Source: Tubiluchus corallicola | Taxonomy: Eukaryota > Priapulida > Priapulimorpha > Priapulimorphida > Tubiluchidae | NCBI GenBank assembly: GCA_030141605.1 | Contig: JAQGDQ010000075.1 | Coordinates: 561,501-625,500 of the forward strand | Length of the DNA stretch: 64,000 nt | Direction of reading: 5' to 3' | In this document: one piece after another, positions 1-64,000 of the stretch | Layout: every line of letters begins with the position of its first letter | Numbering within the stretch: the first letter of the stretch is position 1 | Position numbers and translations under genes: made by a program | The notes under the pieces: model-generated | Databases searched by the model: none | What the model was told of the DNA's origin: nothing | What the model saw: the letters and a program-made list of their open reading frames with translations, nothing else

Positions 1-44
1 TTAACTCTTAAGCAATTAAACACAAGAAATTAGTTCGTGAAGCG

Positions 45-129
45 GATTAGGATCAAGGTTAGGATCAGGATTAAGATTAGGGTTAGGAATGGGTTAGGGT
101 TAGGGTTAGGACTAGGTTAGGGTTAGGGT
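45..129 (+). repeat. Degenerate interstitial telomere-like repeat (TTAGGG/TTAGGA)
   Basis: About 85 bp made of TTAGGG and one- or two-base variants (TTAGGA, TTAAGA, GATTAGG), with perfect GGGTTA runs near 90-110. TTAGGG is the usual metazoan telomere repeat. It is flanked on both sides by ordinary AT-rich sequence, so within this window it is internal, although the window begins only 44 bp before it. Confidence 0.8.
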
Positions 130-783
130 ATTTAAATTATATGGGGAATTGTAAACTCCTTTCGAAATAAGGATGCCAAAGACACAATAAACGTATTCTG
201 AACGTTTCGGCAGTTATAGGACTAAAATGTACAAACAGAAAGCGTTCAAAATAAATTTCATGGCTATGTTTGTAGTGTCGCTCTTGTCATTATTCGCTTA
301 ATTTTTCAATTGTAAACTCCTGGGCACTATTGCATTTTTCTATCGACAATCAGTCATTGGCCTGATCGTGGACCTATTCTTTTGTAACTAGTCAACAAAC
401 AATTTCGAGGTTTTTTGTGACTAGTCAACAAGGTTTTGTCTTTACTTTGGTCGTCCTTCTGAATGGTGCTTTTATTCCATATTCGACAGGCGCGCTGGAT
501 AATTACATTACTTATATATTAGAAAGTTTTCACTTTCTAAGTTTGAGAACTTGAACCATTGAGCTTGACGAGCGCAGTTTGAATGGTTGACACAAAAAAT
601 TATGCATATTGAAGATAACAACGTATCAAATGTTTGAAGAATATTTGGAGATTTTTCAAACCTGACGTCTTGCAGACGATGCAACGAAATGCAATAAAAC
701 TAATGTCAAATTTTAATACGAAAAGTAGTAGAAACTAAGTTTACTTGTTAGAGAATGTACACCGTAATCTTTAAAGCACCTAC
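130..783. other. Intron or 3' side of the transferrin gene, no exon recognised
   Basis: AT-rich sequence downstream (on the minus strand) of the last visible transferrin exon. I looked for the next C-lobe exon, especially a CHT-x-x-x-R-x-x-GW block, and did not find it. The remaining exons should lie left of position 1. Confidence 0.5.
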
Positions 784-3700
784 CTGCCGGCTTGATAAGC
801 CCAGCCTGCTTCTAGGTTAGCATAATCAACACCACCGCTTCGGATTTGATCTAGACATTGTGCATAAGTAGTCTGCCGAACGCACTTCAACCTCGGCATA
901 ACTCTAGCAACATTTAATGCATCTCGCAGGTCTTCACACTGAATAAATTCTTCTTTCGAGTCAGACACGCAAAAACTAACCTCATTCGCGTCTTTACTGC
1001 CTTCACAATAGGATCTCTTCATAGTTTCAATAAAGTAACCTTTATCGTCTGAAATTGGTTTTATTGACATGATATGACCATATAACAAACCTATTAGTAA
1101 TCTTATTAATGACCAGATCATCAGTATGGTTACAGCAGATAGGAAAATTAGGAGTAAAACTTTATCTATACGTTAAATATTGAAGCAGTACTTAATGATC
1201 AATGTGATTTATGAACACACAAAAAGTGTTTTTGAATATTTTTTCTATACTTGCAGGTTGTAATTGTCCCATGTGATACGTCAACTTTAAATGACAACTA
1301 TACAACATGCAAGTAGAAATGAAACTTTCACAAAGACAATGTTCAAGAACATATTTTAGTACATGTTCAACAAATATAAATTTAACTAAAATGTAATTAA
1401 TACAGTCGTTGTAAGCATGCATGCTCTTGACTGTTTACTGCCAGTTGTAAACTTAAAACTTTTGTTTAATTCAATATCCGTTACTACAAATTTACAATAA
1501 TCTGGCCAATGCCTAAAATTTGTTGGCATAAAATACTGCGATTTTTGTTCAGACACCAAATTCTAAGGCCATACTGCCCAGACTAAGTTTGATGCATGTC
1601 CTGAAAAGATCTAATTAATACTGTTATTAATTAAAGCCCTTAGCTTAGTTATTCAAACTTACCTCCCAAGTAATCCGCAATTTCTGTGTAAAATTGATCT
1701 GACTGATCCTGTTTCACTAATTCCAGCTTGTCTGGGTATGTTGAAGGATTGTCTGGATCGCTAGATACCAGTATCGTTTTCATGTAATTTGGATTGTTGA
1801 ACTAAAGTGATAAATTAAACCAACAATAAGAGGTCGAGCAGAAAACCATAATCGTTTTCTTTATATATTTCTATAAGAGATAACGTGTGTTCCAATCATA
1901 GTGCTTGGCATGTCCAACACTATACTGAAGACTGTTGAGACAATGCAGTTATTACAATTTTAGTTCATTCCTATCATCTGCCCACTTCCAACCATTGATT
2001 TCTCTTGGAGGTGCTGAGACAATAACTTTCTTAAGATTCTTTTTCACAGTGACTTAGTAATTTAGCATCTTGAAGTGCAAATGCACGCACAAAGCATTAT
2101 TATTAAGTAGGTAGTTGAAAACATACACACATGACAGAATAAGATTATTTTTGTCTAATAATACGATTTCAAACAATCGTTACTATCTAAGAAAATGAGG
2201 CGTCACATATGGTCACCGCTGCTAAAACGGTGGGTATACTTAATGCTGAATATGTTAATAAAGAGGCATTTTGGTCGTGATTTAGTGATGAATTACCAAA
2301 AAGAAGTGTTGTAAGTTTAGACTGAGTATTAAGACTATTTATATCTAATGGAAATACATCTTCTTGATATAATTGCAACAATCTTCTTTCAAGATACACT
2401 CTACTTATGCTATACAAAAGGCAATCAAGCATGGAGCAACAATGTTGCCGTATCATCCATGCTTCCGTGACTGTTAAGATCGCCTTTCAGTTGCGAAAAG
2501 CCTACTCTTAATCTTATACTACAGCATTTGGATAAAAGCCATAGACATAGAATATTGGAAGGCACAAAAAGTTTAGATGCCGTTTACATTTTTTTGCAAA
2601 AACTGTTGATACATGGGGCTGCTGTAATGCTATCGGGTAAATTGTTCCATTCAGTCACAGATATAGGGAAGAAAGACTATTTAAAATAGTTACAAAGAGT
2701 TTGATATAATGAAAAGTCATCTTGACTACGTACTGAATTATTAGATCTATCCCAGTTGACAGGTGGTAATAATTCAAACAAGTATGATCAAGATCAGCAG
2801 TTTGCAATTTGATAAAACATTTTAGTTCTACGAAACATGCGTCTTTTATACAAATAATCAAATGCAGTGTTAAACAACAAGTTTTAGGTACTACTACCTT
2901 TCATTGCCTTATAGCAAATAATAGTAGCTCTTTTTTGAGTTTTTTCCAATAAATTTGCATTATATTACACCAGACAGCGTACTCCAAAACTAGTCTCACT
3001 ATAAATCAATATAGATGTTCTAATGTACATCTTGGTAAAGTATAGGATATTTTATGAAGCAAGTCAATGCAAGAATTAGGTATTTTCCACAATATGATTT
3101 ACATGAGCATGCCATTTGAGATTAGATTGAAAGTAAACACCCAAGTATTTTTGACATGTTACTGTGGATAATTCAGTATTGTTTGGGTGTGCGTGTCGTC
3201 TCAAAACGAAAATTCGACATCCAACATTGACTTCATATTTATCTTCGTTTAATCTGTGAAATTAAGTTACAAACAAAATTTCAGGGCTTTTGCAAATTAA
3301 TAATGACACTGTCACTCCTACGAAATTTGCCCAATATATAACAAAACAGTCACAATTCTTTATATAGACTCTAAAATGACTTTAAACAGACTAATTTGTT
3401 TACTAACAAATCATTATACATACATCTTTGTCATCATCTTTGCCAATTTTCTACAACAGAATTATGGCACAAAAATAATGCTTGTCGTCTACAACAAGAA
3501 AACCTGTGCTTCGAGGTCGGACCGCCTTGACTCTATCTATCTAGGTCAACAGGTCCAAGCTAACAGGTAAACTGGTTTCACAGGTAAAATCAGGGACGCA
3601 AAGAACATCAGGTATAAATAAGGTGGTTCCAGTTTACGGCTGAATAACACGACTTCAGTTTTATTAGGGTTAAAGGTCATATTCCAAGTTTTTGCCCATT

Positions 3701-6700
3701 GCAGTATTTTTTGTCGGTCAGAATTAATTTCTCTAGCCCTTGCATTTTCTAGCAACTTCCATTAATGAAGTGTCATCAGCAAAAAGTTTTAAATCACAAT
3801 CAGTATTTCTGACTATAGTCATCTATAAACACTAAGAATGGGATTGGACCTAAAATATAGATCCCAGGGACCCCACATTAATACTTTTTAGACTTGAAAA
3901 TCTACCATTAATAACCACTCGTATGTTATTTGTATTCGACAGCTGATTTAGAATGGAGATAGTACAAAATAGACTAATTGCTGAATTGTTACTTTTCTAT
4001 ACAAAGTTTGCGACCGCTTGGCTCTAGGTTAATATAAGGTTTAATTTCAACAATGCAATGCGTCATGCTAACATGTGAATTTTTCGGACGCAACAAGACA
4101 CGGCGTAAATCTTTTCTAAATTCATCATTTACAATATTAAAGCATTTGTCAGATAAGTTAAAGCCAAGCAACCGTAAAATGAGCAGCAAAATGGTTGAAT
4201 TAATTTCAATAAACCACGCCTATCAATTATCTTAAAAAGCAAAGCATAAAATTAAGACTAGCTATGAAATGATTAGGACATCATAATGCATCATGAATTG
4301 GGTTTAAAGATAGTTTGTGAGTCGTGACCTAAACGACACACTTCATTATACCACTTGAGCGCTTTTCCGTTAATTACAAATTTGGGCGTCTGTTCAGTCT
4401 CACTGCAAAAGGCTAGAATTCGTTAATAACAGGGGAATTTATGGATTGTCCAACCACGAATTTAAGTACTCATAGAGGTTGAAGTTCTTAATAACAAGAA
4501 CAACAGCATCAGTTTGATGTGTGCAATGAAAAACGCCTATTTTTTAAAATAGATATATATTTGTTATGTTTTGGGTTATTTTTCAAACGTGGTATTCATG
4601 TCAAGAACTAGCTAATACTAATGCGTTGTACACCTACCTTCTCATAATCATAAAGTTCTTTAATACCAGATCCCATTTTGTTCTTGTCTTGGTTTGACAC
4701 ACCCTTCCTTGTCATAAGAAAGTAAGTTGGGCGATAACCCCAGTTACATTCATTCCAATCGCCTACCTAAAAGGTGCACAATAGCTAAATCACAATAGAA
4801 CTGGAGACTTGCAATTTCATTGCGCACTGTTAAACAGTGCCTATAATTACAGTATAACTAATTCACGTTAAATTTTCGCTTGGTATGTTAACTGCATAAT
4901 CCATGTGCTATCATTTGTAAGCGGTCTTGTAGGCTGACCACAAGGCCGAAGGATACACAGGACAACATGCGTGGTATAAAACCTGTATAATCACGAAGAA
5001 ACAGTCTATGAGGCTTTTACCCAACATTTTTGATTCACAGTTTAGCAACTGAACATTGTACTGGAAATTAGCAAATAAATAAAAATGTTTTAGACTACAT
5101 TTCACCAACAGCATCTGGCTGCAATTGTACAACTGCTAAGCTGCTCCGGTATTTTACTGTCACAATTAACTAATCAACTGTTAGCTGTTATACAATTCTT
5201 CAGACAAATCCTGCAATAGAAGTGTTGCATCACTATTATACTACAAAATTGTAATAACATGTAGTTATCTTGCATTTTAGCCAGCATCAGAAGTGTAGCA
5301 TTTTTTACAATTTTGGATTCCCTCAGCATTGAGTCTTGCTGATTTGCTGTTTTGTTTACCAAGTTTTTTTTCTGTTAAGGTATCTTAACAAGACCAGCTG
5401 AAGCAAGTCAGAGAGGAAATACCTGAGATTTTACTTAGAATAATGAATCGACCATTATCCAAAGGTGTTTTCTTTGATGATCTTAAAATAGCACAAACAA
5501 GTTATTTATACAAAATAGGTTATAACTAAGCATTAAATAACTACCACTCAATTTTGCTAATATCTTCTTATTCTAAAATATTTGAACAGATTATCTACAA
5601 GCAATTGTACATTTCAGTATGATTATTTTTCGGAAAACAAAATTGTTCCTCCAAGCGAGTATGGTATTCACCGTGGTCACTTCCGCGAACTTACTGCATC
5701 TGAACTGCCTTGATTGCATGATAAACGAGTTCGATCACATAATGAGAAATCTATTGCAGTGTTTATGGACCTCAGTAATGCCTTTCACACTTCTGCATAA
5801 TCTTAAATATTACGACCTGTCTAACAATTCACTGTCACTTCTATCTCGTTATTAGAAAACAAAACGTATTTTTCAAACGGTAAAAATCCAAATTGAGCAT
5901 GCTTTCTACACAGGAGTGCTCCGTGGTTCAATTCTTGGACCTCTTTTGTGTCTAATTTTCGTCAATGACATAACTTATTAGGAAACCCTTTCGCTCTATA
6001 ATGTACGCAGCTGATACCATTTGCACTGGAAACGTATCACACTTTAGTTCACACTCTACCATAGTATCACATCGTGTTAATATTGAGATCGAACAAATTA
6101 GCAGTTAACTCAAGTACTTTTAAACTCTTAAAATTAGTTAATTTATTTACATACAAAAATTGAGGCTGTAAGGCAGAATTCCCTACAACTTCTTTACTTA
6201 AGCTACCCATAAGGAGAGGAACTGATTTTCCTGGACACTTTATAAAATTCAGAGGACACATACAACCGCCAAATTTAAATTTAATATTCTATTCAACGCC
6301 ACGTGACGTGATGGGCCTTCACACCCACATACAAGGCCTCCAACAACTGCCGTAAATTACATTTTTAAGTACATATTCTTCAGTTCTTCCAATCACCAGT
6401 TATTGCTGTGTATATGAACTTTGCCGCTAAACTACATTATCGTAAAGCTTAAAGTCGCCTAATTTATTAAAAAACAATTACCATTTCGACAAATACTCTC
6501 ATCTTGACAGACTAAATATCTTCACCCATTCCTCCCCTTTTCCGCCCTCATCATCTACCATATCCGTCGATCAAACATCCCATTAATGTATTTGTACGGC
6601 CCGCACTTCTTGCGGCGTTTAGCTTGTGTGGGTTTCTCACACATACGTACTAATATTATCATATAAATTTGTTTGTTATGCATCACGATTATACATGAAA

Positions 6701-8120
6701 AAATAAAAATGAATAATACAAAAAATGCTTACTGGTTTGGATGTCGAACCATCATAAAGCTGATCAGGACATATAAGTTGGTAATTTGATTTTTGATCGC
6801 CGCCTGATATATCATCTAATAGGTCTATGGAAGTGTGCCTAGTGAAAGCAACATCATTTGCGTTTCTCAGGCAAGTCACAACGCCATCATAGCCAGCATG
6901 GTTGTCATTCTCGTTGCAGTTTTGCGCAGATGCACACAGCGAACACAGGTTGGTGTAATTTCTTTCTGTTAAATATAATTAAGAGATTTCTTTAAATATA
7001 TGTACATCAGTTCTAGTCTTGAGCAACTAAAATAGCGGTTGGTCTACTGTGCCACTGCAAGCAGTGCCGATGAAGTGTTTGACACATACTTACTTTTATC
7101 CAAATCCTCAGTCCAAGTGCCAGGTGCGCATGATTGGGAGAAATAATCATCTGCATTTTTCAAATCATCATTACATTTCGCTACATTCATATTTCCCTTC
7201 TTCATCTATAATAAAACATCAAATATGGACATACGATTGCAGAACAGCTAAAGCTAAAGGCTCACTCATATGTATCTGAGTAGATAATATAGACAACAGC
7301 AGCAGCAGCGGCACTGAATGGGATCTTCAAGCTAGTAAATGTCTATGTATGCCTAGCATTTTGCCTTCATTTGCTGGATATGCGATTAATTGACTTCATA
7401 TAATAATGCAATAATGTAAACAGGCAACAATTACATGTGTTACCGGGCTTTACGTATCATCTTTTATTTCACGACCACGTGCAACACTAATCAGAAAAAA
7501 TATGTAGTGTGTTTGTACTTTTGAACACAAATATATAGTCATTAAAGTTTTTATTTTGACTCTAATGTATAATATAGTTATGGAGTTGTAACTTTCGGTT
7601 CGTCATTGCATTTCATACCTTTTTTGCAACTGGTAGGCCACAAGCTATAGAACAAGCCTACATGTAGCCAATTACTTTGAAGGATATTAACAGCTAGTCC
7701 TATTATTTTCCTTATTTTTTAAAACACCCACGCTGATCGACTTTTTTTATTTATTACACTCGCTAATACAATTTTGAACCCCTCGAAGTATGGTGCCAAA
7801 GTACTCAGACCTACACGCCTCATTGTTGTTGTTGTTGTAAACACAATCAAAAATTTCTTTACGTCCCATCTTGTTGAACGTACTATACGGATGGGTTATA
7901 ATAAAAGTTTACCACTACACTCTAAAATGCTCATAAGTTAGGTTTGACAATGTATGGAATTTAAATTCTCAAACACGGCCAACAAGCGAACGAACTATTT
8001 TATCGCACAAATTTGCAAGCACACTAAAACATGACTTGTTTCACACATTCCTTAAAATGCCTATGAAAAAAATGTATCCAAAATATAATAACTACACACA
8101 TTGGCTAAATATACCTTTGC

Positions 8121-8170
<50 letters not shown>

Positions 8171-11100
8171 CTATATAAATTATATATAAATGATAATGCC
8201 TAGGAAGTGTAGAAGAACTTATTTTAGACACTTTTTACCTGGTTTGTTTTGATACTATATAAAATGCCTAGGCATTCGGTGACTGTTTACTCTTTGCCCG
8301 TAACATACAGGCCGTATTTACCAATAGGCTAAGTAGGCCATTGGCCCTTGACCAATGGGGTATTTGGGGCCACTGAAACTAATTTGTCGCGCAGTGTGCT
8401 AGCGTTTAAGCTTGCTACAAGTGTACGTCGGGTATTTCATTATATAATACCCCTATATATAAATGCCCATGAAAATCCCTGTAATATAACTATAGGGTCC
8501 GAAGTAAGGGCCCCGGTACAATAAATGTAAGGCCACAGTGGTCTTCAACTGTGGGCAATGGAATAGTACATAGGTGGACCATGGATATAGGCCCTACTGA
8601 AAAATGAAAAAAATAAGATAAAATAAGATAACGAAAAATACATGTGGTGATTCTCTGAAATTATGCTGTTGGTAAGTCCGTCAATGTACTAAAAATCAGA
8701 TCTAATATACGTAATCTGTGGAGCACAACATTGTGACAAAAAGAGATTACCGGACATTTTGCTGTACTTCATGAGCAATCAAAATTGACTATGTTTCAAG
8801 TTATTTCCATTTATTATTCATTATAAAAATATCAATTATTTCCATAGTATGATGCAAAACTAATTTAAATAAAAGTAATGATGTTTTACAATTTACATTG
8901 TGTCAAAATTCATATTTCTTGCATTATAATATTATGATATTATGTAGTATTTTTTAATATTTGGCCATTGCAAAGAAATTACAGTAAAATGTTTTATACA
9001 TATTGAATACTGAATTGAACTGAAGCATGTCAACATTTCTATAAATTTGGGGGCCCACTTATGAGTTTGACCTAAGGCCCAGAAGTAGGTAAATCCAGCC
9101 CTGGTAACACATACAAACGTACATACCATAAGGGAGTTTTGTATCTTGGCTTAGTGAAGATTAAGTATAAAAAGACTGAATAAATTCAGATTCAAAACCG
9201 AGAGCATGACTGTGGAAAGCAAGCAAAGCAAATTTATTATTTAACTATGCCTGGTCCAATGTGATTTACTCAGCAGTTTGACTAAGTGTGACTAAGCAGT
9301 TTGCCCTAATATTCACATTTTGGCTTCTATCTGGGACCCTTAGATGATTCCAGCTTTTTTGACCAACCTGATTTTTATCCTAAGTGTCTGCACTGCAACT
9401 TTTTTGTCTCTGGGTGCTACAGTTTAAGAGTTGTTAAAAGGTGAATGTTATGACTCGATGCTTAGAGCAGTGAAGTGACGAATGAAAGTACACAATGAAG
9501 TCAGCGTAATGGGTTGTCTTAGAATCTGCTGCTCGCACATTAAAAACTACATATTGATACCATTAATTTTCAACTTACTAATGTTACTAAAGGCAGATGC
9601 CAGCCGTCGTATTTATCATGTCCAGTATGACAGGTTTTTTTATCTCTCAGGTCGTCAATGCTGTTTATGTTAGACGTCTTCCTAGCAATTACCACAACAT
9701 AGTACATACGTGCTTCTGCAAAACAAGCATGCAGGCATATGCGTCATTTACACAGTAACAATAATGATTGAGTAGTGCTGATAGATATCTAATTTAGGTC
9801 TGATGGGAAAAGTTTTTGCATTTTTGTTAAAATAGCCTGAGTCTGTTAGATGCACATTGTCTTAAGTCTGATAAACACACGACACAATGGTGATCTTTAG
9901 GAAAATCTAGAACTTTTTTGAAGTATAAAACCTGTATTTTTTTCTTTTCTTATTTTTTTGTAAATTTGTTTTTGCAAAGCTTACAAAAAGAAAACTGGGC
10001 AAAAATCATATGGCTAAATAACGTGTCGAATAAGTCGACGGTGTTGTTGTACCTGTCCCGAATACTTCTCTAGTCACTGGCTCCATTTCGTGCATTTCCG
10101 CTGCAATGTAAGCTTCTTCTGGTGAAACAAGCATAATATCTGCTTTGTCCTCCTCAATAGCTCTCATGCAATCATATTGATGTTGTCTCAGTACACAATC
10201 AATATCCAGCAGAATACCGTGCTTTTCTGTATCATCTTCCATTTCTAGACAGTAGTCTAAATACTGTTGGCTTGTAACACACCATCTCGCTGAAACATAA
10301 TAACAAACAAAATGATAATAATGATAATGATAATGATAATCATATTCATAATATAATATAATAATGATGATTATATGATGAAAGTATGCTTCTGAGCCTT
10401 CTTAGTAAATACCATCTTTATGTATGATTATGTCTATATATCTATTACACAATTCAGAAAATTTGCTTATAGTTATTTTTGGTACGGGAAATGTGGTACC
10501 GGTACGTACAGTACGAGCGAAGTTTTGTCAAATATATTTCGTACAAGTAAATGTGGTACAAGGTAAAAATTGTATTGAAAAGGGTATGACACTAGGCAAG
10601 GCTGGATAACCATATAGGCTAGTATAGGCTGCAGCCTAGGATCTCTCAAGCTTGGGGGCCCATTCTTTGCATTGCTGAGTAATTCATATAACTTAAAATA
10701 AAATTTCAACTTTAAAAAAGGAAGCCAGGAAGTCTGAAAATCTAATTTTAAAGTGGCTCCTCATTTGAGATTAACAACACCTTTATTTGAGATAGGAGCC
10801 CCTATTTGAAGCCCTTCATTTGAAATATAAGCCCCCAGCTATGCAAATGTTGCTGAAATATTTCACAAGTAAAAAATATTTGAAACGAGTGCCAGCAATT
10901 TAAAGAGTAACTCCGTCTGACGGGCGGCATAATTTTATTAGTCTAGGGTCCCAAAAAGGCATAACCTGGCCCTTATGCTAGAAAGGTATAGTACCGGAAA
11001 GTTTGACACTAGAAAGATTTGGTATAAAGAAAGTTTGGTACAATGAAAATATTTGTTTTTGTTCGTTTGTTTGTTTGTTTGTTTGTTTGTTTGTTTGTTT

Positions 11101-14100
11101 GTTTGTTTGCCATTTGTTTGTTATTTGTCATTGTTGCTGTTTGTCTATTTCTTGTTCGTTCCTTTGTTGTGATCACCATCATTATCATCATTATCCCAAC
11201 GATAATTGCTGTCATCGTTGTCACTTTTGTCGTTTTGTTGCTGCTGTTGTTGTTGTTGTTGCTATTGTCATTGCCATTGTTGTTTTTTTTCTTAATGTTA
11301 TTGTTGCCGCTGTTATTGTCGAATTTATAGTCATTGTTTTCGTTGACGTTGCCGTTGCTGTTGTCATTGTCATTGTCGTTGCCGTTGTTGTTCTTGTATA
11401 TTTGTTTCTTGCTTGATGTTTTTGTTGTCCTCATCAACATCATCATTGTTGACGTCATTGTTATATTTGTTAATTTATTGTTGTTGGTGCTGCACTATTA
11501 CTGTTATTGTTGTTTTGTTGCTATGTTGTCATAGTTTTTGTTGCTACTGCTGATGTTCTTGCTGATGTTGTTACAGTTGCTGCTGTTGTTCTTATTTGTT
11601 TGTTTGTTTTTTGCAAGCTGTGTTTGCTGTCATCGTCGTTATCATTGCTGTCGTCATTGTTATATTTGTTTTTTCGTCGCTGTAGTTGTTGCAGTTATTT
11701 GTGCAGATACAGAAATGCTCTCTTTTCAATTTAGTACGAGATTTTCCTGTACCAAACTTTTCTACTGCGAAATTTTTAAGGTACCATATTTTCTTAGTAC
11801 CAAAGTTTACTTGTACCCCACTTTCCTAGTTCTAAGCATAACTGGTACCATATTTTCCTTCTACCAAACATTCACTATAATAGATTTTCCTAGTACCAAA
11901 AGTTAATTGTAACTGAATCTGGGAAACGGGTTTTCGTGCTGTGCGGTCGTGTTTTTTTCACGTTGGGGCTCTTGCGGCTAGTACAGTATAACAAACGAGT
12001 TAAATATGGCTGGAAAAGGTTGTATGACGTGCAAAAGTACAAAAGTACAAAAATCAAGATTTAGAGAGAGAGTGGTGTAGTTCAATGTGAACGATGTTGT
12101 AATCAATCATGCAGTGGTGAAACAGCGGAAGATACTGCAGATCAGGAGGAAACATGTCCCAAGACTGTATACCAAGGTGTACAACGTCAAGAGACTACGA
12201 GCATTAGCAGCATGAGTCCTAGCGCTTTTCACAGCTTTATCATTTCCGAGCAGATGAAGCAGTACGGAAAGAACATGAAAAGAGATATAGAGGTGATAGT
12301 GGAGCAAATCCGGCAAGATATTTCTACCGTTTTGGAAAATTCCAAGAAAATAGAGGCAGAGAAGGAACAGTTAAAAGAGTCGATTGCTAATTTAACGCAG
12401 ACTGTGGAAATGCAGCAACAGTATCTGGTATCTGGATCGTTTAGAACAAAAGGAAGAGCAAAAAATCTCGTATTTTACGATATACCTGAAGAGAGGAACC
12501 TTTTAGGATGTGATAGAGATGAATTAAAAGTTGAGCAAATTCTGGAAGTGTATGTCGTGCAAAGTCATGATTATCAAGTCGAACTTAAACACCTAGGCAA
12601 AAAATCTGATAAACCTCGGCCCATCATGCTTACTTTCGATAAAGGAGAGATGTGCAAAATAGTTTTAGAGCGAAAAACTACCTTAACGAGAATGAAAGTG
12701 TGAGAAAAAATTTCATAGAGAAAGATGCTCATCCCCTAGTTTGTGAGGAGTGGTCTAGATTACATCGTGCTAAAAATAGAGAAAGAGAAGCCGAAAAATG
12801 TAAGCAGGAAAACAATTTTCAAGGACAGTAAGCTGTTTGTTGACTCAGTCGCTATTGACAAATTTCACCCACCCAGGTCTAAGACTTTCCCGCCCAAGAA
12901 AACTAATTTCTCTGATAACCTCTTAACTGTATGTTTTTGGAATATAAGTGGAGTTAAAAATAAATTAGAAAACTATTGCCGAAGTGAGTTTGCCTGGTCA
13001 TATGCATTATCGAAGCCCATCACGTTATGCGAGGAGAGGTGGCGGGTACCTTTTGTGAAAAATAAACTTGCTTCCAGCTGTAAACAGGTAACTTACGACA
13101 ATGACGATCAATTTGGACAGTTTTTTCGGGTGTATGTATATTCCCCCGATGGATTCCCGGTTTTACGACGACTCATTTACAAGAGAAAATATGCTGTACT
13201 TTCTCTAATAAACGTGTTGTTCTCGGTGAGGACTTTAATGTTCGTAGGCGATTACACTTCCTTGACAACGTTACACATTAGAAATGCCCGAGTGACGATA
13301 CTGCTTCTAATAGGTAGAATTCTCGCAGACGTTTTGAACACTCAGCATGATTATATAAATGCACATGATTGTTTACCTCAAGTGTTGTATTCACCTTATA
13401 TTCCAGTGATTGATGACTGGCTAACGATGAGGGCATATGTAGATGTCAGTCAGAGGAAGGCTAACAAAGCTGCAGGTTGTGATGGAAATTCTCGAGGAAT
13501 AATCAAATATTTCCCTGTATTTTAGTCATTCTTCATCCTTAGTTTGTTTAATATAATTCTTGCTTCTGCTTTGTGTCCTATGCAATTGTGTATATCTAGT
13601 CTGTATAGAAGGGCCAGCGTTAAAAAGTCTATTTAAGAAGGGCCAGCGTTAAAAATTACAAAGGCATTGTAATTATGAATTCACTGAGTAAACTGTTTGA
13701 AAGTATCACGACTAAATAGATTTAAATTGTGGTATAAACCATGCCCAGAGCAAGCTGGGGCCCAGGCAAAGAAGGACTGTGTTGAACGGATATTGGGCCT
13801 ACGTCTGTTAATAGCATACGCTATGGTAAGCAAAGTAAAACTCTGGATTGTGTTTGTGGATTTTAAGTAACCGTAATATTAATCTTTTATTTGTATAAAA
13901 AAATTTATACAGCAATGACCGCATTCCTAGGGATAGGCTGATGGAAGAGTTTTAAAACGCTGGATGTGATCAGCGTTCCTTAAACACGTTATAGGCGATT
14001 TATCAGTGCACCGAATGATTTTTAAATCAGCGGCAATTGAAGCTTCAGCGGGTGAAAATCAAGCTGCATTCTTTTCGACTTTTATGTAGATGGCACGATA

Positions 14101-15302
14101 CAGAAAGTAAAGCTGTATGGTTTCGACGGCTTTCTTGCTAATCTAGGTACGTTGTTATCTATGCGTAACCATGTGGCTTGTGTTAGAAAACTTGAATTGT
14201 TGACAAATTTTTGCTTATAGTATGGCATGGTTATAAATAATAGTAAAACGCAGTTTTTTGGCTGTAAATGGTACCTGTCCTCAAGATATGTGCAGCATTT
14301 AGCTGAATGACGTTATTGTTAAATATGTTAAAGTGTATTGCTATTTAGAATTTCCGATAGGCTAAAACATCCGTTAAGTCGGTTCATGCGCAGGATTAAA
14401 CTAAGCATTTATTGAAATTTGTGTCTTTGGTATACAGGAATTATGAAATGCCGTTTAGCTTAAAGAAAAAGGTAGCGCTTGCTTGTGTTACAAATGCATT
14501 ATATGAAACAGAGACATGGCTCACATCCAATTTTAAAGGCTGAGAGATATTACATAATAAGGTGGTAAAAATTTTGCTAGTAGTTAAATAGACTACACCT
14601 AATGAATTGGCTCTTAATGAAGCTGAAATGCCCAGTTTGAAAAAAATGACTTTACAAAAACGCAAACAGTTTATGAATAAAGAGCTACCTGTGCTTGAGC
14701 CTGAGGAACTTCTTGTTTTTACTTGAAATTTGGTAAACGCTCCAAATTGGTAAATTTGCAGCTTTTAATATCAAAATGGTGACCGAGAATCTTTCAGCGA
14801 CTCTATTAAAGGAAAAGTGTAAACAAAACCTCAATACGCTACTTACGTATGAAGCTGAGTCCTGCATTGGTTCAGCACCCAATTTATTTTGCAAATTTTC
14901 CGTTAAAAATTAAATTGAGCCGGTTGATACTCTCGTCTCATCACAGAAAAGCTGAGACAGGAAGGTGGGCTAGGCCACCGTTACCTAGTTAACTTGAGAT
15001 TGTGTACCTGCGACGATATAAGCGTGCAAAGTCAGGAATATGTAGTTTTGGCTTGCAAGAAAATGCATTATATGAGAAACAAATATAACGTCACTTTAAA
15101 TACTTGGAATGATTTTTTTAAATCTGGAAAATGAAATATTAGTTAAATTTGCAAATGATGTTTAACGCATTTTCAGCTGAATTGTTTGGCATTAATACTA
15201 ATTTTTATGTTGTTAGTACTGTGTCTGTATCTGCGTACTTAGTACGAATATCTGTTTTTTGATGACTATAGCAGAAATGATAATGGTCATATGTGACAGT
15301 AA

Positions 15303-15372
<70 letters not shown>

Positions 15373-16024
15373 AATATAGTAGAACAATCTTAACCTGTAT
15401 CAGAATCTTCATGTATATACTAAAAATTCTTTGTACCAAATTTTGCCAGTGCCAAACTTTACTATTACCAAATTTACCAGTACAAATTTGCCGGTACCAA
15501 ATTTACGTTTACCAACCTTTCCTACGTTCTCTTAGTCAACTTGGTTAACACGCGTCTGCAATGGCGTAGGTAGGGGGAAGAGGCGGACCGGACCGGAGGG
15601 GCGATCCGCTGCATTTTTAAGAGGGCTGCACTTTGATCTAATGCACTGAAAAAGTTGATTTTGTCGGAAAGGCAGAAAAATATTACCCAACTTACATAGT
15701 TTGCGTGCAGTAGTTAAATGTCCTTTTATAATTGGCGAATTGATAATTGATGTAGGCGTAGTGACGCATGATTTGTCAATACTACATATTATTTCAGTAA
15801 CGCTTTATTATTTCATCAAATTATCTCCACGAGATATTTTTAATCCCGCCGTAAGACCATTTACATATATTAACTGATCCCTGTCGTTGAGTGCTGTAAT
15901 TTGAAAACTTTTTCTTTGTCACTCTTTTCGGTGTGTTTCTTCCGGTCTCTCTATTTCTCTTGCGTCCAATACTGTTTCTCACTATGTGAAAGTGGCGTCA
16001 ATCCAACTATAATGTGTGCGTTTG

Positions 16025-16116
<92 letters not shown>

Positions 16117-18982
16117 ATGTATAATGTATATATGTATAATATGCATTCTTTGTCGTATTAGCGTGCCCAATTGATAAAAAATAATAATATTCACATGCGC
16201 GCAACTAACACTTCGGGGTTTTTTGTTTTGAGTTCTACAATTACATATAAAGTCGTTTGCTGCAACGGACAGTATGCAAAACCTGTATACTCAGAGATGT
16301 ATGCATAGCACAAATCCGTTATTGGAGAGTCAAAGTCCTCGCAAAGAACACACACTGATGCATCGGTAAACAATGTGGTATAATTTCGAAAAGGCAACGG
16401 CTTGCCCTGATCGACAGAAAGAAATTAACATGTGCATTTAATAAATTTTACCTTTCCGGAACAAAATAGTATAAATAAAGAATTCTGGACTCAAATTTCT
16501 AGCAGTTTAAAATGCAATTCCCTCTGATAAAACATGATACTTTTTACAATCAACGTCTTATACTCATGAAGATACTTGTAAGCAGTTAATTAACTCAATT
16601 CTCCTGCTGCAGAGTTAACTGTTAAGTTTTAGCTAGCAGCAGAATTTTTGTACTGCTCGGATTAGCCTTAATAAAATTTTCTAAGCAAATTCAGTACATA
16701 CGTCAAGGAGATATTCGAGCCGGTATGGCCTGCTCTGAAACTGGTCAGATCTATCCTCGGTCTGGTTTGTGGCTGCCTGGTCTGGGTTTTTTTACCCGAG
16801 TCAGTCAGATATGTGGCAAGTTTGTCTAGAATCTTGCCTGTCTTACGTCTGAACTGTCAGCTGTGTGGTCTAGCTGGGTTAGGTCTGATAACGTAAAGCT
16901 AGATGAGTCTCTCTATAAGTTAGTTGCTGACCTATGGTTAGGTTCTTTATAGGTCCTCTGCACGAAATTGTAAAGTACATCTCACAGTGCTGCAACGTTT
17001 CTGTAGAGAGTGTTTTACTTAATACAGGAAGTAGTGATGATGTCATATTTTCTGTACTGTCTACTCGTTTAAATAGAGTATTTCGCGTTACTTCATAGCT
17101 TCAGTAATTATTGGGATGAATAACAAAATTAGTAAAAAATCAAATGGGGGAAATGCGGCGTATCCATTATGACAACAGTTCACTCGTCTCCTCAGATCAG
17201 CCACATACACTTGCCAGGCCTAGCTAAGGTTACGACCACTCCTGATTTGGAAAGGAGTCACCTGAAATCCAGTCACAGATTCGTAATTTGGTCTGCTTTT
17301 TGAAAAATTCTGAAATATCCTCATTTAAACCATCACATTGAAATTCAAGTGACATAAAGTGTAAATATAACTTCCATGCTATTGAAACTTTTCGCGAGAC
17401 TAAGCTAAAAACAGCTGAATCTTTTTTACTAAGGTAACAGTAAACTTATTAAATTGAATAATCGGTTGTATGGCTTCATCATTTTACAACGTCTACATTT
17501 TTCAGCAGGTTTTGCTGCAGTAGTAAGTGGTGCAATGTAGGCAATCTTCCGCTTTAGCTTTAATTCACATAATATACAGTGTTTAATAATTTGATCTCCA
17601 GAAACCTCAGAAAATATAAGAAAACATTAAATGTATTGGGATTGGCAAGAAACTCCAAAAATTGATGTGCACTGCTTGCACTTTGGTTTTAGACTCTTAG
17701 GGCTTTTTAGAGCCTTAAATCAAGAAACGTGTTACTTCTCTGTGATTTAAAATTATTGATTTTTGTTTTTGAAGAAGTCTTCATAAAAAGAGCTAACATG
17801 CAGGAAACGCGTTGGTTTGCAGGCTTCCCAGACGTCATATCTGCTGGCTCTTGACTCCTGAATTTGGTTCTTGACGAGGTGGCAACCCTAGACATAGTCA
17901 TGCAAAACCTCGGGTGTGAGACAGACCAAAACTGACAGAACAGAAAGGAGTCTTGGACCAATGCTTAAAAATCCTGGCTGCGTCAAGGACCAGAACAGAT
18001 TACGTTAGTCCATTAGGTAATGCATAATTTTTGTTGCACATAATTATTTCTAGTAAAGCAAAAATATCACGTATGATTGTTAGATGATGGTGCAAAAATT
18101 CGTTAAAATTTGTAAACAGGCCTGCATTTATGGAACGCCAAAATGGAGTTTAATGCGTATTTTTCATTTCTTATAAATCATTTTTGAATATTCAAAAATG
18201 ATTTTTTAACATACATTAATATACATTAAAAATCACTTATGAATATTCAAAATTGATTTATTGATATTTGTAATTCATTTATTAATATTCAAAAATAAGC
18301 ATTAAATTCCACTTATACGTTCCATATACATCTGTGGGTCTTATCTAACAAATATTTGCAACTCTAAATTTTTATAAAAGTGTGTGAGTATAAAAAAAAT
18401 TGCATTGACTTTTATTAGTTTACCAATCATTTGTGTAACGGCGATGCCGCAGACAGGGACGCCAGGGACCAGTAGCATATTTGGACCATGCGAAAACAAC
18501 CTGCGCTTGGTTTCACATAAAAGAGAAAAAACGCCTATTCTGCCCAATAGGCATACCTTTGAAAGCGAATTTAAATGATTTATTTAAAAAATGTTTAGTT
18601 ATTTAATTAGTCAATTATCGCATTCAGTATTTTCTTCAGCGTCAAGTTTTCCTGTAACAAATTGCAACATTTAGCCAACATTTTGTTTTACGCTATTCTA
18701 TTCTATTCTATTCTATTCTATTCTATTCTATTCTATTCTATTCTATTCTATTCTATTCTATTCTATTCTTCTATTCTGTCTTATCCTGGCCTAGCTAGTG
18801 TATTTCGTTCAAGAGACGACATCTAATCCAACATTAATCAAATTTACAATTAAACTGAAAACTATTACATACATCCAAAATTTAACTGTATTTACTTATG
18901 AAATCTCACCTTTCAAGTTTTGACTTTGTACACCAACTAATAGCGACAACGTGCAAAAGAAAACAAATATAGACCAGTTCAT
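784..18982 (-). CDS. Secreted bilobal transferrin family protein (partial; C-lobe continues off window)
   Basis: Minus-strand exons: 18982-18910, 10289-10053, 9715-9579, 7205-7094, 6963-6733, 4766-4638, 1801-1663, 1048-784; all use GT-AG. Exon 1 encodes a start Met and a hydrophobic signal peptide ([20 protein letters not shown]). The N-lobe follows at once with RWCV, CV-x5-YDC, EVFGT, MYYVVVI, CHTG-x6-GW, SCAPG, CSLC, GYDG, DVAFTRH and KPV...MTRK blocks in family order; exons 7-8 cross the bridge into a second lobe ([22 protein letters not shown]). Transferrins carry or scavenge ferric iron outside cells. Here the N-lobe iron ligands are mostly not conserved (see findings). Exon phases agree at every junction except exon 4/5, where one nucleotide is left over. 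Intron 1 is 8.6 kb and full of transposons. About 440 codons are visible, near two thirds of a typical ~690-residue protein. Melanotransferrin-like or serum-type cannot be decided without the C-terminus. Confidence 0.9.
2187..2456 (-). mobile_element. LINE 3'-terminal coding fragment (C-terminal tail of a reverse transcriptase protein)
   Basis: Minus-strand open segment with the signature LQLYQ-x-VFPLDIN, [12 protein letters not shown] and [10 protein letters not shown]. Short tails of this kind (LL-x-GN/GD followed by a final helix) end many endonuclease/reverse-transcriptase LINE proteins of marine invertebrates. It is orphaned from any RT core and is clearly a relic. It sits in intron 7 of the transferrin gene, in the same orientation as that gene. 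Confidence 0.5.
2590..3330 (-). mobile_element. Jockey/CR1-like LINE fragment, C-terminal part of reverse transcriptase ORF
   Basis: On the minus strand, broken frames read [25 protein letters not shown], then a region like the thumb domain ([17 protein letters not shown]), then [18 protein letters not shown] near the end. The order YLGV-x-WxxHV, RR...FYKI, SFFP...WNxLP is typical of the post-catalytic half of Jockey/CR1-type RT proteins. Several stops and frame changes mean it is dead. It lies in transferrin intron 7. Confidence 0.75.
3540..3965 (-). mobile_element. LINE reverse transcriptase fragment with FADD catalytic box
   Basis: Minus-strand translation gives [26 protein letters not shown], then [13 protein letters not shown], then [20 protein letters not shown] and VVLFSRK. 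These are RT motifs 4 to 6 of a Jockey/CR1-type LINE, with FADD as the catalytic aspartate pair (YADD-like). Frames change several times, so it is a pseudogene. It may be the 5' partner of the neighbouring fragment at 2590-3330, but the two do not join smoothly and may come from separate insertions. Confidence 0.75.
3989..4245 (-). pseudogene. Possible relic of a rhodopsin-like GPCR (end of TM7 and helix 8)
   Basis: The minus-strand frame gives [17 protein letters not shown], which looks like the helix-8 segment that follows NPxxY in rhodopsin-family receptors. The region just upstream, in a shifted frame, reads [13 protein letters not shown], resembling the TM7 'LAYxNSALNPxxY' region with the NPxxY lost. 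If correct this is a frameshifted fragment of a receptor gene in a transferrin intron. It is short and could be chance or part of a transposon; no further TM segments were found. Confidence 0.3.
5574..6640 (+). mobile_element. Degenerate LINE reverse transcriptase on the plus strand
   Basis: Frame-hopping translation of the plus strand reads [13 protein letters not shown], an NQFGFR-like block, [22 protein letters not shown]-like, a GSILGPLLF-like block and then YADDT, followed by KLKVAxFIxKxxLPF and YGPHFL near the end. This is the palm-to-thumb order of a Jockey/CR1-like RT. Multiple stops and indels show old decay. It lies in transferrin intron 5, opposite in orientation to the gene. Confidence 0.8.
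8122..8165. repeat. (TA)n microsatellite
   Basis: Uninterrupted TA dinucleotides for about 44 bp in a transferrin intron. Confidence 0.95.
8308..9103. mobile_element. Non-autonomous hAT-like element (796 bp) with 8-bp target duplication
   Basis: The left end reads CAGGCCGTATTTACC and the reverse complement of the right end reads CAGGGCTGGATTTACC, imperfect terminal inverted repeats starting with CAG as in hAT transposons. The element is bounded by GTAACATA (8300-8307) and GTAACACA (9104-9111), an 8-bp direct repeat with one mismatch; 8 bp is the hAT target-duplication length. Near both ends are GGCC-rich stretches. There is no long ORF inside, so it depends on a transposase elsewhere. It sits in transferrin intron 3. 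Confidence 0.75.
10305..10380. repeat. Imperfect (ATGATA/ATA)n simple repeat
   Basis: Tandem ATGATA units decaying into ATA/ATG triplets, lying just upstream of transferrin exon 2 on the minus strand. Confidence 0.8.
10597..10975. mobile_element. Second short hAT-like non-autonomous element inserted in the left 16-bp array
   Basis: The left end CAAGGCTGGATAACC and the reverse complement of the right end (TAAGGGCCAGGTTATGCC) are imperfect inverted repeats related to those of the 796-bp element at 8308-9103. Inside are GGGGGCCC and AGCCC-type stretches like those of that element. It splits the array of 16-bp units in the left arm. A convincing target duplication is not visible (CTAG on both sides at most), so the ends may be off by a few bases. 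Confidence 0.5.
11063..11110. repeat. (TTTG)n microsatellite
   Basis: About 12 tandem TTTG units. Open frames in this area on either strand (poly-FVCL or poly-KTNKQ) are by-products of the repeat. Confidence 0.95.
11170..11715. repeat. Long imperfect TTG/TTC/ATT trinucleotide-rich tract
   Basis: About 550 bp of degenerate pyrimidine-rich trinucleotides (TTG, TGC, ATT, GTC). It forms the core between the two inverted 16-bp arrays. All open frames here are low complexity and I do not call them genes. Confidence 0.85.
11925..15375 (+). mobile_element. Near full-length but dead LINE (ORF1 + endonuclease/reverse transcriptase)
   Basis: ORF1 begins at the ATG at 12006 ([10 protein letters not shown]). 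A shifted frame then gives a Cys cluster ([10 protein letters not shown]), a coiled-coil stretch (12239-12420), and an RRM-like block of LINE ORF1 proteins ([11 protein letters not shown]...[15 protein letters not shown], to about 12660), ending in a basic tail. ORF2 starts near 12922 with [17 protein letters not shown], the N-terminus of an AP-type endonuclease. RT pieces follow: [11 protein letters not shown] (about 13455), [11 protein letters not shown]-like (13680), [29 protein letters not shown] (13780-13866), later thumb pieces to about 14720. It ends in a (CTA)n tail at 15304-15372. Many stops and frameshifts. It lies antisense in transferrin intron 1, next to or inside the 16-bp repeat structure. 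Confidence 0.85.
15304..15372. repeat. (CTA)n microsatellite at the LINE 3' end
   Basis: About 23 tandem CTA/ACT triplets. Its position directly after the RT-derived sequence suggests it grew from the 3' terminal repeat of the LINE, as many poly(A)-less LINEs end in short tandem repeats. Confidence 0.9.
15421..15530. repeat. Third array of the 16-bp GTACCAAATTTTCCTA repeat
   Basis: Six or seven decayed units (GTACCAAATTTTGCCA, GTGCCAAACTTTACTA, TTACCAAATTTACCA and so on) in the same orientation as the array at 11738-11907. The two arrays are separated by the LINE, which suggests one original array split by LINE insertion. Confidence 0.75.
16025..16111. repeat. (AT)n microsatellite
   Basis: About 43 uninterrupted AT units. 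The poly-Ile-Tyr open frames on both strands arise from it. Confidence 0.97.
18694..18769. repeat. (ATTCT)n pentanucleotide repeat
   Basis: About 15 tandem ATTCT units with an irregular right end, in transferrin intron 1 about 140 bp from exon 1. Confidence 0.97.
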
Positions 18983-21518
18983 GGTCGTGTTCTAAAAAAT
19001 TTCTAATATTTCTGTAGAGTTTCTTAAAACGAAAAACAATATACACTGAGATCAAAGTAACTAGCAATGGCTGTCGGTCCAAGTGGCGCCTTTACCTATA
19101 ACTGTTAGTCAGCGTCGCTGGGGCCAAAGTCTTTTGGGTAATTGTACACGTAGGCTTGACTATTTAGTTAGGTTAAATGTACTATGTACATAAACGAAAA
19201 GGGACGATGATGTATGATAAATATAACGCATACCTGGGAGTATTACCTGTTATGTATGCTTGTTTTAACGGCCCACGTATAATTGGACAGCTACGCCAGA
19301 ACTGCCAAAAGATGATTGAAAATTGAAGACCATTGAAAAGTTGTAGCCTATATGTTATGCAGTAAAACGATAAAGAGCAGTTTCGAGTGCTGTACAAAAT
19401 TTTTGAAAATTAAAAATAGCGTAGGCCTGTTATCTAAATTCACACATGAACGAATAATTAGGTGGCATATGCAAAAACGCTACTCGAGAGGTTCAATGTT
19501 AATTATTTAATTATATAACGTAATTATTTACAATAAAATCATTCCAGATTTAATTTAAAACTGTCTGTTAAGACACAAACGATGGTTTTGAGGTCTGCAA
19601 AATCGCAGATTAATTGTCTGGCAAAGTTTTTTCCAAACTGTTCGACGCGTAATGAAAGTTAAAACAAAAAATAGTTGCTAATCGCGTAGAAGAATTAGGC
19701 CGTGCTTTTAATTTCCAAAGCTAGTATTATTTTTTCTTAAAAAAGTACGCATGGCACACTGTTGAGTTAGCTTTAATTAAATATGTCTGTTAAATCTTTA
19801 AATGATAGATTTTTCCTCATCATATTTTCTTTTCCCACAATAGCGCATAGCAAAATAAGCACGTAGCACTATTTCAGCTAGCTTTTTATAATCTTCATAT
19901 TTAATTTAGTAAAAATTACAATTTTGATCTTATTTTTCGTCTACACCACAAATAGTTTCTTCTTTTTATTATAAATCTCCATCTTCTAATCACACCGCAA
20001 AAGTTTCACTGTTACATAAATGTTCGTGTATATGACAGGAAATTTCGTGTTTGCTTAGAATTGCATTCCATCTAGTGTATATTTTCGGTTTATGCTTTGT
20101 GCTGCCAGTGCTTCTCGAAATCCAACTCCTAATTCGTCGCAGTTAGAAGAGTGGAAATGAGCGATCACTTCCGCAATAGGCTAACATGAGCTCTGGTGAA
20201 ACTTTGAGGCCCAACCAGCCCTAAGTGAATATTGCGTGATTCGTGATTCGTGTTACGAGAACTGCATAAGTGATTTACCTCGAAGTGTAGGACTTAATCT
20301 AGAGTCCACACCCTCCCGACTAGGTGATTGGGTAGAGAAAAACAAAATGACTGAGGCAGGAAGCCTGAGCTTAGCTATGATTTTGAATGCCTCAGTAGTA
20401 ATGAGTTTAGTCTTTATCTGCATATAACCTAAAGTATTATCATCCGCATATGTATATATATATGGTTGCCCATTATTTATAATAAATTATAATAATTTGA
20501 ATATAGCTCTACGTGATTTAAGACTTACACTGTGGTCGTTTCCTCTCGTCCCTTCCTTCTTCCTATGCCTAATCTTAACCATTTTTTCATTCCATCATGT
20601 CTCTTAACCCTAACGTTCTTTCATTCACTCATTCATCATGACGCCATAACAAGCCACGCTTTCAAGTTGCCTAAGGTAATTCAGTTAATTTGACTAACTG
20701 CTTGAATTCACTCTGATTTGAACCAATTTTCATATATTGTTGACGGTTTCATATGTAGCTTTGTATTAAGGTTTAATCAAACCATACGTCTCCAATTTTT
20801 ATAATGAGTTTGTAGGTTAGCTAAGCACTCAAATGCTTTGGAAAGACCCATTAATATTGCTCCACAATGCTTTCTCCGGTCAATAGCTTTTTTCCATTTT
20901 TCTGTTAAAAACACAGGCTAAATCACGCAAGGCTAAATCATGGAGGCAGCAGATGCTAGAAATAGGAGAAACAATATTAAAGAAGAAAGAAAATTAACAA
21001 AATGCAGTAAGTAAGCCTTGCATTTGGCCTTGTAATTTATACGCAGTAGCGTTTCAAACAAATGTTAGAATAATTAATATTAATTAATCAATAAGATTAA
21101 TTATTTTTGTCAATTGTTTTAGTCTCGAAAAACTATCCGTTATAATTAAATTTTTCAATTGGATCTGAATCTTTAAGTCATTACATGGCTTTCTTTATAA
21201 CAAGCGACGTTTATCCAATTTTATTTATTTTCTATAATTTTTTATTATAAGTTTTATTTTATATTACTAATTACTATAATAATCTGTAATTTTATAGGAT
21301 AGATACCGAAAAAGTTCGTTTACATTTTAGAATACAGATGGCGCGAAATCGCCGGAACAGGAGTAAACGCTGAACTAAACGGTTTATAAAGTTTTGAAAC
21401 TCAGTGTTTAAACTTTTTTCAAAGCATTTTGCATTTCTTCGATTGAAATTTTTGATCGCCACTGTGCTTGTAACTTTCGTGACTATTCACGAGTCAAGAA
21501 ACAATAGGAATTACAAAA
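18983..21518. other. Head-to-head intergenic region between transferrin and Munc18 genes
   Basis: The two start codons diverge across about 2.5 kb, which should hold both promoters and 5'UTRs. I see no convincing gene, TATA element or RNA gene, and no transposon that I can classify. The last ~170 bp before the Munc18 ATG is less AT-rich and is the likely 5'UTR. Confidence 0.6.
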
Positions 21519-24500
21519 ATGTCACTGAAAAAGATAGTTGGAGAAAGTAAGTGTAACTTATTATATTTATAATTTCGGTTTTTGTTGCAAAATGGACAAT
21601 TAGTATCGCTGCCTACTATTTTATTTATTATTAAATTATCCCATGCAGATACGTTGTTCAGCGTCAAAATAACAAAGCTGCAATTACTAAAACGCGTTCA
21701 CATTTTTGGTAGAAATTCTGACTGAAGTTATCCGGAATGTGTGCAGTAAGAACAGTCAGTGGAAGGTGTTGGTCGTTGATCAGATGAGTACACGCATTGT
21801 GTCTGCCTGTTGTAGAATGCATAATATTTCCAATGAAGGCATTACAAGTAAGTTTTGAAGCCTTTATTTTAAAACAATTCACCACTTAACTTTTGACTCC
21901 CAATATTATGGTCTTTGCAGTTATAAAGTTCCATAACTAAGTTCAGTAATAATAATTGAATTTTGCTTATTCATTATGCCAAACATGCTGGTTCACATTG
22001 TGCACTGGACTGAGATATCTGAGAAATGTGGCTGTTTAATGTACTGCATATATATACTGTTCTAGTGTGTACTAAGAACAATCATTCCGAAGTTTGTTTC
22101 AATAAGATTTATATTTGAAATCGTGTATAAGGATTTTAGTTAAAAAAACTTATGAAAACATTAAATTTGATTTTTAAAAATGTGCATAGGTTGCCAGTCC
22201 AGACAATCACATTTATAAATGCACGAAATCAGTCCTAAAATAGAAGGTTTGGAAAACCTTGCAAATACACTGGGACTCAAACCCACAACCTTCTGCTTTC
22301 CATGCTGCTATGCTAACCATTACACTAGAGAGGCACCTGACTTTTGAGATCTAGAAATTTTACTCTACAAACTACTAGAGGTCTATCATTCGAGTCTGTG
22401 GCTTAGATATTTTTGCGACATGGAGGTATTGAGGTCCAATGACTTATCACCTATTTTTTATGCTGCAATGAGTAGGCATACATATTTATCTTTTGTTAGC
22501 TAGTTGAACAATAAAAATAATAAAATGTAATGTAATTAAAAAGCATCACATACAAGCACTTATATAAAACTAAAATGACAAATATAAAAAATATGACAGT
22601 TACAATACAATAATATGCTCGATCTAAAATCACAATTTAATAGAAACTAAGTAACTCGTTATTATAGCATTTCTTGAAATGAAGTAAGGATGTTCAAGGA
22701 ACCTACAAGTCATGTTAAATTATGTCTATCTTTTTCTCATTGTCTTTTTTCTGCTTTTATTTGCTTTTGCCTGAATTTGTTCATAATACATGTGCAGCTC
22801 AGACTACATCAGCTTTTAAGAGCCTTCGCTCTACACAGACCGCTATTCTAAATATATAACTCGTATATGTTATGGCTGTAAATATTTTTGATTTTATGAA
22901 GTAGTTATCTGTCACTTCTTCAGATGTTATCACATGGTTTTGACTTTTTTTGCAAGTCAAGTTTAAATAAATAGTGTAATACGTGTAGCTGCTGAGTTAC
23001 CTCAATGCACATACCTGTAAAGTCAAATTATTGGAATAAATTCTTTTTAATAACTGATAAATTGTGAAGCATTTTATTTTATTTCATACTTTTATAATTT
23101 ATTTTTCAGTCGTGGAAGATCTCATGAAAAAAAGGGAACCACTGCCAAAACTTGAGGCCATTTATTTCATTACACCAACAGATGCGGTAAAAACTTGTTC
23201 TTAATATAACGAATTGAACAATTTTAGCAAGCTTCAAGTATGTTGGAAGTTTCCCACATGTAATGACCTTGAGTTACACTTTTAAACAAAAAGCTTTCAC
23301 TCTGAATATTTGAAAATCTAGGTCAAAGTGTTTTTCTTGCTTATTAGCTGTTTGTAAATGCAAATCATTTTCACTACTAATACCTTTAATATGTCAACCT
23401 ATTACATTTTTAAGAAAAGGATAATTTTTGCATTGTACGTGCAATTATGACGATAGGAAAACAGCATGAGCAGAAAAGGTAGAATTCGGTTCTTATAGGT
23501 TTAAATAATTTTGCGAAACGGATATGGTGTGTGTGTGTTTCAGGCCTAGTGTCCATTTTAACATTTGGAGGACTATGAAGCTAAATCAGTTTGATATTCT
23601 TCTGCGCTGGAGCGCATTGTCTTTACGTAAAACTAACTGCTTTATTTGCTATATATGTACAACTGCACTTGCATTTTCGTATGCATTATTAGCTGACTTT
23701 TATTTCTTTGTGATAGTAAACTTGGGAATTAACATAAGTAAATTGCGCATTACTAAAACATCGATAAGTGCAGCTGCGATAGTGACAATAGCCTAGTCAA
23801 ATTAGCCTAACGGAAAAGGATAAAAAATGAGATGCTTTACATACATTCTAGAAATATTTTTGCATTAATTAGCTAAAATTCTAAGATATAAAAACTATGT
23901 TGGTTGGCAGAATGCAGGTTAAATAATTTTTTGACTAAATTCTTTTAACTGACTTAAAAGTAATTTATTCAAAAAATAATTGTTTCAGCAAAAACACATA
24001 TATCATATCACTCGCTTTAAGGATTTCTTGTTCAGATTTTATCAGATTAAGTCTAACCTTCATTATTTTTTCTTTTCCGCAATAGAAGCTTTTGGATGTA
24101 TTTTGTTGAAAAACTTCCGATAGTAATGACATACATTATAACTTTTGTTATTTTTATGTAGATCATACATTATTTTTTGGATTTCAAATTGTTTATAATG
24201 CTGACTTTCTGCAATACTGCAGTCTTAAGGATTTTAATATTCTTAGTGTCAATAAGTTTAAGATATGAACCTCGTGTTCTGAGTTAATGTCTGAAAATAT
24301 TTTAATTACAGTTACCTATGTAAGGAATAATTTAGAAAAGCTAATTACTAAGATGTAACTGTAGAAATGTAAGTAAAATGTGAAATAGATGGCATTATTT
24401 TTTGTTTTTTAACAGTCTGTTTCTCAGTTGATAGCAGATTTTACATCTATGGGAAATCTGTACCTGGCTGCACACGTTTTTTTTACCGAAGGTAGGATAG

Positions 24501-27500
24501 CTGGCTATATATTCTTTTCAGTAATGTCCAACTGGAATTGAACTTTAAAAATAAATTATTTATTTGCATTAAATTAAGCACTATAGCACTAAAACTAAGG
24601 TATTTACAGTGTAAGTTTTGCAGGTTGGTTTTCAAGTTATTTATGTTTATTTCATTAATTGTTTTATTTGTGCCACACTTGTGGATAAACTCGCAGTAAC
24701 AAAGTCTTCAAAACATTTTAATTTCTTTAACAATATACTCTGTAAAAAACACTTAAACATTTTAATTTTGAAATTTTTGCCTTAGTTATTTTTTCAGTTA
24801 CATTAGTGCTTAAATAGAACTTTGTACTAAGTTAGTGTGATGTTTGGTTTATCTAACCGTGTATTAAATCTATATTGAAACATGAGTAATTAATTATGGG
24901 TGAGAAGTTTGTGAATTGTTCAAAATACTTGACATAATAGAATAGTTGAGTAAATTTATTGATAAAAGGATGTGTGCATTGTGTAGAATGCTTCTCAAGA
25001 TGATAATGACTGCAAAGGTCTCCTGAAACATAGATCATCAATATCCAGATAATTACTTGCATAACGCTAACATTAAATTGCTTATATAGCAACCGTCTTA
25101 TGTATTCTTTTATAGCTTGCCCCGAGGAGGTGTTCAAAAAATTATGCCAGTCACATGTTGCAAGATATTTAAAAACTTTGAAAGAAGTCAATATTGCATT
25201 TCTTCCATATGAGACTCAGGTGAGCGAAGAAAAATGTAAATTCAAATCATTTGTTAAGGCTTGTCGTTGGAAATTGGAAGTTTCGATTTAAGCAAAACTG
25301 TCTTGAAGAAGAAGAAAAATGTGGCAATTATGTCAAGCAGAACTTTTATTTTTTTCAAACTTTTATTAATTTATTATTTTGATCTCTAATCAAGCACTAT
25401 ATTCCAATGCACAAATATTTTTTTTGGATTTTGTACCAAAAGATGCCAAAATGATCATATTCTTTTGACATTTAGACTAACTATCATATTAATTAATTGA
25501 TGTGTTACACTTGTTGAATTCTTTTGATGTCAGTTGAATATTTTGTGCACAAATTATTTTGTGATGTTTCATTTTGAACTTATCTGCATTATTACCTGTA
25601 TCAGGTTATAGTACTTAATATCACAGACAATTGCTTTTTGTGTCATTAGTATTCTTGTGATATTGTTTTTTGGCAGGTTTTCTCTTTAGATGTTCCAGAA
25701 GCCTTCCGCTATTTTTATAGTCCGTCCAAACAAAGCGACAAAATCAAAAGATTAGAACAAGTAGCTGAGCAAATAGCCACGCTTTGTGCCACTCTTGGAG
25801 AGTATCCAAGTATCAGATATCGCAGGTAAGTGTTGTGGTGTTGTTTTTTAATGTTGAACGTATTTCTTTCAAGATTTGAAAATATCAATCCAGCAGCATT
25901 TAGAGTGTTATATGGTTAGATGAGACTCTTGAACCATATCTAGTGATAGTGTGATGAATAAAACTCTGCTGATGCAACCATAAATTCTTCTATATTGGCA
26001 GAGCAACCTACTCCATTTGCAATTTTTTTGGAAACTTATTTCCCTTCATTGTCCCATTGTCTTATTTTAGAGTACTTCTTTGAATCCTTGACTTATTCTA
26101 GGATCCTTCCTTGTCCCATTAGCTTATTTTAGGAATCCAAAGTATTTAGGTAGGCTGACCCTATTACATAATTTTCATTACATTCGTTGTAACTTTGCAT
26201 TCTGATTTGTGCAACGTGTTCTGACTCTGTTATCTAAGCACATTTGTAAATTTTGATTATAAACAACATGCACGCATGTACATTGCATACTTCTTGGTGG
26301 TAATTCTTTAGGGAGTAATCACCGTGTGAAAAATGTCTGACACTTGTCCTGCCATGAACATGTGAGAACGATAGCCTTTGCATTTACTTTGTTTATTATT
26401 CTGCTGCTGCCTTAAAGTGTGAGCTTTTCTGGATTGCCTTCTTTTCAGCTTGAGATGGTTTTCTAGATGTGTGTAAAACTGTATATGACTATTGCTTGAT
26501 CTTGTAACTTAAAAAAACTCCAAATTAAGCCTAGGTAACAAAAGCAACATCTGCAGAAGAATGGCATCATCTGCTTCTGTAAAATCATTTGAACTGTTTT
26601 GATGTAACAAAATGCTGAACATTTCTTCTTTGAAGAATTTCCAGGTATTTTGGTACTTTTGATGATAAAACTAGATGACAACATCTTAGATGAACCCTAT
26701 GTGATATTGTAGCGCTCTTTTCACTATTTGATTTGGTTCTTTTGTGTGTCTACTATATCTACTACAACTACTCTATACGAACTATGCGTGTTTACTCAGT
26801 GATTCCCTATACCCTGTAACTCTTATATTGTGCTGGTTGCTGCTGCCTACATGCTTCCATTCTTCATTATCTTGCTCCTTTTTTGATTTTCTTCAAATGG
26901 TGTTCCCATTCTTGCATAGAATTAGATCCTATCTCATCTAGCATTGAATTATCTACCTGTTTGTTTTATCACTTCGTTCTTTAGTAAATACCATAATCAT
27001 TTGAGACTTTAATGTTCATTGTTTATCATAAAGACTGAATGTGGATCATATTCAAACCAGGATCTGTATAGTAAAGTCAATGCAGAGGAATGGATGGTTA
27101 ACATCAAATGGAGAAGATTAAGATGAATAAGACATCTTATATGACTACCAGATGACAGCCCATTAAAATTAGCCTTCAAAGAATCATTGCAGAAAGAAAA
27201 GAAAAAAACCACTAGGAGGACAACTGCTGACTTACATCAATTTCATCCAAAAAGATCTTATCAACGCGCCATTAGACATCAAAAATACAGAGACATGGGA
27301 GCTTGCGGGTGACAGGGCAGCGTGGTCTGAAGTGATACCAAGGATCATGTCAGAGGACGTGTGACTCCGGCAATGATGATGATAAAGGCTGACTTACACA
27401 CTCTCATACAATCTGTATACTGTATTTGTTTCACATAATTTTTGAGAATTTCCATACATGTAAATTGGTCGGCTACTTTTAAATAGTAGGATTTAGTTGC

Positions 27501-30500
27501 TAGGTTCGTAGATATACATTTACTATTTCATAATCAACTTAAGGTTTCGGACACTTTGGACTGTGCTAATAAGTTTTGTGTTGAAATTGCAGGTTTATCA
27601 TCAGCTATCTATTTCCTCTTTGACTTTACACATTAATAAATTTGAGATTTCTTATTTGTTTTAGTGATTTTCCTGGTAATGTGGAATTGTGTCAACTTGT
27701 TAATGAGAAGTTGATGGCATACAGGGCAGATGATCCTACAATGGGCGAGGTGAGTTACTAATTTTTTAGTTTCGCTAAGCAGAATATAAAATCTTGCTAG
27801 CATTGTCAGCATTAAGTTAAGGTCATTTTTTAGTTATTAGCCCTGTTATTCATGCAAATAAGCTAGGGACGTTGCCTTTCCTGTGTGTTTATGGATATTT
27901 GCAATACTCAACTGCCGATATTTGTTTACCCTTTGTGTTTTACTAGGTCGCAAGAGGTGTCAGGGGTTCAGCTGTTTTTATCACAATGTTTTGCAAGTGA
28001 GGAAAATACTTAAACAGTCATAATGTGTGCTTAGTGGCTAAAGTTAAGCAGTGTAGAGGCTGGTCAATTTAATTGATGGCTTCATACTTGCTCTGAGCAA
28101 TTTTGTTTGCTATGCTAATTGTGGCCGTTCACCTCATTGAGAGACAATGAATCCATCTAGCCAAATGTGGCTAAAACAAACCCTGCTGTTTGAGTATCTC
28201 ATCTTAGTAGAAGGAGCAGCTTCAAATTGCATGACAGCCATCTATAGAAAGCAAGAAGCGACGTAGAATGTTGGCTTTTGTTTGCCAAATTGTATTAAAC
28301 AATTATTGAGGGAAATTGTGAACTCTGAGAGTTATTTCCCCTGTTTAACTGTTTCATAAATTCCATAGTTAATGTACCTTTTCAAACAAACAATATTTTT
28401 TTCTAAAGCTGCAATAAGTTAATAACAGGTATGTCATACATTCGCGACATTAGCCTGTTTAAACACCCCCTGAGAGCTAATTTCATCTATTTTTGAACTG
28501 AATCTGTTGGCTAAACTGCTCTTGTGGTGTCAATTCCATAGCATTGTATTCATTGGGTATTAAATTGCACTTCATTAAGCTTTTGACATTGAATCTCAAT
28601 GACTAGCTTGGGTTGCATTTTACTGTATTGTATTTTTTCAGCTTAATTGGCACCTACTGTTCTGTTTATAATTATGCTATATATGTCGTGTCTATTGACT
28701 GTAATTTGCTGTCATTTTTTTCAATTTTACTAAAATGCTACCGCATTTTGTGCTAACGTCTTTATCTAATACTATTTACTAAAAAAGTTTAAAAAGGTTA
28801 AAGCTTCAAATGGGAATGATTGTGGCTATTTTAGGGTTTAGACAAAGCAAGATCTCAACTGATGATATTAGACAGAGGTATTGATGTTGTGTCGCCACTG
28901 CTTCACGAACTCACATTTCAGGCCATGGTGTATGATTTACTACAGATTGATAATGATGTGTATAGGTAACTATTTTTCTGGATATCTAAACAACTGACAG
29001 TGACAGTTGCAAAAAAGGTTTACAAATTTTGAAAAATAACTTTGAATATTGTTTAATTCTTTCAGTGATTTGATAATAAATTTCGTTGTTTCTGCATTAT
29101 CTTGAAAGATGATTGATGCACTTATTTGAAAGTCCAATAATTATTTCATTTGAGTATTTAGAATAAAACATTTTTTATTAATTTTATGAAATGGCTTTTT
29201 ATAAAATCTGTAATCTGGTTTGAATTTGAGAGCAGGCTTTCGAATGAATTTTAAAAGTCAGTTCGGTTTTGAAATTATTTTTTCTACATGTTGGGGTATG
29301 GTTGATTGTAATTTTTATTGATTGGTAGATGTGGGGATATGGTCGATTGTAATTTTTATTGATTGGTAGATATTCCACGTCACAGTCCGTAAAGCAAGGG
29401 GAGGAGATTCATGATAAGGAGGTACTGCTTGATGAAAACGATGACCTCTGGGCTTCCTTGCGCCACCAGCACATTGCCATCGTATCTCAGTATGTTAAAT
29501 GTTTTCTCTGTTTTTACTTTTAATAAACTTGATTAAATTTAATTAAATAAATTAAATATTACTTTTAATTACCTTCCGGCATTGGGCTAATAATCAATTG
29601 CATGAACGTTTTATATGCGGGGTTAATTGTGTGATTGCACGTGTTTTTTTTTCTTTTTTTAAAAAGTTTTTCCCTTTTTACACCATTTTCAAAAAGAAAA
29701 AAATCTATTCTATTATAATTTATAGATCAGTTACAAAACAACTGAAGAAATTTGCGGAAACTAAGCACATGATGCACCCTGGTGACAAACCTGCGAATAT
29801 GCGTGACTTGTCGCAGATGCTAAAAAAGATGCCCCAATATCAGAAAGAACTCAGCAAGTATTCCACACATCTCAATCTAGCGGAAGATTGCATGAAAACA
29901 TATCAGAAAGGAGTCGATAAGCTCTGCAAGGTTGAGCAGGTGTGTTGAATTTTCTTATAAGGCAGAATAAAATTACCATAAATCAAATTCGTAATGAGTC
30001 TAAAATGTCAGCAAGAAATATGTTTACATTATGGTGTTCTCAGTTTCTGAAAATTTTACAAATTTGGATTAAAAATTACCTTCCTACATGGTGAAGCTTT
30101 TTCCACAAATCACCCTAAACAAGACTGACTGACTACTCAAGACAAGAGGCTCTACTAAAAGGGTGAAGATAGGAATATCTGTCACGAGAAATAGACTATC
30201 TAGTTTGCTAATGACCGAATGTATCTGTTGATGTTCATCTCGAATTTAAGAAGATGTAGTCAGCTTAAATTTTAGAAGTATTTGTAATTGACAGGCCAGC
30301 TTAAATATAAAGTAGTCAACGAAATTAACTTTAGATCATCTTTAAGATTTCACATCTTATATGTATAATATGTTTTAAGTTATAATAAGATGATAGAACT
30401 CGTATTTTGTAAGAACTACGAAGCTTGTGGACATAGCAAACTTACTAAAGCAAACATTTTTCAGAGATTTAAAATTTTGCCACACGTATGGCAATTGTGG

Positions 30501-33500
30501 TCAGCAGAGTTTAGGCAAAATAAATAGTAATTCTTTATAATAATCATAGTTAGTAAAGAATTCCTCAAACCTATCCTGATATTATAACAGTGCAGTTATG
30601 ATGGTTATGCTTAAAATGTTTTCACTCCCCATTTTTTTATTTAAAATTGTGTATATGTTGACCTTCAAAGCCTGTAAAACTCTTATATGTTAAGTCCTCG
30701 CTTGATGATGCTAATGCATAAGGAAATGTGTCATTAAGCAAAATGTTGCTAAATGAAACAATGCTTTCCATAAAAAATAATGAAAAAGCATTCAGTTGCA
30801 TTTTAGAAGCAACAATCAATAATGCTTGGCTATGTAAAAGCATTCAGTTGCTTGCAGCTGAACAAAAATCTGTGAAGGGTGGCTATGTAAAAAACCTTCA
30901 ATTATGTTATAGGAGAAAAATCAATAACCCTTGACTCATTAATTAAACACTTTATAGGGATTATTACTTACAGTTTTATCAGCATCGTTTTCAATGTCGT
31001 TTTTGCCACAGCTAAAATGCTAATGAGGTGAACGCAGCAGTTAACTACGTAACATGAGATTATTTTATAATCCATAAAAATTTTGTGTAAACGTGGGAAA
31101 ACAATGATTCGTCATGGTCTGACTGCCTGCTTTCCACCATAATAACCATGTGGTGATCTGTGTTAAATGGTCAGCTTCATTCTTACAGTGCGTAGTAAAC
31201 AAAATTTTGTGCTTAAAGGTTAATGATCATTGTTAAAACGAAACATGCGGCATTAAGTGAAACAATGTAGCAAAAAATTAGCGTCTTTAAAAACGTAATG
31301 TCGCTTAGCAGGGTGTCGTTAAGCGAGGGCTTACTGAAGTATGTTGACTTCTAAACACAATGATAAAATACTAAAATAACTAAATATAGATAAGGAAGCT
31401 ATACTGTATTTTTCAATAAAAATGCACAATTGCCAATTTTGAGACTGCTCTGACTTGATTAAATTAGTAAATGAGAGTCCGGTTGATTTTAGTTTACTAA
31501 ATTTAAGTATAGATTCCATTGTGGTCTTGTGGAATTTATTTATGGAAATATCTAGTTTTTAAATCTGAACCAATATTATTTATCAGAAGTATAATTATGG
31601 ATGATTTCAATTCAAGTGTGTTGGTTTTTAATTTGGCGCTTATTATTATTTATTTTTCAGGATCTCGCTCTTGGTACTGGTCCTGATGGGGAGAGAATCA
31701 AGGATCATATGAAGAATATTGTCCCACGTCTTCTAGATGACAATGCTACCATTAACGACAAAATACGAATTATTCTTCTCTACATCTTGCACAAAAATGG
31801 TATTATAATCAGTTCTGTTATTTACTTTGCTGCCTGGCTTGTTGTGTGATTAGCTTGTTGGTTTGTGAGTTTGTTCTTTAGTTAGCTGGTTGGCAAATGA
31901 ATTTCTTATTTGTTTAGCTGGTTGAATAGCGAATTTTTGTTTGGTTAGCTGGCCAGTTAATGAATTTTCTATTTAATGAATTTGCTGATTGATTTGTGTC
32001 AGGTAATCATATAATTGATTTTATTTTATTAATTTAACATGTTCATAATTTAACCATTTTTATGTCAAAGAATTAACTGTGCAACCAGAACCCGTGCTTC
32101 CATGAGATATTTTGAAACTCTGTGAGAATGAATTTGCAGTACATAAACTTGGCTAGGTTAAATTTTATTTTTTTGTTAAACAACAACTGTTTTTTTAAAA
32201 TTAAATACCATATGTCCGGCATGGTGTGGCCCTGCACCATATTTTCTGTACCTGCAAGGTTAACAAACCAAAGCAATAATGTCTTCATAAATTTGCTAAT
32301 TGTTAACCTTGCTGAACAGATAATGCAAAAATAATCTTTTAAGAAATGCAACTTTTTACCTCTTTTTCCAATAAGTTATTGTCATTTGTCAAGTAAGAAC
32401 ATTTAATAATAATGTTTAAGTAATACTTTTTTCTGAAATTTAATTAATTAAATATTGATTTAACTTCATAAATAAGAAAATAATACAGTAGCAAGTCACC
32501 TAGTTTGATAAATTCATACTATAAGCCCAACTATTATATACCATAACTGTTATATACCGTACTAATTTAATTCCGTAGGCATTCATAGTTGAGCTGGTTA
32601 TTCATAATAAGAAAGACGGCGCAATATGTGTGGCATGAATGAATTTGTTTTTGGATTTAATTTAATTCATCAGAGATGTTTACAAAATTAAATCTCGTTC
32701 ATAATGTAATACAGCAGCACTGCTGGATATTAACTTAAAAGTAATTTTTGCAGGAATTACCGACGAAAACCTTTCCAAGCTTTGCCAGCATGCAAAGATT
32801 CCTGCTGCTGACAGAACTGCAATAACTAATCTGCAGCATCTAGGAATTCCTATCATATCAGATGTAAGTGTTTTGCTTGTTTGGAATCAAACTGTTTTTA
32901 CGATTCAAATTCTTCCTGCACTGTACTGTGCACTTTTTAGTAAATAAGCAAGAAAATTTCGTGTAGTTTTTGTTTGATGAGCACATTTATGTTCTTGTAG
33001 TTGGAGTGTACCTATTTTTTAACTTGGGTTATTAGAGTTTAGACTGCTGTGTTTAAGTTGGGTATTCAGCTTGAATTTTTTCAAGTGTTAGTGAAAAGTG
33101 ATGGTTACATACATACCATTACAATTTAAAAAGAGCGTTCGTCTTTCTTGAAATAACTATCTTCTTTTAAAGCATCATTGTGTCATTAAATTAGACCTGT
33201 TACTGATTCTCTCTTCCTTGCGTATGCATAAAATAAAAAGATTTCCTGAAAACCACCACTATCTGAAACTAAAGGCAGTTTCAAATTTTATTTCAACAGG
33301 ATTTTAAGTATTTTTCAGTACTTTAATTTTTTTCCTAAAAAAGCATATTTTATTTTGTAAGTTGAGATGATTTCTTCATTTGTAGGGACATATTATAGCA
33401 GTAAGAGTGTGACAGCTTCACACATGCATGTCAAATGTAAAGTCCTAAAAACAGTCATATTTGATTTCTGGGCTTGAATGTTGTCACTGATTCCCCAGGC

Positions 33501-36500
33501 ATAAAGTAAATGCTCAGTTTTAGAAAAAGTGTCTTTTTCAAAATCCAAATGTTGAAGTGGCATACTGAAAAGCTTTACATCTTTCTGAGTAGTGATTACA
33601 TTATTTATTGAAGTATTTAATTTTCTTACTAAGGTAGTTCATTTTTGTTCACTGTAAGTTGCACAATTGTTCATTTCATAATTTAGCTAAATTTATTATT
33701 ATTTTTGTCAATTTTTTTTCTTTTGTTATGTTTCTCTATGCAAAATGATATCAATTAAAATAATATTCGTATAGTGGAAGTATGATTTTTACTTTTAATC
33801 ATTTTTGACTTTTGCATACATTCGTGTACTCCAGATTAATTTACACTCAAATATTACAGCTTGAATTCACTTTTGTTTACAGGCAGCAAATCGCAAACGA
33901 CCTTGGGCACCACCAAGAAAAGATCGTGTAACTGAGCAAACGTATGCGCTTTCACGATGGACTCCTCTTATCAAGGACATCATGGAAGTAAATAATCAAA
34001 CAGCTTTAATACCTTTAGCAATAGAATGTTAGATTAAACAATTGACATTATGTTTAATGTGGTTGTTTGCTTCACCAGCACACACCACCTGAGCTTAAGT
34101 TGTAAAAAACATGATTGATGAATGCAGTCAATGCGCTTCTCTGACATGGCAATAAACTTTGCCTGCATTTAAAAGATTTCATAACAAAATAATTCATATT
34201 ATGATGCCATTAGAGTACTGTTTGCTCAGCAGTTGGAGGAAAGGTAACTTTTTGACAAGTGCCTTAGCTTTGTGTCCTCTTTTTATAACTCCTGCCATGC
34301 AAGTTTTTTGGAGAGCCTGCGTGAAGAAAGTGTAGTAAGTTCCAGTTAATAGACTCGCTTTGGGATATTTTGACCCAATTAATCAACTGATCCAATTAGC
34401 CGACGGGTGTAACATATTACTACTATAGGGGTATGAGTCATTGCTCATCACCTTAGTAGGCATTGCTGTAAATGGAATTAATGTGAAAATTCCTATATGC
34501 AATTATTATTTACTATTAACTTATATAATTGAATTAATAAAAAAAACAAAAAAATCACTCAAATCTGATTATTACTATTAAAAATACAAAAATTCATGCA
34601 AGGTCGGTTGCTTTATTTCTTCACTAAGAAGTCGGTTTCTGAAATTGAAAATCTGTTGCTGTGTGCTGTACATGTTCACACAAAACACCTAGTCACCTAG
34701 TGCTTGAGCTTCACCTTGTTTCCCTTGTGAAAAGCAGCGGGTGCTTCTAAAGCAAACCACTGGGCAAGTGATCAAATGTTTAGCTTCCAGAAACAATGAG
34801 GTTAACTAGGCTAGCGTAATAATGCATATGATGAACTTAGCTGCTTACAAACAAAGCTGTACTTAAACATAACTGTTTCTACATATATTATAGTGCACAA
34901 AAGTGAAATAAAGTTGACATAAAAGTAGTAAAAGCTCTTTGATCACGCACTAATGTCGTTAAGTATGTTAAGGAAGAATATTGAGTCAATTATGCAGAGT
35001 TATTTGAATCAATTACTGGTGTTTCTATATACATATGTATATATGCGGCCAGTAAAAGGCATTTTTGAGTCAATTAAGCGACTAATTATGTTAACTAGTG
35101 TAATAAATGGCACCTACTGTACCAAATTTTGAAAACAGAATTTATAAAATTGTATAAAACTGAGAATGAATAGGATATTCTTTGTTTTTGTGTCACGGTA
35201 TACATTTCTAATGACACCCTGTTTCAAATATTGGCAAAGTTGCATTCTTTCTTCTGAATGCAGTGTGTTTTTTCAAGTAGGAAAGATTAGCAAACTAACT
35301 GACTCTTTTTACAAAATGCAATGCAGCAAGAGCGATTATAATTGTGAGAATCATGACCTTACAATGATATTTGGGCCATTTAGAAAACCTGTTGTGACTA
35401 CTGTGATTAAATATTAGATCTCGCAATTTTTTAGGATGCAATTGCTGACAAGTTGGACAATGAACATTTTCCTTATCTTGCTGGAAGGGAGGCCACAGCA
35501 GGGTTTGCAACTTCTGCTGGCAGGTATGTCAAATGTTTTTCTGCTTTTTGAGACTGGCTGTTTCTCTTTATTAATGCCAATATTTGTTATTTATTAATAC
35601 TCATGAAATAACACCATGTAGCATGTTAATGACATTTTGGATAAAAATACCACAGCAAGCATTTTCCAAAACCCTGTCAAACAGAATTTTTCCAACAATG
35701 CGCTGGACTTTTCTAACTACTGTTTAACTTATTGCAAAAAATATATAAAGATATTATAAATTATTAGAAGCTATAAATAATTTATATTACTTTCCCCAAG
35801 TTAGATTTTTTTGTTTTTGCAAAGTTTGGGAAAAAATCACTCACTCTAAATGATCACTCTGTCTTAGGATTTACCTAATGAGATACATGTCAGAGGATCA
35901 ATTTCCGATAATTAGTTAGTTGCTGAAATAAAGAAAATTACAATTCGATTTTTACTGGTTGTAAACGTCTGTACTAGTAAGCTTTCTAGTTTTTGTAGGT
36001 AACGTTCATTTACTACAAATGTAGTATCAATTGTGTGCTGCACATAGCTTCCCACTCTTATTTGAGAATTCCTTTTAAAAGGCTGTTTTCAAAAGAAATT
36101 AAAATAGAAATTTTAATTTGATTATTGACATAATGTAGTGCTCGTTATGGTCGATGGCATAAAGATAAAGGTGGGCCAAACATTGTCACAGGACCACGAC
36201 TAATCATCTTTGTCATAGGAGGCATCACATTCTCAGAAATGCGGTCTGCATATGAAGTAACTCGTACTTCCAAACCCTGGGAAGTGCTGATTGGTGAGTA
36301 CACTAATGCATCTGAGGACATGTTTCATTTTTCTGTTATTTTTCTATTACTGCATAGTGCATATAATATTGATCTTTCTGCTCTTGGCTACATCTAACTA
36401 ACACAATGTTAGGATTTTGTTCATTTTGATTTACATTTTACACAAACAGTAAGGAAGCATCCCATATTCTTACTTTTACGAATGATGCCAAGATAAATTA

Positions 36501-38705
36501 CTAAACCTTGTAACTGGATTTTGTGCATTTTGTGAATTGTACTTACCTTTCTATGCAGCTTGGATGTTATTGTTATCTGAACAGGTTAGTTACTTATATA
36601 TGACAATAAAGTTAGTTTTGGAATCATACAAACACACACATTCACACATACACACTTATTTTCATTGAAAGGCCTGTAAATGTTTGTACAAGTGTTTATA
36701 TGTCTTTTAAGTTTTTGAAAGATTAACAAAGTACAACATATAAGTGAAAAACCATAATATAGTTATTGTCGAATATTTGTACCTAGCGATATTTTTCTCG
36801 TTTTTAGTTATTGAGAGTTTGTAAACTGTAAATAAAAAATCCTTCTCAAAATGCAATTCCTAAACTACTTTCAAGAGCTCCTAACAAGTGTTATTTCACA
36901 TGATTGCAGGTCCTACTGAATTTTCTAAGATAAACGCCATAAAATATAATAAAAGTAGTGTCAAGTCTTAAGTTACACAAAATGTTTTTAATTGAGCAAG
37001 ACCTGCAAAATGTTAAATTGGCCTTCATTTTTACAAAAAATGTGATGGTAATAATTTTCAAAGATTCCACAATGCGCATTTGGACAAAATGATCTAAAGC
37101 TTTTGCATGTGTCATTTTGAAATGGTTAAAAAAACAAACTTTCATTTGTTACTGCATTCTTAGTTTCAAAAAAATCCTGTGTGTCCTTCATAAAAAGAAA
37201 ATTCTTACATAGTGCTTTACGGAAATGATGCCTACACAAGTGCGAAAATGTGTGAAAATTTTAAACCAAGGTATCGTGGGGATACTCTTGCGATGACCGA
37301 AAAGTCCAACAGTCGCCAAAATATTCACGTAGCTGTATTTTGTTGGTCCTGGTCGCAAATCATTCACGCAAATTGCTAAAAATTTTGCAAGATTTTGTCG
37401 ATTTTTTGTGAGTTTGGGGGTTTTTTACGAAAATTGCGAGAATGTCACACGAAATTTGCACGTATTTACGCTATTTTGTGACTTCTGCGACACCTAAGTC
37501 TTATGCAACAAGGCTACTGTTGCGTGACATTCGTGCAAGTGTATTGCAATTATTTCATGATAATATTACAGAATTTTCATAAAAAAACATGCCGGACAAT
37601 TGAGGTTCTTCAAAATGCCACCAAAATGCTGAAAATAGTCACAAAGTTATCAAAGCATTCTCAAAAGCGTCTCAAAGCATTCTTCGTTTTTTCAAGATGT
37701 ATGTCAGGAATAGTTGGTAAGATATATGCTTCAGCTTTACGGCAGTTTGGAGAAGTTATGGCGAGGTGCCAAGTTTTGCAACTCCGGTGACAAACTTTAA
37801 GCATTTTAAATTTTCTGCCAAAGCCAGTGACCTTTTTCGTGACAATGGTAAATACCCACGAATGTTTTGCGACTATTTGGGGAGCCTTTGGAGCCTATTT
37901 AGCAACTGCTGGACTTGCAAATGCAGAGGGCTAGACATGCGAAAGTTGCATTGTTATAGTAGATACTTAGGACGGGGCCCTGAAAGTGGTGTGTTGAAAC
38001 TGCTCCTAGGGCTTTGAATTAAATTCAATTTGCTTTTCATAAATATTTAGATAATGTGGGGTAGATGTGTACCCAGGCTTTCAAAAAGCTGGGATTCTTT
38101 AAGGGCCCCAAGATAGGAGCCAATATGCACAACACTGAACAACTCTAAAATTATAGCAAGTAGGGTCGCAGAACTTGAAGACTGCTGGCTTGGTAAAGCT
38201 GGGATTATTCTTATAAAGTGAAAGCCAAATTGTGAAACTTGGAACATCTATTTTTGATGCTAACATTTTATGTTAATGTTAACACACAAGTGCAGATGGC
38301 TAGACACACGACACTCGCAGGATAGATACCTTGGTAGAGACAATGAAAGTGGTGTGGTGAACAGTGACCTCTGTGTCAAAGGCTCACAAGTGACCTCTAT
38401 CAAAGGGTCAGACACTAAGGACATCAGGTGTAACCACAGTCATGGCATTACACTCACATATGTGGATCTGAATTCTTTCAGTCTAGTCATCACTATCACA
38501 GCTATAATGAATAGTACGTTAATGATGATGAAGAAAATTAAAATGCAGATCTAAAATTTCCGCTCTGCTCATGTATTTGTAAGTGCAATTATTGTTTTTG
38601 TTTACTTAGCAATCTTATTTGATATTTACTTGTTTATTTACAGGGTCATCACACATACTTACTCCAGAAGGCTTTCTTGATGATCTAAATGCTCTGAATA
38701 ATTAA
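21519..38705 (+). CDS. STXBP1: Munc18 / syntaxin-binding protein (Sec1/Munc18 family), complete
   Basis: Sixteen exons: 21519-21546, 21713-21847, 23110-23186, 24416-24491, 25116-25219, 25677-25825, 27665-27749, 28835-28965, 29370-29489, 29726-29939, 31661-31799, 32754-32863, 33883-33987, 35435-35523, 36139-36293, 38644-38705. All are GT-AG; phases agree throughout and sum to 592 codons plus stop, against ~594 in vertebrate STXBP1. Strongly conserved blocks: [130 protein letters not shown] and a final HILTP. SM proteins clasp closed syntaxin and template SNARE assembly for vesicle fusion at the plasma membrane. It is cytosolic, with no signal peptide or TM segment. Similarity is to the STXBP1/2/3 group; the symbol is by best resemblance and it may be a single pre-duplication orthologue. 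Confidence 0.96.
22190..22338 (-). mobile_element. tRNA-derived SINE
   Basis: On the minus strand there is an A-box-like TAGTGTAATGGTTAGCAT followed about 25 bp later by a B box GGTTTGAGTCC (plus-strand 22273-22283), the spacing of a Pol III promoter. A tRNA-unrelated body continues to about 22190. The cloverleaf is incomplete, so it is a SINE head and not a working tRNA. It lies in Munc18 intron 2. Confidence 0.7.
26020..26140. repeat. Degenerate tandem duplication, unit about 60 bp
   Basis: TTGTCCCATTGTCTTATTTTAG recurs as TTGTCCCATTAGCTTATTTTAG some 60 bp on, each followed by AGGATCC/GGAATCC-like sequence, in Munc18 intron 6. Confidence 0.5.
27027..27385 (+). mobile_element. LINE 3'-end fragment with ATG-repeat tail
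   Basis: The plus strand encodes, with shifts, WFGHILRMPDD-like residues ([19 protein letters not shown]), then [19 protein letters not shown] and IMSEDV before a stop and a short ATGATGATGATAAAG tail. The order 'H-x-RMPDxRxPK...', 'W...A.DR..W' is the usual C-terminus of invertebrate RT-LINE proteins. It lies in Munc18 intron 6, in sense orientation. Confidence 0.7.
29291..29370 (+). repeat. 41-bp tandem duplication carrying a duplicated splice acceptor
   Basis: Two near-identical 39-41 bp copies (TTGGGGTATGG... and TGGGGATATGG...) each end in TTTTTATTGATTGGTAG. The second AG (29368-29369) precedes Munc18 exon 9; the first (29327-29328) is a competing acceptor 41 nt upstream that would shift the frame and reach a stop. 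Confidence 0.85.
30693..31331. mobile_element. TA-flanked MITE (639 bp), Tc1/mariner-like ends
   Basis: The left end is AGTCCTCGCTTGATGA and the reverse complement of the right end is AGCCCTCGCTTAACGACA, imperfect inverted repeats flanked on both sides by TA (30691-30692 and 31332-31333). GCATTAAG/GCTTAGC-like subterminal motifs occur at both ends and a CATTCAGTTGC motif is repeated inside. No ORF of note. It fills most of Munc18 intron 10. Confidence 0.7.
31840..32010 (+). repeat. Degenerate minisatellite (GTTAGCTGGTT-containing unit)
   Basis: Three to four decayed units of about 40-45 bp built on TTAGCTGGTTG...GAATTTnTTnTTT, starting directly after Munc18 exon 11. Confidence 0.65.
34332..35121. 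mobile_element. Candidate MITE with CAGTAGGTGCC-type inverted ends
   Basis: The left end (AGTAAGTTCCAGTTAATAGA) and the reverse complement of the right end (AGTAGGTGCCATTTATTACA) match at roughly three quarters of positions, followed by ACTCG/ACTAG. CAGTAGTTGCTG at about 56433 and GGCACCTACTG at about 28642 look like single ends of the same family elsewhere in the window. The target duplication is unclear (TA at the right end only). It lies in Munc18 intron 13. Confidence 0.5.
37200..38600. repeat. Unclassified repeat-rich block in the last Munc18 intron
   Basis: Two features stand out. From 37240 to 37540 there is a cluster of TTGCGA/TCGCAA-type motifs in both orientations. A roughly 80-bp segment at 37918-38005 (GGCTAGACATGCG...CTGAAAGTGGTGTG) recurs in diverged form at 38287-38367 (GGCTAGACACACG...ATGAAAGTGGTGTG). 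GC content is higher than the surroundings. No terminal repeats or coding sequence were recognised. Confidence 0.5.
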
Positions 38706-39775
38706 ACACTATTGTGCAACTTATTTCTCATTCTGCATACACTCTTCATGTTAGTTTATGTTTCTTAAATTTGTAATATAGCACCTTTAAGTATTTTATT
38801 GTGTAAAAACTTTAGCTTTTAAAGGATTTGCAATGATTTGAACGAAATAGCTTCTTGGTCAGACTTAACGTGACTACGGAGCCAGACATGGAGACCACTG
38901 ATAAACTTTTTGTTTGCTATCTTACCTCCTTCCACCTGCATATTACAGTTTTTTCTGTATTGCAGTATCTAGAAGCTTTGCTTCCTCAGCATTGTTCTAG
39001 TTAAGGGTATCGTGTAATTTTCCTTAGTTTAGTTACCCAGAATTTTGTAGTTATCATAGTAATCAATTCATACATTGTGTAATGATCAAAAATTTGAGAA
39101 TTGAATTTTCTCTTTTTCATTAACTTGGTTTGCATTGGAGTTGTTGTTCTCGCATATAAGCCTAGTAATATATAGCAATAATACGTATTAAAAGTTGATA
39201 TCTGCCTGATCTCATAGTCAACTTCTGATAATAATATTAATGATTTTTGCTTTTAATTGATTGCTAATTATAAACTGAGTATTATTTTATACTATTCAAG
39301 AATAACATGAATGACACACATTCTAAGCGTTGATGTTATATTAGACATCCAGGTGGTGTTTATCATATCATTTTTATATAAAAGTTGTTGTTTGTTTGTT
39401 ACATAGTGATTTGTTTATGTCTCACATCCTTTTTGTAACATTTTCTTGCCATTGCTGGTGCCAATTGAAATGCTATTACACTGGTGTGAGCTGTTAAGTC
39501 ACATGATTGTTGTATGTAGCAATATACGATCGATACCCTGTGTGGTCATTGGTCTGTGCAGGGTTTGGTGCTTATCTGCTAGTCTTCTGGTGGATGTTTA
39601 GATTGTTTTATAGTTTCATCTCCTGGTAACACTTATCAGTCTGTTACTGCTTTTGTAATACGGTCTTGTGTAACATGAAAAAATGTAATTATAGCCACAA
39701 GAAGTTATGTTTATAATTTTTATATCTTTACTTCTGATATTTACTGTTGAATAAATTACCAAACTTGAAATTTGT
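38706..39775 (+). other. Munc18 3'UTR
   Basis: AT-rich sequence from the stop codon to a canonical AATAAA at 39750-39755 followed within 25 bp by a GT-rich TTTGTTGTAATGTTTTG stretch, the expected layout of a cleavage site. Length about 1.07 kb. No ORF or repeat of note. Confidence 0.7.
39750..39755 (+). terminator. Poly(A) signal AATAAA of the Munc18 gene
   Basis: Canonical hexamer with a T/GT-rich downstream element, 1.05 kb after the stop codon. It is the best-placed signal before the intergenic region, though not the only AATAAA-like string nearby. Confidence 0.6.
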
Positions 39776-41510
39776 TGTAATGTTTTGTTTATATGTACTG
39801 TACGTAGTTACTTTAAGCAGGCACTACATGTTTGGGAGGAAGGATGTTGTACTTTTTTTACATAAATCCTCGCAAACCATCTCACACAGTACAACAACTA
39901 TCATTTTAGTGATAAAATTCTCTAATTTTAAGTAAGTACAAGCGCTAGCTGCAGTATAACTGCTCTGGAGTATGATAACTCCTTCCAGCCACGTGTGGCA
40001 CAGCTCTGCACACTAAATCTTGGACATTATCATTGGATTTGTATACAGTGCACTGAATACAGCTGACATTTTCATGTTGAAAATAGATTTACTGGGTAAT
40101 GTTTGGCGAAAATTATCTAAAGTAAGAAAGAACTTTGTCTCAAAGAAAGCAAACTGCTAAATACTGCAGAGCCTCGTATATAGCAATGAGCAAAATTTGT
40201 TGCACTCCTATGCAATGTAATTTCATCCACTTTCACTGTGAAACCTGGCTCTTAATCAGTTTACACCTTGAACTCTTGGCGAAGCAGGTTATTGGTGATT
40301 TTTCTGGCGGTAATAAGAAAAACAGGAACCTTGCGCCGTGTGAAACCTTTTGGGATGTGTAATAGGAGAAGACCTAACTGACTACTTACTATTATGACAC
40401 TGCAAATAGGTGACATATACCAGCGGCTGATTTTACTAGCGGTTACAGAATGATTAATTTTACGCTGTAAATGTTTTCACCACTGCTGACTCTTTAACGA
40501 CTGGGTACGTGTAAAAGGTACTGGTATACGAGTCTGATTTTTGCGCGCGATAGTTTTGTGCCTGCAAAAGCAGGTGGTGTAGTCCAGGGGCAATATATTG
40601 TGCACAATATATTAAGAATCCGGCACCTCGAATTCATTTTTGGCACTTGTTGGTTTGCAGTTATGTGGTCTATAATTTCTAAAAAATGGGTTACGTTTTT
40701 ACAAACTAGGTTCAAGGTCTTTAAAGTAAAATGGGACACTATATGCATAATACATGGATTCAGGTTATTTAAAGTAGTCTTATTCAAGTACTGAATAGAA
40801 GACAAACGTACTGAAGGACTCTGCATCGTACTAACCTACATTATTATGAAGGTCAGGGTAATTTCAAGGTCAAAAATGTAAATGTCGAGATTTTATCATA
40901 TGAAAGTATACATGTTTTTCTCGGAGCAAAAGTTGTACAAAAGTCAAAAATTGTAATTGATTTAGCTGCTACTAACTACTTGTCTGTCTTCCTGTTTGTC
41001 TGCATAGCCATATGTCCAAAAATTATTATCGCAAAATGATATGATAGCTTATCAGAAACATTGGTTAACAAATGAAAAGTTAACAAAATTAGATACATTG
41101 TTATCAGCATACTTCGTTAATAGAGCGTCTGCTATGAAGGAGAATACACAATATAGAAAAAATATAGCTAGGTAAGTTAAAACTGTGAGAACTAAAAGTA
41201 GTCGTTGCTTAGCAATAAAGTTGGACAATGTATCTTATCCAATCGTGAAATGTTGATCATTTTTCATTACAAATACTCACGTTTTTTCTCGCTTCTTTTT
41301 CTACTTTTTTCTTTTATTTTACTGCGTGTTTACCAAACAATGTGTTTCAAGTGTTATTAACAATGAAAACTGCAAAATGGCGAGACTGCCCTATCCTGTG
41401 GTACTGTGGTAGTTAGTCTATTAACATAATTTCATTGCGACATAATGATATGTTTTTATTTTTATGCCTCCTATTTTCTATAGTTTTAATTATGTATGTA
41501 ATATGCTTAC
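39776..41510. other. Intergenic sequence with no gene seen
   Basis: AT-rich. Short overlapping frames on both strands at 40494-40826 have no recognisable domain and I do not call them. Confidence 0.5.
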
Positions 41511-41732
41511 CATTTTGTTAGTATATAGAGTTGTTTCACTTGCTGCTTCGACGTAAATGGCGCACTCATCAATAACAGATGCTGACACCAATTGACATTG
41601 TTGCTTGTTGTTTGCGCTCTTTTCCACAAAACCCCAACAAGTTTCTTCCTGGAAGCACACTGCCTCACTCTCTATAGTGCTAGAGGTTCTTATGGTATCT
41701 AACGTACTTGCTGTTACGTTCACAGCTAAGTT
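41511..41732 (-). CDS. Candidate internal exon encoding a Cys-containing, PAN/apple-like extracellular segment
   Basis: On the minus strand a 222-nt open segment (74 codons, phase 0-0) is bounded by ...CTCATCAG and ATG|GTAAGC, good acceptor and donor contexts. It encodes NLAVNVTAST..., then EAVCFQEETCWGFVEK, then QQCQLVSASV and ECAIYVEAA. The spacing C-x5-C-W-x-F...C-Q-L is reminiscent of PAN/apple modules, where the second half reads 'C-x-x-F...C-x-L'. The frame stays open upstream to 41870 and encodes a hydrophobic stretch (FFFLLITIA), so a longer exon with a signal anchor is possible. No ATG begins it and no neighbouring exons were identified, so it may be part of an unrecognised gene or chance. 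Confidence 0.35.
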
Positions 41733-42235
41733 CTGATGAGCATGATAATAAGCTTTTTGGATGGTCCAGTTTGCTATCGTTATTAATAAAAAGAAGAAAC
41801 GCTTGCATTTTATAACAAAATTTGCAATAAGACTATCAGTACTGTTTGCACGTTGTAAAGTTTTCCTTGTCTACTACTGTCTACGGGCTTATCTGTTGAA
41901 TACTGATCAACAGCATACGTTTTTATCATCTTAGTGCCCCTTTTCGGGATAGAGTGTGTTTGGCGGCGTTGAAATCTGGTGAATTTCCAAGCCATTCAAA
42001 TGAATAGAAAAAATTAATTCCAGAATTTTCAGAAAAAATTCAACTGTACACCTCAAGATTATAGGCTGTGCGAAACTTATTGGGGCTTCTGCACGAAATT
42101 TGAAGGTATGATAGAATCGTAATTAACTTAAGAGTAACTTAGATGTAATAAACAATTCTGTACTATTACTCGTTGTTTTACCACCACCACCGCCCGCCCA
42201 GCAAAAGGTTATGTACCACCCTGTACATAATACCA

Positions 42236-42645
42236 AAATCAGTTTATTTACATACTTCCACCTGTCACAGTAGTTTCACTGAAGTATACAAAATCACAAA
42301 ATCCTGTACAACATAAACTATTCAGCTTTTGTCGACGTACTAACACAAGCCGTGCATTTCACGTATTCTTTTGTGAATAACTACTGTTTACTTATCTGTA
42401 ACATATCATTATTTTCCACAGAAAAGGCATTTCCTGATGCAAACATCTGTCTGTTTGTTTTTCTATAATGAAGAAGTTCAGTTTGTGATTTTTTTCATAT
42501 CAAATTCAAAACTCCGCAAGCCAAGATCCAGCATCCAGCTGACAGAGCTGTTTGTTGCAGTGTTGGTAGCCGAATGGTCTTTTGGGTTTGCTTCGTGTGA
42601 ATTGCTCGATGGGTTCAACACTCGCTCAGAACTATTCATAGCGTT
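42236..42645 (+). pseudogene. Broken duplicate of DNA ligase III exon 12 with flanking introns
   Basis: This block aligns with 57396-57885 in the ligase III gene. Shared: TCAGTTTATTTACATACTT (copy) against TTCAGTTTAATTACGTACTT (source); an acceptor-like ACAG; exon start AAAGGCATTTCCTGATGCAAA against AAAGCATTTCATGATGCAAA, giving KAF-x-DAN-x-CLFVF; and beyond it GACAGAGCTGTTTG and the intron after it. The copy lacks the middle (second half of the exon, the donor and about 70 bp of intron), jumping from TTTGTTTTT to TATAATGAAGAAGTTCAG. Because introns are included it arose by DNA duplication, not by retrotransposition. It cannot encode a working exon. Confidence 0.85.
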
Positions 42646-45600
42646 GCATTTTCATCGTCGCTTTACTATCCGACCATATACCACAACCCCTGTGCTTAAA
42701 TAGGATAAGCAATTGAGCTTATTTCGAAAAAGCTTAACCTTAAAGGAAAAGTCAAGTCTCTCAAGTCAAGCAAAAAGACACGCTAATCAGGTACTTGCAA
42801 CCAGACCAGAGTTATGGCTGTGAGGATGATGAAATACAGTGAAATGGATGTAGGTGAATTAAGAACTCAACGATTTTCTGCTAAAAAGGTAGGGTGAAAA
42901 TCTGGCCAAGAGTACGCACCTGAAGAGTGAGCAGCAGGTATAGTAGGAATTTTGTTTGCTCCTGAAGACCCCGGACGTACAATAGGATAATAAATTCAAT
43001 TTCAAATGAAATCAACACAAACTTTAAATGGGTGATTGTATAATTGCGGTGAAATAGTACACTATAATACATGTATAAGCTAACACGCATGTCCCATTAT
43101 ACTAAATTATATTGAACAAAAATTCAATTGAGGATTGTGAGGATGGGTTTAATTGACCTTTGAGTTGTGAGCGATAGAAATATGTTTGCCTAGAGCTTCA
43201 AACTACCTAGAGCAGGTCCCGAAAAGAATTATTTTAGCCAGCTAAAACTGAGCTCTGTGAACTAAATACCCGTCTGCCCCATCACTTACTATAATTATGC
43301 TCGCAGAATTGCATACTTTTTGAAAATTAATGCCAACCAAAATCTGTAAATTAATTGCTTGCGCACAGTACACATTTTATGGTCTAATGTGGATTTGAGC
43401 TATGTAACTATTTTAAAGTTGTTGCTAATTTGTTCAATGACTATTTTTTTCCTAAACACAGTTAAACACAACTCCAGAATAGCAGATTCAAATTTTTGAA
43501 TGAACTGCAAAAGTTCTGCTTCACAGCGTCCACATTGTCAACTAGCTTAATTGCTTATTTTTTTTTCAAAATTTAGTAATCGTGCCCTAAAGTAAGTTTA
43601 GTTTGGCTGGAGATAAGTAATATTTAGATTTTCTAACCTTCTTTAAGCAAAGCGTTGTTCGTCAAGTCCCTGATAAGATTGTGACCTTAATTACGATGTC
43701 AATACGATGCCTGGAACACAATACAGTAATATCACCACAACTACTATTATCACCAGTCGCCACTGCCGCAACTAACACAACTGCTTTCACTCCCTTCAGC
43801 ACCAGCACCAATAGCAAACTATAACGTCAATAAGGATTTTTTTCCATAACAATAAAAATAATTCAACAACACGGCGAATAAAATTTTAAAATTAAAAGTA
43901 TTGTCTGCTTCGTGCTCTATGCTCTGCAGTCAGATAAAATAAGCTCACATGTATCGAGTCACTATACCAGACACACCTTGTCAATTAATACTCATGTAGA
44001 TGGTAACTTAAAATTTTATCATGAATAATACATTTTCTCTCTGATGGTATTTCCAACTTAGCTTGTGAGAGACGTGCACCTCATTTGGAATCATAATTAT
44101 CATTTTGATCCTATTCGCTTTTGTTGCTACTTAACGTGTTAACAATGCAAATTTGAGATTTGTTGTCTGATGATAATTTATTCTTATACAACGCCTAGAC
44201 ACATATTAATATTAATATTAATTTTGTCATTAATTTCTAATATTATTGAAAAGTGAAAAATGATCAACTGTAACACTGTTACAAAAATACACAGCCTGGG
44301 TGGGTGGGGTAAGGGGGAGCGCCTGCATGTATACCCAACTAGTTTCTATGCTGAGCTGAACAAGGACTCTGTTGTCTAGAAATTCTCGACCGTCTAGCAA
44401 AGCATGAAAGCGTAAACAAACTTCAGGCGAAATAAATTTGAACTTATCGCTAAGAATTTGCGCATTGCTGGCTAGAAAATGAAACGCGAAGAAAGTATAG
44501 TTTCAAATTGCATACAGAGTAAAAAGTAATACTCCAATAAGTGAAACACCAGCAAGAGTCGCCTTAAAGAAAGCCTTAAGACCTTGCAAAGAAAAACCGC
44601 CTGGCAAACCATATCTGAAATATAATGTTGACATAAATTTGGTCACTATAAATTCAATCACTGAGTCTTGGTGGAAGAAGTGTAAATCGGTGGGCGGTAA
44701 AAATGGCACATGACTTTCAGCTGTGAACAATTGAATTTAATTTTGTTCTCAGCAAGACCAGTATTTAACTGAGCGTAAGTTTGTACTGAATTCTATTTGC
44801 GACAAAGGTGGCTGCAGAGTAAATAAACCATCAGTAATTTTACACTTTAGTTAAGAATTTCATAGATATATGTGTGAAAAATTAGATAGATATGTGTGTG
44901 TGCGTGAAGCACAATCTTATAGGGCATTGCGCATTTGTAGCGCATAGACGTTAAAGCATGGCTCACTATGTCTTCCAGCCTGGACTGTTTTCAAATCTTT
45001 GTATTATACATAACAACAAAATTGCACGTTTGATGTTTGCATTTGTTCGACATCCCTGTGTACTGCAAGCTGCCGTGCCACAGCACCTTATGTCAGGTGT
45101 GTCTTACTGGTACATGGCGAGTAGGTATGTGGTACTGAGGTACATGGTGAGGAAGTACAAAAAAGGTTGTACTGGAGTGCCTCATATAGTGTTCTCAAGC
45201 GCCAGCTAAAGTATTACTTTCATTTACCTTTGATGATTGGGCGAAACTGTAAATAATATAATAGCTTTTTGTCCATTGTTGCTTCGTAATTGTACTGTTA
45301 ATGTCGTAGATCCAGTTAAACACTGTAATTGTTAATACTATGCCATTCTGGTGTGTAACCGGGTTGAGGTCTTTAATTCTCAGCTAACAGAGTTCATTTA
45401 TTTCGGAATGGGGCATGATGCATTCCAGGATAGTAATGGTCCAGTTTGCAACTTAGTGTGAAGCATCAGTGGCGCGCCATGCCTTAGTATTTAACGAATT
45501 CTGATCATTGACAGTCCTGAGCGTAAATCTGTTCCTGTTTCTGCATCTTGGTTTAATAAATTTTATATAAACCTATGCTTTGCAGCTCCACCCCACATAC

Positions 45601-46096
45601 AGTTTAACATTAGTAATGTACTGGAAAGACCCACAAAAACCTATTTAGAAAAAATATTTGATTTATTTACAGTGCCATCCCAAAAAACCAAATTAAAATA
45701 GCAGATAAAAAATGCAGATAAAAGTCGAAAATAAGCAACAGTATACGTGCAGTTTACTTTAATATGAAACATTCATTAATCTCTCTATGCAAATTTTGTT
45801 TAACCATATTTGTTAGGCAGTATGAAAGAATGCATTTTTTCTATTGCAAATGACAGATCACACATAAAAGTTTTAAAAATTAAGTATGGTAAAATGTTGA
45901 TGCATATCAGCAACAGCTGTGAAAACACTCAGAGCAACAATTATAGTAATAATAGTATGCATGCCTACCCAGCCAAGAATGTTATGTCATGCTGATGTGT
46001 TACTCATGTTTTGATGAATTCATGCCTGATGTCATGATGAATTCACAACATGACATAATGACCTCAGTCTATAGTTAACACAATTTCTTATGTTTA
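42646..46096. other. Intergenic sequence, no supported gene
   Basis: AT-rich, with an AC/CCA-rich patch near 43730-43830 and a G-rich patch near 44290-44325. A minus-strand frame at 44503-44730 encodes a C-terminal hydrophobic stretch (LAGVSLIGVLLFTLYAI) that could be a membrane segment, but no splice partner or homology was recognised. Confidence 0.5.
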
Positions 46097-46830
46097 CACG
46101 GGTAGAAAAAACCAGACCCGAGTACCTGGTTGTTAAGATTCAGCGGCAGTGAAAAACTGTAATCATTTAGGCGTATATTCACAAATAAAAGCAAACACTG
46201 GTTCATTTTAACTAACTGTTAACAACAAGCATTCATATATTATACCCTGAGAGCCTGAATACCCGAGCTGTAAGTCGCGAAAGTTAGTGTTTTCCCCCAA
46301 AAGGCATTTCACTGACATTTTTATTTGCCGACTTCTTAATTACTTTATTGCGTGCTTATCAATTGATCAGGTATGTCAACTTGGGTAGTAAGCACTGTTA
46401 GTACGGCGGAGGGATCAAATAATCTATACTGTCCTTTTGGGTTTTGCTAAACTTAATAGTCCGTTCATTCATATCTTTGTTAGTGGCCTGAAATAGGTTT
46501 TCAAATGTTAATAAACAATTTCATTTGGATAATTAACCTCTTGGTAAAGAAATCATAGTTTTCTTTTTGTAAGTCACCCCTACGGCAAAACTGATTTGAT
46601 ATGCCATCTCCCTCCTGACTCGCTGCCAATGCCAGCCGGTAGTACATGTAGTCTGCTAGTAGGTGCCTACTGTAAAAGCACTCAGCAGAAGTGGCATTTA
46701 ATGTTTAAATTCTCTAACAATGGATATCGTATTACAAAATTGAATAATGCCAGCATTTTCATTATTGTAACCAGATGGAAATATTAGGCTCCGGTAATAA
46801 ACAATCAGGGTAATTACTCGGGTAGCCGTG
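46097..46830. mobile_element. Candidate TA-flanked MITE (734 bp)
   Basis: The left end CACGGGTAGAAAAAACC and the reverse complement of the right end CACGGCTACCCGAGTAATTA share CACGG-x-TA at the tip and CCCGAGTA just inside (46118-46125 on the left). TA flanks each end (46095-46096 and 46831-46832). The inverted match is short and interrupted, so this is tentative. No ORF. Confidence 0.4.
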
Positions 46831-46859
46831 TATCAATTGGAAAACACTAGGAATTCCTA

Positions 46860-47070
46860 TAGTTTCTACTGACATCAAGTTCATTCTGACTTCATAGCAA
46901 CGTCATATCATGATGCCTTAGTGAGCTTATATGTGTCAATTCATACTGACATCACACCATGACATCTCAGTGATTCACGTGTTTAAGTTCATGGTGATAT
47001 TATACATTGATATATCAGTGAATTCATATGTTCGAGTTCATACTGGCATCATATCATGACTCAAGTGTGG
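46860..47070. repeat. Degenerate minisatellite, unit about 57 bp
   Basis: Three to four decayed copies of a unit containing GTTCATACTGACATCATA, CATGACATCTCAGTGA and TTCATATGTT. A related stretch at 45995-46070 (GATGAATTCATGCCTGATGTC) lies just outside the neighbouring MITE candidate, so the array may have been split by that insertion. Confidence 0.7.
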
Positions 47071-48237
47071 TAACAAAATGTAATAACAACTTAAATTATG
47101 ATGCAAACTAAAAAATATTTTAAATTAAACATCACAGTATTATGATAAATATCACTTTACAACATCACAATAATGTATTTATGATTTTTTCACAATAAGC
47201 AAATGAAACTTCAAACAAACAAACATTCATTTAACCAAAAATTGGTGATAAATATGTGAAACATGTCTACAACTTTATAACAGTAATTAATAATAACAAT
47301 ACACTCATATCTCAGTTTGCCGGACAAAAGCGGAGAGTCTTTGGTCCGAATTACTGATTGTTTGTATTTACGGATACTAATCTATAGGTGCCAGATATTA
47401 GACTCACTGTAATGTAGAATCAATCGCCTAATTGTCTCAAAAATGTCTAGTGAGAGCTGCTCCTATGTAAAGTATATAAACTGTTGGCAGTTGACTCAAA
47501 TAACTCTGCGTAATTAAATTTTTATTTTTACATGTAGAGATATACTTATGGTTACACTGATATTATGATGTAAACAAATCAATGGCCCGCCAAGTGGCAG
47601 TCAGCTCATGAAACAACAGACTGTGTCCATAGTATGCAACTTTGTCTGATTCTTCCAATATCCGTAAAAGCGCGGTCCGGCAAACGTATATAAGTGTACA
47701 GAAGAAATGGACTAAAAAAGTTGTAAGGTACTTCAGTAATCTGAGATACTACAAATAAACAATGTACAATACAGTATAGCTGCCACACAGTATATTGAAT
47801 TTTCATTACCTGGATTTTTATCATAATTACAGGTTGCCTGCACTGTAGCCCATTTCAAGAAAGCACATATTTGTTTCTATCATTGTAAATTGGAAGATTA
47901 CCTGGGAACCATTGTAAATTTGCTGCTATAATAAGCTAAGTTTGAGTATCCATTTCTAAACATGTGTAACCACCTATGCTGGTTCGTGCTAATACCACCT
48001 TTGCACAGAAGTCTAAAGTTGTATGTTTACTGCATATTTATTACATTTAAATCTTTACCAGGCTATTTACAACTGTGCTAATATGAAAACCAACAAGTTG
48101 GTGCAATAAATTGTCAATTAGCAGAATACTAAATAAAAGCCTGATTTAACTTCTCACTAAACTTATAATTCTTTTCAGGAAACTCGTGTTCTAAATTATA
48201 GGATTTGTGGCACTGTATTCTACACATTAAATACATC
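47071..48237. other. Upstream region of DNA ligase III
   Basis: AT-rich, no gene or classified repeat seen. It should contain the ligase III promoter and 5'UTR. No TATA or initiator can be assigned with confidence. Confidence 0.5.
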
Positions 48238-48248
48238 ATGGTGTAATG
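48238..48248 (+). promoter_or_regulatory. Three-codon uORF whose stop overlaps the upstream ligase III AUG
   Basis: ATG GTG TAA at 48238-48246 shares its last A with the ATG at 48246-48248, forming a TAATG overlap. If this region is in the mature mRNA, ribosomes ending the uORF sit exactly on the upstream start, a layout that permits reinitiation or dampens use of that start. That the transcript begins upstream of 48238 is inferred. Confidence 0.4.
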
Positions 48249-48386
48249 CGTAGTTGTTTTAAACCACTATTGTCAGCAATCTATTTGGCATCTGCAACAC
48301 AATTATTTATTAACACTTATTGTGCAAACAGACTGCTCTGTTTCAAATCCCATCATTGCCTCTGGTTGCACACAAGCAGCAGTATA
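48246..48386 (+). other. LIG3: Putative mitochondrial targeting presequence of ligase III
   Basis: Forty-seven codons in frame with the inner Met begin [14 protein letters not shown] and contain Arg, Lys and His but no Asp or Glu, with many Ser/Ala/Leu, as matrix-targeting sequences do. In vertebrate LIG3 the mitochondrial form also starts at an upstream AUG in frame with the nuclear start just before the zinc finger. No AUG in any frame lies between the two starts. The upstream ATG has G at -3 and C at +4; the inner one has A at -3 and G at +4, which suits leaky scanning. Confidence 0.65.
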
Positions 48387-51300
48387 ATGGCTGACAACAG
48401 GTACTGTGTTGATTACGCTAAACGTGGGATGGCTGGATGTAAGAAATGCAAGCAGAAAATTGAAAAAGGACTGCCGAGAATTGCCAAAATTGTCAACAAT
48501 CCATTTACGGAGGAAGGCGGTGACATGAAACATTGGCATCACATTCCTTGTATATTTGAAACATTTGCTAAAGCTAGAGCCACCACCAAAGTCATTGAAG
48601 ATCCTGATGATTTGGAAGGATGGGATCAACTTCAACAAGAGGAAAAGGATTTAATACTAAAGTTAATTAAAGGTTAGTTAATAATTGTTATTTTTTATTA
48701 TTACTACTAGTTTGCAAATTCAGTCTTATACATCAGCAAACTGGCATCCTACTGATAGATAAACTTGATCTGGAGATCAGTTAGTCTAGTTGAATCTAGT
48801 TTCACTTGAGATGTACAACTCTAAAATAGATTTTCAGATAAGCCGAAACCTTGCTGTTATGTAATTCCTCTACAGATAAACAATATTTAGAGCAAACTTT
48901 ATATAATTGCTGTTCAATTAAATAGATTTCATTGCATTTTTGTTTATGTTGTGACAATTTAATTTTCTAAATATTTAGTAATTAACTTTTGCAGAGTTGG
49001 CAGAGCAACGTGAAAAGAAAGGTTCTTCCCCAAAGAAAAAGGCCTCAAAGCAGCAGATACAGATGACTTTGACAAGTCCGAATAAGCAGACAAACAATGA
49101 TAAAAATGGTTTGTAGCAAGCTATTGAAACTAACTAGAAAAATTACTGTTTCTCAAATCAAATTTAGTTTAACTATGCATTGGCTCTTCTGGTATTTTAT
49201 AAAACAAAAATTGTAGACGGAATCATGGATGTTATAATAAAAAGATAAGCCTTTTCGCAGTTTTGTTGTGCGCATGCTCAGTTGCTGCATTTTAAAGGTT
49301 AAGTGTACCACAGCAGTGCATCTTAACTACAACCGTCACATGACGTGTGGATAAAGCAAAGCCGTCTGCTGTATCAATTCAGTAACTTCACTTGTTTTAC
49401 ATGGTTTTTACTTAATTATGCATTAATCCTCATTATGCAGAGTGATTTACTAGCAGGATCTTGCTTGGGAACTAGAAAAATGAACTAGATAAGGTTCTAG
49501 CTACCTGTTAAAACTTTTACTGTTATAATAGCTTGTGCTGTGAGGCGTTTTCAAGTGTACACAAATGTGTTGTCTGGTACACGTAAGTTTTGACCTTTCC
49601 ACATTCATCGTCAATCAATGGAACTGTGGGAACTGTTTATTATATTTTTATTATAATGTCTATGGTTCCGTCTATAATCTTGTTCTGGTGTTTGTGTGGC
49701 TAGTTATAATTGAGGCAGTTTATTTATTATGTTGACATTATCTTAGATGCAAGTGTGAAATCTGTAGCTGCAGGGTTGTCGCATGTTGTGGCTGGAATTC
49801 TAGATCATAAAGACAACAGTTTTCGAGAATATCGTCGCCTTTGTGCTAAAATAGCTGAGGAGCCTAGTTATAACAGCAAAACTGCCATAGTTTCCAATTA
49901 CATTAATAAAGGAAATGATGGTGGTATGTTTTTTTTTGTATTAATTTGTAGGCTGTAATGGAAAATTTCAGTTACTATGTATTCTCAAATAGAAGATAAG
50001 AATGATCGTGCTTTAAATATGAAATATGACTTTGCTAAGTGAAAGATGTTTGAGCTATTCTTAAAATCCACAAATTACATTTATTATATTTTAGAATTAT
50101 TGTTATTTTGCAAATTGAAATGTGTGCTTCTTAAATGTGCAGATGGTTTCAAAGGTGATACATATTTATTGCTGAAGTTGTTACTTCCTGGAGCAGTCAA
50201 ACGAGTTTACAATTTGCAAAACAAGCAGCTAGTTAAACATTTCAGTCAGGTATTGAATATTACAATGTCTACCACTTTCGTTTTAGAATAATACAATGGT
50301 TAATGTTTACGCAAATGTATAATGGAACTATAGTAATGGTATAGTGATGTCGTGCTCAATTATAATGTGTGCTAAGCATATATACCTTAGTAAAATACCT
50401 AATTTCTAAATGCAAAATTCTTTAAAATTTAATTGTAGTTTCCGTTATTCATTTTGGCAATATATTAACAACAAAACTTACATCCGAATACTAATTAGAA
50501 CTGTGTTAAACTTCACATTTGCCAACTGGAAACTTGACTTTTTCAGTTATTCAACTAAACTTACCTGGTTCAGGGCCTTTTTAATATGTGTGAACTGATC
50601 TTAAATTTTCAGTAAAATGCTGAACAAAGCACATAAGTTTTGTAGAAATGCATATTTGAATCTAATGCACCTTTTGCGAAATACAAACAAAAAAATTATA
50701 ATTGAAGCAGAGTATTAAGTTCATACCATTTTTACCAACAGAATTATTAAATGATATCTTATTAAACAACATTTTATTAGGCAAATTAGAATAATACACT
50801 AAGTCCCATGAAGAATACTTAAGTACACACAGAACTGACACATGGCACCATAGCACAATGAAGTGTATCTGTATAAATATGAGAAATAGTGCACTTGTTA
50901 TACTGTTAAATTGACTGAATAGAATTGTTCAAAGTGTTCATGCTAGCAGTTGACCATTGAATGGTTTGCTGCTGTTCCAAATGACTATCTTGTTGCACTT
51001 TTGTAACTGGTAACATTGATTTAATTCCAGCTTTTTGGCACTAATCTCAATGATATGGTGACCGATTTAGAAAAGGTAATTTATCTCTTTTGTATTTGTA
51101 CATTTATTTTCGTGGTATTTTGCTGCGAAATGTCCCTCATTGTTCTAAATTTTTGCCAGATATGCTACTGTAATATGTTTAATTGCAAAAACGTTTGAGC
51201 CTATTTTAGTTTTTAAACATTTCTTGTGTTATTTTGAATTGGTATTCATTCTAATGCTTTTCTATGCATGCAATGTACGTTGGAATAAATCCATTTTTAG

Positions 51301-54300
51301 TCATTTTTCATTCATATTGTTTGACTTGGATATGTGTTTTTAATAAAAGCGTATTCACACATTTTTTTTGAGTATGCATTGCAAGCAATGAGAAATAGAT
51401 GCTAAACATTTGCAATGTAACCACATATAATCTGTTTAGTTTTATATAATGTATAAGTAAGATAACATTTTGCTGTTTAGTGCCATTTATGTATTTTTTC
51501 TGTTATTTGATACTAAGCAATGTATCTGTTACATATAAATGTCACTTTGATGCTGTTTTTTCAGGGTGATGTAGCTGAAACTGTGAGAATGTTTTTTGAA
51601 GAAAGTTTAACTTCAGTAAAACCAAGATCGAAAAGTGAACTTACACTTGCAGAGGTAATTAGTATTTCTTAACGAAAGCCGGCAAAAAAGTCTTTGTTTG
51701 CATTTTAAAATATAATTGCACCTGCATGATTTAAATATGTTCTGGTTTTGAAAAATCAGCTCATAACAAAACAATATTTATTCTGTTGATTTTTTGACAA
51801 AATTACTTTTCAATAATTTGTCATCTTGTAATAATCGTAAATCTTATCATGTTTGGAAAAAGTGGGCATATATCAGTTCACCCATGCATTTGTACTATTA
51901 CCAGAATGTCAGACTTATTGATATTACAGGTTGACGAATTCCTGAATGAGTTGGCTTTGCAAACTAAAGAAGATGATCAACAGAGAGTCTTGAAAAAGCT
52001 TGCGGACAAGTAATTCTACTATGTAGTTGCTAACACATTATTAAATACCGTATTTTCCCGTGTATAAGAGACCCTTTTTTGCTCAGAATTTTCACTTTAA
52101 AAATAGGGGGTCTCTTATACATGGGAGTAAGTCTTTTCAATAAGATGCATAACGACACTGATGATTTTAAAGAAATAAGTGCTCTACAACTGTTTTATTT
52201 CGAATAATTATAGTTTCCTTTCAATAAATCTTCTCCTTGGCTAAATTCTAATGATAAAATTAATGTACCGGGTAAGTTATTATTTTTTTAAATGTCTCTT
52301 TGGTATTGGAGAGAAATCGATTGTTCTGCAGCCAATCAACGCATCTGCATAAGCTCTCTGCTTAATTTAATGATTTCTATGATGAATAAAGTTATTCATT
52401 ACCAAAAAACTTTTTTCCAGAATTTTTGCCTAAAAATTGAAGGGGTCTCTTATACACAAGGGTCTCTTATACATGGGAAAATACGGTAATTGCTTTCTTT
52501 TGAGTATTTTTCTTACACTTTTATCACGTTTATTTCCATCTTTGAAAAATGGTCATGAAAATCATTAGATGAATATAACCTGCCTGATTTATAGTACACA
52601 CAAGCAAAGCTGGTTTAGACCAAAGCAATTTTGTGTATGCATTACAACAAAGGGCCAAGTTCTATACCATACATACTCTTTAAAAGGTAAAAACCACTTT
52701 TTACATTGCAAAAAACCTTGTCCAGATCATATTTTGTATTTTGTTGTTTTTGATATCTTAGCTAGGACAGGACAAGAACCATATTTTAACAAAGACCAAG
52801 TTCGAGTCTGTAGGCAAGCTCAGATTCAGTCTGTACTGGATTTACCTGTGTAAACTGTGTGTTTTTTATTGATGAGTGTTTATGATTTGTCAAATTATCC
52901 CACAATCCTGGGATTAGGTTTTCTAAGCTTTGTGGTACAGGTGTCAGCTAAGAATGAACCCTTTGTTTTATATCTGAAATGCCTAATTATTTTAGCAAAA
53001 GTTTGTGGTATGTGAAGTGCTTTTTTTATTTTTCATTTTATTGTATTTTAGTTGATGGTAGTCTATTCATAATTTGCATTTCAGAAGCACAGGAAATGAT
53101 TTAAAAATGGCAGTGCGGTTAATCAAACATGACATACGAATCAATGCTGGACCAAAACACGTGTATGTTTTCTAGTTTCTTTAAAACTGCATTTAATTAA
53201 TCTGATTATTCTAAGTAAAATATAATTACCACATTACGAACTTATACATATGTGTAGCTCTACTTATTTTGTTAATGGTGTTTTATTTAATACAGCAAAC
53301 TTTGTAATATGAAAGAATCGTTTAATTACCTGTTAGTGTGACAGGTTAATTATTTATAAATTTTATTTTATTATTTCCTGGAATATTTTTAATTATTATA
53401 CTGACTGACAGAGAAAAACCTAAAAACTGCCTAGGAACTGACACGGTGTCGTCTGGCCCTGGTTAGTCCAACCCAGTTTCAAAGGCATTGGTTTCAATTT
53501 CTGCTTTGGGAAATCTGAATTTGTTTATGTGAGTCTAATGATTGTAATTATTTCTAACTGCAATAATAGTAAAAAGAATTGCTTAATATGTGATAAACAT
53601 TTTCGTATTGTAATTGCCAGGCAGATCAATTTCTTCCAATGCTTCTCCTTAAGAGTACTCTGCATGTCTTTTTCTTATACCTTTCACCCTTTCTCGCACT
53701 ATAATGACAGTCATTTACTTATTTGTAACTCTTATTCACTAATATTTTAAAAATAGATAACCCTAATGTAGTTAATATTTGGTGTTAATAGCATATATAA
53801 CTTTTCAGTTTCTTGTTTCTATTTCAGTCTTGATGGATTAGATTCAAATGCCTATCAAGCATTCCAGGCTTCCAGAGATTTGAATGATGTGGTCAGCCGA
53901 GTGCTGGCGAATCGTAAGGAAGCAGTCAACAAGCCTGGAATGGCAAAGAGCATTAGTGTTCGAGCGTCTCTTCTGACCCCCGTTTTGCCTATGTTGGTAT
54001 GCACTGTACGCAAGTAATAGCATCCACTACTGTACCTTACTGGCTGTAATACTCATTGTCATTAATATAATGGCAAGATGTTCCTTCATGGTAGCAATAG
54101 CTGCAAAACCGTGATTCATTTTTCATAGTTTCCAACTCTGCACCAAGAATGGTTATCTGCCATTGAAAGTTTGCATGCTAATCAATTCTGAAAAACTTGG
54201 TTTACAAAGTGAGATAAAATAATCTGTTTTGTTCACCTAGTATGTGTTATCATAAAAGCTTTGGGCTACTGTGAATAAACAAAGCTATAAAAATGTTACT

Positions 54301-57300
54301 ATACGTAGTTTAATTGTTGGAAGTGCATGTTTCTTAACAGATTTTTCTTCTGGCTATAACAACATTTGATGAGACTGTAATTAAAAATTCCCTTTTCAAT
54401 GTTTTCTGCAGATTCTAGTGCTGCTGCCATCATTTGGAGATATTTAAGATGATACATTGTTTAAATTTCTATGTATTTTAATATCTTGCAGGCAGAGGCT
54501 TGTAAGTCTGTGGATTATGCATTGAAAAAATGCCCGAATGGAATGTATTCAGAAATTAAATACGATGGAGAACGGGTGCAAGTACACAAACAGGGAGACA
54601 AATTCCACTATTTCAGTCGAAGCCTCAAACCTGTACTAGGCCATAAGGTAAGAAGGTTTGTTGGTCAATATGGTCAATTCTGCCCTGTGCAAATACTGCC
54701 TTTGTGGTCCTATTGCATAAGACGCACTGTAGATAATATATTTTACCGGAGTATTACTGGAGCATAGTTAAACTAAAACTCTACAAAGATATACATGCCC
54801 TAGTTGATAACGTCAACCTGTTATTATAATAAACAAATACTAAGGTTGATAAATAACTGTTCCATACTTCTCATTGTAACTGGTTACTGATTTCTGGCTG
54901 TTAATTAGTAAATGTAATGATCTTATGCCAAAAATTAAGAAAACATAGTCGGTTTTTATTCCGAAATTAAGTATGACTTCTTACAAAGGATATTTGGATA
55001 TTATAATGCTGATGAGTGTACTATTGACAACTTATTGATGATCAAGGTAAGTTATGGTTATGCTTTTATTTGTGTTTGCCTTATTCAAGCCAAAAATATT
55101 TAAAGAAGTGGCTTGTTATCCTTCTTTTCAATGGAAAGGTTAGTTTCTAAACTTTTAAACATGATTGACTGTAATTTGGAAATTTTTAAACTAACATGGA
55201 CTCTTTAATGCTAGGACAGGTTTAGAAAACTTTTGAATTGACATTTCACTGAGACACAGAGCACAACAGTCAGTTAATTACATATCTCTACCATTTTACA
55301 ACTTCTGTCAAATAGTGTGTGTCTTGCTACAAACTTTTCTTAGGCGCACTGCACTATGGAAAATTTTGAAATATTCATTTTTGTAAAAACCCTAGCAGAA
55401 AAATTGATTTATATTTAACCTGTGAATTTTTTTCATTATCCTGTTGAATAATCGAGTTTTTTTCTCAAATGTTTTTTATTCATAGTCAAAGCTTGAGTTT
55501 AGCCTACAATCCTAAAATAGTTCTTACTGTTCAGCATGTAGTTTATGGTCCACTCAATGCCCATGCTTACCCATCTGGGAAGCTGCCTAAAATGGTGTTA
55601 ATGTTAGTCTACTATTCTTAATTTCAGGTCCAGCACTTTAAGGATTACATTCCACAAGCTTTTCCACACGGGAATGATTTAATTTTAGATAGTGAAGTTT
55701 TACTTATTGATACCAGTACAGGAAAACCATTGCCATTTGGTACTTTAGGAGTGCATAAGGTATGTTTTCTTTTTCTAATTTTGAAAATAATAGATTTTAC
55801 GCAAAAAACTATACCATTATATTTCGTTTTGTTTTATCTTTTTTTAATTTACATGGCACATTTACTAATTTGACTTTCTAGCATTTTTGAAAGATATTCC
55901 AGTTTAATAATTTTTGATGATCCATTTTTCTGAGTTGTATAATCTGTGTTTACGCTTCTTTGATGATTGTTTTGTTCATTTATTTTGACCAATGATGTGA
56001 GCTAAAGTATTAAATATGTACACTGAAAAAAAGCACAATCTTTTCTTTTTTAACAAGCTATTACATGAGCCATCCACTTGCCTTTGTAAGGAAAGTAACT
56101 AACTTCTAAAGCAATAAATGTAAGACATGCATGCAAAGCTAAATTTTATTTTGATTCACAATTGTTTCACCCACAAAATGTGGTCCTCTTCAGCTATTAC
56201 AGCCACATTACATTGGAAATTCCTTTTCAGAAGATAGACAAGCTAAAACAAGGATGATTTATCAAATCTTCTAAGACTAGCACAACAATTACATGGTCTT
56301 GAAAAATTACTAATTATAACTTACTAATAAACAGGGCTTAGCCAGAGAGTCCAGCCTCCCACCCCCCTTGAAAATCTGCAGTTCTGATAAGTTGCAGAAA
56401 TAATGAGATAAATTGATAAAATAAAAAAGTACAGTAGTTGCTGCTTAGTAGACTCACGGTTAATAGACTCAAGTGAGCATGTGCAGAACATCTCAGGTTT
56501 CTTTGTGTCAGTATAGTATTAATGTCAAAATGTATAAGAACTATAGTTACATAAGTCTTTCCAGCAGGTATGTGAAATGCTAAGTAATATAGATTTGCAT
56601 GGAAAGTTTTTTGGGGCATAATTTAACATTGTCTTTTCTTCCCCTGATTTACATGGCGAAGTGATGTCATGTAATGCGAATGCGATATGTGCATAAAATT
56701 GCTGTAAAGTAGTATAATTTTTTAAGATTATATTTCTGAAACCTACTTCAGGTGCCTCTTTTCTTGTCCTTTAGTGCATTTCACAGTTAATTCAAATCGT
56801 CTAATGTACAGTAACTTTGACAGCAACACCAAACTGTTACAAATATTACAATGATTTTGAATTGCTAATTATCATCTTACATGGGGTGCTGTGTTTTCAT
56901 GGAAAATTCAATTGTCATGTGTTTTGCTTTATCACTTCGACAGAGTCAACTCTTTTTCAGTACACTTAATCAAAGTGCTGCCTGGGGCACAAAACCCCTT
57001 CTGCCCCCTGGAATCAACAATTTTTATGTGCAAAAATCGCTGAAATGTTCACTATTTTTCAGCCTGATGATACAAATAACAATTATTACCTTTATACTTT
57101 ATCTTGATGTGTAAGTTATGGAAATCAATAGTGCACAAAGAGAATTATTATAGTCCAGACAATTATTGACAAATTACGTAACACATCAAATTTGTGCCCT
57201 GCAAAAATTTCGCTTACTGTTGTATTATGCAACAAGCTTGCTAAACGTTTCCTGTTGCTACCACTGTTGTTGGATAATATTGTTCTGTATATTTGCAGAT

Positions 57301-60300
57301 ACATACCTCTCACATTGTATTAATTACTTGTAAAGGTTTCAGGCATCATCAGCAGCATGTGTTGCTGTCTGTTTGATATTATTTCATGAAAGTACATACT
57401 ATTAAATTCAGTTTAATTACGTACTTTCACCTATCACAACGGTTTGACAGAAGTATGCGTAAATAGTCTACAATAAAACATACATTCTGCTTATGCCCAT
57501 GTTCTAACACAAACTGTATGCTTCATGTACAAATAAGCTTTTATGAATAATCACTATTAGGTTAGACTACAATAAATCTTTTTTTCAGAAAAAAGCATTT
57601 CATGATGCAAATGTATGTCTGTTTGTTTTTGACTGTCTTCACTTTAATGGACAAAATTTGATGGAAGTGTAAGTATTTTACTGTAAGCTGTAAAGACCTG
57701 TGTGATAACTGCCTTTGCCAATATTTAATGAAGAGGTTCAGTATGCATTTTTTTCATATAAAGTCAACATTTTGCAAGCTAGGTCGTGCATTGAGCTGAC
57801 AGAGCTGTTTGCGACAGTGTTCCTAGCCAAGTGATCATTGTGTATGCTTCAAAGGATTCAATACTTACTCTGGCAATTCGGTGAACACACACTGATTCTG
57901 GCCATTTACCAATAGAGAGATGATGAACACGCATCTGAATGTGACTAAAGCACCTGTGCCATTTGAGTGGTTATCTTGATCACGTTGAATAGGTCCTGCT
58001 GTGAATGCTGGATTCTGACTTCTAGTGGACTGAAGTGCACAAAACGAATAATGTAGATAGTTATAATTAAGCTATAATAATTCTCACAAATCAAGACACT
58101 GAATCAGCAGGGGTGTATTAGGTGTGTGAGAAGTATATTCATCCTTTCCCTCAAGTCACCATCTTGCCAGGCATGGCATTTCAACCAAGCACATACTATG
58201 TTCAGTACAATATAGCAATGATGACAATAGCTTATTGTCTTCCATGAAGTGTGTGATTTCAGAATCACAGTGTTTTAAGGCAATCGAATGCTTGAAGATA
58301 GTTAGCACATTACCGACATCGCTTTGCTTTGTGGAAAAGGTGACAACGAGTTATTGTCCATGATGCATGGATTTGAAATCATTTAATTTTAACTAACAAA
58401 ATACAGGCATTTGTTCTTCCTTACATTTTAGTGATAGCTGTTGTATTATATCTAATTAACTACTTCCTTCCTTTTGTTATTTGAAGTTGAATTTCTTCAT
58501 ACAATTCGAAAGCCAGTGTCCGGCATTCAACAGCGGGTCCTACTCATATTAGTTAATCGTAGCGAGACCAGAATGCGACTCGTTATCAAAGCTATACCTC
58601 TAAAATGGGCCACTGCATTGGCAGTTGTGTCTCAGCCATGTCCTGATGTGTGTATATCCTGCCTGTATGAGGTAAGCAACTCAGATCCACGTAGGGAATG
58701 AAACAGCCCAAAATGAGAATTGAAGCTATTCGTATCAACTCCCTAACAAACCTTAGTGCCATCTTAACTTCGCTAACTAGGATAACGATGGTATCATTGG
58801 GCTACACATCTCACTGCAGTAGAAACTTTTATATAATCTAGCAGTTCTTTATTGAATTCAGGCAATTTTAATTTTAAGGCAGACATTAGCCATGCGTTTT
58901 ATTATAGTTACTTGTTGCTTTATTTGCTGTTGAATTCTGTACCCTTGATTTGCAATTGTCAGTGAACATGCATAAGTTTGTCTAATTTTAGCTACGTATA
59001 ACTGAGAAAGCCATTTTTCAGGCCGCTAAAGGAGCGCCGGAAGTTCTTACATGAAAACATGAATGAAGTTCCAAATAGGATTATGTTTTCTGAGATGAAA
59101 TTCATAAATGTGAGTATTATTTGAACCGTTGTCTGTATAGTTTGTTGCATTTATTAGATGTGTAAATTTTTCTCTGTGAAGACAAATAGTTACAACTATT
59201 TAATTCATTCTACTTGCTTTAAGAAGTTGTATAATGACACTTGAATCGATTTTAAAGCGTTGGTTGAACATTTTACAATCCTATGATAGTGTTTTCACTG
59301 CTGTTTATCTATTATAAGCCATCTCATTCTTATTTAAGAAGCTGCTTGTATGTTTAGTGAAACTGTATTGATTCTCTGGCTTCTCTGCATAGCAGCACAG
59401 CTTAATTGGTACCATAGAAGAACTTCGAAACTAACAAGAATAATTGGTTTAGATTTAAGAGAGATTAGCATGCTTAGAGAGAGATTACTAGATCCGCTAC
59501 TAGATTAGCATGCTTAGAGAGAGATTACTAGATCCGCTACTAGATTACTAGACACTAGACAATTACTAGACAAAGAGTGTGACAAACAATGGCTGCCATG
59601 TTCATCTACATACAAAAACTACATTTGACTGTTAAGCAAACAGAGCTCTTAAGTGACAAACTTTTAAAGTATTAATTGAGCACTTAAGCCCATTGTCTGG
59701 TCCAGTTGAATCAATATTCTTTTTATTTTGCAGTTATTTTTACTAGGTTTCTTTGTGCTACTTTTTTAAGAAAAATGATTTTTGTAGTGCGGGCCAACCA
59801 GTCAAGGTCAGTGACTATCCCACTAAAATTTGCATTGTACATTGTCCAAGCTTAGTTTTTGAGCTCTTCACAACTTTTGAGTTGTAATTGACCTTTATTC
59901 CACTAATACCTAGTATAACACATTGTGTAAGCCACTGTGGCCAATTTTCTCAATGAATTCTATACCCCGATTAGGTACTACAGGTTACCTTTTGGTTGCC
60001 CTCTGTCAAATAAATTTTTAGTAATGTATTTTAACCTAGTCTTATGGTTTTGTGACTGACTTACCACCTTACCTGTGTGAGTGCTTCGTACCAGCTTTCA
60101 CAGCTCCGTCATGGGCATAGGAACATTATTCGTTTTATTTTATTCTTGCAGTTTTGTTAGTGCTTCTCTGCCTGTTTTTAAACAAGCATTTATGTTTGCT
60201 GACTCATATGGTTAAGGTCTAAGACTTGACCTTTGACCTTTAAATGCCAGGCATCAATACAAAAAAATACCGTCTTTGAAGTAGCTGCTTTGTCAGTTTT

Positions 60301-61471
60301 GGTGAACTAATTTGACTATCAGTTAGTTATTTAATTCAAAAGCTTAAATAAACCATTACCTGCCTATCTTAGCCTTTTAACCTAAAGCCACTGCCCACCT
60401 ACTATAGCAGCACATGGGCAACTTTCTTGTGTGACTATTTTGTAGAATTAAAATTGAGGCCTGCTTGAGCCCCACTGAGTGAGCTGAGACAACCAATTTA
60501 AATAAGTAAATTTATGCCTCATAAATGGGTCATCCGTATATATAACGATATCAAATTTAAGATAGGTAGGTGGCAGGAGACGCAATAACGTCATTATAAC
60601 GCAAGGTAGGTAGGTGATTTAGTCATTCATATGTGAGTGCGAGCAGCAGATAACACTACGAGGGTGCAGCCATTTTGCGCTGATCCCAGCAGGCTGCCAT
60701 TTTTTGTCAATTTCTTGTTTCGTAGTCTTGGTTCACTGTGTTTCTTTGTGATAAACTTCCTCAATCGCAAGCTCAGCTAAAAAATGTGCTATAACTTTCC
60801 CCAGATACATACCATTTGTGAATTTGCACACTGCCTAGTACAAAAGCTACATCGGTGTGATATCGATAACAATATAAGGGGTAGGTACGTGTTGGGGCAT
60901 ATAATAATGCCATAATAATGCAAGTTAGGAAAAGTCTTTGAAATCAGTTGAAAACTTGATATCGTTATAAGTGGGGGGGGGGGGGGGGGCTTAAATCCTT
61001 ACAATTTTGCGACATTTCAAAACTGTCATTTTTCTGTTTCGTCCTTATCGTGCCTTAACCACACATTCCAAAGCCTTTGGAACAGGTAATAATATTTCAT
61101 GTAATCATTCAGTACAAGTTGACCTTATGCACGTGCCATATTGACGATATGCATTAAAAGTGCTCATTTATGTGTCTGCAACATAGCTGAATGCTTATCA
61201 TCACTCCTAACCAAAGAGGGGTTTTCATTATCTTCTTGAGACCATTTGTGCAAAAGTTTAATGAGAAATACATGACATTCTATTGTCTATCTAATGCTCT
61301 TCTTGTCTTATCATTGTAGAAATTCTCTGACTTGAAGGACATGATGGTTCGTGTTATCAGAGAAGGACTGGAAGGACTTGTGTTGAAGGATGTTAATGTA
61401 AGTAAATTATCATTAGTTTGTTTGTCTCTTTGTTTGCGAATTCCAAATACTGCTAAATTATTATTATTATT

Positions 61472-61518
<47 letters not shown>

Positions 61519-63117
61519 TATTATTATTTAACACATGCCATCACAATTTAATTCGATTAAAGATTATTATGTTTTTAGTTAAATCTAGTGTAGATAAAAT
61601 TATTGTTTTGTTTTGCTTTATTTTGTTTAGGGTATATATGAACCAGGGAAAAGGCACTGGTTGAAAATGAAGAAGGATTATTTAAATGAAGGAGTAATGG
61701 CTGATACTGCAGACCTAGTTGTGCTGGGTGCGTACTATGGTACCGGAAACAAAGGTAGGCATGTTTCTGTACATGACATCTTTAATGAGCCCTAAAATGT
61801 TTGAAAGTGCTGTAGGCATGTGTATGTGTGATGTAATTTTTCCTTGACGTCACATCTATCTTGATCTTGAGTTTAGCAACATTTCTCAATTCTGTACAAT
61901 GCACAAACAAGCTAGTTAGTTTGAACACTGGGCGATTTGAAGAAATATAATAATGGTAAGAAAGATGTGCTTTCAGAAATATAAATATCTCCATGGCGTT
62001 TTTTCATTAGAACTATGGCTGAGGTGAAAAACATTAGAAATCCAGAGAAAACTAAAGTACTCAGCGATATCACATAATTATCTAAACTCACCAGAATAAG
62101 TATCTATTCCTTACATTAGGAGTTTGGTATGGTTTTTTTCAGCAACAGCTTATTCACGCTTCTTTCCATTCTTGCATGAGCTTTTAACTTAATTTTGGCA
62201 AACAGTATAACTTTCATAATTTCAAATGGTTTTATTTAACAACTATTGCTTGAATAACCTGTTTTTCTCACATATTGTTTCTAACAAGTTATATAACATT
62301 TAAAGATGTTGCTTGTTTTGCTTTGACAGAAAATTATTGTGTACAAAAGACCATAGAATTTACATTCTGTTTAAACGTACTATGAAAATGATCCCACATG
62401 GTTTGAAAAGACTGCCCTGACATTCCAGAGCTCTCTGAGCATTACATTATAATCCACTTTGGTTAAAGCAAACTTCTTAACTGGTAAGAATGTAATTGGC
62501 TGATTATTGACACCTATTATAAATTCGATACAAAAATGATTACCATGATTATAGTGGGAACTATAGTTTTAATAATAATTTTGTTGCAATATTGTATTGA
62601 TAAACAAATATTAAACCTGACAATGATAGCTTTTACATTCTGAAGCAAACAGTTTCTCTCTTTCAAAATAATCTAGAAATAAATTCCCAATTTCTGCTCA
62701 AATTGCTAAAATCTGCCATTCAATGTTGGATTGATTAAAATCAGCTGATATGCATAAATAACATGTGCTTGCGACAAACATATTTATGAATTTAGGTGAA
62801 TGCTTTACTGTCCTTTGGTAAGGATGAATATGATGTAGTTGCGAGAATAAATGTAATATTTATTTTCAGATATAGTGTCTATAAACTGTAAAAAACATGC
62901 ATGTATGCAACAGTCTTGTGTTCTGTGTCTGGCTTAGCTACTGCTGTCATATTGTCATTTCCTGAAACTTTTAGGTGGGCTCATGTCTGTCTTTTTAATG
63001 GGTGTTTATGACCAGCAGACAGGAAAATGGTGTACGGTTACCAAATGCGGCAACGGACACGATGACAAAACAATTGAGCTTCTGAACAAAACATTACCCA
63101 TGACCAAGATCAGTAAA
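48246..63117 (+). CDS. LIG3: DNA ligase III (partial; 3' exons off window), probable dual mitochondrial/nuclear starts
   Basis: Exons: 48246-48672, 48995-49108, 49747-49923, 50143-50249, 51031-51075, 51565-51654, 51930-52009, 53085-53162, 53828-53996, 54492-54647, 55628-55759, 57589-57668, 59022-59109, 61320-61397, 61631-61754, 62975-63117; all phases agree. Numbered from the inner Met (48387): PARP-like zinc finger at 1-90 with C18, C21, H52, C55 ligands (GCKKC...HHIPC); a Lys-rich linker ([11 protein letters not shown]); DNA-binding domain ([32 protein letters not shown]); nucleotidyltransferase core with catalytic K405 in [32 protein letters not shown] (K557) and motif V WLKMKK (K572/K574); then the OB-fold start ([12 protein letters not shown]). 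The enzyme seals nicks in base-excision and single-strand break repair with XRCC1 and maintains mitochondrial DNA. 649 codons are visible; OB-fold end and any BRCT domain are missing. Confidence 0.96.
52048..52486. mobile_element. MITE (439 bp) with long inverted repeats, TA-flanked
   Basis: The left end is CCGTATTTTCCCGTGTATAA and the reverse complement of the right end is CCGTATTTTCCCATGTATAA, one mismatch, both continuing into GAGACCCTT. TA lies on each side (52046-52047, 52487-52488). A second TATAAGAGACCC copy follows the first at each end, so the inverted repeat is itself partly duplicated. There is no transposase. It lies in ligase III intron 7. Similar TATAAGA-type ends are common in animal genomes; I do not name a family. 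Confidence 0.88.
59463..59542 (+). repeat. Perfect 40-bp tandem duplication
   Basis: Two identical 40-bp units starting GATTAGCATGCTTAGAGAGA and ending CCGCTACTA, followed by further TTACTAGA/CACTAGACA repeats. Its perfection points to recent origin. It lies in ligase III intron 13. Confidence 0.95.
59560..61319. other. Ligase III intron 13, repeat-bearing but without exons
   Basis: Contains a loose direct repeat (GATATCAAATTTAAGATAGGTAGG near 60548, GATATCGATAACAATATAAGGGGTAGG near 60862), both followed by AATAATG/ATAACG and GCAAGnTAGG, and a poly-G run. No coding sequence is seen. Confidence 0.55.
60973..60989. repeat. Poly-G run of 17
   Basis: Seventeen consecutive G residues on the plus strand, the coding strand of ligase III, so the pre-mRNA carries the G-run. 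Its exact length may be uncertain through sequencing error. Confidence 0.9.
61456..61529. repeat. (ATT)n(ATC)n(ATT)n compound microsatellite
   Basis: A trinucleotide array starting about 60 bp after ligase III exon 14. The poly-Ser and poly-Asp frames over it are artefacts. Confidence 0.95.
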
Positions 63118-63178
63118 GTAATTATGTTTTTGTTACTTCTGTTGTTTCTTGTTTGCCTGCTGGTAGCACCTTAATTAA

Positions 63179-63783
63179 CCTTTTCACTAGTAGTAGCTTT
63201 TTAACTGGGCCGCATTGACTTTTATGTATTTGACAATAACTTTTTTTGGTGTATTACTAAAACAGAATTTTGTAAGTAAACAAATAGTTGTTTGTTATTA
63301 AACACTAATACTGAGTATTAGTTTTATTTGTGTACGTGTGCACACATGCAATCACTCAGGCACTCATGCATGTCCACTACCACACATATAAACTCGTACT
63401 TATACTTAGAAACCAATTTTCACAAAAGTCGTAATAGTAATCCGATTTATACAATTATTTTATAAAAATGCAGAACAAGTGACTAAACATACATTTCACT
63501 AACCATCATCAAGTCATCTTGCATGGGAACATACACAACATGGTACAGTATTGTGGAACGCACATGGTCTCAGGCACTGATTGGCTTGTTAGCATTACTT
63601 GTTGCAAAGCAACCACAATCCCTTGGCTGTTACACTTTTCTACGATATTTTCTATGGCCGTAGCAGCAAAATAAATAGGCTTGGGTGACTGCGCTTACTG
63701 CTCAGCTCGGGCGGCAGTCTGCTGCCTTCTTTCCTTACATGAAATATGTAGGCAGCAGTATGCCGCTTTCCGTAGTGAAAGGC
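63179..63783. mobile_element. Non-autonomous piggyBac-like element (605 bp) with TTAA duplication
   Basis: The element starts CCTTTTCACTAG and ends with the reverse complement of GCCTTTCACTAC. These inverted tips match at 9 of 11 positions, counting to the shared CACTA. It is flanked on both sides by TTAA (63175-63178 and 63784-63787). CC-x-TTT tips plus a TTAA target are characteristic of the piggyBac superfamily. No transposase ORF is seen, so it would be a MITE-type derivative. It lies in the ligase III intron after exon 16. Confidence 0.65.
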
Positions 63784-64000
63784 TTAATGAACAAATAGGA
63801 GACAAATATTCTTATGGTTCTTTTGCAAATAATAAAATCACATTTTATGTGATTTGCTAGTTTTTTTATTTACCGATATGATCATCAGTGCATCAATTAC
63901 TTTGAAATGTTAGCAATGATAAGTACTTCTCAGAAAAATGCATTCAAAGTGAGAAAAGATGGGTGAGCTTTCACATACTTTCACATAGGTCAAATCCTAA

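Follow-up and report, generated by a model that had tools for sequence, protein, structure and literature searches.

Start-site choice in LIG3 and in related systems

In vertebrates, a single LIG3 mRNA is reported to carry two in-frame AUGs, the upstream one giving a mitochondrial form with a leader of about 80 residues and the downstream one a nuclear form. According to a review, the first ATG of vertebrate Lig3 takes ~10% of initiation, and many LIG3 homologues likely encode a targeting sequence (PMC4488670). Reports on zebrafish Lig3 (PMC11811205) and on a Lig3 M88T construct (PMC3107202) agree with this plan. Targeting from two AUGs has also been proposed for Arabidopsis ligase 1 (PMC3457046), and for ELAC2, leaky scanning that depends on start context is described as the source of a nuclear and a mitochondrial form (PMC3084753).

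Upstream open reading frames (uORFs) add a further layer. In the C/EBP mRNAs, short uORFs are reported to stop 7 and 4 nt ahead of the long-form AUG, and their translation moves ribosomes beyond that AUG to the AUG of a short form (PMC11109482, PMC3045505). Coupled termination-reinitiation at UAAUG, as in influenza B, is said to need TURBS. Where the uORF is short, some distance is generally required by the post-termination 40S, and in the case of SLAMF1 the 1-nt overlap is stated to “likely preclude” ordinary short-uORF reinitiation at the overlapping AUG (PMC5972666). We found no description of a uORF in LIG3 in the literature as represented by the openings of abstracts, a body of text that includes a minority of subscription journals, so that this is not proof of absence. 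The main text of a study of LIG3 in HEK cells (PMC12526102) is silent on the start codon, translation, M88, and initiation, and two papers on alternative starts (PMC12718117 and PMC13219423) do not mention LIG3.

The DNA considered here (“the window”) is the whole 64-kb stretch that was analyzed, from the priapulid Tubiluchus corallicola. The genes recognized in it are as follows:

48387..48672, + strand: zf-PARP coding part of the first recognized LIG3 exon (PF00645, E = 2.6e-23), with a GT donor after it
48995..63117, + strand: further LIG3 exons; the gene exits at the window end
21712-36295, + strand: STXBP1-like gene (Sec1 family) upstream of LIG3, in 13 tblastn pieces (human protein as query)
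783-1172 and 10009-10401, − strand: transferrin-family exons near the window start (Pfam-type match)

Judged by its sequence matches, the ligase gene is a real LIG3. With the protein read from base 48246 as query, the human LIG3 zinc-finger chain 1UW0 (DNA ligase III) is matched at E = 1.2e-37, whereas the best PARP1 chain is weaker (E = 1.7e-19), and the ligase catalytic domain is recognized at 54492-54647 (PF01068, DNA_ligase_A_M, E = 6.4e-16). Three probes from human LIG3 match in order and at near full length, apart from the first 16 residues of one probe. The exons are 48%–82% identical to the probe pieces, and the catalytic exons 62%–82% identical to the human catalytic piece. The exon edges inspected, a set that does not include the 51562 and 53062 exons, agree with GT and AG, and the GT donor after 48672 ranks 24th of 7200 GTs under a splice model that had this donor in its training set. 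The alpha form of LIG3 carries a C-terminal BRCT domain; in the present gene, exons are covered to at least 63117, and the window ends ahead of any BRCT domain.

Layout of the start region

The region ahead of the zinc finger contains three overlapping or adjoining elements:

48238..48246, + strand: uORF ATG-GTG-TAA (Met-Val-stop), start context A-3/G+4
48246..48386, + strand: candidate N-terminal extension of 47 codons in the zinc-finger frame, start context G-3/C+4
48387..48389, + strand: ATG equivalent to the human LIG3 nuclear-form start (from the 1UW0 alignment), context A-3/G+4

The letters ATG-GTG-TAATG and the sharing of a base between stop and AUG, on which the original prediction was built, are borne out on re-reading the sequence: base 48246 is common to the uORF stop TAA (48244-48246) and the ATG at 48246-48248. 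The “3-codon uORF” it described is present as a short uORF, but one with two sense codons, the third being the stop. The frame, which taken from stop to stop begins at 48231 and has its first ATG at 48246, does continue through 47 basic, acid-free codons (two arginines, two lysines, three histidines, and no aspartate or glutamate) into the zinc-finger methionine, 141 nt downstream, and no further ATG occurs between 48246 and 48387 in any frame, as had been claimed. Methionine 48 of the protein started at 48246 (base 48387) aligns with residue 1 of 1UW0, in agreement with the earlier view of this AUG as the counterpart of the nuclear start. Its context is strong (A-3/G+4) and that of 48246 weaker (G-3/C+4), also as stated before; this rise in context from the first AUG to the second suits leaky scanning. 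A point absent from the original prediction is that the uORF's own start is strong as well.

The upstream in-frame start thus matches what is described for vertebrate LIG3, on which the original prediction had drawn. The differences are that the candidate leader is shorter (47 codons vs. about 80 residues), that it has no detectable similarity to the human leader (88 of 500 shuffles score as well), and that a uORF overlapping as UAAUG lies just upstream here. The use of a poor first AUG is shared with ELAC2, whose first AUG, however, lacks both A-3 and G+4 and reportedly never has a purine at −3 in mammals; since the first LIG3 AUG has G-3, it is just moderately weak by comparison. The passages on ELAC2 mention no uORF, whereas one is present here. 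The layout of C/EBPalpha and C/EBPbeta (a short uORF at the long-form AUG and a further in-frame AUG downstream that gives the short form) is found here too, with a 1-nt overlap in place of gaps of 7 and 4 nt; the products there are forms of transcription factors. Arabidopsis DNA ligase 1 resembles this locus in that two in-frame AUGs were proposed for mitochondrial and nuclear ligase forms, but it is LIG1 and not LIG3. Influenza B segment 7 has the same overlapping stop-start word, UAAUG, but preceded by a long upstream ORF with TURBS, in contrast to a two-codon uORF without UGGGA.

We give about an even chance to the reading that this is a LIG3 gene with two in-frame starts, a new case of the known plan; the arrangement is probably an ordinary variation on that plan. 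Most ribosomes would then begin at 48387 and make the nuclear form, and a minority would begin at 48246 and make a form longer by 47 residues, probably mitochondrial. A role for the uORF presumes an mRNA that includes 48238. On such an mRNA, ribosomes translating the strong two-codon uORF would end on top of the 48246 AUG, mostly unable to reuse it, and would scan on, with the option of reinitiating 141 nt further at 48387. Given a uORF with a strong start and a short-form AUG at a distance of 141 nt, the expected effect is that the uORF would reduce the long form and supply the short one, as in C/EBPalpha and C/EBPbeta. By this analogy, the uORF is a possible brake on the long form. Against this step, ribosomes have been reported to reinitiate to some extent at the nearby p42 AUG of C/EBPalpha. 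DENR-MCT-1-dependent reinitiation as described in Drosophila acts on short uORFs whose start context is strong, a description that would suit the present one, but in human cells it is reported on start-stop uORFs only, which the present uORF is not. It is also reported to be independent of distance, and this leaves some room for restart at the overlapping 48246 AUG.

That the two-codon uORF is a conserved switch that partitions the ligase between mitochondria and nucleus in answer to translation state (DENR-MCTS1, mTOR, eIF2) strikes us as decidedly improbable; it would amount to a C/EBP-type switch applied to the organelle partition of a repair enzyme. If the extension does work as a leader outside vertebrates, the two-start LIG3 plan would be ancient, and LIG3 may serve mitochondrial ligation in animals generally, wherever the gene is retained. 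Should the uORF also set the ratio of the forms, the supply of ligase to mitochondria and nucleus would be coupled to translation state. The present value of the model is a directional prediction: More long form is expected on loss of the uORF ATG, and also less short form, provided that the latter is supplied by reinitiation at 48387.

Chance, composition, and competing explanations

How unusual is the open frame? An in-frame, ATG-opened extension of at least 47 codons was found at 46 of 2582 control ATGs (ATGs outside 13 LIG3 exons, with the LIG3 exons at 51562 and 53062 and STXBP1 kept in). With the STXBP1 pieces also removed, the count is 46 of 2533, from 28 distinct upstream starts, and in a second-order Markov simulation it is 599 of 60,000. 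An open frame of this length is therefore unusual at about the 1%–2% level, before allowing for the fact that it was singled out from a 64-kb window. Extensions of at least 47 codons that are also acid-free are rarer (3/2582 control ATGs and 30/60,000 simulated), and those that in addition have no inner ATG are rarer still (1/2582, in a repetitive tract at 11043, and 1/60,000), although these joint figures are post hoc. Elsewhere in the window there are 159 open 47-codon ATG stretches (many of them mutually overlapping, and possibly including transferrin and STXBP1 exons), of which 22 lack acids, 14 of these having in addition a net charge of at least +4. Overlap of an ATG with the stop of an ATG-opened ORF (xxATG) occurs at 109 of the 2640 ATGs of the window; 62 of these close ORFs of at most 10 codons and 17 close ORFs of at most two codons (48246 included). 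Neither the acid-free basic composition nor the UAAUG overlap is therefore more than mildly unusual by itself.

Measured against what is expected of a targeting sequence, the extension is basic and acid-free but of low amphipathicity, and it does no better than controls. Its maximum hydrophobic moment over 18 residues is 0.33, a value reached by 117 of the 159 control stretches and exceeded by four presequences, the human LIG3 leader included (0.56–0.75). Over 11 residues the moment is 0.63, vs. 0.70–1.02 in presequences. The most hydrophobic 19 residues have a mean of 1.32, vs. 0.08–0.29 in the four presequences, and because of this excess the extension may instead be a secretory-type signal.

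Codon usage was scored against 23 exons (977 codons), a set without the LIG3 pieces at 53830, 59022, 61633, and 62976 and the STXBP1 piece at 35426 (stop in the alignment). The whole-codon score of the extension, −0.35 per codon, is lower than that of all 23 exons and of 89% of 134 control stretches, which may themselves contain transferrin exons. This score separates exons from controls and goes against the extension being coding. It should be noted that the low value arises partly because the extension is without acids, and acid avoidance in any leader would bias the score. The amino-acid score is also low (−0.31, vs. −0.16 to +0.18 in four known leaders). For synonymous codon choice, the extension is equaled or exceeded by 42% of controls, and 35% of exons score as low; the measure hardly parts exons from controls in this genome, and thus cannot settle coding status. 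Overall, the composition of the extension looks non-coding. Its position and the vertebrate precedent would favor a mitochondrial leader; the extension's own sequence is no help.

The main rival to the two-start model is that the frame ahead of 48387 is ordinary 5′ UTR, open by accident and functionless, a reading we hold to be possible but somewhat unlikely. In that case, 48387 would be the sole ligase start in the exon, and a mitochondrial form, if any, would have its source in a different first exon, a different promoter, or a different ligase. The non-coding-like composition speaks for it, as do targeting traits that are no better than those of random open stretches, both in charge and in moment; the 1%–2% chance of openness, for a finding picked from 64 kb, can be set on the same side. 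That chance is nevertheless low in both the control and simulated counts, and the open frame sits at the very position of the vertebrate LIG3 leader, with no AUG between the two starts. The two-start model, for its part, has to accommodate the low amphipathicity, the non-coding-like codon and amino-acid scores, and the lack of similarity to the human leader.

Two forms could also arise by alternative transcription, with some transcripts starting upstream of 48246 and some within 48246-48387. There is precedent for this in yeast CCA1, the TRNT1 homologue (PMC12718117), and very short 5′ UTRs are reported to favor downstream starts as well (PMC13219423), yet we regard it as unlikely at this locus. 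Most improbable of all, in our view, is the mechanism of the original prediction, in which uORF ribosomes would restart at 48246 through the UAAUG and so raise the long form. Stop-start coupling does occur in influenza B segment 7 (UAAUG), in caliciviruses (overlaps of 1–14 nt), in the bornavirus X/P mRNA (UGAUG), and, as known via citing text, in SART1, and the preference of DENR-MCT-1 for short uORFs in strong context, whatever the distance, could be cited in its favor. However, neither UGGGA, the TURBS core, nor GGGA is found in 48140-48246; the 1-nt overlap of SLAMF1, a like case, is considered likely to preclude typical reinitiation (PMC5972666); such overlaps are not rare by chance, as counted above; and the C/EBP precedents point in the other direction, so that the overlap as a device for reinitiation at the upstream AUG is not supported.

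Splice sites, RNA features, and surrounding sequence

Two candidate 3′ splice sites upstream of the start region bear on which transcript is made:

47831..47832, + strand: strongest candidate 3′ splice site of 47800-48400 (score 10.3, rank 23 of 7055 AGs)
48177..48178, + strand: AG that is a weak candidate for a 3′ splice site (score 3.3, rank 536 of 7055) and would place 48179-48672 in one exon

The acceptor model was made from 12 sites of this one gene, which score −0.4 to 12.3 when left out; three of the 12 then fall below the AG at 48177..48178. An exon from 47833, if used, would put four more upstream ATGs (47962, 47976, 48023, and 48083) in the 5′ UTR ahead of 48246, and this counts against the simple two-start model. 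Within 48246-48387 the best acceptor scores −1.9 (rank 2235 of 7055), which makes it unlikely that a 5′ UTR intron ends there. Removal of the upstream AUG by such an intron, which the original prediction had itself raised as one of the cases that would overturn it, is accordingly not supported under the 12-site model.

RNA structure was considered as a means of pausing ribosomes at the weaker AUG and rejected: The fold of 48179-48420 has a z-score of −0.08 and is equaled or bettered by 89 of 200 shuffles. Searches for structured RNAs returned no Rfam match at the gathering score and no tRNAs. The zinc-finger exon, used as a query against contig collections of viruses and prokaryotes, gave 17 and 48 pattern matches, none confirmed; given the organisms that make up these collections, the absence of matches says nothing on conservation.

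Several features of the surrounding sequence were recorded in passing. A long open stretch at 12740-13522 looks by eye like a retrotransposon endonuclease, and no Pfam family matches it at E 0.01. The STXBP1 piece at 35426-35527 has a stop near its start, probably owing to intron sequence in the alignment. Just upstream of LIG3, and possibly in its promoter region, lies a MITE-like element (47303-47697) with imperfect inverted ends, whose 23-nt arms contain GTCCGGCAAAC and are 78% complementary; at 34988-35116 the other strand carries a 70% relative of the inner part (47385-47515). Farther upstream of LIG3, on the same strand, 42223-42594 is a decayed partial copy of a LIG3 intron/exon/intron, matching 57392-57630 at 69.6% and 57726-57850 at 77.5%, with the exon remnant EKAFPDANICLFVF.
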